From Paracoccaceae bacterium (GTDB lineage Bacteria; Pseudomonadota; Alphaproteobacteria; Rhodobacterales; Rhodobacteraceae): a stretch of DNA of 44,813 bases. The stretch covers positions 1 to 44,813 of the forward strand of contig JACSRN010000067.1 in assembly GCA_014879735.1 (NCBI GenBank). The letters run 5' to 3'. The translations under genes and the position numbers were made by a program. This document shows positions 1-44,813 of this stretch, in pieces (within the stretch, counting starts at the first letter, position 1; each line of letters begins with the position of its first letter). The notes under the pieces were generated by a model that saw nothing but the letters and a program-made list of their open reading frames with translations, was not told the DNA's origin and did not search any database.

Positions 1-1152
1 AGCGACGCGAACACCGGCCGCATCCGGCTCGGCATGGTGGGCGGCGGGCAGGGGGCCTTCATCGGGGCGGTGCATCGCATTGCAGCCCGGATGGACGGTG
101 CGTTCCGGCTGGTGGCCGGGGCGCTGTCGTCCGACCCTGACCGGGCCCGCGCCTCGGGGGTGGAACTGGGGCTGGATCCGGCGCGCTGCTATGACAGCTT
201 TGCCGAAATGGCCGCGCGCGAGGCCCGCCGCCGCGACGGGGTCGAGGCCGTGGCCATCGTCACGCCGAACCATCTGCACGCCGCACCGGCCATCGCCTTC
301 CTGAAGCGCGGCGTGCATGTGATCTGCGACAAGCCGCTGACCGCGACGATGGCCGAGGCGAAGCGGCTGGCAAAGGCGGCGGCGGATTCGCGCGCGCTGT
401 TCGTATTGACCCATAATTATACCGGCCATCCGATGGTTCGCCAGGCGCGCGCCATGGTCGCGGCCGGAGAGATCGGGCCGGTCCGGCTGGTGCAGGTGGA
501 ATATGCCCAGGACTGGCTGGCGGTGCCGGCCGAACACCAGGGGTCGAAGCAGGCGGAATGGCGCACCGATCCGGCCCGGGCCGGGGTGGGCGGCGCGCTT
601 GGCGATATCGGCACCCATGCCTGGAACCTGGCGGCCTTCGTTGCGGGGGCGGAGCCGGAGACGCTGGCGGCCGATCTCTCCAGCTTCGGCGCCGGGCGCA
701 GCCTTGACGACAATGCCCATGTGCTGCTGCGCTATCCCGATGGCGCGCGCGGCATGCTCTGGGTCAGCCAGGTCGCGCCGGGCAACGAGAATGCGCTGCG
801 GCTGCGGATCTATGGCGAGACCGGCGGGCTGGACTGGAGCCAGGAGGACCCCAACAGGCTGTGGTTCGGCCGACTGGGACAGCCGAAGCAGATGCTGACG
901 CGGATGGGTGCGGGCACCGGCCCCGCGGCGGCGCGCGTCAGCCGGGTGCCGGCAGGCCACCCCGAAGGCTATCTCGAGGCTTTCGCCACGATCTATGCCG
1001 AGGCCGCCCGTGCCATCCGCGCCCGGCAGGCCGCCCGGCCGGAGCCGGAGGGCGTGACCTATCCCGGCCTTTCCGACGGGCTGTCGGGGATGCGTTTCGT
1101 TTCGGCCTGCGTCGCCTCGCACCGGCGCAACGGTGCCTGGGTGCGGATCTAG
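1..1152 (+). CDS. Gfo/Idh/MocA-family NAD(P)-dependent oxidoreductase (5' end outside window)
   Basis: The reading frame is open from base 1 and reads through the ATG at 34, so the true start lies upstream of the window. The glycine-rich nucleotide loop (LGMVGGGQGAFIG) sits at the extreme N-terminus, followed by VAIVTPNHLHAAPAIAFLKRG and CDKP, the family's catalytic Lys-Pro motif (usually EKP). DIGTHAWNLAAF supplies the usual active-site His of the C-terminal domain. Relatives oxidise or reduce a hydroxyl of a sugar, inositol or sugar acid in the cytosol. The substrate cannot be read from the sequence; it is probably catabolic because sugar-type enzymes, transporters and a DeoR regulator follow. 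Apiose dehydrogenase belongs to this superfamily, which matters for one alternative reading of the downstream cluster. It converges on the FAD enzyme gene, with 55 bases between them. Confidence 0.88.
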   Translation, partial: SDANTGRIRLGMVGGGQGAFIGAVHRIAARMDGAFRLVAGALSSDPDRARASGVELGLDPARCYDSFAEMAAREARRRDGVEAVAIVTPNHLHAAPAIAFLKRGVHVICDKPLTATMAEAKRLAKAAADSRALFVLTHNYTGHPMVRQARAMVAAGEIGPVRLVQVEYAQDWLAVPAEHQGSKQAEWRTDPARAGVGGALGDIGTHAWNLAAFVAGAEPETLAADLSSFGAGRSLDDNAHVLLRYPDGARGMLWVSQVAPGNENALRLRIYGETGGLDWSQEDPNRLWFGRLGQPKQMLTRMGAGTGPAAARVSRVPAGHPEGYLEAFATIYAEAARAIRARQAARPEPEGVTYPGLSDGLSGMRFVSACVASHRRNGAWVRI

Positions 1153-1163
1153 GCGGGACCGGA

Positions 1164-1182
1164 GCCGCAACGCGGTTGCGGC
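1164..1182. terminator. GC-rich hairpin between convergent genes
   Basis: GCCGCAA and TTGCGGC form a perfect 7-bp stem with a 5-base loop in the 55-base gap between two convergent genes. There is no T-run on either side, so it is at best a weak or Rho-assisted bidirectional terminator. Confidence 0.35.
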
Positions 1183-1207
1183 CGCCGCGGGCCGGATGCG
1201 GGCGGGT

Positions 1208-3646
1208 TCAGGCCTTGATCCGCGCCATGGCCGGATCGTAGAGCGGGCGCAGCGTCACCTCGCAGGGCACCCGCTTGGTCGCAACCTCCAGCTCATAGCG
1301 CCCGGACAGGACATATTCCGCCGTTGCGCCCGCAGGGTTGCGGACATAGCCGAGACCGATGGCGCAGCCGAGCGTATGGCCGTAGCCGCCCGAGGACAGC
1401 CAGCCAACCCGCGCGCCATCGCGGTAGATCGTCTCGCGGCCGTAGAGGATGACATCGGGTGCCGCGGTGAAGGTGGCGAGGCGTTTCTTCACCCCCGACT
1501 GCCGCTGCAGCGCCACCGCCTCGCGCCCGCGGAAGGGAATGTCGGTCCCCATCTTCACCGCCCAGCCCAGGCCGGCCTCGTCGGGGGTGTGGTCGGGGCC
1601 GATGTCGGCAGCCCAGGCGCGGTAGCCCTTCTCCAACCGCAGGGTCTCGATGGCGCGATAGCCGGCATTGCGCAGCCCGTGCGCGGCACCGGCCCGATGC
1701 AGCGCGGCATAGACGCCGGCGGCATTTTCCACCGGGATGTGCAGTTCCCATCCCAGTTCGCCGACATAGGTGACGCGCAAAGCAAGGATTGGCGCCCCGG
1801 CAATGCCGATCATCTGCGCCGTCCCGAAGGGGAAGGCCGCATTCGACATATCGGCGCGCGTCACTGCCTGCAGGATGTCGCGCGCCCGCGGGCCCATCAG
1901 CGACAGCACCGCATGGGCGCCGGTGATGTCGAAAAGCTGGGCATTCATGCCTGTGGGAATGTTTCGCGCGATCCAGTCGAAATCGCGGGTGGCAAAGCCG
2001 GTGCCGGTGACGATGTAATATTCGTCCCGCGCCCGGCGGACGACGGTCAGGTCGGCCTCGATCCCGCCGCGGTCGTTCAGCATCTGGCTATAGGTCAGGC
2101 TGCCCACGGGTCTTGCGATGTCATTGGCGCAGATCCAGGACAGCGCCGCCGCGGCATCCGGCCCTTTCAGGGCGAATTTTGCAAAGGAGGTCTGGTCGAT
2201 CAGAACCGCCGCCTCGCGCGCGGCGCGGTGTTCGCGGCCAACGGCGGCATGCCAGTTCGGGCGCTGATAGGTGTAGATGTCCTGCGCCGGCTCGCCGGGT
2301 TCGGCAAACCAGTTGGGACGTTCCCAGCCGAGTTTTTCGCCGAAGACGGCGCCGGCGGATTTCAGCGCCGGATAAAGCGGCGAGATGCGGCACGGCCGGC
2401 CCGAGCGGTGTTCCTCGCCAGGCCAGGCCATGGTGTAATGCTTGCCATAGGCCTCGTAGGTGCGTTTGCGGATCCAGTCGGTGTCGAAATGCGGCCGGCC
2501 GAAGCGGCGGATGTCGGCGGCCCAGAGGTCGAAGGGTGCCTCGCCGCGGGCGACCCATTCGGCCAAGCACATGCCGGCCCCCCCGCCCGAAGCAATGCCG
2601 AAGGCGTTGAAACCTGCGCCGACGAAGAGATTCCGCTGCTCGGGCGCCTCGCCCAGGATGAACATGCCGTCGGGGGTGAAACTCTCGGGCCCGTTGATCA
2701 TCTGCTTGATCCCGGCCGTTTCCAGCGCCGGCACCCGGCCGAGGGCAAGTTCCACGATCGGGGTGAAATGATCGAAATCGGTGTCGAGCAGCGTGTAATG
2801 GAACCCCGGCGGCAGGCTGCCGTCGCGCCACAGCTTGGGGTTCGGCTCATAGCCGCCCATGACCAGCCCGCCGACCTCTTCCTTCCAGTAGGTCAGCCGG
2901 TCGGGGTCGCGCAATGTGGGCAGGCCGGTCGGAATGCCCTCGATCCGCTCGGTGATCAGATACTGGTGCTCGACCGGGACGAGCGGCACATTCACCCCAT
3001 GCGCGGCGCAGAACGGCCGGGTCCACATGCCGGCGCAGACGACGACCTTTTCGCAGGCGATCCGGCCGGCTGTGGTGATCACGCCCCTCACCTCGCCATC
3101 CTGCAGGTCGACCGACAGCACCTTCACATCCTCGAAGATCCGCGCCCCCGCCATCCGTGCCGCCCGGGCCAGCGCCTGGGTGATGTCAGAGGGGTTGGCC
3201 TGGCCGTCGGTCGGCAGGAAGGCCGCACCGACCACATCGTCAACCTGCATCACCGGGAACAGATCCTGCGCCTCCTTCGGCGTCAGCAGATGCATCTCAA
3301 GCCCGAAGGAATGCGCGGTGGTGGCCTGCCGCTTCACCTCGGTCCAGCGTTCGGCATTGCAGGCCAGCCGCAGCCCGCCGTTCATCTTCCAGCCCGTGGC
3401 CAGCCCGGTCTCGGCCTCCAGCCGGCGGTAGAGATCGACCGAATAGCCCAGAAGCTGGGTCACATTGGCACTGCTGCGCAACTGGCCGACCAGCCCCGCC
3501 GCGTGAAAGGTGGTGCCCGAGGTCAGCTTCCGGCGTTCCAGCAGCGTGACCTCGACCCCCATCTTCGCCAGATGATAGGCGGTCGAGCAGCCGACGATCC
3601 CGCCGCCGACCACAACGACCTTCGACGATCCGGGCAGATCTTCCAT
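1208..3646 (-). CDS. FAD-dependent oxidoreductase with C-terminal GcvT domain (dimethylglycine/sarcosine dehydrogenase-like)
   Basis: This 812-residue protein has an N-terminal FAD Rossmann motif (VVVVGGGIVG, residues 10-19), the acidic end of beta-2 (LLERR) and SGTTFHAAG with His48. In dimethylglycine and sarcosine dehydrogenases the equivalent His carries covalent FAD. A DAO domain is followed from about residue 430 by an FAO/GcvT aminomethyltransferase-like half, which in relatives passes the released C1 unit to tetrahydrofolate. The predicted reaction is oxidative N-demethylation of a methylated amine. The ATG at 3646 is chosen because GAGGAG lies just upstream; the frame stays open further 5' without family-like sequence. 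The upstream kinase-like gene ends 10 bases before it, so the two are co-transcribed. The exact amine is unknown. Confidence 0.9.
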   Translation of the reverse strand: MEDLPGSSKVVVVGGGIVGCSTAYHLAKMGVEVTLLERRKLTSGTTFHAAGLVGQLRSSANVTQLLGYSVDLYRRLEAETGLATGWKMNGGLRLACNAERWTEVKRQATTAHSFGLEMHLLTPKEAQDLFPVMQVDDVVGAAFLPTDGQANPSDITQALARAARMAGARIFEDVKVLSVDLQDGEVRGVITTAGRIACEKVVVCAGMWTRPFCAAHGVNVPLVPVEHQYLITERIEGIPTGLPTLRDPDRLTYWKEEVGGLVMGGYEPNPKLWRDGSLPPGFHYTLLDTDFDHFTPIVELALGRVPALETAGIKQMINGPESFTPDGMFILGEAPEQRNLFVGAGFNAFGIASGGGAGMCLAEWVARGEAPFDLWAADIRRFGRPHFDTDWIRKRTYEAYGKHYTMAWPGEEHRSGRPCRISPLYPALKSAGAVFGEKLGWERPNWFAEPGEPAQDIYTYQRPNWHAAVGREHRAAREAAVLIDQTSFAKFALKGPDAAAALSWICANDIARPVGSLTYSQMLNDRGGIEADLTVVRRARDEYYIVTGTGFATRDFDWIARNIPTGMNAQLFDITGAHAVLSLMGPRARDILQAVTRADMSNAAFPFGTAQMIGIAGAPILALRVTYVGELGWELHIPVENAAGVYAALHRAGAAHGLRNAGYRAIETLRLEKGYRAWAADIGPDHTPDEAGLGWAVKMGTDIPFRGREAVALQRQSGVKKRLATFTAAPDVILYGRETIYRDGARVGWLSSGGYGHTLGCAIGLGYVRNPAGATAEYVLSGRYELEVATKRVPCEVTLRPLYDPAMARIKA

Positions 3647-3656
3647 CGGTTTCTCC

Positions 3657-4538
3657 TCAGTGCTGCAGTTCGGCAAGGGCGGCGCGATAGGCCGCAAGGT
3701 TGGTGGCCGTATAGGCCCGGTAGTCGATATCCAGGGTCGAGGTGATCTCGGACACCATCGACCACAGGGTCTCGCGCAGGAGCGAGGCACATTTCATCGC
3801 GCGATAGGCATGCCAGCGCGCGGCATCGGGTGCGCCGCCGTCATAGGTGGCCAGCAGGATCCGTTCCTGGTCGGGGGTGAAGCCATTGTTGCCGGCAAGG
3901 CCGCCCAGATCGAACAGCGGATTGCCGAAGCCGCCATATTCCCAGTCGATCAGCCAGAACCTTTCACCATCGGTCAGGATGTTGCCCGGCAAGAGATCGT
4001 TGTGGCCAAGGACGGTGGGGCCATCGCCGACCGCAGCCTCCAGCGCCTCGGCTTCGCTCAGAAGTGCCGGCAGCAGCGGCACATGCGGCGAGCGCTGCGC
4101 CATTAGGAAGCGGGCATAGCCGCGCAGGATGTGGAAGACATCGAAGGCCAGAACCGGCCCGGCAACCTGCCGCATCGTATCGCGATGGACCCGGGCGATC
4201 AGGCGGGCCAGCGCCGCGACGGTGCCGGGCCGTGCAATGTCGTCGGGCTGCAGCGGCCGGGCGTTGATATGGTCCAGCACCAGCACGCCTGGCGCGGCAT
4301 AGACCACGGCCGGCCCCACGCCCGAGGCCTGGGCTGCCCGCGACAGCGCCAGTTCGTTCCAGCGCAGGATGCCATGTTCGGGGATGTCGTTGCCGAAACG
4401 CACGACGAAGCGGCGGCCGCCATCGGTGACAAGGATGTTGTGGTTGGTCTTGCCGCCGTCCAGCGGCCGTGCCCCGGCGGGGGCGGAAAAGCAGGGCAAG
4501 GCCTGCGCCCGGGCCAGGATCGCCTCATCCTCGGTCAT
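3657..4538 (-). CDS. Choline/ethanolamine kinase-like phosphotransferase (APH fold)
   Basis: A 293-residue cytosolic kinase of the APH/choline kinase superfamily. It shows the catalytic loop GHNDLLPGN (HND at 179-181) and the metal-binding LIDWEYGG (198-203), with an N-terminal lobe carrying GGKTNHNILV. The spacing and the WEYGG signature resemble choline/ethanolamine kinases (LicA-like) more than aminoglycoside kinases. The start at 4538 follows GGGAGAAACCG; a longer frame has no ribosome site or homology. It heads a two-gene operon with the N-demethylating FAD enzyme, which suggests a small amino-alcohol substrate. Whether it phosphorylates the substrate or the demethylated product is not visible. 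Confidence 0.82.
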   Translation of the reverse strand: MTEDEAILARAQALPCFSAPAGARPLDGGKTNHNILVTDGGRRFVVRFGNDIPEHGILRWNELALSRAAQASGVGPAVVYAAPGVLVLDHINARPLQPDDIARPGTVAALARLIARVHRDTMRQVAGPVLAFDVFHILRGYARFLMAQRSPHVPLLPALLSEAEALEAAVGDGPTVLGHNDLLPGNILTDGERFWLIDWEYGGFGNPLFDLGGLAGNNGFTPDQERILLATYDGGAPDAARWHAYRAMKCASLLRETLWSMVSEITSTLDIDYRAYTATNLAAYRAALAELQH

Positions 4539-4630
4539 CGGTTTCTCCCTGTCGGCGGCCGGCCCGCCGACTCGGGGCGACTTTCGGGAACGGTAGCATT
4601 GATTCAACATCCGGCAACATTTATCCACGA

Positions 4631-4657
4631 CTATTCGACGATATTCCGCTATTGGTG
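4631..4657 (+). promoter_or_regulatory. Three imperfect 9-base repeats in the divergent promoter gap
   Basis: CTATTCGAC, GATATTCCG and CTATTGGTG follow one another with a 9-base period in the 154-base gap between the kinase-FAD operon and the DeoR gene. The region is AT-rich compared with its surroundings. Tandem direct repeats are common DeoR-type operators, so autoregulation and control of the divergent pair is plausible. The repeats are short and imperfect. Confidence 0.3.
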
Positions 4658-4692
4658 TGGAAATATGTGAGATATCGGGCCAGGATTCCTGA

Positions 4693-5493
4693 ATGAACAC
4701 CGCAACTGACCGACTGTCCGATCCCGATGCCACCGCCAATCACCGGCAGGTGGAAATTCTCGATGCGCTGCGGCGGGCCGGTGGCGCCGCGCGGATTCAA
4801 AGCCTGGCCAATGCGCTGGATGTGTCGGACGAGACCATCCGGCGCAACATCCGCCGGCTGGCGGCAGAGGGCCTGGTCGAAAAGCTGCACGGTGGCGCGC
4901 GGCTGGTCGAGCGGGTGGACGAGGCCGATCTGCAGACCCGGTTGCAGGAGAATATCCCGGGCAAGCGCCGGATCGCCGGATGTGTCGCGGCGATGGTGGC
5001 CGATGGCGCCTCGGTTTTCCTTGATGTCGGTTCGACCACCAGTTTCATCGCCGATGCGCTGCAGGCGCACAGTCGGCTGAATGTCTTCACGAACTCGCTG
5101 GCGGTGGCCTGGAAGCTGGCCACGCGCAACGCCAATCGGGTCTTTTTCGCGGGGGGAGAGTTGCGGCCCGCCGACGGCGGCACCTTCGGGCCGGAGGCGC
5201 TGGAGTTCCTCGACTATTTTACCGCCGATCTGGCGATCATCTCGGCGACCGGCCTCTGCCCAGACCGCGGCTTTCTGCTGGCCGACCTGTCCGAGGCCCG
5301 GCTGGCGCGCAAGATGATGACGCGGGCGGCGCGGGTGATCGTGGCCGCGGACAGCCGCAAGTTCCACCGGCTGGCGCCGGTCTCGCTGGGCGATCCGGCG
5401 CAGGTGGACATGCTGGTCTGCGATGCCCCCCCGCCCGAGGTGATCCGCCTTGCGGCCGAAGGCTGGGGCGTCGACATCTGCGTTGCCGCGTGA
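4693..5493 (+). CDS. DeoR-family transcriptional regulator
   Basis: A 266-residue repressor of standard DeoR/GlpR length. The N-terminal winged helix-turn-helix spans about residues 18-70 (ILDALRRAGGAARIQSLA, then VSDETIRRNIRRL and KLHGGARL, the typical DeoR R-x-HGGA ending). The C-terminal DeoRC sugar-phosphate sensor includes LDVGSTTSFIADAL and NSLAVAWKL. It is divergent from the kinase/FAD pair, which it probably controls together with itself; it may also act on the sugar operon that converges on it. The inducer would be a phosphorylated metabolite by family precedent. AGGA lies 7 bases before the ATG. Confidence 0.93.
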   Translation: MNTATDRLSDPDATANHRQVEILDALRRAGGAARIQSLANALDVSDETIRRNIRRLAAEGLVEKLHGGARLVERVDEADLQTRLQENIPGKRRIAGCVAAMVADGASVFLDVGSTTSFIADALQAHSRLNVFTNSLAVAWKLATRNANRVFFAGGELRPADGGTFGPEALEFLDYFTADLAIISATGLCPDRGFLLADLSEARLARKMMTRAARVIVAADSRKFHRLAPVSLGDPAQVDMLVCDAPPPEVIRLAAEGWGVDICVAA

Positions 5494-5502
5494 CGGGGCG
5501 GC

Positions 5503-5524
5503 GCAGGGGATGGCCATCGCCTGC
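5503..5524. terminator. Long hairpin between convergent DeoR and RLP genes
   Basis: GCAGGGGATGG is followed directly by CCATCGCCTGC, which pair at 10 of 11 positions with essentially no loop, in the 72-base gap between two converging genes. It may terminate both transcripts. No T-tract is visible. Confidence 0.35.
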
Positions 5525-5565
5525 CCGCGCCCTCCGGCCCCGGGGATCGGCCGGCGGCCCGCCTG

Positions 5566-6690
5566 TCAGCCCTTTGGCGCGGCGTCCAGCGCCCGGCGCA
5601 TGGCGGCCACGGCGGTGTCGATCCGGGCGGGATCCTGCAGCAGGCTGCCGCCCAGCAGGAAGACCACATCCTCGCCATACATCGCCTGCATGTCGGCAGC
5701 GCGCGCCACACTCATCCCGCCGCCGGGGCTGGGCAGCATCGGCCGGCCCGGGCCGGCCGGGGTGCGGCAGGCACCGGCGATCTGCGCGCATTCGGCCGCG
5801 GTAAAGCCGAAACGGCCGCCCACATTCGGAAAGACCGAGATGTCGACCCCGGCCAGCCGCTGGATCGTGCCGAACAGGGTGCCGTGATCGATCCCGGTAT
5901 CGGGCGCAAGGACATAGGGACCGAGAAAGGCCGGATGCGTCATCACCGGCAGGTTCAACCCGGCATCCCCTGCGATCCGCTCGACCAGTCCGAAACCGAA
6001 AAGCCCCGGCATGACCAGAATGCCGCCGGCGCCGGCATCCCGGGCGAAACGCAGATTGGCCTCGATCTCCTCGGGGCGGCCCGAGAGATTGGGAAAATAC
6101 AGCGCCGCCGTGCCGCGGCGGGCATTTTCCTCGGCCACCGCGCGGGCCACGGCCTCGACCCGGGCGCGGAAGGGGGCGGTGGGCTGGCCGGCAAGGCCGT
6201 GATCTTCCTTGACGATATCGGCGCCACCGCGGACGCAGCCGGCGGCCAGGCGGGCGAAATCCTGCGGCGACAGGCCCATGGGTTTCAACACCGGCGCGAT
6301 CATGCCGCCGGTGGCGCGGCCGGTCAGCCGCCGCAGCCCGGCAATGCCGAACCTTGGCCCGGGGTGGCGGCGGGCCATCTCGGGGCCGGGATCCAGGCCG
6401 ATGACCCGGATGCCGGCTTGAATCGAGGAATTGCCGAAGATCACGTTCAGGAACTGGGTCAGATCGTCGCCGGCGCTGTCGGGAGAGTAGCTGACGACCG
6501 CACGCCAGACATCGGCGGCGAGGCGGCCCAAGTCCTCGACCCGGCCGAGGATCTCGTCGGTCACATAGCCTGGGGGCACCAGGTCGCGCGGGATCTCGAC
6601 GGTCTGCTCCAGCGCGATGCCTTCGGCCCGGGCCATGGCTTCGGCCCGGGTTGCGGCGCGGATCCGGTAGGTGACGGCAAAGCGGGTCAC
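5566..6690 (-). CDS. RuBisCO-like protein (form IV, RLP)
   Basis: A 374-residue protein of RuBisCO large-subunit fold, shorter than true RuBisCO (about 470) and in the range of short form IV proteins. Lys136 in VLKPMGLS matches RuBisCO Lys175. Lys161 in ADIVKEDH matches the carbamylated Lys201, with Asp163 at the 203 position and His164 replacing Glu204. THPAFLG (252) and PSPGGGMS match the later active-site strands. The loop-6 lysine region is not conserved, so it is not CO2-fixing. Known RLPs catalyse enolisation, isomerisation or decarboxylation in methylthioadenosine salvage, the Rhodospirillum rubrum MTA-isoprenoid shunt, or apionate degradation (OiaX, ApdA). GTG start, overlapping the previous stop as GTGA; last gene of an ABC-transketolase operon. 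Lying close to mtnK-mtnA favours a methylthioribulose-phosphate-like substrate. Confidence 0.9.
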   Translation of the reverse strand: MTRFAVTYRIRAATRAEAMARAEGIALEQTVEIPRDLVPPGYVTDEILGRVEDLGRLAADVWRAVVSYSPDSAGDDLTQFLNVIFGNSSIQAGIRVIGLDPGPEMARRHPGPRFGIAGLRRLTGRATGGMIAPVLKPMGLSPQDFARLAAGCVRGGADIVKEDHGLAGQPTAPFRARVEAVARAVAEENARRGTAALYFPNLSGRPEEIEANLRFARDAGAGGILVMPGLFGFGLVERIAGDAGLNLPVMTHPAFLGPYVLAPDTGIDHGTLFGTIQRLAGVDISVFPNVGGRFGFTAAECAQIAGACRTPAGPGRPMLPSPGGGMSVARAADMQAMYGEDVVFLLGGSLLQDPARIDTAVAAMRRALDAAPKG

Positions 6691-7688
6691 AGCGCCTCGG
6701 CCTTTGCCGCGGAATGCACCGCCTCGATCCGGACCGCATCGAGGGCGCCCTCGTCGATGCCGGTCTTCTGCCCGGTCAGCCGTTCCACGGCGCGGACCAG
6801 GCTCAGCGCATCCATCCCGTAGTGCCGCATCAGATAGGGGCGAGAGCCGCCATGGGCATAGGTGTCCTGCAGCCCCAGCCGGATCAGCCGCCGCGCCAGC
6901 CCCGCCTCGGCCAGGGCCTCGGCAACCATGCTGCCGATGCCGCCGGTGACGAGGTGGTTTTCCAGCGTGATCACGCCATGGCGGACGCTGGCGGCATGAT
7001 CGACGATCTGCGCGGCATCGAAGGGTTTCAGCGTGTTCAGATGCAGGTGCCGCACCGAGACGCCGGCCCGCGCCAGCGCGCCGCGCGCCCGGATCGCTTC
7101 TTCGGTGGTGATGCCGGCGGTCACGACCAGCACATCGCCGCCCTCGGCCAGCACCCGCATGCGGCCGATCTGCAACGGCGTGTCAAAGAGCCGCGGCACC
7201 GATCCGCGCAGGATGCGGCAATAGACCGGGCCGTCGACGGTGTCGGCCTCGGCCACGATGCTTTCCACCTCGGTCGCATCCCCGGTTTCCAGCACGGTCA
7301 TGTTCGGGATGGTGCGCATGACCGAGATGTCCTCGATCGCCTGATGCGTCATGCCCCCCGGGGTGGTGACACCCGGCAGGAACCCCATCAGCCGGACCCG
7401 GCGGCGGGGATAGGCGACCGAGGCCATGAGCTGGTCATAGGGCCGGCGGTACAGGAACACCCCGAAGGAATGCAGGAACGGCCGAAAGCCCGCAAGGCCG
7501 AGGCCGCCGGCAAAGCTGAGCATGTTCTGCTCGGCCATTCCCAGCGACAGGAACCTGTCGGGATGGCGGTCGCGGAAGCCGTCGATCTCGCAGCTCGATG
7601 TCAGGTCGGCGGACAGGCACAGCACCTCGGGGTGCTGCATGGCGTGGGCCTCGAAGGCGCCGGCATAGGGGCGGTTGACCATCTCCAT
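6687..7688 (-). CDS. Transketolase, C-terminal subunit (split type)
   Basis: A 333-residue subunit holding the pyrimidine-binding and C-terminal domains. LSLGMAEQNMLSFAGGLGLAG carries Glu53, the glutamate that activates the thiamine diphosphate aminopyrimidine. PGVTTPGGMTHQAIEDISVMR and VTAGITTEEAIRA follow as in split transketolases. It starts at an ATG that overlaps the stop of the N-terminal subunit by one base, with GGAGG 8 bases upstream. With its partner it should transfer a two-carbon ketol unit between sugars in the cytosol. Apulose-4-phosphate transketolase (AptA/AptB) is a split enzyme of this kind. Lying between a sugar-binding protein and an RLP, it is dedicated to this pathway rather than to the housekeeping pentose cycle. 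Confidence 0.92.
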   Translation of the reverse strand: MEMVNRPYAGAFEAHAMQHPEVLCLSADLTSSCEIDGFRDRHPDRFLSLGMAEQNMLSFAGGLGLAGFRPFLHSFGVFLYRRPYDQLMASVAYPRRRVRLMGFLPGVTTPGGMTHQAIEDISVMRTIPNMTVLETGDATEVESIVAEADTVDGPVYCRILRGSVPRLFDTPLQIGRMRVLAEGGDVLVVTAGITTEEAIRARGALARAGVSVRHLHLNTLKPFDAAQIVDHAASVRHGVITLENHLVTGGIGSMVAEALAEAGLARRLIRLGLQDTYAHGGSRPYLMRHYGMDALSLVRAVERLTGQKTGIDEGALDAVRIEAVHSAAKAEAL

Positions 7689-8617
7689 CAGCGGGCCTCC
7701 AGTTCGACGGGGGCAATGCCCAGTTCGGCGGCGATCTCCAGGTTCATCCGCAGCCGTTCGTCCTCGGATTTGAAACGGACGTAATGCAGGCGGGGAAAGC
7801 GGCTCATCAGGCTGTCCATGCCCTGGGTGGGCCGGGAATGGGCCAGCACGATCAGCGGCCGGCCCGGATGGGGTGTGGCGGCAGCGGCGCGCATCGCGGC
7901 CAGGTCATGGGCGTCGCATTCGGCGACGGTCGCGCCGAAGTCGCGGAACTTCGTCGCGATGTCGCCCACCGTCATCACATCCTCCATCGCGCCGTCGCAT
8001 TGCTGGCGGTTCACGTCCATGATCGCCCAGAGATTGTCGATACCGTGATGCGCGGCGGCCTGCACCGCCTCCCAGGTCTGGCCTTCCTGCACCTCGCCGT
8101 CCGACATGAAGACGCAGACCCGGCCGGTATGACCAAGCCGCCTGCGGCCGAAGGCAAGGCCGGCCGCGGTCGAAAGCCCGATGCCGAGCGTGCCGTTGTG
8201 CACCTCCATGCCGGGAGAATGCTCGGCCCCGATCATCTCGACCGACGAGCCGTCCTTGTTGAACATCGCCAGCCCCTCGGGTGCCATGCGGCCGACCTCG
8301 ATCAGGCAGGCATAGGCCACCAGCGCGTAATGCGCGGGGGCGATGAACAGCCGGTCATGCACGGCATCGAACGGGCCGTTGTAGCCCGCTCCGGTGACAT
8401 AATCCAGATTATCCGCCGAAGGCACGCCCGAGAAGGGCGGCGGCACCGCCGGCATGGTCGAGGGCCCGAGGTTCAGCCCCTCGTTGTAAAGAAAGGCCAG
8501 TTGTTCGGCGGCGGAACAGGCCTGGCTCAGATACCCGCCGTTGTTGCGGATCGTATGTTCGAAGACGCGGGCACGGATGCCGCGCGCCACCTCCTCGGTG
8601 CTTTTCTCGTTGCGCAA
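7688..8617 (-). CDS. Transketolase, N-terminal subunit (split type)
   Basis: A 309-residue thiamine-diphosphate-binding subunit. The cofactor motif is VFMSDGEVQEGQTWEA (residues 169-184) ending at Asn203 in MDVNRQQCDG. APAHYALVAYA and VHNGTLGIGLSTAAGLA are conserved transketolase blocks. In the first motif, normally H-P-G, the sequence is NNGGYLS (25-31), so the usual active-site His appears replaced by Asn, which may signal changed substrate handling. The start is TTG at 8617 with GGAGG 5 bases upstream; no ATG or GTG with a comparable site is near. It forms an operon with the C-terminal subunit (1-base overlap) and follows the binding-protein gene by 59 bases. Confidence 0.9.
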   Translation of the reverse strand: MRNEKSTEEVARGIRARVFEHTIRNNGGYLSQACSAAEQLAFLYNEGLNLGPSTMPAVPPPFSGVPSADNLDYVTGAGYNGPFDAVHDRLFIAPAHYALVAYACLIEVGRMAPEGLAMFNKDGSSVEMIGAEHSPGMEVHNGTLGIGLSTAAGLAFGRRRLGHTGRVCVFMSDGEVQEGQTWEAVQAAAHHGIDNLWAIMDVNRQQCDGAMEDVMTVGDIATKFRDFGATVAECDAHDLAAMRAAAATPHPGRPLIVLAHSRPTQGMDSLMSRFPRLHYVRFKSEDERLRMNLEIAAELGIAPVELEAR

Positions 8618-8641
8618 CGGGGCCTCCTGCGGGTCGGTTGG

Positions 8642-8670
8642 GGTACGGGCCGGTCATGCCGGCCCGTACC
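8642..8670 (-). terminator. Perfect 12-bp hairpin after the sugar-binding protein gene
   Basis: GGTACGGGCCGG and CCGGCCCGTACC pair perfectly around a TCATG loop, just past the stop of the binding-protein gene and before the transketolase genes. There is no T-run, so it more likely protects the upstream mRNA from 3' decay or attenuates read-through. That would raise binding protein over downstream enzymes, as known for other ABC operons. Confidence 0.55.
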
Positions 8671-8676
8671 GAAAGG

Positions 8677-9717
8677 TCAGCGCTGCGGCAGCTTCATCCA
8701 GGGGGTCATCGCCACATCGGCATGGGCAAAGGCCGGAAGCTTGACGCCCAGCTCTTCCATGGTCTTGATGTCGAGGTCGTTCAGCATCGCCTGGGTGATC
8801 AGGGTCGGCGGAACGATGACATTATGGCCGGGATCCTCGCCCGCCAGCAGCATCGCCAGCGTGCGTACCGAAACCTCGCCCACCACGGCGGGGTTGGTGG
8901 CAGCGGTGGCCTTCCAGGACGAGCCGGGTTCGCGCATCAGGGCGATGTCGGCGGTGGAGATATCGGCCGAATAGATCGAGACCTGACCCGACATTCCGGC
9001 CTCGTCCACGGCGATTTTCACCCCCTTGGCGAATTCGTCATAGGGTGCGAACATCACGGTGATGTTGGGATTGGCCGACAGCACCGCCCGTGCCTGGTTC
9101 GCGACCGAATTGGCGATCGGGTTGTCGAGCGTGCCGAACATCGCGACTTCGTTGATGCCGGGATTGTCGGCCTTCACCGTCTTCCACGTCTCGTCACGGC
9201 GATCCAGCGGCGCGATGCCGGCGACATAGACATAGCCCGCGACGAATTCGGTGCCATTGTCGGCCAGGGCCTGTTCCAGCGCAAGGCGCGCCAGATCGCG
9301 GTCCGACTGCTCGACCTGCGGGATCATGTCATTCTCGACGTTGACGTCGAAGGCGACGACCTTGATGCCGGCATCGACCGCCCGCTGCGCCGCCTCCTTC
9401 ATCGACTCGGTCAGGCCGTGCTGGATGATGATGCCATCGACCCCAAGCGCGATGGCCTGATCGACCATGTCGGCCTGCAGCGCGGCATCCTGCCGGCTGT
9501 CGAAGACCTGCAGGTCGACGCCCAGAGCCGCCGCCTGCTTTTCCACGCCCGAAAGATAGGCCTGGAAGAAGTCGCCGGTCGAGAGATAGCGCACAAGCGC
9601 GATCTTCACCTCGCCCGGATTGTCGAGCGGCGCGGGAGCTGTCTCCTGCGCCAGGCCCAGCGAAGGCAGAAGCGCCACGCTGCCGATCAGTGCCGTGAAT
9701 ATCCGTCTGGAGATCAT
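8677..9717 (-). CDS. Sugar ABC transporter periplasmic binding protein (ribose type)
   Basis: A 346-residue type I periplasmic binding protein. A Sec signal peptide (MISRRIFTALIGSVALLP..) ends near LGLAQ. The mature region has the family pattern EVKIALVRYLSTGDFFQAYLSG, QADMVDQAIALGVDGIIIQHG and VVAFDVNVENDMI. These correspond to ribose/AI-2-like (CUT2) binding proteins, which capture a monosaccharide and deliver it to the permease. GGGAGGATACC precedes the ATG. The gene lies third in an ATPase-permease-binding protein order and is followed by a strong hairpin. The ligand is unknown; the adjacent kinase and isomerase point to a ribose derivative modified at C5. Confidence 0.92.
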   Translation of the reverse strand: MISRRIFTALIGSVALLPSLGLAQETAPAPLDNPGEVKIALVRYLSTGDFFQAYLSGVEKQAAALGVDLQVFDSRQDAALQADMVDQAIALGVDGIIIQHGLTESMKEAAQRAVDAGIKVVAFDVNVENDMIPQVEQSDRDLARLALEQALADNGTEFVAGYVYVAGIAPLDRRDETWKTVKADNPGINEVAMFGTLDNPIANSVANQARAVLSANPNITVMFAPYDEFAKGVKIAVDEAGMSGQVSIYSADISTADIALMREPGSSWKATAATNPAVVGEVSVRTLAMLLAGEDPGHNVIVPPTLITQAMLNDLDIKTMEELGVKLPAFAHADVAMTPWMKLPQR

Positions 9718-9750
9718 GGTATCCTCCCGTTTCTCCGTGCCGTCTGGAAT

Positions 9751-9785
9751 GGGCGGGGCCGGTTCTGCCGCCGGCCTGCCCGCCC
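9751..9785 (-). repeat. GC-rich hairpin between permease and binding-protein genes
   Basis: GGGCGGGGCCGG pairs with CCGGCCTGCCCGCCC apart from a 3-base bulge, with an 8-base loop. It fills the 76-base gap ahead of the binding-protein gene. It could separate expression of the membrane part from the binding protein through RNA processing. Confidence 0.4.
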
Positions 9786-9793
9786 GTCGAAGA

Positions 9794-10810
9794 TCATCCC
9801 CGCGCCCGGCCGGTGCGGCCCGACAGCGCGAAGGTGAAGACCAGCGCCACCACGAGGACGGCGCCCTTGATGAAGTCCTGCGTGTAATAGGGTGCGTTCA
9901 GCATGGTCAGCCCCTGCAGCAGGATGCCGACGAACAGCGCACCCACCGCGGTGCCGAAGGCGTTCGGCTTTGCCGCGCCAAGGACGGCAAAGCCGATCAG
10001 CGCCGCGGCCACGGAATCGAGCAGCAGGTTGTTGCCCGAGGCCACGTCGCCCCGCCCCAGCCGCGCCGACAGCAGGATGCCGCCGATCGACGCCATCACC
10101 CCCGAGATCACATAGGCCAGCACCCGATAGCCCGCGACATTGATCCCCGCCAGGGCCGAGGCCTGCGCGTTGGAGCCGATGGCATACATCACCCGGCCGT
10201 GCCGGGTCTTTTCCAGAAACACCCAGACCAGGACGGCGATGGCCAGCAGGAACACCACTGACAAGGGCACCAGGTCGGGCAGGATGAAGTCGATCCGGTA
10301 GCGGCCGAGCATCAGGAACTCGGGCGCGAAGGTGCCCGTCGCGTTGCGCCCGTCCGACAGCACCATGCCGGTCGAGATCGAATTGCCCTCGGTCGGGATA
10401 CGCTGCAGCCCGACCAGCAGGAACATCATCCCCAATGTGGCCAGCAGGTCGGGCACCCGCATCTTCACGATGAGCAGCCCGTTGATCAGCCCGACGGCGG
10501 CGCCGAGCGCCAGGCACAACACCACCGCCGCCACGGCGCCCATTTCCCAGACCACCATCACATAGGCCGACAGCATCATCGCCGAGGTGGCCACCGCCCC
10601 GATCGACAGGTCGAACCCGTCGACCACCAGCGTTGCCGTAACCCCCAGCGCCAGAATGCCGGTGATGGCCACCGACTGCAGGATGAAGACCGCGCTCTGC
10701 GGCGAGACGAAGGCCGGCCGGGCGATGGCGAACACCACGATCAGCCCCGCCATCAGCAGGAGAAATCCGTAGCGGATGGCCAGGTCGGCCAGCGATGTCT
10801 CAGGCTTCAT
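9794..10810 (-). CDS. Sugar ABC transporter permease (RbsC-like)
   Basis: A 338-residue inner-membrane protein with about nine or ten hydrophobic segments. It matches the CUT2 permease pattern: FILQSVAITGILALGVTATLVVDGFDLSIGA early on, GLINGLLIVKMRVPDLLATLGMM in the middle, and TRHGRVMYAIGSNAQASALAGINVAGYRV, the EAA-like cytoplasmic loop that contacts the ATPase. It probably works as a homodimer because only one permease gene is present. Its ATG overlaps the ATPase stop as ATGA, which implies translational coupling. Positives in the C-terminal tail (SGRTGRARG) are typical of cytosolic ends. Confidence 0.93.
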   Translation of the reverse strand: MKPETSLADLAIRYGFLLLMAGLIVVFAIARPAFVSPQSAVFILQSVAITGILALGVTATLVVDGFDLSIGAVATSAMMLSAYVMVVWEMGAVAAVVLCLALGAAVGLINGLLIVKMRVPDLLATLGMMFLLVGLQRIPTEGNSISTGMVLSDGRNATGTFAPEFLMLGRYRIDFILPDLVPLSVVFLLAIAVLVWVFLEKTRHGRVMYAIGSNAQASALAGINVAGYRVLAYVISGVMASIGGILLSARLGRGDVASGNNLLLDSVAAALIGFAVLGAAKPNAFGTAVGALFVGILLQGLTMLNAPYYTQDFIKGAVLVVALVFTFALSGRTGRARG

Positions 10811-12333
10811 GCATATTCTTCCATGGATTGGGCGGCGCCCGACAGCGTGCCGGCGACCTGTGCCATCAGAAGGTTCAGATCGATGTCTTCGTTGCGGTGG
10901 CTGCCCGCCAGCCGGTGTTCGCTCATCACCAGGATGCGGTCAGCCACTTCCAGTGCCTCGTCGATCTCGGCGCACAGCACCAGCGTTGTCCGGGTGGGGG
11001 CGCTGTCGCGGATGCGGCGGCAGATGTCGCGGCGGGCCTGGATGTCGACCCCCTGAAACGGCTCGTCCAGGATCAGCAGGCGGCTGGCCTCGGCCAGCCA
11101 GCGGCCGACGACCACCTTCTGCTGGTTGCCGCCCGACAATGTCATGATCCCGTCGCGCGGACCCTGGCAGACCACGCCCATATCGACGATGGCGCGGTCG
11201 GCCGCCGCACGTTCGGCCGCCCGCCGCATCAGCGACAGCAGGCCGGAATATCGCCGGGTGAAGGGCAGTGTCAGGTTCTTCTGGATGTCGAAATCCGGGA
11301 TCACCGCATTCGTGCGGCGGTCCTTGGCCGACAGGAACACCCCCGAGGCGACCGCCTGCCCCGGCGAGCCGGGCGCGAAGGCGCGGCCGTCCAGCGTCAG
11401 ACGGCCCGCCACCGGCGGTTGCAGGCCGAACAGCACTGCGGCCAGTTCGCTCTTGCCCGAGCCGACCAGCCCGGTGATCGCCACCACCTCGCCTTCGCGC
11501 AGCGTCAGGTCGAAGGCCAGCGCCTCGGCCCGCAACTGCAAGCCCTCCGCCTCCAGCACCGGGCGGCCGGGCGGCGGGATGGTGATGTCGACTTCGGTGA
11601 TCTCATGGCCGAGCATGGCACGCACCGCCCCGGCATAGTCGAGCGGCTTTGTCTCCGACAGGCCGGAGATCTGTCCATCGCGCATCGAGACGATCCGGTC
11701 GGCCAGCCGGCGGATATCGGACATGCGATGCGAGATGTAGAGGATCGCCACGCCTTCGCTGCGCAGCCGGTCGACCAGTGCGAACAGCCGTTGCGCCTCG
11801 GTCAGCGACAATGACGAGGTCGGCTCGTCCAGGATCAGCAGCTTCGGGCGCCGTGCCATGGCCCGGGCAATGGCGACAAGCTGGCGGTCGGCCAGTGTCA
11901 GGCCGGCGACGGGGCGGGTCACGTCGATCTCCAGCCCCACGGCAGCAGCGATCCGCCGCGCCTCCTCGCGCATGGCCCGCGCGTTGAGGAAGATGTCGCG
12001 CCGTTCCGCCAGCGCGTCGAGCAGCAGGTTCGAGGCGACGTCGAGGTCGGGCACGACGCCATCGTTGATGTTCTGGTGCACGGTCACGACGCCCGCCCGC
12101 AGCGCGGCTGCAGGGCTGGCCGGGGCAAAGGGCCGCCCTTCCAGCCGCACCTCGCCGGCATCGGCGCGATGAACACCGCACAACACCTTGACCAGGGTGG
12201 ATTTTCCGGCGCCGTTCGCGCCCATCAACACCGTGACCTGCCCCGCCGGCAGATCAAGGTCGATCCCGCGCAGCACGGCGTTGCGGCCGAAAGCCTTGGT
12301 CAGCCCGCGGATGGCGATGGCGGTTTCCGGCAT
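10807..12333 (-). CDS. Sugar ABC transporter ATP-binding protein (double cassette, RbsA-like)
   Basis: This 508-residue protein carries two fused nucleotide-binding domains, the hallmark of ribose/galactose (CUT2) importers. Domain 1 has Walker A GANGAGKST (38-46), a degenerate signature (LTLADRQ) and Walker B LLILDEPTSS. Domain 2 has GLVGSGKSEL, the signature LSGGNQQKV and Walker B LLILDEP. Such asymmetric cassettes are normal in the family. I take the ATG at 12333 because GAGGA lies 5 bases upstream; a GTG 12 bases earlier is possible. It is the first gene of the importer-transketolase-RLP operon and is transcribed away from mtnK. Confidence 0.95.
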   Translation of the reverse strand: MPETAIAIRGLTKAFGRNAVLRGIDLDLPAGQVTVLMGANGAGKSTLVKVLCGVHRADAGEVRLEGRPFAPASPAAALRAGVVTVHQNINDGVVPDLDVASNLLLDALAERRDIFLNARAMREEARRIAAAVGLEIDVTRPVAGLTLADRQLVAIARAMARRPKLLILDEPTSSLSLTEAQRLFALVDRLRSEGVAILYISHRMSDIRRLADRIVSMRDGQISGLSETKPLDYAGAVRAMLGHEITEVDITIPPPGRPVLEAEGLQLRAEALAFDLTLREGEVVAITGLVGSGKSELAAVLFGLQPPVAGRLTLDGRAFAPGSPGQAVASGVFLSAKDRRTNAVIPDFDIQKNLTLPFTRRYSGLLSLMRRAAERAAADRAIVDMGVVCQGPRDGIMTLSGGNQQKVVVGRWLAEASRLLILDEPFQGVDIQARRDICRRIRDSAPTRTTLVLCAEIDEALEVADRILVMSEHRLAGSHRNEDIDLNLLMAQVAGTLSGAAQSMEEYA

Positions 12334-12378
12334 GGTCTTCCTCACTCCCGCCGTTCACGCTAGCCGCTTCCAGTCAAT

Positions 12379-12396
12379 TGTCAATATTATTTGACA
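12379..12396. promoter_or_regulatory. Palindromic operator candidate between the ABC operon and mtnK
   Basis: TGTCAA, TATTAT and TTGACA make a perfect 6-6-6 inverted repeat, AT-rich within a GC-rich region. It lies 46 bases from the ATPase start and 55 from the mtnK start. Each arm read outward is a consensus -35 box for one of the divergent genes, so bound regulator would block both. The same TTGACA/TGTCA half-site recurs at 15871-15892. The -10 boxes are weak. Confidence 0.5.
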
Positions 12397-12450
12397 TATG
12401 GCAGTTTTGCGGAGAACCTGCCGCCAAGACGAGGTGCGGGGGAGGAGAAC

Positions 12451-13716
12451 ATGACCGCGCAAACCTATGCGCCGCTGACGCCCGAGACCCTGGCGCAGCG
12501 GCTGGGATCCTTGCCGGAACTGGCCGAACGGGTCGGTCCGGCGGATAGCTGGACGGTGAAGGAGGTCGGCGACGGCAACCTGAATCTGGTCTTCATCGTT
12601 TCCGGCAGCGCCGGGCAGGCCGTGGTGAAACAGGCCCTGCCCTATGTGCGGCTGGTGGGCGAAAGCTGGCCCCTGCCGCTGAAGCGGAGCTTCTTCGAAT
12701 ACCATGCGCTGATCCGGCAAGAGGCGCGCGACCCCGGTTCCGTTCCCGCGGTCTGGCATTTCGACGAAGCGCAGGCCATCATCGCGATGGAGTTCCTGTT
12801 CCCCCATGTCATCCTGCGCCAGGCGCTGGTTGAGGGGCGGCGGGTGCGCGACCTGGGCGAGCGGCTGGGCCTTTTCTGCGCCCGCACGCTGTTTCGCGGG
12901 TCGGATCTGTCGATGAAGCCCGCCGACCGCAAGGCCGATCTCGCGCTGTTCGCCGGCAATGTCGAACTGTGCGACATCACCGAGAACCTTGTCTTCTCGG
13001 ATCCCTATTTCGATGCGCCGCTGAACCGCCACACGGCGGGGCTGGAGCCGGCCATTGCCCGGCTGCGCGGCGATCTTTCGCTGAAGGTGGCGGCGCAGCA
13101 CCTGAAGCTGGCGTTTTCCAGCCGGGCCGAGACGATGCTGCATGGCGACCTGCACACCGGATCGGTGATGGTGACGGAAACCGAGATCCGGATGATCGAT
13201 CCGGAGTTCGCCACCTATGGCCCGATCGGCTTCGATGTCGGCATGCTGATCGCCAATTTCCTGATGGCCCATCTCAGCCAGCCCGGGCACGAGGTGGCGC
13301 CCGGCGACCGCGAAGCCCAGCAGGAATGGCTTCTCTTCGTGGTCGAGGCGGTCTGGGACAGGTTCGAGGCCGAGTTCTCGCGACTTTGGCGGACCGAGCG
13401 GCGCGGCATGCTGTACCAGGCCCGCCTCTACGAGGATCAGGGTCACGGCCTTGCCGCCGAACAGGCGCTGGCCGATCTGCTGGGCCAGATCTGGCGCGAC
13501 ATGCTGGGCTTTTGCGGGATCGAGATGCATCGCCGCATCCTGGGCCTGGCCCATAATGCCGATTTCGAACGGATCGCCGACACCGGCCGCCGGGCCGCCT
13601 GCGAGGCGCGGGCGCTGGCGATGGGACGGCAATTGATGCTGGGGGCGGGCAGCCTGCCCGGGATCGGAACCGTTGCCGCGATGGCGCGCCGCATGAACCG
13701 GGAGGATCACCTGTGA
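12451..13716 (+). CDS. mtnK: S-methyl-5-thioribose kinase
   Basis: A 421-residue kinase, the normal size for MtnK. The catalytic loop is HGDLHTGSV (H231-V238) and the metal loop [14 protein letters not shown] (D250, E252), both close to the MtnK signatures. [10 protein letters not shown] and [10 protein letters not shown] in the N-lobe also fit. MtnK phosphorylates the anomeric C1 hydroxyl of 5-methylthioribose; related enzymes may accept other 5-deoxyribose derivatives. The start at 12451 is preceded by GGAGGAGAAC. The stop overlaps the mtnA start. Placement beside a dedicated importer argues for use of exogenous sugar rather than only recycling internal methylthioadenosine; no MTA nucleosidase is in view. 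Confidence 0.94.
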
Positions 13717-14819
13717 AGATCGATGGAACCGCCTACCGGACGATCTGGCGCGATGCCGATGGCGTGGTGCAGGTGATCGACCAGCGCTGGCTGCCGCATG
13801 AGCTGCGGGTGGCCGCCCTGCGCAGCCGTGCCGATTTTGCCACCGCGATCCGCGACATGTGGGTCCGCGGCGCCCCGCTGATCGGGGCGACGGCCGCCTG
13901 GGGCATGGCCATGCAGATGGCCGAGGATCCTTCGGATGCGGCACTGGCCGAGACCTGGCAGGTGCTGCATGAAACCCGCCCCACCGCGATCAACCTTCGC
14001 TGGGCGCTGGACGAGATGCGCAGGGTGCTGGGCCCGCTGCCCCCTGCCGCGCGGGCGGCGGCGGCGGCACGGCGGGCCGCCGAAATCTGCGACGAAGACG
14101 TCGAGATCAACCGGCAGATCGGCCTGCACGGGCTGAAGATCATCCGCGAGATTGCGGCGCGAAAGGCCGGCCGGCCGGTCAACATCCTGACCCATTGCAA
14201 CGCGGGCTGGCTGGCAACGGTCGACTGGGGCACCGCGACCTCGCCCATCTATCACGCGCATGACGCCGGCATTCCGGTCCATGTCTTCGTCGACGAGACC
14301 CGGCCGCGCAACCAGGGGGCGCATCTGACCGCCTGGGAGATGAACCGCCACGGCATCCCGCACGACCTGATCGTCGACAATGCCGGAGGCCATCTGATGC
14401 AGCATGGCGAGGTGGATCTGGTGATCGTCGGCACCGACCGGACCACGGCGCGGGGCGACGTCTGCAACAAGATCGGCACCTATCTGAAGGCGCTGGCGGC
14501 GCGGGCCAATGGCGTGCCGTTCTATGTCGCCCTGCCCTCGCCCACCATCGACTGGCGGGTGCACGACGGGGTGGCGGAAATCCCGATCGAGGAGCGCAAC
14601 CCCGCCGAGGTGACGCATGTGCAGGGCCGGGCGCCGGATGGCACGATCCTGTCGGTGCAGATCTCGCCCGATGGCACGGGTGCCCGCAACCCGGCCTTCG
14701 ATGTCACGCCGGCCGAGCTGGTGACAGGCCTTCTGACCGAGCGCGGGCTTTGTCCGGCGACCGCAGACGGCATGGCGGCGATGTTCGGCGATCTGAAGGC
14801 CGCCGTTTCGGGGCGCTGA
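13713..14819 (+). CDS. mtnA: S-methyl-5-thioribose-1-phosphate isomerase
   Basis: A 368-residue aldose-ketose isomerase of the eIF2B-alpha/beta/delta family. Cys162 in LTHCNAG and Asp242 in [18 protein letters not shown] match the two catalytic residues of Mtn[10 protein letters not shown] and [16 protein letters not shown] complete the signature. It converts methylthioribose-1-phosphate to methylthioribulose-1-phosphate without opening through a free aldehyde. GTG start at 13713 with GGGAGG upstream, overlapping the mtnK stop, so the two are translated together. None of the canonical later genes (mtnB, mtnC, mtnD) follows, so the ketose phosphate must go elsewhere; the RLP and the aldolase fusion are the obvious local candidates. 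Confidence 0.94.
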
Positions 14820-14872
14820 TCGGGGTGCTGACAGTACAGGCCGGCCCGGTGGCGCGGCGCGGCGCCCGCGCT

Positions 14873-15847
14873 TCAGCCGGGCGCGGCAAGCAGCGCCTCG
14901 GCCACGCCGGTGCCCGTGACCAGATGGGTGACATAGCCGCCCCGGATCGCCGCCATCGTCGCCTGCACCTTGTCCAGCCCGGGGGTGACGAGAATGCCCA
15001 TGTCCAGCCCCACCAGCCGCGGCAGCGGAATGCCGATCATCCTGTCCTCCATCGGCCCCGGCATCTGGCGACCGTCGGCGTCGATGAACCGGCCGCAGAT
15101 CACCCCCACGGCACCGCGTGCGACATGCCAGTCCAGATCGGCGGCGGTGGCCAGCCCGCTCATCACGATATGGCTGTCGGTCGTGGCGGTGCCCACGGAA
15201 AACAGCAGCTTGTTCACCGTCTCCAGCTGGTCGAGCTGGGCTTTCAGGATCGGCTCGTGCCGCAGGTCCGCGGCCAGTTCCGGGCGCGACAGGATCGCGG
15301 GCGCATGCAGGTTCAGACAGCGCGCACCCAGCCGCTGGGCCAGGCGGGTGGAACAGGCCTCTGCGGTAAAGCCGTAGGGCGTTGCCATCGAGCCTACCAG
15401 TTGCAGCACCGTCAGGTCCTCGACCGGCTTCGCTTCGACCACCTCTGCCAGTTCATAGACCGTGCGGCCCCAGGCCACGCCCAGCCGATCGCCGGGGGCG
15501 ATCAGGTCGGGCAGCCACAGTGCTGCGCCATGGACCACTCGCAGGAAAGCCTCTTCCAGCGCCACGCCTTCGTCGGGGACGACATAGGCACCGGAGAGCC
15601 CGAAGCGGTCGCAGAGTTCCACCGCCAGCCGGTGCGTGGTGAAGGCCGGCGCGGCCAGGGTGATACGGATCAGCCCCTTCTCGCGCGCCTCCTGCAGATA
15701 GTTCACCACCGTCGCGCGCGAGATCCCCAGCGCCGCGGCAATCTCCTGCTGGTTGCGGCCGTCATGGTAATACATCCAGGCCACCTGGATCACCGCATTC
15801 TCGCCGCTGACCTGGGCCAGATTGCGCCGCCGTGCCGTTCCGCCCAT
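14873..15847 (-). CDS. SorC-family sugar-binding transcriptional regulator
   Basis: A 324-residue regulator. The N-terminal helix-turn-helix is NQQEIAAALGISRATVVNYL (about residues 32-51). A SorC sugar-phosphate-binding domain follows, with GVAWGRTVYELAEVV, LVGSMATPYGF and GVICGRFIDADG. Family members sense phosphorylated sugars (LsrR, DeoR of Bacillus, SorC). The ATG at 15847 has GGGAGG 7 bases upstream; the frame continues far upstream but without family sequence. It is convergent with mtnA and divergent from the aldolase fusion, so it is well placed to control both sides. The repeated palindrome at 12379 and 15871 is its likely operator. Confidence 0.92.
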   Translation of the reverse strand: MGGTARRRNLAQVSGENAVIQVAWMYYHDGRNQQEIAAALGISRATVVNYLQEAREKGLIRITLAAPAFTTHRLAVELCDRFGLSGAYVVPDEGVALEEAFLRVVHGAALWLPDLIAPGDRLGVAWGRTVYELAEVVEAKPVEDLTVLQLVGSMATPYGFTAEACSTRLAQRLGARCLNLHAPAILSRPELAADLRHEPILKAQLDQLETVNKLLFSVGTATTDSHIVMSGLATAADLDWHVARGAVGVICGRFIDADGRQMPGPMEDRMIGIPLPRLVGLDMGILVTPGLDKVQATMAAIRGGYVTHLVTGTGVAEALLAAPG

Positions 15848-15870
15848 GCCGCGGCCTCCCGATTTCGCCG

Positions 15871-15900
15871 TTTGACAGACATATCTGACAAAAGTACAAA
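15871..15900 (+). promoter_or_regulatory. Promoter and overlapping operator of the aldolase fusion
   Basis: TTGACA (15872-15877), a 17-base spacer and TACAAA (15895-15900) make a good sigma70-type promoter. A near-perfect inverted repeat, TTTGACAGA and TCTGACAAA (8 of 9 pairs, 4-base centre), covers the -35 box and spacer. It lies 24 bases upstream of the SorC-type gene start and 66 before the aldolase ATG. Its half-site matches the palindrome ahead of mtnK. Confidence 0.6.
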
Positions 15901-15958
15901 AGCCAAGCGGCAGCCCGCGGCTGCGGCCCCTTTGCAGGCCCCATAGCAGGAGAATGCC

Positions 15959-18034
15959 ATGATCGCCAACCGCTGGACCGAGACCGGGGCATCGCATTGG
16001 CAGGAGGCGGCGGGCGCGGATGCGCGGGCGCGGGAGCTGGCGCTTCGGGTCTATTCCTCGCGCCTGATCGGGCAGGACCCGGATCTGGTGATGCATGGCG
16101 GGGGCAACACCTCGCTGAAGGCGACGGCGCCGGACATGTTCGGCGAGGAACTGCGGGTGCTGCATGTCAAGGGTTCGGGCTGGGATCTGGACACGATCGA
16201 GGCGAAGGGCCTGCCGGCGGTGCGGCTTGATCCGTTGATGCAGCTGCGCGCCCTGCCCGCGCTGTCGGACGAGGCGATGGTGAATGTCCAGCGGCTGAAC
16301 CTTCTCGATGCGGGGGCGCCCAACCCGTCGGTCGAGACGCTGCTGCATGCCTGGATCCCGCATCGCTATGTCGACCATACCCATGCGACGGCCTTCCTGG
16401 TGCTTGCCAACCTGCCGGAGGTGGCCGCCGTCACGCGCGAGCTGTTCGGCGACCGGCTGACGCTGGTGCCCTATGTGATGCCGGGCTTTGCGCTGGCCCG
16501 GGCCGCCGCCGATGCCTTTGACCGGAACCCAGCGGCCGAGGGGCTGCTTCTGATCAACCACGGGCATTTTGCCTGGGGGCCGGATGCGAAATCCAGCTAT
16601 GACCGCATCGTCGCGCATACCAACCTGGTGGAGGCCTGGCTGGCCGACCGTCGCCCTGCCCCGCTGGTGCCGGCGGCGGCACTGCCCGCCGCCGATCCGG
16701 CATCTGCCGATCTTGCCCCCGTCCTGGCCGGGCTGCGCGGCGCGCTTGCCTCCTGCCTGCCGGAGGCCGCAGCTTTGCCGGTGCTGGATCTGCGCGATGG
16801 ACCTTCGGCCCGGGCCTTTGTCGCGCGGGACGACCTGGAGGATCTGGCGCTGCGTGGCGTGGCGACACCCGACCATGTGATCCGCACCAAGGGCGAAGTG
16901 CTGGTCCTGCGCCGCAATGCGCAGACGCCCGAAGGGATGCGCGCCGCGGTGGCCGATTTTGCCGATCGCTACCGTGGCTATTTTGCCGCCCATGTGGCGA
17001 GTGCCTCCGGACCCAAGAGCATGCTGGCACCGATGCCGGGCCTGGTCTGGCTGGAGGGTGCCGGAGTGCTCGGCGTGGGGGCCAGTGCCGCCGCGGCCCG
17101 GATCGCCGCCGATATCGGCCTTCAATCCGCCCGGGTCCGCGCCGATGGCGAGGCGGCGGGCGGCTTCCGCCCCATCGGACCGGCCGATCTGTTCGACATG
17201 GAATACTGGTCGCTGGAACAGGCAAAGCTGGGCAAGGGCAAGCCGCCCGCCCTGCAGGGCCGTGTCGTGCTGGTGACGGGCGGCGCCGGGGCCATCGGCC
17301 TTGCCACCGCCCGCGCCTTTGCGGCCGAAGGCGCCAGCCTCTTTCTGGTCGACCGCCAGGGCGAGGCGCTGGACGCCGCGGTCGCGGCGCTTGGCCGCGA
17401 CCATGGCGGCCATGGTTGCGACATCACGGCGCCCGGATCACCGGCGGCGGCCGTGGCCGCCTGTGTCCGCCGGTTCGGCGGGTTGGACATTCTGATATCG
17501 AATGCCGGTGCTGCGGTGACGGGCGAGATAGCCACCCTGCCCGACCGTGCCCTGCGCGACAGTTTCGAATTGAACTTCTTCGCCCATGTCGGCTTTGCCC
17601 AGGCCGCCGTCGCCATCTTTCGTGCCCAGGCGCAGGGCCGTGGTGCAAGGGGGGCGGAACCGGGGCAGATCCTGTTCAACGTCTCGAAACAGGCGGTGAA
17701 CCCCGGCCGGGGCTTTGCCGCCTATGGCCTGCCCAAGGCGACGACCTTCTTCCTGCTGCGCCAGCTTGCGCTGGAACTCGGGCCCGAGGGGATCCGGGTG
17801 AACGGCATCAACGCCGATCGAATCCGCTCAGGCCTGCTGACCCCGGGGATGATCGCCGCGCGGTCCTCGGCCCGGGGTGTCGACGAGGCGACCTATATGG
17901 CGGGCAACCTGCTGCAGGCCGAGGTCGAAGCCCGGCATGTGGCGGATGCCTTCGTGATGCTGGCGAAGGCAGAGCGGACGACGGCCCATGTGATGACGGT
18001 CGACGGCGGCAACATCGAGGCGGCGCTGCGCTAG
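15959..18034 (+). CDS. Bifunctional class II aldolase / short-chain dehydrogenase
   Basis: A 691-residue fusion. Residues 1-430 form a zinc class II aldolase: Glu126 and the zinc ligands His140, His142 (VDHTHATA) and His201 (INHGHF). Residues 434-691 are an SDR: TGGAGAIG (440-447), NAG (515-517), Ser576, Tyr589 and Lys593 (YGLPK). The best-known fusion of this kind cleaves rhamnulose-1-phosphate to DHAP and lactaldehyde, then oxidises the aldehyde. No rhamnose isomerase or kinase is present here. Beside mtnK-mtnA, the likely substrate is a 5-modified ribulose-1-phosphate, giving DHAP plus methylthioacetaldehyde or acetaldehyde, with the SDR converting the aldehyde in the same protein. GCAGGAGAATGCC precedes the ATG. 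The family is certain; the substrate is inferred. Confidence 0.9.
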   Translation: MIANRWTETGASHWQEAAGADARARELALRVYSSRLIGQDPDLVMHGGGNTSLKATAPDMFGEELRVLHVKGSGWDLDTIEAKGLPAVRLDPLMQLRALPALSDEAMVNVQRLNLLDAGAPNPSVETLLHAWIPHRYVDHTHATAFLVLANLPEVAAVTRELFGDRLTLVPYVMPGFALARAAADAFDRNPAAEGLLLINHGHFAWGPDAKSSYDRIVAHTNLVEAWLADRRPAPLVPAAALPAADPASADLAPVLAGLRGALASCLPEAAALPVLDLRDGPSARAFVARDDLEDLALRGVATPDHVIRTKGEVLVLRRNAQTPEGMRAAVADFADRYRGYFAAHVASASGPKSMLAPMPGLVWLEGAGVLGVGASAAAARIAADIGLQSARVRADGEAAGGFRPIGPADLFDMEYWSLEQAKLGKGKPPALQGRVVLVTGGAGAIGLATARAFAAEGASLFLVDRQGEALDAAVAALGRDHGGHGCDITAPGSPAAAVAACVRRFGGLDILISNAGAAVTGEIATLPDRALRDSFELNFFAHVGFAQAAVAIFRAQAQGRGARGAEPGQILFNVSKQAVNPGRGFAAYGLPKATTFFLLRQLALELGPEGIRVNGINADRIRSGLLTPGMIAARSSARGVDEATYMAGNLLQAEVEARHVADAFVMLAKAERTTAHVMTVDGGNIEAALR

Positions 18035-18087
18035 GACGGGCAGCCCGCCCCGCTGTTCGGGCATGGCGGCGCGGAGGAACGTGCCGT

Positions 18088-18987
18088 TCAGTGTCCGCCG
18101 TAGCGCAGGCGGTGGCGGCGTTCGATCCGCGCGAAAAGACGCGACAGGAAGAAGCAGAGCACGAAATACAGAACGGCGACGACGATATAGACCTCGAACC
18201 GTCGCTGGCTGGAGATGGCGAGTTCGGTGCCCACGAAGGTCAGTTCCTGCACCGAGATCAGCGACACGATGGAACTGTCCTTCACCAGCATGATGAACTG
18301 GTTGGCCAGCGGCGGGCTGATGGCACGAAAGGCCTGGGGCATCACGACCAGCCGGAACAGGTGCAGGGGGCCGAGGCCAAGGCTCTTGCCCGCCTCGATC
18401 TGCGATTCCGGCACGGAATCGATGCCGGCGCGGACGATCACGGCGATATAGGCCGCCTCGAACATGGCAAGGCTGATCACCCCGGCGATGAAGTTTTCAA
18501 GCAGGCGCGGTTCGCCCGCCGCGAAGTCGATCAGCCAGGTGGCCGTCGGCCCGAGATCGCGGACCCAGCGCGAGATGCCAAGCGCGGGCACGATCTGCGA
18601 CGAGACGAAGAAGTAGAAGACGAACAGGAAGACCAGCGGCGGAATGTTGCGGATCAGCCCGACATAGGCACCGCTGAGCAGCCGCGGCAGCAGGCGCATC
18701 CGGCTGCCCAGAATGCCCAGCACAAGGCCGAGGACGCTGGCGATGATCATGGCCCAGATCGACAGCCGGATCGTGGTGAACAGGCCCTCCAGCAGCAGGT
18801 TGGGCTCCCACCCGCCGGTTTCGGGATCGGGGCGGAAGAAGGCGCGCGGCAGGAAGGACCAGTTCCATTTGTAGATCAGCACGTCCGAGACGCGATAGGA
18901 GATAAAGGCCGCAAAAGCGACGACAAGGCCGATGATCACCAGATCAAGGCGGGTGAACCGGGGCTTTCGGTCGGGATCGGGATACAT
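18088..18987 (-). CDS. Amino acid ABC transporter permease (HisM/GlnP family)
   Basis: A 299-residue inner-membrane permease of the polar amino acid type. After a hydrophobic first helix and a periplasmic stretch (residues 40-65) it has GLFTTIRLSIWAMIIASVLGLVLG and GLIRNIPPLVFLFVFYFF. The ATPase-contact loop is AGIDSVPESQIEAGKSLGLGPLHLFRLVVMPQA, then KDSSIVSLISVQEL. It is the last gene of a permease-binding protein-permease operon and converges on the aldolase fusion. No matching ATP-binding gene lies nearby. Substrate unknown. Confidence 0.92.
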   Translation of the reverse strand: MYPDPDRKPRFTRLDLVIIGLVVAFAAFISYRVSDVLIYKWNWSFLPRAFFRPDPETGGWEPNLLLEGLFTTIRLSIWAMIIASVLGLVLGILGSRMRLLPRLLSGAYVGLIRNIPPLVFLFVFYFFVSSQIVPALGISRWVRDLGPTATWLIDFAAGEPRLLENFIAGVISLAMFEAAYIAVIVRAGIDSVPESQIEAGKSLGLGPLHLFRLVVMPQAFRAISPPLANQFIMLVKDSSIVSLISVQELTFVGTELAISSQRRFEVYIVVAVLYFVLCFFLSRLFARIERRHRLRYGGH

Positions 18988-19006
18988 TCATGCCTGCGCT
19001 TGGGTT

Positions 19007-19041
19007 TGCAGCAAGGGGCGGTCCGACCGTCCCTTGCTGCA
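19007..19041 (-). terminator. 16-bp hairpin after the amino acid binding-protein gene
   Basis: TGCAGCAAGGGGCGGT pairs with ACCGTCCCTTGCTGCA around a 3-base loop; one pair is G-T. It starts 17 bases past the binding-protein stop and precedes the second permease. It lacks a T-run on the transcribed strand. The position mirrors the hairpin at 8642-8670 and suggests partial termination or 3'-end protection of the binding-protein message. Confidence 0.6.
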
Positions 19042-19057
19042 GGGTTTTGGGGTTGGG

Positions 19058-19891
19058 CTATTCGGCGACCTGATCGGCCCAGGGGCGACCGCCGAACCAG
19101 TAGCTGTGACGCTCTTCAAGCCAGCCGTCGACGGTATGCAGCATGATCCAGTTCGAGAAGAAGTTCAGCGCATCCGGATCGCCCTTGCGCAGGACGAAAG
19201 CTTCGGACCCCGGGTTGATCGGCTCTTCGTTCGGGGCGAAGACGATCTCGGGGTTGTCGTAGATGGTGAAGGCCGGCAGCGGCTGCGACGACATCATCAC
19301 CTGTGCATTGCCGTTCAGCACCTCTTGCACGGTCTGGTTCTGGTCGTCGAACACGCGCAGCGTGGCCTTGGGGAAATTCGCCTTGATATAGTCGCAGGGC
19401 GTGGCGCCGCGGCGGCAGGTGAAGGTGATGTCGGGCGAGTTGTAGTCATCGGGCCATTTCAGGCCCTTGGTCGATGCGATATGCGCCATCACCCCCACCG
19501 AGGAATGCGCGTAGGGCATGGTGAAATTGACGGTCAGGTTGCGCTGCGGCGTGATCGACATGCCGCCGATGATGACGTCGAAATTCCCCGCCAGCAGCGC
19601 CGGGATGATGCCGTCCCAGGCGGTGGGCACGAATTCGATCTCGACGCCCATGTCCTCGGCCAGTTTCTTGGCGACATCGACCTCGAAGCCGATCAGGTCG
19701 CCGTTCTTGTCGCGCATGGCCCAGGGCACGAAGGTCGACAGGCCGACGCGCAGCATGCCGCGCTGCTTGATCGTTTCGATCACGCTGTCGGCCGCCAGCG
19801 CCTGCTGGGTGTCCTGCGCCTGGACAGGTGGGCCGGCGGCCAGGCCCAGGGCCGTGACCGCAGCGAGTGCGATAGTGCGGAAGAGTTTCAT
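19058..19891 (-). CDS. Amino acid ABC transporter substrate-binding protein (family 3)
   Basis: A 277-residue periplasmic protein. The signal peptide MKLFRTIALAAVTALGLAAG.. ends near VQAQ. The mature protein shows the SBP family 3 pattern: GMLRVGLSTFVPWAMRDKNGDLIGFEVDVAKKLAEDMG, FDVIIGGMSITPQRNLTVNFT and YAHSSVGV. The cysteine pair in FTCRRGATPCDYI may form a disulfide. AGGAG lies 7 bases before the ATG at 19891; a TTG six bases earlier is less likely. It binds a polar amino acid or amino acid derivative. The divergent operon carries a deacylase and oxygenases, so an N-acylated or methylated amino acid is possible. Confidence 0.92.
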   Translation of the reverse strand: MKLFRTIALAAVTALGLAAGPPVQAQDTQQALAADSVIETIKQRGMLRVGLSTFVPWAMRDKNGDLIGFEVDVAKKLAEDMGVEIEFVPTAWDGIIPALLAGNFDVIIGGMSITPQRNLTVNFTMPYAHSSVGVMAHIASTKGLKWPDDYNSPDITFTCRRGATPCDYIKANFPKATLRVFDDQNQTVQEVLNGNAQVMMSSQPLPAFTIYDNPEIVFAPNEEPINPGSEAFVLRKGDPDALNFFSNWIMLHTVDGWLEERHSYWFGGRPWADQVAE

Positions 19892-19944
19892 CGGCAATCT
19901 CCTGTTGGTTGTGGTTTCGTTTCTTTACGTTGCGGGGGGCGGCG

Positions 19945-20787
19945 TCATCGCCGCTGCGACCGTCGGACCCGTCGCTCCAGATCGCGCGACAGTCCCGACA
20001 GGCTGGCCGTCAGCACCAGATAGATGCCGGCCACCGTCAGCCAGACCTCGAAGGTCATGATCGTGTCGGCGATCAGGTTGCGGCCCTCGTTCGTCAGGTC
20101 AAAGATCGCAATGGTCGAGACGATGGCCGAACTCTTGATCAGGTTGACCAGCGACGAGGTCAGCGGCGGCAGCATCAGCGGCACCGCCTGTGGCAGCACG
20201 ACCCGCGCATAGGTCACGCGCTTGCCCAGCCCGAGGGCGGAGGCCGCCTCCCACTGGCCGCGGCGCACCGACAGGATGCCGCCGCGGATGATCTCGGAGA
20301 TGAACGAGGCCTCGAAGACGGCAAGGCACAGGACGCCGGTCCAGAACCGCTCGATCCCGAGGATCGGCGAGAGGACGAAGTAGAACAGATACATCTGCAC
20401 CAGAAGCGGCGTGTTGCGGATCGCCTCGAGATAGACGGTCGACAGTGCCCGCCCCGAGAATGACCGCGACAGCCGCAGCAGGGCCACGACCAGCCCGATG
20501 CCAAGCGCCAGCGGCGCGGCGGCAAGCGTCACCTCCAGCGTCACGCCCAGGCCGCGAACAAGCGGCCCCGCGATCAGTTCGCCATCGATGCGGCGAAAGA
20601 AGAACTGCGGCACCCGGTACCATTGCCAATTGTAATGCATGGCCGCGGCACCGGCCAAGATACCCCAGAGAATCAGTCCGGCACCGGCCAGGAACATCAG
20701 CCAATCTGACAGATTCCGCCGCAAGGCCCTGCGACGGAACCGTTTGCTGTAGCTTTCGAAGGCCTGGGCGGCGTCGGGCTGGGTCAT
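19945..20787 (-). CDS. Amino acid ABC transporter permease (HisQ/GltJ family)
   Basis: A 280-residue membrane protein, first gene of the importer operon. A charged N-terminus (SKRFRRRALRRN) is followed by a hydrophobic helix. LGVTLEVTLAAAPLALGIGLVVALLRLS and EAIRNTPLLVQMYLFYF are typical of the family. The ATPase-contact loop is GGILSVRRGQWEAASALGLGKRVTYARVVLPQAVPLMLPPL, then KSSAIVSTIAIFDL. It pairs with the second permease to form a heterodimeric channel. The promoter lies in the 221-base gap shared with the XRE-cupin regulator gene, where an operator-like element occurs. Confidence 0.92.
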   Translation of the reverse strand: MTQPDAAQAFESYSKRFRRRALRRNLSDWLMFLAGAGLILWGILAGAAAMHYNWQWYRVPQFFFRRIDGELIAGPLVRGLGVTLEVTLAAAPLALGIGLVVALLRLSRSFSGRALSTVYLEAIRNTPLLVQMYLFYFVLSPILGIERFWTGVLCLAVFEASFISEIIRGGILSVRRGQWEAASALGLGKRVTYARVVLPQAVPLMLPPLTSSLVNLIKSSAIVSTIAIFDLTNEGRNLIADTIMTFEVWLTVAGIYLVLTASLSGLSRDLERRVRRSQRR

Positions 20788-20867
20788 CCTGGCTTCCGGT
20801 CAGAGACATCGATAAGGTGCTTTCATAATCCCCGTTTTGGCGCGCATCTCAAGGAATTCTATTAACA

Positions 20868-20884
20868 AGAGAAATTTCTACTAC
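20868..20884. promoter_or_regulatory. Operator-like element, copy 1 (upstream of XRE-cupin gene and ABC operon)
   Basis: AGAGAAATTTCTACTAC contains the perfect palindrome AGAAATTTCT and, read on the other strand, matches 16 of 17 bases of the element at 21617-21633. It lies 81 bases upstream of the permease start and 125 upstream of the regulator start, in a locally AT-rich patch. The likely binder is the XRE-cupin protein encoded between the two copies. Confidence 0.6.
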
Positions 20885-21008
20885 CAAATGTCCCTTTTCG
20901 GCCTGCAGCCCGGCCGGCCCCTGCGGTGCGGCATGCGGCAGCGAGGCAATTGCTCCGCGCTTCGGCCCGTGCCAACCTGCGCCGGTTCGTGAAGACGGGG
21001 CGGGGCAT

Positions 21009-21608
21009 ATGAGCGTTGACGAGCAATCCGGCGGCCTGGCCAAGGAGGATCTCGACCATCAGGTCGGGATTGCCCTGCGCGGGGCGCGGTCGCAGTCCGG
21101 CCTGACACTGGCCGAGCTTTCGGCGAAATCCGGGGTCTCGACCGCGATGATCTCGAAGATCGAGCGCGGTCAGGTCTCGCCCTCGCTCGTCACGCTCAGT
21201 GCGCTGGCGCGGGCGATGGGGATGCCGATCATCAATTTCTTTGCCGGCACGGTCGAGATGCACGAGGTTTCGCTGGTCCGCACGGGCGAAGGGACCACCG
21301 TTCGCCGCGCGGGATCGACCTATGGCCACAGTTACAAGCAGCTGGGCCGGATCGCGACTGGCGGGATGGAGTTCGAATCCTACCTGATCACGCTGGCGGC
21401 GCCGGTGCGCGGCACGCCGGTCTTCCAGCATGGCGGTGTCGAGATGATGCATCTGCTGGAGGGCGACCTCAGCTACCGCATCGGCGATGACGTCTACACG
21501 CTTTATCCCGGCGATACCCTGACCTTCGAAGCCAGCGTGCCCCATGGCCCCGTGCATGTCGAGGCGGCGCGGGCGCTGTTCCTGACAATCATCGCCCGGC
21601 CAAGGTAA
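21009..21608 (+). CDS. XRE-family regulator with C-terminal cupin domain
   Basis: A 199-residue regulator. The helix-turn-helix (LTLAELSAKSGVSTAMISKIERG, about residues 32-54) is followed by a cupin sensor near 115-190 (GVEMMHLLEGDLSYRIGDDVYTLYPGDTLTF, HGPVHV). Relatives such as PuuR control amine and amino acid catabolism and bind small molecules in the cupin. It sits between the divergent importer operon and the oxygenase operon, each flanked by the same sequence element, so it probably controls both and itself. The Shine-Dalgarno sequence is poor (GGGGCGGGGCAT). Confidence 0.92.
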   Translation: MSVDEQSGGLAKEDLDHQVGIALRGARSQSGLTLAELSAKSGVSTAMISKIERGQVSPSLVTLSALARAMGMPIINFFAGTVEMHEVSLVRTGEGTTVRRAGSTYGHSYKQLGRIATGGMEFESYLITLAAPVRGTPVFQHGGVEMMHLLEGDLSYRIGDDVYTLYPGDTLTFEASVPHGPVHVEAARALFLTIIARPR

Positions 21609-21616
21609 ATTTCTCT

Positions 21617-21633
21617 GTAGTAGAAATATCTCT
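21617..21633. promoter_or_regulatory. Operator-like element, copy 2 (upstream of the oxygenase operon)
   Basis: GTAGTAGAAATATCTCT lies 9 bases past the regulator stop and 44 before the desaturase start. It differs from the reverse complement of the 20868-20884 element at one base. A second half-site, AAATTTCTCT, precedes it, giving TTTCT and AGAAA in inverted arrangement. TATAAC at 21640-21645 may be the -10 box of the following operon. Confidence 0.6.
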
Positions 21634-21677
21634 TAGTGGTATAACCTCCTCGGATGCGATCTCCGAAGGAGCGACTC

Positions 21678-22655
21678 ATGGCCGAGGCCGTACTGACACC
21701 CATCACCCAGGCGCTGCAGGAGGGCGCGCTTTCCCGCAAGGAGCTGAAGGCGCTGATGCAACGGTCTGACCGGCCGACACTGATCCGGCTGGCGATCTGG
21801 CTGGCCCTGCTGATCGTGACGGGCGGGATGATCACTCTGGCGATGGACAGCTGGCTGCTGTGGCCGGCGATGTTCCTGCATGGCATCCTTCTGGTGCATC
21901 TCTTCTCGCTCGAACATGAATGCGTGCATTACACCCCGTTCCGCACCCGGTGGCTGAACGACGTGGCGGGCAATATCTGCGGCTTTGTCATCGCGTTGCC
22001 GTTCCAGTTCTTCCGCTATGAACATTGCGACCATCATACCTATACCCAGTTGAAGGGCCGCGACCCCGAGTTGATCGAATTGCCGATCTCGGTGTGGAAA
22101 TATCTCTGGTACGTTTCGTCGCTGCCCTATTGGTGGGCCAAGGTGAAGGAATTCGCCCGCCATGCCGCGGGCCGGCTGAGCCAGGACGACCGGACCTTCG
22201 TGCCCAAGGAGGCCGAGGCCGCGGTGATCCGCGAGGCCAGGGTGATGCTGGGGCTTTATGCGGCGATCCTGATCGCCTCGGCCGTCAGCGGCTGGTGGGG
22301 TGCGATCTGGTACTGGTGGCTGCCCGTCGCGCTGGGAGAGCCGGTAATGCGGGCGATCCGGCTGACCGAACATGTCGGCCGGCCCAATGTGCGCGACATG
22401 CGCGAGAACACCCGCACCAATCTGGTCAGCGCGCCGTCCTCGTTCCTGTGCTGGAACATGAACTATCACGCCGAGCATCACTATGCCTCGTCGGTGCCCT
22501 ACCACGCCCTGCCGCGCCTGCATGAAAAGCTGCAGGGCTATGTCTATGTCGAACCGCGCGGCTATCTGGGTGCGCATCTCGACATCCTGTCGCAACTGAC
22601 CGGGCGCAAGCGGCGCAGCGACGACAGGCCTGCCGAAGGCATGTCGCTCGAATGA
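21678..22655 (+). CDS. Membrane di-iron fatty acid desaturase/hydroxylase-family protein
   Basis: A 325-residue membrane enzyme with the eight-histidine di-iron pattern: HECVH (His80, His84), HCDHH (His116, 119, 120) and HAEHH (His264, 267, 268). Hydrophobic segments lie at about 37-58, 62-77, 97-112, 189-205 and 208-221. The family hydroxylates or desaturates with O2. The Rieske protein encoded next, overlapping by ATGA, is its probable electron donor. Such small desaturase-like enzymes also act on non-lipid compounds, and the catabolic neighbours favour that here. The start at 21678 follows GAAGGAGCGACTC; a longer frame from 21654 lacks this. Confidence 0.88.
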   Translation: MAEAVLTPITQALQEGALSRKELKALMQRSDRPTLIRLAIWLALLIVTGGMITLAMDSWLLWPAMFLHGILLVHLFSLEHECVHYTPFRTRWLNDVAGNICGFVIALPFQFFRYEHCDHHTYTQLKGRDPELIELPISVWKYLWYVSSLPYWWAKVKEFARHAAGRLSQDDRTFVPKEAEAAVIREARVMLGLYAAILIASAVSGWWGAIWYWWLPVALGEPVMRAIRLTEHVGRPNVRDMRENTRTNLVSAPSSFLCWNMNYHAEHHYASSVPYHALPRLHEKLQGYVYVEPRGYLGAHLDILSQLTGRKRRSDDRPAEGMSLE

Positions 22656-22999
22656 CCGGGACGGAGGAAAAAGCCGCGCCCGAGGCGCGCGGCAAGACCT
22701 GGCAGCCGCTGATCGCGGTGGCCGATCTGGAAAAGGGCGATGTCACCCCCGTTACGCTGGGTCGGCGCGCGCTGGCCGTCTACGACACGGTGGACGGGAT
22801 TTTCGTCAGCCTTGCGCGCTGCACCCATGGCGGGGCGGATCTCTGCGACGGTTATTTCGATGGGCGGCATATCGAATGCCCCCTGCATCAGGGCCTGTTC
22901 GACGCCCGCACCGGCAAACCGCTGGCTGCCCCCGCCCGGGTGCCGCTGCGGATGATCGAGGCGCGGGTGGTGGACGGTCAGGTCCAGGTCCTGCTTTAG
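22652..22999 (+). CDS. Rieske-type [2Fe-2S] ferredoxin
   Basis: A 115-residue soluble protein with both Rieske ligand boxes: C57-T-H59 (ARCTHGGADL) and C76-P-L-H79 (ECPLHQGLFD). The short length and absence of a catalytic domain make it an electron carrier rather than an oxygenase subunit. Overlap with the desaturase-like gene (ATGA) suggests fixed stoichiometry with that enzyme. No reductase gene is nearby, so it would rely on a shared NAD(P)H reductase. Confidence 0.93.
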   Translation: MTGTEEKAAPEARGKTWQPLIAVADLEKGDVTPVTLGRRALAVYDTVDGIFVSLARCTHGGADLCDGYFDGRHIECPLHQGLFDARTGKPLAAPARVPLRMIEARVVDGQVQVLL

Positions 23000-23012
23000 A
23001 AAGGGTTCCCCC

Positions 23013-23600
23013 ATGTCCGCCTGGATCCACATGATCCCCGACGAAGAGGCAGATGCCGATCTGCTGGATGCTCTGGCGCTGGCGCGTACGCCGCATGGCA
23101 CGGTCGACAATGTGATGCGGGTGCATTCACTGCGCCCCAACACCATGCGCGGCCATGTGATCCTGTATCGCGCCGCGCTGCATGATGCGGCGAACACGCT
23201 GCCGATGTGGCTGCAGGAGACGATCAGTTCCTATGTCTCGATCCTGAACGATTGCCCCTATTCGCTGGCAAACCACTGGAAGAACGCCCGCCATCTGATC
23301 GGCGATGCCGCCCGTGCCGATGCGATCGAGGCGGCGCTGCAGGCGCGGCGGCCGCAGGACGCCTTCTCGGGCGCCGAACTGGCGCTGATGGCCTATGCCG
23401 AGAAACTGACGCTTTCGCCGGGGCGGATGGTCGCGTCCGATGTCGAAGGCTTGCGCGCCGCGGGCCTGGACGACGGCCAGATCCTCGAGGCGAACCAGAT
23501 CATCGGCTATTTCAACTATGTCAACCGGCTGCTGAACGGGCTGGGGGTTTCGACCGCCGGCGATGTCGTGGGCTATTACGCCGGAGGGGAGGCAGGCTGA
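23013..23600 (+). CDS. AhpD-like / carboxymuconolactone decarboxylase-family protein (peroxidase-related)
   Basis: A 195-residue all-alpha protein of the peroxidase-related CMD family. The AhpD-type relay aligns with Glu69, Cys81 and His88 at exactly the usual spacing, but the second cysteine of the C-x-x-C pair is Ser84 (CPYS). A thiol-disulfide peroxidase cycle like that of AhpD is therefore unlikely as written; other CMD proteins act without the pair. It lies 13 bases after the Rieske gene and overlaps the deacylase gene by one base (TGATG), so it belongs to this oxidative operon. Confidence 0.85.
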   Translation: MSAWIHMIPDEEADADLLDALALARTPHGTVDNVMRVHSLRPNTMRGHVILYRAALHDAANTLPMWLQETISSYVSILNDCPYSLANHWKNARHLIGDAARADAIEAALQARRPQDAFSGAELALMAYAEKLTLSPGRMVASDVEGLRAAGLDDGQILEANQIIGYFNYVNRLLNGLGVSTAGDVVGYYAGGEAG

Positions 23601-24610
23601 TGCGGCAGCCGGACTTCTCGTCCTCGCGGCTGACGGTCGAGATCGACCTGACGCATCCGGGGCGGCGTTCCGGCAGTTTCGGCCTGGTCTGGTCGGACAA
23701 TACCAATCCGCTGGGGGTCTGGCCGATACCGGCCATGGTGATCGTCGGGTCGCCGGGGCCGACGGTGCTGCTGATCGGTGGCGTGCATGGCGACGAATAC
23801 GAGGGTCCGGCTGCGCTGGCCCGGCTCTATCAGGCGCTGGCACCCGAGGAGGTGACGGGGCGGTTGATCTTCCTGCCGGCGCTGAACCTGCCTGCGGTGC
23901 GGGCGGGAACGCGCTGTTCGCCGCTGGATGGCGGCAATCTCAACCGGATGTTTCCGGGTCTGGCCGATGGCGGGCCGACCGCGCAGATCGCGCATTTGGT
24001 CGCGGCCTGTCTGATGCCGATCTGCGACGCGGTGATCGACCTGCACAATGGTGGCACGGCAAGCTGGTTTCTGCCCTGTGCGCTTCCGGCGCGGGCGGCG
24101 GACGGCGGTCTTGACGCCGCGAACATGGCGCTGGCACGGGCCTTCGGCACCGGGGTGGCCTGGCTTCTTGGCGCGGCGAACGACAACCGCTCGGTCAATG
24201 GCGCGGCGACGGCGGCGGGCGTGCCCTGCATCGCGGCCGAGCTGGGCGGGGGTGGCAGCATCGGCATCGCACCGTTGGCGCTGGCCGAAACCGGGCTGCG
24301 CCGGGTGCTGGTCCATCTGGGCGTGCTGCCGGGTGCCCTGCCAGAGACGCCGCCGCCGCGCCTGGTCGAACTGACCGGCCCGGCCTCGCGCGTGGTGGCC
24401 CCCGTCGAGGGGCTGTTCCTGCCCGAGCGGCCGGCGGGCCGCGACATTGCCGCGGGCGAAAGACTGGGCCGGATCGTCGCGCCCGAACGTCCCGACGACC
24501 CGCCGGTCGACATCATCGCCCGCACCACGGGCCTGATCCTTGCCGAAACCCGCCGCGCCGCAGTCCGGCCCGGCGCCTTCCTTGCCCTCATTGCGACGGA
24601 CGTCCGTTGA
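23600..24610 (+). CDS. Zinc deacylase of the succinylglutamate desuccinylase/aspartoacylase family
   Basis: A 336-residue M14-like amidohydrolase. The zinc ligands are His63 and Glu66 (GGVHGDEYEG) and His149 (IDLHNGG). CSPLDGGNLNRMFPG closely resembles the DoeB group, which removes acetyl from N-acetyl-diaminobutyrate in ectoine breakdown. The rest of the ectoine set (M24-type hydrolase, aminotransferase, dehydrogenase) is not present, so the substrate is probably another N-acyl amine or amino acid brought in by the divergent importer. The start is fixed by TGATG overlap with the upstream gene and GGGGAGGCAGGC just before it. Confidence 0.87.
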   Translation: MRQPDFSSSRLTVEIDLTHPGRRSGSFGLVWSDNTNPLGVWPIPAMVIVGSPGPTVLLIGGVHGDEYEGPAALARLYQALAPEEVTGRLIFLPALNLPAVRAGTRCSPLDGGNLNRMFPGLADGGPTAQIAHLVAACLMPICDAVIDLHNGGTASWFLPCALPARAADGGLDAANMALARAFGTGVAWLLGAANDNRSVNGAATAAGVPCIAAELGGGGSIGIAPLALAETGLRRVLVHLGVLPGALPETPPPRLVELTGPASRVVAPVEGLFLPERPAGRDIAAGERLGRIVAPERPDDPPVDIIARTTGLILAETRRAAVRPGAFLALIATDVR

Positions 24611-24636
24611 TCCGCGCAGAACCCAGGAGACCGGAA

Positions 24637-25605
24637 ATGAGCTATGCCACCGCCCGCAAGACCATGGCCGAGGAAATCCCGGTCATAGATATCACCCCGC
24701 TGCGCGACGGCAGCGATCCGGAATCCGTCGCTCAGGCGCTGCATGCGGCCAGCCAGGGCCTTGGCTTCATCTATGTGCGCGGCCACGGCATCCCCGAAGA
24801 GGCGATCACCGCCGCCCGCGCCGCTGCCTATGATTTCTTCCATGCCGACCCCGAGGCGAAGGAAAGCGTCCGCGTCTCGGACCGGCATCGCGGCTGGCTG
24901 GGCCGCGGCGGGGCAAAGATGCAGGACGATGCCAAGGCCGACCTGAAGGAAAGCTTCATCTGGGGGTTCCAGGACAGCGAGGGCAAGACGCCCGAAGACC
25001 ATCCGCTGCGCGGCCAGAACCGCTGGCCGGCCTTCCAGCCCGGGCTGGAGACGGCGGCGATGACCTACTTCCATCACGCCCATGCCGTGGCGCATCATCT
25101 GATGCGCGGCTTTGCCCTGGGGCTGAACCTGCCGGTCGACTTCTTCCTGCGCAGCGCGGACAAGCCGCTGTCGCGCTGTTCCTTCGTCTATTATCCGCCG
25201 CAGGATGCCAGTCTCGGCGCGGACCAGTTCGGTGTCGGCCCGCATACCGACTTTGGCGTGCTGACCGTGTTGTGCCAGGACAATGTGGGCGGGCTGCAGG
25301 TTCAGGACACCAAGGGCGAATGGATCGAGGCGCCGCCGATCCCGGGCACGCTGCTGGTCAATGTGGCCGATCTTCTCACCCGCTGGACCGATGGCGCCTA
25401 CAAGTCGACCGTGCACCGGGTGGTGAACTCCTCGGGGCGCGAGCGGATGTCGCTGGTTCTCGCCTTCGATCCGAACCCCGAGACCATGATCGATGCGCAT
25501 GAAGTCTATGGCCCCGGTCATGTGGCGAAGGAAGAGCCGATCACCTGCGGCGATTATCTGGTCTGGCGCTTCGGCAAGGCCTTTGCCTATCGCGCCAAGG
25601 CCTGA
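24637..25605 (+). CDS. Isopenicillin N synthase-like non-heme iron dioxygenase
   Basis: A 322-residue double-stranded beta-helix oxygenase. The iron facial triad is His203, Asp205 (PHTDFG) and His260 (STVHRV). Arg270 with the following Met-Ser (RMS) resembles the R-x-S that binds 2-oxoglutarate. The DIOX_N domain at the start (PVIDITPLRDG, GFIYVRGHGIP) completes the family. It would use Fe(II), O2 and 2-oxoglutarate to hydroxylate or desaturate a small molecule in the cytosol. AGGAG 8 bases upstream supports the ATG at 24637. The context implies a second oxidation step in the same pathway as the membrane di-iron enzyme. Confidence 0.92.
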   Translation: MSYATARKTMAEEIPVIDITPLRDGSDPESVAQALHAASQGLGFIYVRGHGIPEEAITAARAAAYDFFHADPEAKESVRVSDRHRGWLGRGGAKMQDDAKADLKESFIWGFQDSEGKTPEDHPLRGQNRWPAFQPGLETAAMTYFHHAHAVAHHLMRGFALGLNLPVDFFLRSADKPLSRCSFVYYPPQDASLGADQFGVGPHTDFGVLTVLCQDNVGGLQVQDTKGEWIEAPPIPGTLLVNVADLLTRWTDGAYKSTVHRVVNSSGRERMSLVLAFDPNPETMIDAHEVYGPGHVAKEEPITCGDYLVWRFGKAFAYRAKA

Positions 25606-25608
25606 GGC

Positions 25609-26694
25609 ATGAAGGACCGTTCCGATCCGGTTCTGGCCGCCGATGCGCTGGCCGAAGCCGCCGCCAATCTGCTGGTGGGATGCGGCGGCTTTGCGGCCGG
25701 CGATGAGGTCGTGATCTGCCGCGAGGATCCGGCACATGGCTGGTACGATGGCCGCCTGGCCGCCACCGTGGCCGGTGTGGCCGATGCCCTGGGCATGCGC
25801 GCGCGGGTCTACGATGTTCCGGCACCCGGCCTCTTGCCGGATGCCGATACGGCAGAACTGCTGGCCTCGGCGTCCAACATCGTCTTCTTTGCCCGCCTTG
25901 GCGATCAGGGCCGGTTCGGCCCCTCGGGGGGGCTGGGTCGGCGGGTGATGGTCTATGCCCGCGATCTTGCGGCCCTCGCTTCGTCGTTCGGGCGCATGCC
26001 GCATGCCGCAATGCTGGCCTTCAAGGTCGCTATGGACGAGATCCTGTTTTCGGCGGAGGAGATCGTGATCACCTGTCCCGCCGGGACGCGGATCGCCGGG
26101 CAGGTCCCGGCGGCGGCGCGGCGGCACAAGCCGCAGGACGTGACCGTGCGGCGCTTTCCGCTGGGCGTTCCCGCGCCGGTTCCCGCGGCGGGCTTTTCGG
26201 GGGGCGTGGTGCTGACCGATGCCCTGACGCCGACGGGAAACCGGACCTACGATCCGCCGGTGCTGTTTCTGACGGCGCCCGTCGTGGCCTGGGTCGAAAG
26301 CGGCCGGATCGTCGGGTTCGAGGGGGCGCAGGCCGATGTCGCGGCCATCGATGCGCATTACCGGCATCTGGCCGATCTGTTCGGCATCACCCCTGATGTG
26401 GTCCATTCCTGGCATGGTGGCATCCATCCGGGATGCCGGTTCTATCCGGCGCGGGGGACAGACCGCGATCTCTGGTCGAACACGGTGTTTTCCAGCCCGC
26501 GGCTGCTGCATTTCCACACCTGCGGCACCGAGGCGCCGGGCGAGATCAGCTGGAACCTGGTCGATCCCACGGTGACGGTGGACGGCACGGTCCTGCTTGA
26601 CCGCGGCCGCCTGTTTCCCGGCCGGTTTGCAGCGCTGGCCGGCGTTATCGCGGCCAATGCCGACTTGCAGGCGTTGTTCGGCGCAGGGGGCTGA
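25609..26694 (+). CDS. M29 aminopeptidase / NicX-like metalloprotein
   Basis: A 361-residue protein that begins 3 bases after the dioxygenase stop. An N-terminal Rossmann-like half (GDEVVICRED, FARLGDQGRF) is joined to a C-terminal half with HSWHGGIHPG (His266, His269, His273) and LLHFHTCG (His301, His303). This arrangement resembles thermophilic M29 aminopeptidases and especially their relative 2,5-dihydroxypyridine 5,6-dioxygenase (NicX), which binds iron in this fold. It could be a ring-opening dioxygenase or a hydrolase; I cannot decide from motifs. It is the last gene of the operon, ahead of a strong hairpin. Confidence 0.65.
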   Translation: MKDRSDPVLAADALAEAAANLLVGCGGFAAGDEVVICREDPAHGWYDGRLAATVAGVADALGMRARVYDVPAPGLLPDADTAELLASASNIVFFARLGDQGRFGPSGGLGRRVMVYARDLAALASSFGRMPHAAMLAFKVAMDEILFSAEEIVITCPAGTRIAGQVPAAARRHKPQDVTVRRFPLGVPAPVPAAGFSGGVVLTDALTPTGNRTYDPPVLFLTAPVVAWVESGRIVGFEGAQADVAAIDAHYRHLADLFGITPDVVHSWHGGIHPGCRFYPARGTDRDLWSNTVFSSPRLLHFHTCGTEAPGEISWNLVDPTVTVDGTVLLDRGRLFPGRFAALAGVIAANADLQALFGAGG

Positions 26695-26725
26695 CGGGCG
26701 CCGCGTCGCGCGGCGTCATGCCCGT
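26694..26725. terminator. Nested hairpin between convergent operons
   Basis: GCCGCG-TCG-CGCGGC forms an inner stem. ACGGGC and GCCCGT form an outer stem, followed by TCCTT on the plus strand. It begins at the last base of the M29-like gene and lies in the 73-base gap before the convergent glycosyltransferase gene. It is a plausible terminator for the oxygenase operon. Confidence 0.55.
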
Positions 26726-26767
26726 TCCTTCAGAGAGATATTGCCGCGATCGCCGGCCGGCGCTGTC

Positions 26768-28366
26768 TCAGAGCCGGTCGAGATAGAATGTCGCGCTGCC
26801 GTAGCTGGCCCGCAGCCCCGGTCGGGCGGGATCGGCCGGGGGCGTCGCGGTGATCAGCAGGCCACCGGGATGGGCGGCAATCCAGGCGTCGACCGCATCT
26901 TCCGCCACGGTTTCGATCGGCTGCGTCAGCCGGGCGGCAAAGCCGAACTCGCCCTGATAGCGGTAGCCCGAGATGCCGATCCCGGCCGGCGGCCCGGCAC
27001 CGATCATCGCGCCCAGGCCTTCTGTATCGTATTGCGCGCGCATCGGGGCCATCAGCGCAAGATGCACGGCAAGCATTGTCGTCGGCGCGATCAGCGCCCA
27101 GCCAAGCAGCGGCGCGCGCCGGCCGGCAAGGCCAAGGCCAAGGACCAGGGCAAGCCCCAGCACAAGCCAGGCCGCGACGCCACCCGCCGTCAGCACGGTG
27201 ACAGGGCGGCCATCGATCCAGGCGCGCCCCGTCAACAGTAGCACCAGCCAGGCCGCCACCGGCGCCAGCACGGCCAGCGCCAGCACGGCCGGGGCCAGGC
27301 TGCGGCGCGGTACGGGGCCGGCGGCGATGGCCAGCGCTGCGGCCGGCAGCGCCGGCAGCAGATAGTGCAACTGCTTGCCGGAGATCAGCGAGAAGACGAC
27401 CAGCGTCGCCCCCGCCCAGATTGCCAGCAGCCGGCTGCGCCGATCCTGCCGCAACCGCCGGCGCCCCAGTTCGCGCAGCAGCGCCAGGCGCCAACCCCAG
27501 GGCCAGAGCAGCAGCGGCAGCGCCGCCACGAAGAACCAGACGGGGCGGGCATGGTCGAAGGCATGGACCATGCGGCCCGCGCTTTGCCGCCACAACACCT
27601 CGTCACGGTACTGCGGTCCGCCGAAGACCAGGGCCGGACCAAGCCAGATCGCCACCAGCGCCAGCGCGACGATCAGCGCCAGACCCAGCCGCGCCAGCCA
27701 GCGCCAATAGGACGGGGCGGCGCCCGACAGGCTCCAGACCGGGCGGGACAGCGCGAGGGGCGCCAGATGCACCAGGATGACCGGCCCCTTGGCATAGACC
27801 CCCAGGGCCAGTGCCGCGCCGAACAGGGCGGTCGGCCCGAGACCCGGCCCCCGGTCCATGGCAACAAGGGCGGCGATCCCGGCCAGCGTGGCCACCGTCA
27901 GCATCGTGTCGAACATGGTGAGCGAGCCGAAGACCACGAAGGCGCCGGTCGATGCCAGGATCAGCGCGGCGCGGCCTCCCGTCTCGGGCTGTGCCGGCCA
28001 GAGCAGGCGGCCAAGTCGCCAGGTCAGCCCGACTGCAATCACCGCAAAGGCCGGGGCGACCAGCCGGGCTGCCGTCTCGCTGACGCCGGTCAGGGCCCAG
28101 ACCAGGTTGATCAGCCAGAACAGCAGCGGTGGCTTGTGAGCATAGATTGCGCCGTTCAGATGCGGCACGATCAGCGATCCGCCGGCGTGCATTTCCCAGG
28201 CGACGGTCAGATAGCGGGTCTCGTCGACGGGCAGCAGGGGGCGAAGCTGCGGCAGGAGCACCGCCCAGGCGACGGCCAGCGCCAGCGCCGCAAGCCCGGG
28301 CGCAAGACGGGCGAGTGCCGGCCGCGGCAAGGCGGGCATTGTCCGGGGCGCATTGATCCGGATCAT
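26768..28366 (-). CDS. ArnT-like GT-C glycosyltransferase (PMT_2 family)
   Basis: A 532-residue integral membrane protein with about a dozen hydrophobic segments. The first periplasmic loop carries Asp48-Glu49 in LLPVDETRYLTVAWEM, the GT-C catalytic acidic motif, and HKPPLLFW follows as in ArnT. ArnT-type enzymes move a sugar from an undecaprenyl-phosphate carrier to lipid A or another envelope acceptor on the periplasmic side. It lies four bases after the LAB_N gene and downstream of a GT2 enzyme that would supply the lipid-linked sugar. The sugar and acceptor are unknown. The ATG at 28366 is used; one 27 bases further in is an alternative. Confidence 0.87.
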   Translation of the reverse strand: MIRINAPRTMPALPRPALARLAPGLAALALAVAWAVLLPQLRPLLPVDETRYLTVAWEMHAGGSLIVPHLNGAIYAHKPPLLFWLINLVWALTGVSETAARLVAPAFAVIAVGLTWRLGRLLWPAQPETGGRAALILASTGAFVVFGSLTMFDTMLTVATLAGIAALVAMDRGPGLGPTALFGAALALGVYAKGPVILVHLAPLALSRPVWSLSGAAPSYWRWLARLGLALIVALALVAIWLGPALVFGGPQYRDEVLWRQSAGRMVHAFDHARPVWFFVAALPLLLWPWGWRLALLRELGRRRLRQDRRSRLLAIWAGATLVVFSLISGKQLHYLLPALPAAALAIAAGPVPRRSLAPAVLALAVLAPVAAWLVLLLTGRAWIDGRPVTVLTAGGVAAWLVLGLALVLGLGLAGRRAPLLGWALIAPTTMLAVHLALMAPMRAQYDTEGLGAMIGAGPPAGIGISGYRYQGEFGFAARLTQPIETVAEDAVDAWIAAHPGGLLITATPPADPARPGLRASYGSATFYLDRL

Positions 28367-28370
28367 CGGC

Positions 28371-28670
28371 CTAGGCCCTGCGTGCGATGCGGATCAGCGA
28401 CAGGTTGCGCGCGTAGATGAACACTCCCAGCGCCTGGCCCAGCGTGAAGACGGGATCGCGGCGGTAGATTGCATAGGCCAGCAGCATCAGCCCGCCCACC
28501 AGCGAGAAATACCAGAAGGCTACCGGCATGACCGAGGACCGTGCCCGTTCGGAGGCAATCCACTGGACCAGGAAACGCCCGGTGAACATCAGCTGTGCCA
28601 TCAGGCCGAAGATCACCCAGATCAGCTCTGTCCGGGTCTGGACATGCAGGATCGTCATCAGCGCCGTCAT
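28371..28670 (-). CDS. Lipid A biosynthesis N-terminal (LAB_N) domain membrane protein
   Basis: A 99-residue protein with three hydrophobic segments (about 13-33, 47-66 and 76-92). The family signature is LMFTGRFLVQWIASERARSSVMPVAFWYFSLVGG. This domain is found fused to some lipid-A-disaccharide synthases and as small stand-alone proteins in GT2 operons; its biochemical role is not settled. It overlaps the GT2 stop as ATGA and precedes the ArnT-like gene, so it likely assists a lipid-linked sugar step. Confidence 0.9.
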   Translation of the reverse strand: MTALMTILHVQTRTELIWVIFGLMAQLMFTGRFLVQWIASERARSSVMPVAFWYFSLVGGLMLLAYAIYRRDPVFTLGQALGVFIYARNLSLIRIARRA

Positions 28671-29449
28671 TCGGCCGCCTCCTGCATCGAGGGGGTGGCG
28701 GGCAGGACGGGCAGGGATTCCGCGGCCGGCGGCGCCAGTTCCACCGGGCGGGCCCTCTTGCGCCGCTGCAAAAGCCAGGCAACCCCGACAAGATCGCGGA
28801 TGCCGACCAACCCGCGCTGCAGATTGGAATAATGCGACCGTCCGCCACCGCGCGGCCGGTGCGACACATCGACATGCGCGATCCGCCAGCCATCGCGGGC
28901 AAAGAGGGCGGGCAGGTAGCGGTGCATGTGGTCGAAATAGGGCAGCGCCAGAAAGGCCTCGCGCCGGAAGGCCTTCAATCCGCAGCCGGTATCGCGTGTG
29001 GCATCCTTCAGCACCCGCGCGCGCAGCCCGTTGGCAAAGCGCGAGGCGAGGCGCCGCGCCAGCGTATCCTTGCGACCGATGCGCTGGCCGGCGACCAGGC
29101 CCAGATCGGCCGTCCCGGGTTTGGCAAAGGGGGCAAGCAGGTGCGGAATCTCTTCGGGTGGGTTCTGGCCATCGCCGTCAAGCGTGCAGATCAGCGGGTA
29201 TCGCGCGGCAAGGACACCGGAGTGGATCGCCGCGGACTGCCCGGCGGACCGCGGATGGCGCAATACGCGCAGGGCGGGGAAAGCGGCGCGCCCGGCGGCC
29301 AGAATCTCGGCCATGCCGTCGTCCGATCCGTCATCCACCACGATGATTTCGCAGCTGTCGAAGGCCGCGCCAGCATGGCGGATGCCGGCAAGAAGCGGAA
29401 GGATGTTGCTTGCCTCGTTGCGGCAGGGCACGATGATTGAGACGTCCAC
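28667..29449 (-). CDS. Family 2 glycosyltransferase (polyprenyl-phosphate sugar synthase-like)
   Basis: A 260-residue GT-A enzyme. VSIIVPCRNEASNI opens the fold, VVDDGSDDG binds the nucleotide sugar, and LDGDGQNPPE supplies the DxD metal site. HRPRGGGRSHYSNLQRGL near residue 200 resembles dolichol/undecaprenyl-phosphate sugar transferases. No transmembrane helices follow, so it is a peripheral cytosolic enzyme like dolichol-phosphate mannose synthase. GTG start with a poor ribosome site; first gene of a three-gene operon leading to the ArnT-like transferase. Confidence 0.9.
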   Translation of the reverse strand: MDVSIIVPCRNEASNILPLLAGIRHAGAAFDSCEIIVVDDGSDDGMAEILAAGRAAFPALRVLRHPRSAGQSAAIHSGVLAARYPLICTLDGDGQNPPEEIPHLLAPFAKPGTADLGLVAGQRIGRKDTLARRLASRFANGLRARVLKDATRDTGCGLKAFRREAFLALPYFDHMHRYLPALFARDGWRIAHVDVSHRPRGGGRSHYSNLQRGLVGIRDLVGVAWLLQRRKRARPVELAPPAAESLPVLPATPSMQEAAE

Positions 29450-29696
29450 CAGGTTACGCTTTCCCGATTGGCCCGCGATGCTGCGGGCGGCGGTCCCCGG
29501 CTGACGGCACCCGCCACTCCGGAGACATTTTCCATTGTGCTAGCCTCCGTCCGGTGCCGCCGCCATACCGCGGGTGCCGGCAAAGCGCTGATGGCCGCGC
29601 GCGTAAACTCGTGCTTACGGTATCGGTGGCACCCACGCCGTAGTTGCGGGTGGGGCTGTGCGGCGAAAGCGCGCAAGACTGCGGGTTCGGAGGCAG

Positions 29697-29717
29697 TTCC
29701 GGTGCAATCCGCCGGAA
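29697..29717 (+). promoter_or_regulatory. Hairpin abutting the ribosome site of the MFS gene
   Basis: TTCCGG and CCGGAA pair around a 9-base loop. The right arm runs directly into AAGGAGG at 29716-29722, which precedes the GTG start at 29728. The stem takes up the first two bases of the Shine-Dalgarno sequence and could modulate initiation. The 278-base region upstream (29450-29727) holds no gene I can support. Confidence 0.3.
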
Positions 29718-29727
29718 GGAGGCGGGC

Positions 29728-30933
29728 GTGACGAAAAGCAGCGAACGGCCGCAAGGCGCGGCCTGGTCGGGATTGCCGGCCGGAATCTGGGCGCTTGGGA
29801 TGGTATCCCTGCTGATGGATGTCTCGTCCGAGATGATCCATGCGCTGCTGCCGGTCTATCTGACGGTGGGTCTTGGCGCCTCGGCGCTGGTCGTGGGCCT
29901 GATTGAAGGCATGGCCGAAGCGACGGCCGCCATCGTCAAGGTGTTTTCCGGTGCGCTGTCCGACCGGATTGGCCGGCGCCGGGAACTCGTCGTGCTTGGC
30001 TACGGGCTGGCCGCGCTGACCAAGCCGGCTTTTCCGCTGGCGCCAGGCATTGGCTGGCTGGTTGCTGCCCGGTTCGTCGACCGGCTGGGCAAGGGGATCC
30101 GCGGCGCCCCGCGGGATGCGCTGATTGCCGATCTGGCGCCCGAGGGCCGGCGCGGTGCAGCCTTCGGGTTGCGCCAGTCGCTTGACACCATCGGCGCCTT
30201 TCTCGGGCCGCTGGCGGCAATCGCGCTGATGTGGGCGTTTTCCGGCGATTATCGCGCGGTGTTCTGGATGGCGGTGATCCCGGCCTTTGCGGCGCTGGCC
30301 CTGATCCTGCTGGCCGTGAAGGAGCCGCCGCGCCCGCCCGGCCTGCGCCGCGTGCGCCATCCGCTGTCGCGCGCCGAACTGCGGCTGTTGGGGGGCGCCT
30401 ATTGGGTTGTCGTCGCCGTTGCCGCGGTCCTGACGCTGGCGCGGTTCAGCGAGGCCTTCCTCATTCTTGCCGCCGAGCGGGCAGGCCTGCCGGTGATGCT
30501 GGTGCCGCTGGTGCTGGTCGGGATGAACGCAGTCTATGCCGCGTCGGCCTGGCCTGCGGGAGTGCTGGCGGATCGGGTCAGCCGGACCGGATTGCTGGCC
30601 ATCGGATTGCTGCCGCTGATCGCGGCCGATCTGGCCCTGGCGCTGGTGCCCGGCCTGGGCGGGCTGGCGGCGGGTGTCGCGCTCTGGGGGCTGCACATGG
30701 GGCTGACCCAGGGCCTGCTGGCGGCAATGCTGGCCGAGACCGTTCCCGCCGAGTTGCGGGGCACCGCCTTCGGCGTGTTCAACCTGATCACCGGCATCGC
30801 CCTGCTGCTGGCCAGCCTGATCGCCGGCGGGTTGTGGCAGGCTATAGGCCCGGGGGCGACCTTTCTGGCTGGGGCCGCATTCGCCGGTATCGCGGCCGCC
30901 GCGACCATCGAACGCTGGCGCCGTTCGCGGTAG
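29728..30933 (+). CDS. Major facilitator superfamily transporter
   Basis: A 401-residue inner-membrane transporter with about 12 hydrophobic segments. The loop 2-3 motif is GALSDRIGRRREL (the MFS G-x-x-x-D-R-x-G-R-R), and the pseudo-repeat in the second half is GVLADRVSRTGLL. LLMDVSSEMIHALLPVYL at the start resembles a drug/metabolite efflux subgroup. The start is the GTG at 29728 behind GGAAGGAGG; the frame is open further upstream but without a ribosome site or membrane sequence. It stands alone between a glycosyltransferase operon and a convergent aminotransferase gene. Substrate unknown. Confidence 0.9.
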   Translation: MTKSSERPQGAAWSGLPAGIWALGMVSLLMDVSSEMIHALLPVYLTVGLGASALVVGLIEGMAEATAAIVKVFSGALSDRIGRRRELVVLGYGLAALTKPAFPLAPGIGWLVAARFVDRLGKGIRGAPRDALIADLAPEGRRGAAFGLRQSLDTIGAFLGPLAAIALMWAFSGDYRAVFWMAVIPAFAALALILLAVKEPPRPPGLRRVRHPLSRAELRLLGGAYWVVVAVAAVLTLARFSEAFLILAAERAGLPVMLVPLVLVGMNAVYAASAWPAGVLADRVSRTGLLAIGLLPLIAADLALALVPGLGGLAAGVALWGLHMGLTQGLLAAMLAETVPAELRGTAFGVFNLITGIALLLASLIAGGLWQAIGPGATFLAGAAFAGIAAAATIERWRRSR

Positions 30934-31046
30934 GAAGGCGGCAGCGGACCGCCGTCGCGCGGTCTGGGTCCTGCCGGTGCAAAAACCGTTTCAACGCAAC
31001 CCGCGGGACGGCGGGATCGCCCTGCCCCGGCTTTCCGCCCGCCGTC

Positions 31047-32519
31047 TCAGGATATTGCGCGGCCGGCCGCGGGATGTGCGATGCCCTCACCCCCGAACCG
31101 CGGCACCGCGGTGGTGACGGCATCGCGGCCGGGGCCGCGGGCAAGTTCGTCCACGGCGCGGATGATGGTATCGGCCTTGGCGTCATCCATCAGATAGCTG
31201 AGGTTCAGGCGCACCCAGCCCGGCCTTGCCTGATCTTCGCCCGCGGCGATGCGCCGGCGCAGATGTTCAGAGGCCGCCTCGTCGATGCCAAGCAGCCGGT
31301 GGCCGTAGGGCCCGGCACAGGCACAGCCGCCGCGGGCCTGAATGCCGTAGCGGTCGCTCAGAAGGCGGGTGAACTGCTGGGGATCGACATAGCCGCAGTC
31401 GTCCTGAATCTGGAACGAGAAGATCGGCAGCCGCGGCGCATCGGGCAGGCCGAGGATGCGGATCCGCGGATTGCGCTGCCAGACGGCGCGCGCCCGCGCG
31501 AGCAACTCGCGATGGCGGCGGTCGATGTAGGATTGCCCGATGGCGGCCTTGACCAGAAAGGTCATCGCCGCGCGGATGTCGCCCAGCGTGTTCGGCGTCC
31601 CGGCTTCTTCGCGCCGGACCAGATTGCGGGAATAGTCATGCGCCCAGGGCGAGACGAAGGCGACGGTGCCGCCGCCCGGCCAGGTTGGAACCTGCGTCGT
31701 CACGGCCGAGTTGCGCAGGATCAGCAGGCCCGAGGCACCCGGTCCACCGGGAAACTTGTGCGGCGAAAGCACCACCGCATCCTTGTCGACCATGTCGATC
31801 GGCAGATAGGGGCCGCCGCCGGCATAATCCCAGACCGACAGCGCGCCATGGCGCCGCAGCAGAGCCGAGACGGCGACCGTATCGGTCAATATGCCGCTGA
31901 CGTTGGAGGCCGCCGAAAAGGCGCCGACCGTCAGCCGGCTGCCGGCGTTTTCCGCCAGCAACATCGCAAGCTGGTCGAGATCCGGCCCACCCCCGGGCGC
32001 CTCGTCCAGCATGATCACCTCGGCACCGCTTTCGCGCCAGGGCAGGATGTTCGAGTGATGCTCATAGGGGCCGATAAGGACCAGCGGCACCTCGCCACGG
32101 GCAACCGCGGCCGAGAGCCCCAGCAGGTTGACCAGCCGGTTCAACCCCGCCGTCGCCCCGGATCCGGCAAAGATCACGCTGCAGTCCGGCCCGGCGCCGG
32201 TCAGCCCCGCAATCACCGCGCGCGCCTCTTCGCGCAGCCGCGTCATGAAGGCGCCGCAGGCCGAAGCCTCGGTGTGACTGTTCGAGTAGAACGGCAGGAT
32301 CTGGTCGCGCACCACATCCTCGACCTGGGCCAGCGCCCGGCCCGAGGCGACGTGGTCGGCATAGATCAGCGGCTTTGGTCCGAAGGGCCCGTCGATCACC
32401 GCATTCTCGCCGATCAGCCCCCGGCGCAGCCGCGCCACGGCATCGGGGCCGGTGATCGCCATCTGGAACCGCCGCAACAGGCCCTGGCCGGACGGGGATA
32501 GTTTCGCCTGGTCTTGCAT
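31047..32519 (-). CDS. Class V aminotransferase-fold PLP enzyme (cysteine desulfurase-like)
   Basis: A 490-residue, type I fold PLP enzyme, longer than IscS/SufS (about 400). The PLP lysine is Lys255 in LSPHKFPGG, with Asp231 (VWDYAG) and His154 (YEHHSN) at the cofactor-binding positions. GGCACAGPYG (Cys399, Cys401) occupies the place of the catalytic cysteine of cysteine desulfurases. Cysteine desulfuration, selenocysteine lysis or another beta-elimination is possible. The start at 32519 follows GGAGGATCCG. It is divergent from an Lrp regulator, suggesting amino-acid-responsive control. Confidence 0.87.
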   Translation of the reverse strand: MQDQAKLSPSGQGLLRRFQMAITGPDAVARLRRGLIGENAVIDGPFGPKPLIYADHVASGRALAQVEDVVRDQILPFYSNSHTEASACGAFMTRLREEARAVIAGLTGAGPDCSVIFAGSGATAGLNRLVNLLGLSAAVARGEVPLVLIGPYEHHSNILPWRESGAEVIMLDEAPGGGPDLDQLAMLLAENAGSRLTVGAFSAASNVSGILTDTVAVSALLRRHGALSVWDYAGGGPYLPIDMVDKDAVVLSPHKFPGGPGASGLLILRNSAVTTQVPTWPGGGTVAFVSPWAHDYSRNLVRREEAGTPNTLGDIRAAMTFLVKAAIGQSYIDRRHRELLARARAVWQRNPRIRILGLPDAPRLPIFSFQIQDDCGYVDPQQFTRLLSDRYGIQARGGCACAGPYGHRLLGIDEAASEHLRRRIAAGEDQARPGWVRLNLSYLMDDAKADTIIRAVDELARGPGRDAVTTAVPRFGGEGIAHPAAGRAIS

Positions 32520-32585
32520 CGGATCCTCCACCACTTGCGTCCTGGGGATCTTCTCAAGAATATACCGGAAATACCTCACTGTTTC

Positions 32586-32600
32586 TATCGTCTGTCGATA
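32586..32600. promoter_or_regulatory. Short palindrome in the aminotransferase-Lrp promoter gap
   Basis: TATCG, TCTGT and CGATA form a perfect 5-5-5 inverted repeat in an AT-rich stretch, 23 bases upstream of the Lrp start and 67 from the aminotransferase start. Lrp proteins bind degenerate palindromes of about 15 bases, so this is a candidate site for control of both genes. Confidence 0.4.
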
Positions 32601-32622
32601 TAAAATGTGGTCATATGATCGC

Positions 32623-33102
32623 ATGAAGCGCCAGAAGATAGATCAGATTGACGCGGCGATCCTGCGGGCGCTGCAGCGGGATTCCAGTCAGAGCCAGCGC
32701 GCGCTGGCCGAAGAGGTGGGTCTGTCGCAGAACGCCTGCTGGCGGCGGCTGCAGGCCATTCGCGACAGCGGCATGATCGCGGGGCATTCGCTGCGGCTGG
32801 TGCGCTCGGCACTGGGGCTGGATGTCGTGGCCTTTGTCGTGGTGCGCACCCGGCAGCATTCGCGTGACTGGCTGGCCGCGTTTCGCCAGCATGTCAGCAG
32901 CATTCCCGAGGTCGTCGATTTCTACCGGATCAGCGGTGAATACGACTACATGCTGAAGATCGTCACCCAGAATATCGCCAGCTACGACCGCATCTATCAG
33001 CGCCTGATCGAGAAGGTCGAATTGGAGACCGTGACAACCTATTTCGCGATGGAAGCCATCGCCGAACAGCGGCCCTTCCCGATCACCCCCAGTGTCGATT
33101 GA
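32623..33102 (+). CDS. Lrp/AsnC-family transcriptional regulator
   Basis: A 159-residue regulator of standard length. The helix-turn-helix spans about residues 5-50 (IDQIDAAILRALQRDSSQSQRALAEEVGLSQNACWRRLQ), followed by the AsnC ligand-binding (RAM) domain with VVDFYRISGEYDYMLKIV. It starts 103 bases from the divergent PLP enzyme and most likely regulates it in response to its amino acid substrate, by family precedent. An in-frame ATG at 32605 is an alternative start but adds residues not seen in the family. Confidence 0.92.
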   Translation: MKRQKIDQIDAAILRALQRDSSQSQRALAEEVGLSQNACWRRLQAIRDSGMIAGHSLRLVRSALGLDVVAFVVVRTRQHSRDWLAAFRQHVSSIPEVVDFYRISGEYDYMLKIVTQNIASYDRIYQRLIEKVELETVTTYFAMEAIAEQRPFPITPSVD

Positions 33103-33151
33103 GGCGACCGGCGACCGGCGGCCAGATCGGCATGTGCCGGAGGAGCCGCGC

Positions 33152-33922
33152 TCAGCTGAGCGATTGCAGATCGCTGTCGATGCCGATCGCCTGACCCGAG
33201 GTCGTCCGTGCCCGCGGCGAGGCCAGCCAGACCGCCTGGGCGGCGATCTGCTCCGGCTCGATCATCTCGGGGATCGATGCCTTCGCCATGGCTTCGATCC
33301 GCATCGCCTCGAGGGCAACGCCCCGGGCAGCGGCCTTGGCGGCCAGTACCTCGTCCTGCCTCCGGCCGCGCACGATGCCGGGCAGGATGGCATTGGCACG
33401 GATGCGGTGCGGTCCCAGTTCGACGGCCAGCGAGCGGGTAAAGCCCACCACTGCCCATTTCGATGCGGCATAGGGCGTGCGCAGCCCGAAGCCCAGCCGC
33501 CCCGCGGCCGAGGCGATGTTGAGGATGCTGGCGTTTTCGCTTTGCCGCAGCAGCGGAACGGCCAGCCGGGTGCAGTTGAACTGCCCGGTGATATTGACCG
33601 CCAGCGTGCGGTCCCAGTCCTCGGGGGCGATCTGGTCGACGCCGCCGGTCGGGCCGCCGATCCCGGCATTGTTCACCAGGCAGTCGAGCCCGCCCAGGGT
33701 GCGGCCGACCTCGTCGAACATTGCCGCCACCGCGCCACGGTCGGAGACGTCGCAGGCCGAGACGCCGAACCCCTCGGCCGCCATCTCCTGCAGGAGACCG
33801 AGGTCCAGGTCGCAGAGTTGGACCTGCGCGCCCTCGTCGCGGAAGGCGCGCGCAATGGCGGCGCCGATGCCGCCGCCGCCGGCCGTTACCAGCACCCGCA
33901 GTCCTTCGATCCCGAGATCCAT
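33152..33922 (-). CDS. Short-chain dehydrogenase/reductase
   Basis: A 256-residue classical SDR. The cofactor loop is VTAGGGGIGAAIA (normally T-G-x-x-x-G-I-G; the first Gly is Ala). Asp in LCDLD suggests NAD(H), and the core has NNAG, Ser in NIASAAG and the catalytic Y-x-x-x-K in PYAASKWA. ILPGIVRG and a C-terminal GQAIGIDSD fit the family. The start at 33922 follows GGAAGGA. It is divergent from a beta-keto acid cleavage enzyme, so it may oxidise a beta-hydroxy acid to that enzyme's substrate. Convergent with the Lrp gene. Confidence 0.92.
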   Translation of the reverse strand: MDLGIEGLRVLVTAGGGGIGAAIARAFRDEGAQVQLCDLDLGLLQEMAAEGFGVSACDVSDRGAVAAMFDEVGRTLGGLDCLVNNAGIGGPTGGVDQIAPEDWDRTLAVNITGQFNCTRLAVPLLRQSENASILNIASAAGRLGFGLRTPYAASKWAVVGFTRSLAVELGPHRIRANAILPGIVRGRRQDEVLAAKAAARGVALEAMRIEAMAKASIPEMIEPEQIAAQAVWLASPRARTTSGQAIGIDSDLQSLS

Positions 33923-34168
33923 CGCCGATCCTTCCGTTGCATGGCCCGCGCCGCAGATCCCGCCGGGCGTCCGGCCGGGGCGCGCCACCGCGCCGGGTCA
34001 CGGTTCCGGCTGCATGGCGTTCGCGCCTGCACAGCCGCCGCAGCACGACCGCCGAGCCTCGTCGGATCAAGGGCTTGACGGCATTCTGATAACACAGCTA
34101 CCCTGCCCCGCAAGCGTTTTCAGACCCAAGGAAACATGCCCCGCGGCGGGTGATGGGGGGCCACGGCC

Positions 34169-35095
34169 ATGGCCAGCAACAAGATCATCATCACCTGTGC
34201 CGTCACCGGGGCGATCCATACGCCTTCGATGTCGCCGCATCTGCCGCTGTCCGCCGGGGATATCGCCGAGGCCGCCATAGGTGCGGTCGAGGCCGGGGCG
34301 GCCATCGTCCATCTGCATGCGCGTGGCAAGGACGGCATCCCCGACCAGGATCCCGAACTGTTCGTCCCCTTCCTGCAGGCCATCAAGCAGCGCTGCGACG
34401 GGATCGTGAACATCACCACCGGCGGTGCGCCCAGCATGACGGTGGAGGAGCGGATGCGCCCGGTTGCCCGCTTCCTGCCCGAGATCGCTTCGCTGAACAT
34501 GGGCTCGATGAACTTCGGCCTCTATCCGATGCTCGACCGCTTCAGGGATCTGCGCCACGACTGGGAGCGCAGCTATCTCGAAGGCTCGCGCGATCGGGTG
34601 TTCAGGAACACCTTCAGCGACATCGAGGCAATCCTTGCCACCTGTTCGGAAAGCGGCACCCGGTTCGAGGTGGAGTGCTACGATATCGGCCATCTCTATA
34701 CGCTGGCGCATTTTGTCGACCGCGGGCTGATCCGGCCGCCGTTCTTCGTGCAAAGCGTCTTTGGCATTCTGGGGGGCATCGGTCCGCATCCCGAGGACGT
34801 GGTGCATATGAAGCGGACGGCGGACCGGCTGTTTGGGACCGATTACCACTGGTCCGTTCTGGGTGCGGGGCGCAACCAGATGCGGATTGCCGCCATGGCC
34901 ATGACCATGGGCGGCAATGTGCGGGTCGGGTTGGAGGATTCGCTCTGGATCGGGCCGGGGCAACTGGCCACCAGCAACGCCGAACAGGTCTTGCGGGTCC
35001 GTCGTATCGCCGAGGGGCTGGGGCTGGAACCCGCCACGCCGGAAGAGGCGCGCGCCATGCTGGCGCTGAAGGGGGCGGCGGCGGTCAATTTCTGA
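34169..35095 (+). CDS. BKACE-family beta-keto acid cleavage enzyme
   Basis: A 308-residue TIM-barrel protein of the 3-keto-5-aminohexanoate cleavage (Kce/BKACE, DUF849) family. The zinc ligands are His48 and His50 in VHLHARG; ITCAVTGAIHTPS, ITTGG and GLEDSLWIGPGQLATSN are further signatures. Members condense a beta-keto acid with acetyl-CoA and split it to acetoacetate and a new acyl-CoA; substrates include dehydrocarnitine, 3-ketoglutarate and 3-keto-5-aminohexanoate. The divergent SDR may supply the keto acid. The Shine-Dalgarno sequence is indistinct. The convergent gap to the LysR gene (163 bases) shows nothing I can support. Confidence 0.92.
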   Translation: MASNKIIITCAVTGAIHTPSMSPHLPLSAGDIAEAAIGAVEAGAAIVHLHARGKDGIPDQDPELFVPFLQAIKQRCDGIVNITTGGAPSMTVEERMRPVARFLPEIASLNMGSMNFGLYPMLDRFRDLRHDWERSYLEGSRDRVFRNTFSDIEAILATCSESGTRFEVECYDIGHLYTLAHFVDRGLIRPPFFVQSVFGILGGIGPHPEDVVHMKRTADRLFGTDYHWSVLGAGRNQMRIAAMAMTMGGNVRVGLEDSLWIGPGQLATSNAEQVLRVRRIAEGLGLEPATPEEARAMLALKGAAAVNF

Positions 35096-35258
35096 CCGGC
35101 GGCCGGCCGGCGCCTTGCAGGCCGGGATCACATCTTTTCCGTGCCGCCGTGCATTCGGATCGGATTCGGGCCGCACTGGCAGAGATTTGCATGGCGGGGC
35201 CTGTGCCGGGCAGATCGGCGCAGGGTTCTGCCGGCCCCGGCTATGACGATGGTGCGGG

Positions 35259-36185
35259 TCAGGCCTTGTCCGGCTGGTTCCACGGCCGACCGCCGGCCAA
35301 TGCGGCCGCCAGATGCTCGATCAGCGCCCGCAGCTTGACGGGAATCGGCGAAATCGGCGGCCAGACGGCGTGGATCGGCAGGATCCGCGTCTCATGTGCG
35401 GCCAGAACCTGCAGCAGCCGGCCCTCGCGCAGCGCGGGGGCGACGATGAAATCGGGCAGCATGGCCAGCCCCAGCCCGGCCAGCGCCATGTCACGCATCG
35501 CCTCGCCATTGTTCAGCGTCAGCCGCGCCGTCACCTGCGGCGCCTCGGACCGCCCGGTGCCGTGGAATTGCCACAGCCGGGCATCGGGCAGATGGCTGTA
35601 TCCGATCACCTGGTGCGCGGCCAGATCGGCAGGCACCGCGGGCGTGCCATGCCGCTTGAGATATAGCGGGCTGGCACAGGCGATCATCCGCCCCTCGCAC
35701 AGCTTGCGCTGCATCAGATGGGCATCGCGCATGTCGCCGATGCGGATCGCGATGTCGAACCCCTCACGGGCAAGGTCGCGGGCGCGGTCGTCGAAGTCGA
35801 TGCGCAGGTCAAGCCGTGGATGCGCCTCGGCAAAGCGGGCAAGGATCGGGCCGAGGTGCAGGATGCCAAAGCTCATGGGTGCGGAAATCGCCAGCGTTCC
35901 CTGCAGCGGTGCCGGGCCGCCCATCGTCTGCGCCGCACCTTCCGCGGCCGCGCGCAACTCGGCCAGCGCCGGGCGCATCCCGGCGGCCAGCCGCAGTGCC
36001 GCATCGGTCGGTGCGATGCGGCCCGCATTGCGCCGGAACAGCGCCGCGCCAAGCGCAGATTCGAAATCGGCAATCCGCTTCGACACCACGGATTTGGACA
36101 GGTTCAGCCGTGCCGCCGCAGCGGTCACGGTGCCAAGCTCCATCACCGCCAGGAAGGTCTCGATCTCGTCCAGGGAATAGCGCAT
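35259..36185 (-). CDS. LysR-family transcriptional regulator
   Basis: A 308-residue LysR protein. The N-terminal helix-turn-helix (TFLAVMELGTVTAAAARLNLSKSVVSKRIADFE) is followed by the effector domain with GTLAISAPMSFG and LPDFIVAPAL. The start at 36185 gives the usual MRYSLDEIETF opening. It is divergent from the FMN reductase gene across a 252-base gap and is the probable activator or repressor of that gene and perhaps the rest of the redox cluster. LysR proteins with such neighbours commonly answer quinones or electrophiles. Confidence 0.93.
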   Translation of the reverse strand: MRYSLDEIETFLAVMELGTVTAAAARLNLSKSVVSKRIADFESALGAALFRRNAGRIAPTDAALRLAAGMRPALAELRAAAEGAAQTMGGPAPLQGTLAISAPMSFGILHLGPILARFAEAHPRLDLRIDFDDRARDLAREGFDIAIRIGDMRDAHLMQRKLCEGRMIACASPLYLKRHGTPAVPADLAAHQVIGYSHLPDARLWQFHGTGRSEAPQVTARLTLNNGEAMRDMALAGLGLAMLPDFIVAPALREGRLLQVLAAHETRILPIHAVWPPISPIPVKLRALIEHLAAALAGGRPWNQPDKA

Positions 36186-36437
36186 GGCGACAGGATAACG
36201 GCGCGCCCGGGGGAATGCCACCGCCGGCGACCGGGCACTGGGCAGGCCCGTTGCAAGCGGTTAAACTGATCGCGGGCCACAGGAAACGGGGGGCGGGACG
36301 GATGCTGTCCCAGAGAGCGAACGGACATGTTCCCGGCCGCCCGCGCGGCCCCCGGCGTGGTGCCTGCGACGCCCAGGCCCGCCCTTGCCGCGCTTTTGCG
36401 GCGCCCGATCACCCGAAAAACCGCATAGGGAACTGAG

Positions 36438-37004
36438 ATGACCACGATCCTTGGGCTATCCGGCAGTCTGCGCCGTGCCTCGTTCAACGCCGGCCTGCTG
36501 CGCGCTGCGGCCGAGGTGGCCCCGCCCGGCGTGACGGTGACGATCGGCTCCATTCGGGAGGTGCCGCTCTATGATGCCGATCTGGAGGCGGAAAAGGGCC
36601 TACCCCCTGCCGTGGCCGAGTTGCAGGCGCAGCTGGCCCAGGCGACCGGGCTTCTGCTCGTCACGCCGGAATATAACAACGGCATTCCCGGCGTGTTCAA
36701 GAACGCCATCGACTGGATGTCGCGCGGGCCGGGGCTGGCCTTGTTCGTGGGTAAGCCGGTGGCGTTGCTGGGTGCCTCGCCCGGCGGGTTCGGCACGATC
36801 CTCGCCCAGGCGCATTGGTTGCCGGTCCTGCGCACGCTGCGGGCCGAACTCTGGACCGGGGGCCGCATGCAGGTGTCGCGCGCGCGGACGGTCTTCGACG
36901 AGCACGGCACCCTGACCGAGGATACCACGCGCCAGCAGCTTGCCGAATTCCTTCATGGCTTTGCCGCCCGCCTTCAGGACGAGCGGCCGGCGGTCACAGC
37001 TTAG
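36438..37004 (+). CDS. NADPH-dependent FMN reductase (quinone/chromate reductase-like)
   Basis: A 188-residue flavodoxin-like protein. LGLSGSLRRASFNAGLLRAA binds the FMN phosphate, and TPEYNNGIPGVFKNAIDWMSR is the family signature near the flavin ring. GASPGGFGTILAQ follows. Members reduce quinones, chromate or azo compounds by two-electron transfer and so lower redox cycling. The 3' end overlaps the convergent GNAT gene by 11 bases. Position beside LysR, DoxX, pirin and a dioxygenase-hydrolase fusion supports a detoxification role. Confidence 0.92.
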   Translation: MTTILGLSGSLRRASFNAGLLRAAAEVAPPGVTVTIGSIREVPLYDADLEAEKGLPPAVAELQAQLAQATGLLLVTPEYNNGIPGVFKNAIDWMSRGPGLALFVGKPVALLGASPGGFGTILAQAHWLPVLRTLRAELWTGGRMQVSRARTVFDEHGTLTEDTTRQQLAEFLHGFAARLQDERPAVTA

Positions 37005-37317
37005 GCTTCTCGCCGGGCGCCGTGGTGAAAAGCGGCGCCCATTCGGGATGCCGGGCATATTGCGCCTGCACATAGGGGCAGAGCGGCAGGATGCGAAAGC
37101 CGTTCGCCCGGGCATCCTCGAGCATGAAATCCAGCAGGCGCCGCGCGACGCCGCGGCCGCCCATCGCCTCGGGCACGCCGGTGTGGTCGGCGCTGATCAC
37201 GCCTTCGCGGCGGCGGGTGAAGGTGATCTCGCCCTCGGCGTCGATCCCCTCGATCCGCGCGACATAGCGGCCGTGGCGGGCATCGCGGTCTTCCTTCGTG
37301 ATGATGACATCGGTCAT
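36994..37317 (-). CDS. Small GNAT-family N-acetyltransferase (YjdJ-like)
   Basis: A 107-residue single-domain acetyltransferase. GEITFTRRREGVISADHTGVPEAMGGRGVARRLLDFML shows the acetyl-CoA pyrophosphate loop (GGRGVARRL), and PLCPYVQAQYARHPEW is the C-terminal signature of the short YjdJ/GTP-like GNAT group. The acceptor is unknown. It lies 11 bases after the DoxX gene in the same operon. Its end overlaps the opposing FMN reductase gene by 11 bases. Confidence 0.88.
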   Translation of the reverse strand: MTDVIITKEDRDARHGRYVARIEGIDAEGEITFTRRREGVISADHTGVPEAMGGRGVARRLLDFMLEDARANGFRILPLCPYVQAQYARHPEWAPLFTTAPGEKPKL

Positions 37318-37328
37318 GGCGCGGCTCC

Positions 37329-37898
37329 TCAGAATTCGCGTTTCAGGATGGTGCGGTCCACCGACAATGGCCCCGCGCCATAGGCGGCCAGGAACAGCGC
37401 GGCGACGGTCCACAGCGCCGAGAAGCCCTCGGCCTTGAACTGCACCTGATGCAGGAAGACCGCCCCGCCGTCGGCCGCAAGGTTGCGCAGGCCGTCTTCG
37501 GTAAGCAGCGTCTGTCCGGCGGCCTGGGCTGCGGCCAGGCCCTCGGGCGTCAGCAGGACCGTGCCATAGGGATGGGTGGCGTGAAACCAGTAGGTGACGG
37601 CCAGCATGACCGCGTTGGCCAGCGCCACCGGGCGGGTGAGAAAGCCGGCAAGGATCAGCACCCCGCCGCCGAACTGCAGCACCGCCAGCACCGCCGACCA
37701 CAGCCAGCCGGGATGCATGCCCAGGTTTTCGGTAAAGCCGGCCATGGCGAAGGGTGCGGTGATCTTGGGCCAGCCCTCCAGGATCAGCATGCCGCCGACC
37801 AGGACGCGAAGACCCAGATGCGCCAGCGGTTTCGCGACGGTTTCGTAGAACGGACCCATGAACGGCAGGATCAGGCGGGTCTTGGAGGCGTCTTCCAT
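37329..37898 (-). CDS. DoxX-family membrane protein
   Basis: A 189-residue protein with four hydrophobic segments (near 28-44, 69-88, 92-109 and 158-178). GLRVLVGGMLILEGWPKI and AGFTENLGMHPGW resemble DoxX/MhqP proteins, which often occur with quinone-detoxifying dioxygenases. A loop of about 45 residues between the third and fourth segments is longer than in minimal DoxX. AAGGAG precedes the ATG by 9 bases. It is the first gene of a pair with the GNAT and is divergent from pirin across a 225-base promoter region. Confidence 0.87.
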   Translation of the reverse strand: MEDASKTRLILPFMGPFYETVAKPLAHLGLRVLVGGMLILEGWPKITAPFAMAGFTENLGMHPGWLWSAVLAVLQFGGGVLILAGFLTRPVALANAVMLAVTYWFHATHPYGTVLLTPEGLAAAQAAGQTLLTEDGLRNLAADGGAVFLHQVQFKAEGFSALWTVAALFLAAYGAGPLSVDRTILKREF

Positions 37899-38123
37899 TC
37901 TTGCGAACTCCTTGTTGTCCGTCGGGTCGAGTTTGACCGAGGTCCGCGGCAGGGACAACGGCTCTTGGTGCCAATCTGCATCGCGCCGCCCGGGCCAGCC
38001 AGCCGGGGAACATGCAACGCCGTGTTCTCTGCGGTCGAACGCCCTGCCCCTTGGCCTGCAGGTCGGCCTGCCCCATCTTGGCAGCAAGCGGGGCATTGCG
38101 GCCCCGGGAAAATGGAGAAAACG

Positions 38124-38984
38124 ATGAGAGAGATCGTAGCGGCCAGCACAGCACCCGGTGGCCATTGGGTGGGTGACGGCTTCCCCGTCCGTTCGCTGTT
38201 CTCGCACATGAACGGCAATAACGAGAGCACGCCCTTCCTGCTGCTCGACTATGCCGGCCCGGCCGAATTTGCCCCGACCGGCCAGCCGCGTGGTGTTGGC
38301 GTGCACCCCCACAAGGGGTTTGAGACCGTGACCATCGTCTACCAGGGCGAGGTGGAGCATGGCGACTCGACCGGCCGGGGCGGCGTGATCCGCGAGGGCG
38401 ACGTGCAGTGGATGACGGCGGCGAACGGTATCCTGCACAAGGAATTCCACAGCCAGGACTTCACCCGCAAGGGTGGCACGCTGGAAATGGTGCAGCTTTG
38501 GGTCAATCTGCCGGCCGCCGACAAATCGGCAGAGCCGGGGTATCAGGGCATCGAGGACGCGCAGATCCCGGCGGTGGATCTGCCCGATGGCGCGGGACGG
38601 TTGCGGGTGATCGCCGGCAGCTATGCCGGGGTGGCCGGCCCGGCCCGCACCTTCACCCCGATCGAAGTCTGGGATGTGCGGCTGGGTGCCGGCAAGACCG
38701 TGACCTTCGATCCCGAGGACGGCCATACGGTGATCGTCGTCCTGCTGGACGGCACGGTCACGCTGAACGGAGAGCGCGCGCTGACCGGCGCCGCACAGGC
38801 CCGGCTTTCGCGCGAGGGTGGCAGCTTCACCGTCGCGGCGGGAACCGATGCAAAACTGCTGATCCTGGCCGGCGCCCCGATCGACGAGCCGGTGGCGGCC
38901 TATGGCCCGTTCGTGATGAACACCGAGGGCGAGATCCGTCAGGCGATCAACGATTTCAATGCCGGGCGTTTCGGCCGGCTGTGA
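38124..38984 (+). CDS. Pirin-family bicupin protein
   Basis: A 286-residue bicupin. The metal site of the first cupin is VHPHKGFETVTIVYQGEVEHGDS plus GILHKEFHS, giving the pirin three-His/one-Glu set. PIEVWDVRLGAG starts the second cupin. Some bacterial pirins are quercetin 2,3-dioxygenases, and others respond to oxidative stress. The start at 38124 is preceded by GGAG with 7-base spacing; an ATG 12 bases earlier is possible. It shares a promoter region with the DoxX-GNAT pair and converges on the dioxygenase-hydrolase fusion. Confidence 0.92.
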   Translation: MREIVAASTAPGGHWVGDGFPVRSLFSHMNGNNESTPFLLLDYAGPAEFAPTGQPRGVGVHPHKGFETVTIVYQGEVEHGDSTGRGGVIREGDVQWMTAANGILHKEFHSQDFTRKGGTLEMVQLWVNLPAADKSAEPGYQGIEDAQIPAVDLPDGAGRLRVIAGSYAGVAGPARTFTPIEVWDVRLGAGKTVTFDPEDGHTVIVVLLDGTVTLNGERALTGAAQARLSREGGSFTVAAGTDAKLLILAGAPIDEPVAAYGPFVMNTEGEIRQAINDFNAGRFGRL

Positions 38985-39022
38985 CCCCGGACGGGGGGCG
39001 GTCTTCGGGCCGCCCCGTTTCG

Positions 39023-40546
39023 TCAGCCCATCCAGTGGCGCACCACCTCCTCATCCTCCGGCGACAGTGCATGGCCGGCGTCGAGAAGCTGCGTGTCGAC
39101 CTCGGCCCCTGCGCCGCGCAATGCGCCGGCCAGCACCAGTGCGGCACCCTCCGGCACAAGGTCATCCTGCCGGCCGTTCGCGATCAGCACCCGCGTGCCG
39201 GCCAGATCCACCGGGGGTGCGTCCTCCAGCACCTGAATTGCCCGCAACAGCACCGCGCGCCGCACCGCGCCGGGGCATAACTGCACAACCGCGGCAAGAA
39301 GATTGGCGCCGTTCGAATAGCCAAGGCAGGTCATCGTTGCAGGGTCGAGACCATAGCCGGTGACGGCGCCCGACAGGAAGGCGGCAAAGGCCTCGGCTTC
39401 GTCGCGGATATCGGCCTGGTCAAAGCCGCTTTCGCCGGATCGGCGGAACCAGCGCGCGATGCCCTCCTCTGTCGCCCTGCCCCGGACCCCGAGCAAGGTG
39501 GCGCGCGGTGCAATCCGCGCCGCCAGCGGCATCAGATCGGCCTCGTTGCCGCCGCTGCCATGCAGCAGCACGATCACCTGGCCGTCCGGATCGGCCGGGG
39601 TGTGAAACCGATGGACGAAGGGCAGATCGCGTGCGGGCAGGCGCGGCTCTCCGGGCCGGGCGAATTGCGGCAGCATCACCCGCAGATCCTGCGCGCGCGC
39701 GGCATCCTGTGGCGGCACGAACAGCGTCTCGCCCAGGGCATCGGGCGCCTCGTCGACGGTGAAGCCCGGCCCGTCGGTGGCATATTCGAACAGCGTCCCC
39801 GCTGGTTCGCGCACGTAGAGCGACAGGAAATACTTGCGGTCATGGACATGGGTCAGGTCGGCGGCATCGCGCAGGTCCAGCCGCATCTGTCGTACCGCCG
39901 CCGCATCCGCTGCGCGAAAGGCGACGTGATCGAAAATGCCGGTGCCGGGAATGCCGGGGAAATACCCCGCCGCCTCGCGGATATCCACGGCATCGGTCTC
40001 CGAGACCAGGCGCCGGATCGCGCCGTCCTGCCGGGCCGGCCGGTAGCCGAAGCGCGCGGTAAAGGCTGCGGTGTCCTCGGCCCGTTCGGTCAGGATCGTG
40101 ACCGCGCGAATGCGGGTCGGCGCCATCGGGTCGGGCAGCGGTGCGGTGGCGGGCATGTCGATGCCCACCAGCTTGACGATAAGCCCGTCGGGGTCCTTCA
40201 GCCGCAGGACGGTTTCCCCCATCTCGCGCAGCGGTCCTTCGACCGGCACGCGCGCGGCCAGCGCCCGGGTCAGCCAGTCGCCCATGCTGTGCGGCGGTAT
40301 GGCGAAGGCGATCTCTGACACCTGGCCATGGCCCACCCGGCCGGGTGCCCCGCTTTCCCAGACCAGAAAGGTGACGATCGACCCCGGGCTGCCGGCGCTG
40401 TCACCGTAAATGAGGTGCAGTTGCTCGGCATCCTCATAGCCGCCGGTCTGCTTCACCAGCCGCAGGCCAAGGAATCCGGCGTAGAAATCGACATTGGCCT
40501 GAACCCGCCGGGTGATGGCGGTGACGTGATGTATTCCGCTGGTCAT
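39023..40546 (-). CDS. Fusion of VOC ring-cleaving dioxygenase and alpha/beta-hydrolase (MhqO-MhqD-like)
   Basis: This 507-residue protein joins two enzymes. Residues 1-300 are a two-module vicinal oxygen chelate dioxygenase: HHVTAITR (His6/7), IFDHVAFRAAD and LFEYATDG carry the metal His, His and Glu. Residues about 320-507 are a carboxylesterase-type hydrolase: VIVLLHGSGGNE oxyanion loop, the Ser nucleophile in LGYSNGAN, Asp in GRQDDLVP and His in DAGHALS. In Bacillus, hydroquinone dioxygenase MhqO and hydrolase MhqD are separate. Fusion suggests cleavage of a hydroquinone followed by hydrolysis of the product. The start at 40546 gives MTSGIHHVTA. Confidence 0.9.
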   Translation of the reverse strand: MTSGIHHVTAITRRVQANVDFYAGFLGLRLVKQTGGYEDAEQLHLIYGDSAGSPGSIVTFLVWESGAPGRVGHGQVSEIAFAIPPHSMGDWLTRALAARVPVEGPLREMGETVLRLKDPDGLIVKLVGIDMPATAPLPDPMAPTRIRAVTILTERAEDTAAFTARFGYRPARQDGAIRRLVSETDAVDIREAAGYFPGIPGTGIFDHVAFRAADAAAVRQMRLDLRDAADLTHVHDRKYFLSLYVREPAGTLFEYATDGPGFTVDEAPDALGETLFVPPQDAARAQDLRVMLPQFARPGEPRLPARDLPFVHRFHTPADPDGQVIVLLHGSGGNEADLMPLAARIAPRATLLGVRGRATEEGIARWFRRSGESGFDQADIRDEAEAFAAFLSGAVTGYGLDPATMTCLGYSNGANLLAAVVQLCPGAVRRAVLLRAIQVLEDAPPVDLAGTRVLIANGRQDDLVPEGAALVLAGALRGAGAEVDTQLLDAGHALSPEDEEVVRHWMG

Positions 40547-40893
40547 TCCCTGCCCCGCCTGACGGATCCCTTGTGCCCGCGCCGCAGGCTGGCGCCTTTG
40601 GCAGCCGCGTGCAAGCCCCCGAGGGATGGCCCTCCGGGGTGAACAGCCGCGGGGCCGATCCATGCCGGGCCGTCCCGGAGATCGACACCTCCAGCCATTC
40701 CCCACTTGCCCGGGTCGGGGGAGAAATCCCCTGGCCCGGCGGACCTGCTCAACGCGCCCTCGCGCGGCGTGACTTTTCGTGGCCGCGACGGCTCATTCCG
40801 TACCGCGACGATTCCTCTGTCCGATATGAAAACGTTTGAGTTGTGGATCGATTGGCGCCATGCTCGCTCCAATTTAGTTTGATCGAGTCATAG
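40547..40893. other. Intergenic region, 347 bases
   Basis: No gene is supported here. The left part is GC-rich and forms the 5' region of the dioxygenase fusion. The right part (about 40800-40893) is clearly more AT-rich and probably holds the promoter of the heme peroxidase gene; I could not assign -35 and -10 boxes with confidence. Confidence 0.6.
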
Positions 40894-42570
40894 ATGAAAA
40901 AGCCAACTGTTTCGCATCGGGATCTGGGCCCGATCATTTCGATTGCCCAGCCTGTAAAGGTAGGCCCGCCGGGAAAGGGCGGGCGGACATCCGGTCAGCG
41001 GCGGGGGGCCTATCACAGCTTTGCCAACATCGCATCCGACCGCAAGGCGTTGTCGGAAAAGACCCTGTGCAAGCTGGCAGCGGTTCTTCATGAAACGGTG
41101 GTGCAAAGTGCCAATCTTGCGCAATCCCCGCTGAACAGCCCGGCGGTGGGGCCGGACGGCACCACCTATTCCGGCATTTCCGCCGGTTATACCTATCTGT
41201 TTCAGCTTGCCGGGCATGATCTGCTGAACACTTCGATTTCGATCGCGAACCTATTGCTGGGCGAGGGGCCGCTGAATCTGATGCGCCAGCCCCTTGCGCA
41301 GCGCACCGTGCTGGGGGAAAGCGCGCGGGTCTGTCCCTTCGCCTATGAGACCGGCACCAATGGGCCGCGGCTGCGGACCGGCATGGTGAAGGTTCAGGCG
41401 CCGGCGGGCGCACACCAGCCCTGGATCCTGTGCGCGCCCCGCCGTGACCTGCCGCGCGGCGCCTTTTCGGACAGCACCGGCAAGCCCGACCCGGCGACCG
41501 GGCTGAATGTGGTGCTGATCCCCGACGCACGTAACGACGACAACCTGTTGCTGGGCCAGGTGACGGGGTTGTTTCACGGCATAGCCAATCATGTCGCCGA
41601 GACCGTGGCGGCAAAGACGGATCCGCTGACCGATGTCGAGGCCGAGATGCAGGCGGTGATGGCCGGGCTCTGGCGGCGGATCCTGCGGGAGGATCTTCTG
41701 GCGCGGATTCTGCATCCCGAGATCCACCAGTTCTATATGGCTCCCGATGCGCGGCGCCTCGACACGGCGGCCACCGATGACCGCCCGTCGATCGAGTTTG
41801 CCTTTGCCGCCGGGCGGCTTGGCCATGCGATGGTGCGCGACCGCTACCGGATGAACGAGAAGATCCCGACGCTGGACCTTGACCGGATTATCGAAATCTC
41901 CTCCAGTCACCGGCCGCAGGCGCTGCCCCTGCTGCGCGACTATGTCGTCGACTGGTCATATTACTTTCCCTCGACGACAGGCGCCCTGCCGGAAGGGTTC
42001 AACTGGGCGTTCCGTTTCGGTCCGCATGTCGCTGTCGGCATGCAGCTGAGCGCCGCGGCAGAGACGCCGCTGCAAGAGGGCGGGGTCGCAGTCGGCACCG
42101 TTGCGCGTGATCTGTTGCGCGAAGCGAGCGGCCGGTTGGCAAGCGTTCGCCAGATCCTCGATGTGGTGCGAGATCGGGCGCCGGAACCGGGCTGGGGTCC
42201 GGACTTGCAACATCTGCTGGCACCGGGCGTGCCGGACAGGCTGTTCACCGATGGCCTGGCGGCGATGGAGGCGGCCATCACCTTTGGCGGGCTGGACCGG
42301 CTGGACGACACCGAGCGTCAGGCGCTGGCTGCCGATCCCCCGCTGTCGCTGTTTTTGCAGTTCGAAGCGGTGGCGCTCGGCGATGGCGGCCGGACGCTCG
42401 GTCCTCTCGGCTCCATCATCGTGGCCGAGGCGATGTGGCCGGCCTTTTCCGCCCGCGCCGGTGCCGCGCATGAAGAAATCGAGCGTCGTGCCTTTGGCCT
42501 GGTGCCGCGAAGCATGCCGGAACTTCTCGATGCCCTGCGCATCCATGCGCCCTACCTTTTTGACATATGA
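40894..42570 (+). CDS. Animal-type heme peroxidase family protein
   Basis: A 558-residue protein resembling the peroxidase-cyclooxygenase superfamily. FQLAGHDLLNTSIS fits the distal His-Asp motif (His108, Asp109; animal enzymes have DHDLT). IPDARNDDNLLL matches the conserved DxRxNE region. EFAFAAGRLGHAMV supplies the proximal haem ligand His311. In the following helix (TGLFHGIANHVAE) the usual Arg-Glu of L-R-E-H-N seems to be Gly-Ile, so the catalytic Arg and the haem-linking Glu may be absent. No signal peptide or calcium-binding repeat domain is seen. It probably uses peroxide to oxidise an unknown substrate; some homologues are oxylipin-forming dioxygenases. Weak ribosome site (GAGTCATAG). 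Confidence 0.78.
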   Translation: MKKPTVSHRDLGPIISIAQPVKVGPPGKGGRTSGQRRGAYHSFANIASDRKALSEKTLCKLAAVLHETVVQSANLAQSPLNSPAVGPDGTTYSGISAGYTYLFQLAGHDLLNTSISIANLLLGEGPLNLMRQPLAQRTVLGESARVCPFAYETGTNGPRLRTGMVKVQAPAGAHQPWILCAPRRDLPRGAFSDSTGKPDPATGLNVVLIPDARNDDNLLLGQVTGLFHGIANHVAETVAAKTDPLTDVEAEMQAVMAGLWRRILREDLLARILHPEIHQFYMAPDARRLDTAATDDRPSIEFAFAAGRLGHAMVRDRYRMNEKIPTLDLDRIIEISSSHRPQALPLLRDYVVDWSYYFPSTTGALPEGFNWAFRFGPHVAVGMQLSAAAETPLQEGGVAVGTVARDLLREASGRLASVRQILDVVRDRAPEPGWGPDLQHLLAPGVPDRLFTDGLAAMEAAITFGGLDRLDDTERQALAADPPLSLFLQFEAVALGDGGRTLGPLGSIIVAEAMWPAFSARAGAAHEEIERRAFGLVPRSMPELLDALRIHAPYLFDI

Positions 42571-42586
42571 CCACAGGAGAATTGCC

Positions 42587-42967
42587 ATGATATCAGATAA
42601 ATTCATCAAGGTTCGTGACTGGGTGCGCGTCGGAAAGCAGATCGAGGCATGGTCACGGGGCACGATTACGGCGCCAGGAACGATTGCCGAGTTGAAAGAT
42701 CAATTGCCGGGATCTGTGCTGGAAATCGGGCCCGGCTATGCCGATAACGACGCGATCCACTATTCCCGGCCGCCGGCCACTTCGCAGCAGGTGAGCTTCA
42801 TCATCCCCCACAAGGACGACATCGACGATCCGATTCCGCCCGGATCCTACCCGCTGCCGATGTTCTACAGCGCGATGGCCTTTGGCGAGGTCGATCCGGT
42901 CATCGCCCATGGGGAGGAATTCCGTTCGTGCCGGATCGCCGATTACAGCGCCAGCAAGTGCATGTAA
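42587..42967 (+). CDS. Uncharacterised 126-residue protein downstream of the heme peroxidase
   Basis: I do not recognise a family. It starts 16 bases after the peroxidase stop behind CAGGAGAATTGCC, a good ribosome site, so it is translated from the same message. It is soluble and acidic in the middle (IIPHKDDIDDPIPPGSYPLP) and rich in Pro and Ser/Tyr. It ends in CRIADYSASKCM with the only two cysteines near the C-terminus, and has no signal peptide or transmembrane helix. It could be a partner, maturation factor or substrate of the peroxidase; nothing in the sequence decides this. Confidence 0.75.
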   Translation: MISDKFIKVRDWVRVGKQIEAWSRGTITAPGTIAELKDQLPGSVLEIGPGYADNDAIHYSRPPATSQQVSFIIPHKDDIDDPIPPGSYPLPMFYSAMAFGEVDPVIAHGEEFRSCRIADYSASKCM

Positions 42968-42983
42968 CGGGCTGCGTCTGACG

Positions 42984-43010
42984 GGTGCCGGCGCCTATTG
43001 CCCCGGCACC
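42984..43010. terminator. Hairpin between the 126-residue gene and the BTAD regulator
   Basis: GGTGCCGG and CCGGCACC pair perfectly around an 11-base loop, at the junction of two convergent genes and running into the last codons of the regulator. It may terminate the peroxidase operon; no T-run is present. Confidence 0.35.
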
Positions 43011-44813
43011 GGCACGCCTGCCAGCGCCAGCCCTTCGCGCAGCCGGTTCCATCTTGCGCGCGAGCGGATCGGGAAACAGGCCAGCAGCCAGGCCGCAATC
43101 TCGGAATCCCCGGGGCGGCGCGGATGGATCCATTCCCCCCGCGCCATCTCGATAAACCGTCCGGCCACCCGACGCGCCTCGTCGATGCGGCCGGACTGAG
43201 CCAGTGCTGCGGCATGCCAGGCCGGCACATCGCAGGATATTTCGCGCGCGCGCTGCGATTGCGCGATGCAGGCGGCATCGTCGCCCAGCAGGAAGGATGC
43301 CGCCGCGAGATAAGACCAGTGGAACGGTTCAAGCGCGAGGCCGAGGCCGCCGAGATAGTCGGCCAAAGCCCGGGCGCGGGCGATATCTTCGCAGAAGGCA
43401 AAGCCCACCAGCGCCGAGGCGATGGTCCAGGGATCGTTCTCGTTATGCTGGAACGCCAGTTCATAGGCGATGGTCGCGCGGTCGAACTGGCGCGACATGG
43501 CGCAGGCCCAGGCCAGGGCAAGCTGCGCGCGGCTGTCCATCGGATCGGTCAGCGCCGCCGTGCTGGCCCAATCCAGCGCGCGGCGGTGCAGTTGCGGCGT
43601 GGGGATTACCCCGGGAAAGGCGATCTGCCGCATGGTCTCGATCGAGGCCCGTGCCGACAGCGCCCGCACATGCAGCGGGTTCTCGATCAGGATGCGGTCC
43701 AGCGCCAGTTCGGCATCGCGCCAGCCCGCGACCGTGAACTCCCGCAGCTTCTGCTGTGCCTCAAGCCAGAGGTCGTAATGGTTGGCGAACCCCTGCCCAC
43801 GCACCGGCTGCAACGGCCGGCCCGGGCCGGTCAACAGCAGGTTGATCGCGGTGGCAAACCGCCGGATCACCGCATCCAGCGTCTCGGGTGCAATGTCGCG
43901 GTCGCGGCCCAGGTGGTCAGACCAGATGATCTGGCCGCTGTGCAGATCGGTCAGGATGGCGGTGATCCGTTCAACCCCGTCGCCGGAGGGTGTGGCGACA
44001 AGGGTCAGCGCGCACAACAGCCCCTTGGTCTGGCGCTGCAGCGTCTCGCGGTCGGGGACGTGGCGATCGTCGATCACCCGCCATTCGCGAAACCGTGCCA
44101 GCGCCGACAGCGTCAGGTGCAGCACGTCCTGCAACCGGCCCCCGCGGTTGGGCGGGGTGTCCGGACCCATGCCGCCCGCCTCCAGACGGACCAGCAGAAG
44201 CGGCCGGTCCTCCGGCACAGGCCCGGTCCCGGCCTGTTTCAGGGCGACGATCAGCGCCTGGGTCTCGGCGGCCGGCTCTTCGCCATATTCGGTGTCGAGA
44301 TGGCTCCAGAGCCGCTGATAGACGGCCAGCGCCTCGGCCTTGCGTCCGCTGCCGGCCAGCCGGGCGATCAGGGCGCGGTGATATGCCTCGTTACCGGGCT
44401 CCAGATCGACCAGAAGCGACAGAAGTCCGGTCTGATCCTTGTCCGAGGCGCCGGGCAGCGCGGCCGACGCGGTTGCCGCCAGGTGTCGGACGACCGATTG
44501 ACGAAAGGCCGCAAGCTCGGCGTCGAACAGATCGGTTCCCTCGATCCTGGCCAGGATCGAGGCGGGAAAGCCCTGATCGGCAAAAAGCGCGGTATCGATG
44601 CGCCCTTCGGCCAGCTTCTGGCGCAGGATCTGCAGATCGGTCACAAAGCTGTCGGGTTCCAGCCAGACCTCATGGCGCGACGCCTGTAGCCCGTCATACC
44701 CAAGGTTCAGCAATTGATTGCGCAGCAGCGACAGCGCGTTGCGCAGGCTGTTTTGTGCATCCGCATCGGTGGAATCGCTCCACAACAGCCCGCGCAGCCG
44801 GCTGCGCGGGCTG
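42995..44813 (-). CDS. BTAD/SARP-type transcriptional regulator with TPR-like repeats (5' end outside window)
   Basis: The frame is open to the window edge, so the N-terminus is missing. The visible start (SRLRGLLWSDSTDADAQNSLRNALSLLRNQL) matches the end of an OmpR/SARP-type winged helix (typically L-LW-D-x-x-x-x-A-x-x-x-L-R). A bacterial transcriptional activation domain follows over roughly residues 35-190 of the visible part (AYHRALIARLAGSGRKAEALAVYQRL, TEYGEEPAAETQAL). The middle (ILTDLHSGQIIWSDHLGRD) is like the FlgO/adenylate-cyclase-associated segment, and the C-terminal 300 residues are TPR-like helical pairs. It converges on the heme peroxidase operon and is the obvious regulator candidate. 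The ligand or signal is unknown. Confidence 0.83.
   Translation of the reverse strand, partial: SPRSRLRGLLWSDSTDADAQNSLRNALSLLRNQLLNLGYDGLQASRHEVWLEPDSFVTDLQILRQKLAEGRIDTALFADQGFPASILARIEGTDLFDAELAAFRQSVVRHLAATASAALPGASDKDQTGLLSLLVDLEPGNEAYHRALIARLAGSGRKAEALAVYQRLWSHLDTEYGEEPAAETQALIVALKQAGTGPVPEDRPLLLVRLEAGGMGPDTPPNRGGRLQDVLHLTLSALARFREWRVIDDRHVPDRETLQRQTKGLLCALTLVATPSGDGVERITAILTDLHSGQIIWSDHLGRDRDIAPETLDAVIRRFATAINLLLTGPGRPLQPVRGQGFANHYDLWLEAQQKLREFTVAGWRDAELALDRILIENPLHVRALSARASIETMRQIAFPGVIPTPQLHRRALDWASTAALTDPMDSRAQLALAWACAMSRQFDRATIAYELAFQHNENDPWTIASALVGFAFCEDIARARALADYLGGLGLALEPFHWSYLAAASFLLGDDAACIAQSQRAREISCDVPAWHAAALAQSGRIDEARRVAGRFIEMARGEWIHPRRPGDSEIAAWLLACFPIRSRARWNRLREGLALAGVPVPGQ

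Follow-up and report, generated by a model that had tools for sequence, protein, structure and literature searches.

A locus of a Paracoccaceae bacterium, contained in a stretch of DNA of 44,813 nucleotides (the window), probably serves for the import and catabolism of 5-methylthio-D-ribose, and perhaps also of 5-deoxy-D-ribose, through a RuBisCO-like protein (RLP) and a split transketolase, with a parallel aldolase outlet. An RLP handing its product to a split transketolase would be an undescribed twist on the known salvage pathways. To our knowledge, most RLPs outside the MtnW, isoprenoid-shunt and apionate pathways have no known role, and the finding gives one RLP clade a concrete, testable partner and substrate. 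If true, methylthioadenosine-derived sugars would have one more route in bacteria such as this one, with no detected MtnB or MtnD, methanethiol might be released, and transketolase would gain an unusual donor. The RLP, the split transketolase and an RbsABC-type importer (8677-12345, minus strand) lie on one strand and mtnK-mtnA on the opposite one, followed by a SorC-type regulator and an aldolase-dehydrogenase fusion:

5566-6690, minus strand: RLP (form IV, RLP1-like), GTG start; RuBisCO_large 71 bits, cut-off 30
6687-7688, minus strand: C-half of the split transketolase, TktC (pyrimidine-binding and C-terminal domains), overlapping rlp by 4 bases and with a conserved C-terminal tail
7688-8617, minus strand: N-half of the split transketolase, TktN (ThDP-binding), TTG start, with a family-specific insertion of ~27 residues near residues 53-82
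8677-9717, minus strand: periplasmic sugar-binding protein of the importer (Peripla_BP_4)
9794-10810, minus strand: RbsC-type permease of the importer (BPD_transp_2)
10807-12345, minus strand: RbsA/AraG-type double ATPase of the importer, alternative start possible at 12333
12379-12396, no strand: perfect palindrome TGTCAA-N6-TTGACA lying between the two divergently transcribed operons, operator candidate
12451-13716, plus strand: mtnK, 5-methylthioribose kinase family; TIGR01767 467 bits, cut-off 275
13713-14819, plus strand: mtnA, 5-methylthioribose-1-phosphate isomerase family; TIGR00512 429 bits, cut-off 279
14873-15847, minus strand: SorC-type sugar-binding transcriptional regulator; Sugar-bind 171 bits
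15959-18034, plus strand: bifunctional class II aldolase/short-chain dehydrogenase (SDR); NF006192 819 bits, cut-off 639

Every gene named in the earlier note was recovered in profile searches of the window, and the identities it gave to MtnK and MtnA are borne out by curated models, both proteins passing the cut-offs. The start of MtnK is probably the ATG at 12451 and not the TTG at 12391 that opens its ORF. The top-scoring model for the aldolase-SDR fusion is NF006195, at 923 bits narrowly under its cut-off of 931. A plus-strand ORF at 14750-15946 was rejected as the regulator, having no profile match, and the SorC protein is encoded on the opposite strand.

The divergent arrangement of the two operons, also claimed earlier, is reinforced by the palindrome that sits between them, which is the only exact copy of TGTCAA-N6-TTGACA in the 4.39-Mb assembly (98.9% complete). 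The TTGACA half-site is also the -35 consensus of sigma-70, and the operator argument rests on the whole palindrome. In the gap between regulator and aldolase genes, a looser palindrome within 2 mismatches occurs in 20 of 29 sequences and in none when shuffled, which is suggestive only, and the corresponding gap of the window itself holds none within 2 mismatches. Since 0.37 matches per window are expected by chance at 2 mismatches, only the exact whole-genome result counts. Control of the cluster probably falls to the SorC-type regulator, acting at this palindrome, a link between protein and site that we infer.

In the proposed pathway, the importer would bring in the free sugar, MtnK would convert it into the 1-phosphate and MtnA into 5-methylthioribulose-1-phosphate, with endogenous methylthioribose-1-phosphate made by MtnP (present in the genome, 498 bits) entering at MtnA. 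Next, as an isomerase of the RLP1 kind, the RLP would shift the ketone to give 1-methylthio-D-xylulose-5-phosphate, which the split transketolase would cut between C2 and C3 to yield glyceraldehyde-3-phosphate. The C2 unit left on thiamine diphosphate may depart as methylthioacetaldehyde, or may lose methanethiol to become an acetyl group. As a parallel outlet, the aldolase-SDR fusion would cleave methylthioribulose-1-phosphate into DHAP and an aldehyde, to be converted by its dehydrogenase half. Such a two-outlet scheme for methylthioribose or 5-deoxyribose had been advanced before, and the gene families, the placement of the RLP and the co-occurrence of the genes support it; we infer the reactions and the nature of the 5-substituent.

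The background of the genome is consistent with this scheme. The MtnA of the locus is the sole match to the IF-2B family in the genome. At the thresholds used, MtnB is not found among the three class II aldolase matches of the genome, the two outside the locus resembling OtnC and PRK07490, and neither MtnD (ARD) nor the shunt cupin has a match in the whole assembly; the same cupin query detected cupins in 13 other loci. The lack of mtnB, mtnD and the shunt cupin, originally noted for the locus, in whose scanned genes no such cupin was found, thus extends to the whole assembly at these thresholds.

A survey of gene neighbourhoods and co-occurrence showed that the set recurs across Rhodobacterales and in Rhizobiales plasmids, and the earlier note thereby withstands its own refuting condition of a lack of such co-occurrence. 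Of the 292 genomes surveyed in the order, 21 have the RLP, and 19 of these also encode MtnK, against 10 of the 271 that lack the RLP (Fisher p 1.2e-20, related genomes not being independent), and a TktC-type transketolase accompanies the RLP in 21/21; because of these counts, the gene set is more than a chance assembly. One scan of named genomes gave 54 RLP loci, with TktC adjoining the RLP in 53, and in the 32 that have ~10 kb on each side we find mtnA and the transketolase in all, mtnK in 26 and PNP in 5 (the gene maps of relatives were made by tblastn). Some loci have, in place of MtnK, a predicted deaminase and a phosphorylase, in what looks like a nucleoside-fed version. Single-domain class II aldolases occur in sister loci, the one in L062 being FucA-like. 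Ten genomes have MtnK and lack the RLP; the same importer lies beside MtnK in 9 of them, a class II aldolase match in 5 and the aldolase-SDR in 1. Variants of the set include L070, with importer and RLP and no transketolase, and L074, with no mtnA within its flanks of 7.8 and 6.5 kb. No extra pathway enzyme was obvious among the scanned flanking genes of L053, L058, L060, L061, L069, L074, L121 and L123, a 780-residue thiamine-type protein in the L060 flank being the exception.

By sequence, the closest solved chain to the RLP is 3qfw (226 bits, ~35% identity; runner-up 124 bits), an RLP of R. palustris distinct from rlp2 and therefore, by elimination, RLP1. Where RuBisCO has its KDDE active-site motif, the RLP has KEDHG, and a KxDH motif is common to this protein, 3qfw and one cupin-linked RLP. 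The use of KxDH as a marker is an observation of this analysis, and the Vibrio relative has KEDD. In the tree, the RLPs of 14 RLP1-like loci, L085 and 3qfw form one clade (support 98/99), and all 20 transketolase-linked RLPs, including this one, fall outside it. Sequence and tree place the protein nearest the RLP1-group isomerases and not MtnW or RuBisCO, which favours the earlier interpretation. R. palustris RLP1 is described as converting 5-(methylthio)ribulose-1-P to 1-(methylthio)xylulose-5-P (PMC5893883), and we propose that the RLP of the locus is likewise a putative 5-methylthioribulose-1-phosphate 1,3-isomerase. The best clue to the substrate is an exchange of neighbours: in the class, 14 loci with an RLP1-like protein were detected, and in 13 the isoprenoid-shunt cupin adjoins the RLP (the sequence of the 14th ends 105 bases past the match), and in the present locus the transketolase stands where the cupin stands there. 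The earlier note could not include this exchange, the nucleoside-fed version or the loci in which the transketolase has an S/N-oxide reductase beside it and no RLP.

That the physiological substrate is 5-deoxyribose, derived from 5'-deoxyadenosine, and not methylthioribose seems to us unlikely; the RLP would then make 1-deoxyxylulose-5-phosphate, which the transketolase would split into glyceraldehyde-3-phosphate and acetaldehyde, or some of which would be spared for isoprenoids. The MtnK and MtnA enzymes in the DHAP shunt are described as taking both sugars (PMC10986504), 5-deoxyribose gene clusters that include sugar transporters have been described (PMC6079011), and the deaminase of the nucleoside-fed version scores 301 bits with the 5'-deoxyadenosine deaminase model (cut-off 522). 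However, the closest characterised RLP group works in methylthioadenosine salvage (PMC5893883), and BisC-type genes, which point to sulfur, adjoin the same transketolase in L072/L078, L080, L081 and L123-L126 (L078 and L081 by profile scan, the remaining loci by tblastn). The BisC-type S/N-oxide reductase of L078, a nucleoside-fed locus, points to a sulfur substrate; in L078 and its near copy L072, the one of the 32 full loci with a BisC gene, this gene alone separates mtnA from tktN.

As another alternative, which we judge quite improbable, the RLP and the split transketolase could serve a different sugar pathway, having only the importer and the gene neighbourhood in common with mtnK-mtnA. 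In its favour, the RLP-free transketolase loci and a Vibrio locus, where RLP and transketolase occur with FGGY kinases, have xylulokinase-type kinases without MtnK or MtnA. The RLP-free cases are 4 of the 25 genomes that have the transketolase and two plasmids whose annotation shows no RLP within 14 kb; its neighbours there are of BisC, xylulokinase and mostly 4-epimerase type. Moreover, the 2 of 21 RLP genomes with no MtnK match (G020 and G023) hold rlp, tktN and tktC with no MtnA in the 20-kb stretches around the RLP, the G020 stretch, the one scanned for this, having a TRAP transporter, and mtnA lies several kb from tktN in L053, L056 and L060. An obligatory link between RLP, transketolase and MtnK is weakened by such cases, RLP and transketolase occurring without MtnK and the transketolase also apart from an RLP. 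Against a separate pathway, mtnK-mtnA-tktN-tktC-rlp form a single one-strand run in three Rhizobiales plasmids (L082-L084), mtnA adjoins tktN in the nucleoside-fed L069 and L071 and in the distant L168, and the presence of mtnA in every full locus, the MtnK-RLP association and the exchange of cupin for transketolase beside related RLPs all favour the joint methylthioribose pathway.

Very improbable is an RLP acting as an enolase or decarboxylase like MtnW or OiaX, for although its top NCBIfam scores come from MtnW (PRK09549, 165 bits against a cut-off of 409) and OiaX (94 against 700), falling far short in each case, and several MtnW structures fit the RLP model as well as or better than 3qfw (TM-score by query length 0.87-0.89 vs 0.84, 3qfw leading in Foldseek by E-value only), the substrate of MtnW requires MtnB, which was not found in the genome, 3qfw leads clearly by sequence, and MtnW has KDDE in place of KxDH. 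An MtnW identity was also rejected on TIGR03332 (116 bits vs 514), and an apiose/apionate pathway on the OiaX score and because no FGGY kinase turned up among those genes of the locus that were scanned.

The two halves of the transketolase carry Transketolase_N on one gene and Transket_pyr with Transketolase_C on the adjacent one. The canonical GHP(E) histidine and GEDG aspartate are missing in this pair, which was considered as proof that the donor has no C1 hydroxyl and discarded; four other catabolic split transketolases also lack these residues, so their absence cannot identify the substrate. In the predicted model of TktN, the insertion has a pLDDT of ~40-52 by block, too uncertain for placing it. 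Conceivably, and rather doubtfully, the transketolase might be a new thiamine-dependent C-S cleaving enzyme that accepts 1-methylthio-D-xylulose-5-phosphate from the RLP, liberates glyceraldehyde-3-phosphate, expels methanethiol (or methanesulfenate from the sulfoxide) from the bound C2 unit and ends in acetyl phosphate or acetate. If true, this would be a phosphoketolase-like new fate of the RLP product besides the cupin route, and a catabolic pathway for carbon and sulfur used by Rhodobacterales and Rhizobiales.

Among known systems, the MTA-isoprenoid shunt of Rhodospirillum rubrum, with R. palustris RLP1 and cupin, is alike in that MtnA feeds an RLP of the RLP1 kind, the R. palustris protein and ours sharing the motif and being best sequence matches. 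It differs in having a cupin where this locus has a split transketolase, and the locus adds an importer and MtnK for outside sugar. The DHAP shunt (MtnK or MtnP, MtnA and Ald2) shares MtnK, MtnA and the expected class II aldolase chemistry, whereas its Ald2 is single-domain, the aldolase here is fused to an SDR and an RLP-transketolase branch is added. Universal or Bacillus methionine salvage (MtnB, MtnW, MtnC, MtnD) has MtnK and MtnA in common with the locus and differs in its MtnB and ARD and in an MtnW whose cut-offs our RLP falls far under. The D-apiose AptA/AptB transketolase is marked by AptA/AptB homology and a nearby apulose kinase. Finally, the split transketolase of Carboxydothermus hydrogenoformans (6yaj/6yak) likewise has its halves encoded by neighbouring genes, whereas the pair described here has the TktN insertion, the TktC tail, other gene neighbours and neither of the canonical motif residues.

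Family scores confirmed the gene inventory proposed in the earlier note, an importer-transketolase-RLP (RuBisCO-like protein) set divergent from mtnK-mtnA, then a SorC-type regulator and an aldolase-dehydrogenase fusion, with both sets leaving one promoter region:

10807-12345, minus, ATPase of an RbsABC-type importer
9794-10810, minus, importer permease
8677-9717, minus, importer binding protein
7688-8617, minus, TktN, one transketolase half
6687-7688, minus, TktC, the other half
5566-6690, minus, RLP
12451-13716 (likely), plus, mtnK
13713-14819, plus, mtnA
14873-15847, minus, SorC-type regulator
15959-18034, plus, class II aldolase/SDR fusion, beyond the regulator

The coordinates give 4-base overlaps for RLP/TktC, permease/ATPase and mtnK/mtnA. 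No evident pathway link was seen among the scanned flanking genes of the window (a Gfo/Idh/MocA oxidoreductase, a DAO and GCV_T domain protein, a second APH-type kinase, a DeoR regulator, an amino-acid-type ABC transporter and a desaturase). Just outside the locus, the second APH/choline-kinase-like gene (3657-4739, minus) overlaps the DeoR-type regulator (4693-5493, plus).

A candidate operator, TGTCAATATTATTTGACA at 12379-12396, is the sole exact TGTCAA-N6-TTGACA match in the host genome, where the reversed control pattern has none. Among 56 importer/mtnK intergenic sequences, which are related to one another and about one third of which lack it, the palindrome is perfect in 31 and within one mismatch in 37 (27 and 32 of 51 after removing identical sequences), with 0 in shuffled sequences. 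TTGACA is also a -35 box.

The co-occurrence of the RLP-transketolase genes with mtnK-mtnA in other genomes, on which the earlier proposal depended, is borne out. In one order-level sample of 292 genomes, 21 contain RLP (at E 1e-40 or below), 29 contain MtnK and 25 have a transketolase gene of the TktC type (at E 1e-90 or below). MtnK occurs in 19/21 RLP genomes versus 10/271 others (Fisher p 1.2e-20, for related genomes and events that are not independent), and TktC in all 21 plus 4 genomes without RLP. A single scan of genome contigs, which reaches close relatives only, gave 54 RLP loci; TktC adjoins RLP in 53, the exception being a MAG contig (L070) that keeps importer and RLP. TktN is present in 50, its four misses being L070 and three contigs cut near RLP, and MtnA in 43, all 11 misses being loci with a flank shorter than 10 kb on one side or both (one, L037, holds a partial MtnA at the contig end). 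The 32 full loci, in which some 10 kb flank RLP in each direction, contain MtnA in every case, MtnK in 26, PNP (purine-nucleoside phosphorylase) in 5, the aldolase-SDR in 18 (>55% identity) and a single-domain class II aldolase match in 6; only L041 has neither MtnK nor PNP. On plasmids, 20 of 21 alphaproteobacterial RLP rows (H1-H21, at least 43% identity) are among the 22 records with TktC at 60% identity or more, H20 being the exception. Loci with mtnK, mtnA and the importer exist without RLP as well. Ten fetched genomes have MtnK and no RLP: the importer is present in nine, a class II aldolase match in five (25-31% identity) and the aldolase-SDR in one, and no matched aldolase was found in four. 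One in-frame stop was flagged within each RLP match of L014 and L015 (genomes G290 and G231).

The loci, together with 8 plasmid regions picked for contrast from 80 search rows, present several architectures; 4 outgroup transketolases served for comparison:

Locus architectures
Type A, as in the window: importer-tktN-tktC-rlp divergent from mtnK-mtnA; SorC; aldolase-SDR
Type B: like A, a single-domain class II aldolase match replacing the fusion (L062, whose aldolase reaches 227 bits against a FucA-type model that has a cut-off of 264; L064, L065, L067, L075, L077)
Type C: Rhizobiales plasmids L082-L084, one run mtnK-mtnA-tktN-tktC-rlp, importer divergent, aldolase-SDR adjoining
Type D, nucleoside version: PNP, amidohydrolase and mtnA with tktN-tktC-rlp
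Type E, RLP-free transketolase: BisC-type gene, xylulokinase-like kinase, L-ribulose-5-phosphate 4-epimerase-like protein, zinc dehydrogenase (L080, L081, L124, L125); L123 and L126 are similar, with another importer and no epimerase match
Type F: Vibrio L079, tktN-tktC-rlp with FGGY kinases, without mtnK or mtnA
Type G: genomes G020 (L121, with a TRAP transporter) and G023 (L122), tktN, tktC and rlp with no mtnK or mtnA within 20 kb

The type D amidohydrolase is nearest methylthioadenosine/5'-deoxyadenosine deaminases, below their cut-offs. A BMP-type importer accompanies it in L069, L071, L072 and L078; in L053, L056 and L060 none was found, and several kb separate the nucleoside-version genes from tktN. 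In one distant genome (L168), PNP is found near an mtnA-tktN-tktC-rlp run. The nucleoside-type genes of L072, on a contig titled Enemella evansiae, an actinobacterium, are 95-99% identical to those of the Ponticoccus plasmid L078, reflecting recent transfer or contamination. In both, rlp is followed by a protein with a signal-peptide-like start and no Pfam or NCBIfam match (L078:15163-16173), and in L060 directly by a 780-residue pyruvate-dehydrogenase E1/transketolase-like protein (11144-13486). A BisC-type gene (S/N-oxide reductase family) repeatedly adjoins the transketolase, in L072, L078 (9785-12061), L080, L081 and L123-L126, as called by profile scan in L078 and L081 and by tblastn elsewhere (46-50% identity in L080 and L123-L126). 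An importer common to L080, L081 and L124/L125 is annotated taurine/sulfonate-type in L080. The substrate of a pathway encoded by such loci may be a methylsulfinyl or methylthio sugar alcohol.

The predicted RLP model (pLDDT 91) has 3qfw, an R. palustris RLP, as its top Foldseek match by E-value (TM 0.84, 35% identity). Several MtnW chains match or exceed this TM-score, the highest reaching 0.89, so that fold similarity by itself leaves the RLP type undecided. By sequence search 3qfw is clearly first (226 bits, the next 124). Of the two RLPs of R. palustris, PMC5893883 describes RLP1 as an isomerase working with a cupin and the part of RLP2 as negligible; since 3qfw is distinct from the rlp2 structure 2qyg, it is, by elimination, presumably RLP1. 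A class-level search of 385 genomes, with a cupin-linked RLP as query, gave 17 matches: 14 of cupin type, two with tktN-tktC (L160, L161) and the window. The cupin adjoins RLP in 13 of the 14, the remaining contig (L158) ending 105 bases after the match. The RLP tree joins these 14 with L085 and 3qfw in a single clade (98/99), outside which all 20 transketolase-linked RLPs fall into three groups of unsettled branching order; MtnW, 4nas and RuBisCO are far off. Branches in this tree are long, that of the Vibrio row most of all. The aligned transketolase-linked RLPs carry KEDHG (KDDHG in Rhizobiales, KEDD in Vibrio) where 2zvi, 4nas and the host's own RuBisCO have KDDE. This genuine large-subunit gene (456 bits) lies on contig C89 of the host genome (G000, L001).

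In the host assembly (4.39-Mb draft, 201 contigs, of which the window is one, 98.9% complete), the absence of mtnB, mtnD and the isoprenoid-shunt cupin noted for the window extends, at the thresholds used, to the whole genome: MtnB and ARD (MtnD) were not found, nor was a cupin match, with a query that had no positive control genome and finds cupins in 13 other loci. MtnP is present (498 bits, cut-off 437), class II aldolase matches are three (OtnC-like, PRK07490-like and the fusion), and the only MtnA is that of the locus, which any further use of endogenous methylthioribose-1-phosphate would involve.

The observed gene content, conservation, gene company, phylogenetic placement and palindrome are probably best explained by catabolism of methylthioribose, perhaps also of 5-deoxyribose, with an RLP-transketolase branch and the aldolase-SDR as a parallel DHAP outlet. 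The reactions of MtnK, MtnA, RLP1 and the DHAP-shunt aldolase are known from published work, and the window proteins would perform the same ones. The split transketolase would then cleave the RLP product, and the thiamine-bound unit might, by analogy, lose methanethiol; phosphoketolase and sulfoacetaldehyde acetyltransferase are chemical analogues for such a loss. That RLP and split transketolase serve a different sugar pathway from mtnK-mtnA is improbable. This alternative gains, and methylthioribose catabolism loses, a little credit because the fold match leaves RLP and MtnW unseparated and mtnA does not always adjoin tktN.

In the open PMC literature, which leaves most subscription papers and preprints outside its scope, no description was found of an RLP with transketolase and methylthioribose, nor of methylthio with a split transketolase; two matches for mtnK/mtnA/transketolase were unrelated, judged by title, and none of the matches listed had, by title or opening abstract, the combination of RLP, split transketolase and MtnK/MtnA.

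RLP-free transketolases nest among RLP-linked ones in the transketolase tree, and therefore the enzyme appears to have been carried between the RLP route and the kinase/epimerase route. Both would plausibly deliver a 1-substituted xylulose-5-phosphate, and we infer that this shared product, with the exchange of the cupin, is the best clue to the transketolase donor. Among solved structures, TktN and TktC are closest to the split transketolase of C. hydrogenoformans, one chain each (6yak and 6yaj). TktN carries an insertion, roughly 27 residues long, that is filled in all 63 family rows, whereas 6yak has 6 residues at this site and four other catabolic split transketolases lack it (3 of 30 columns filled); likewise, the C-terminal tail of TktC is missing from 6yaj and from those same four enzymes.
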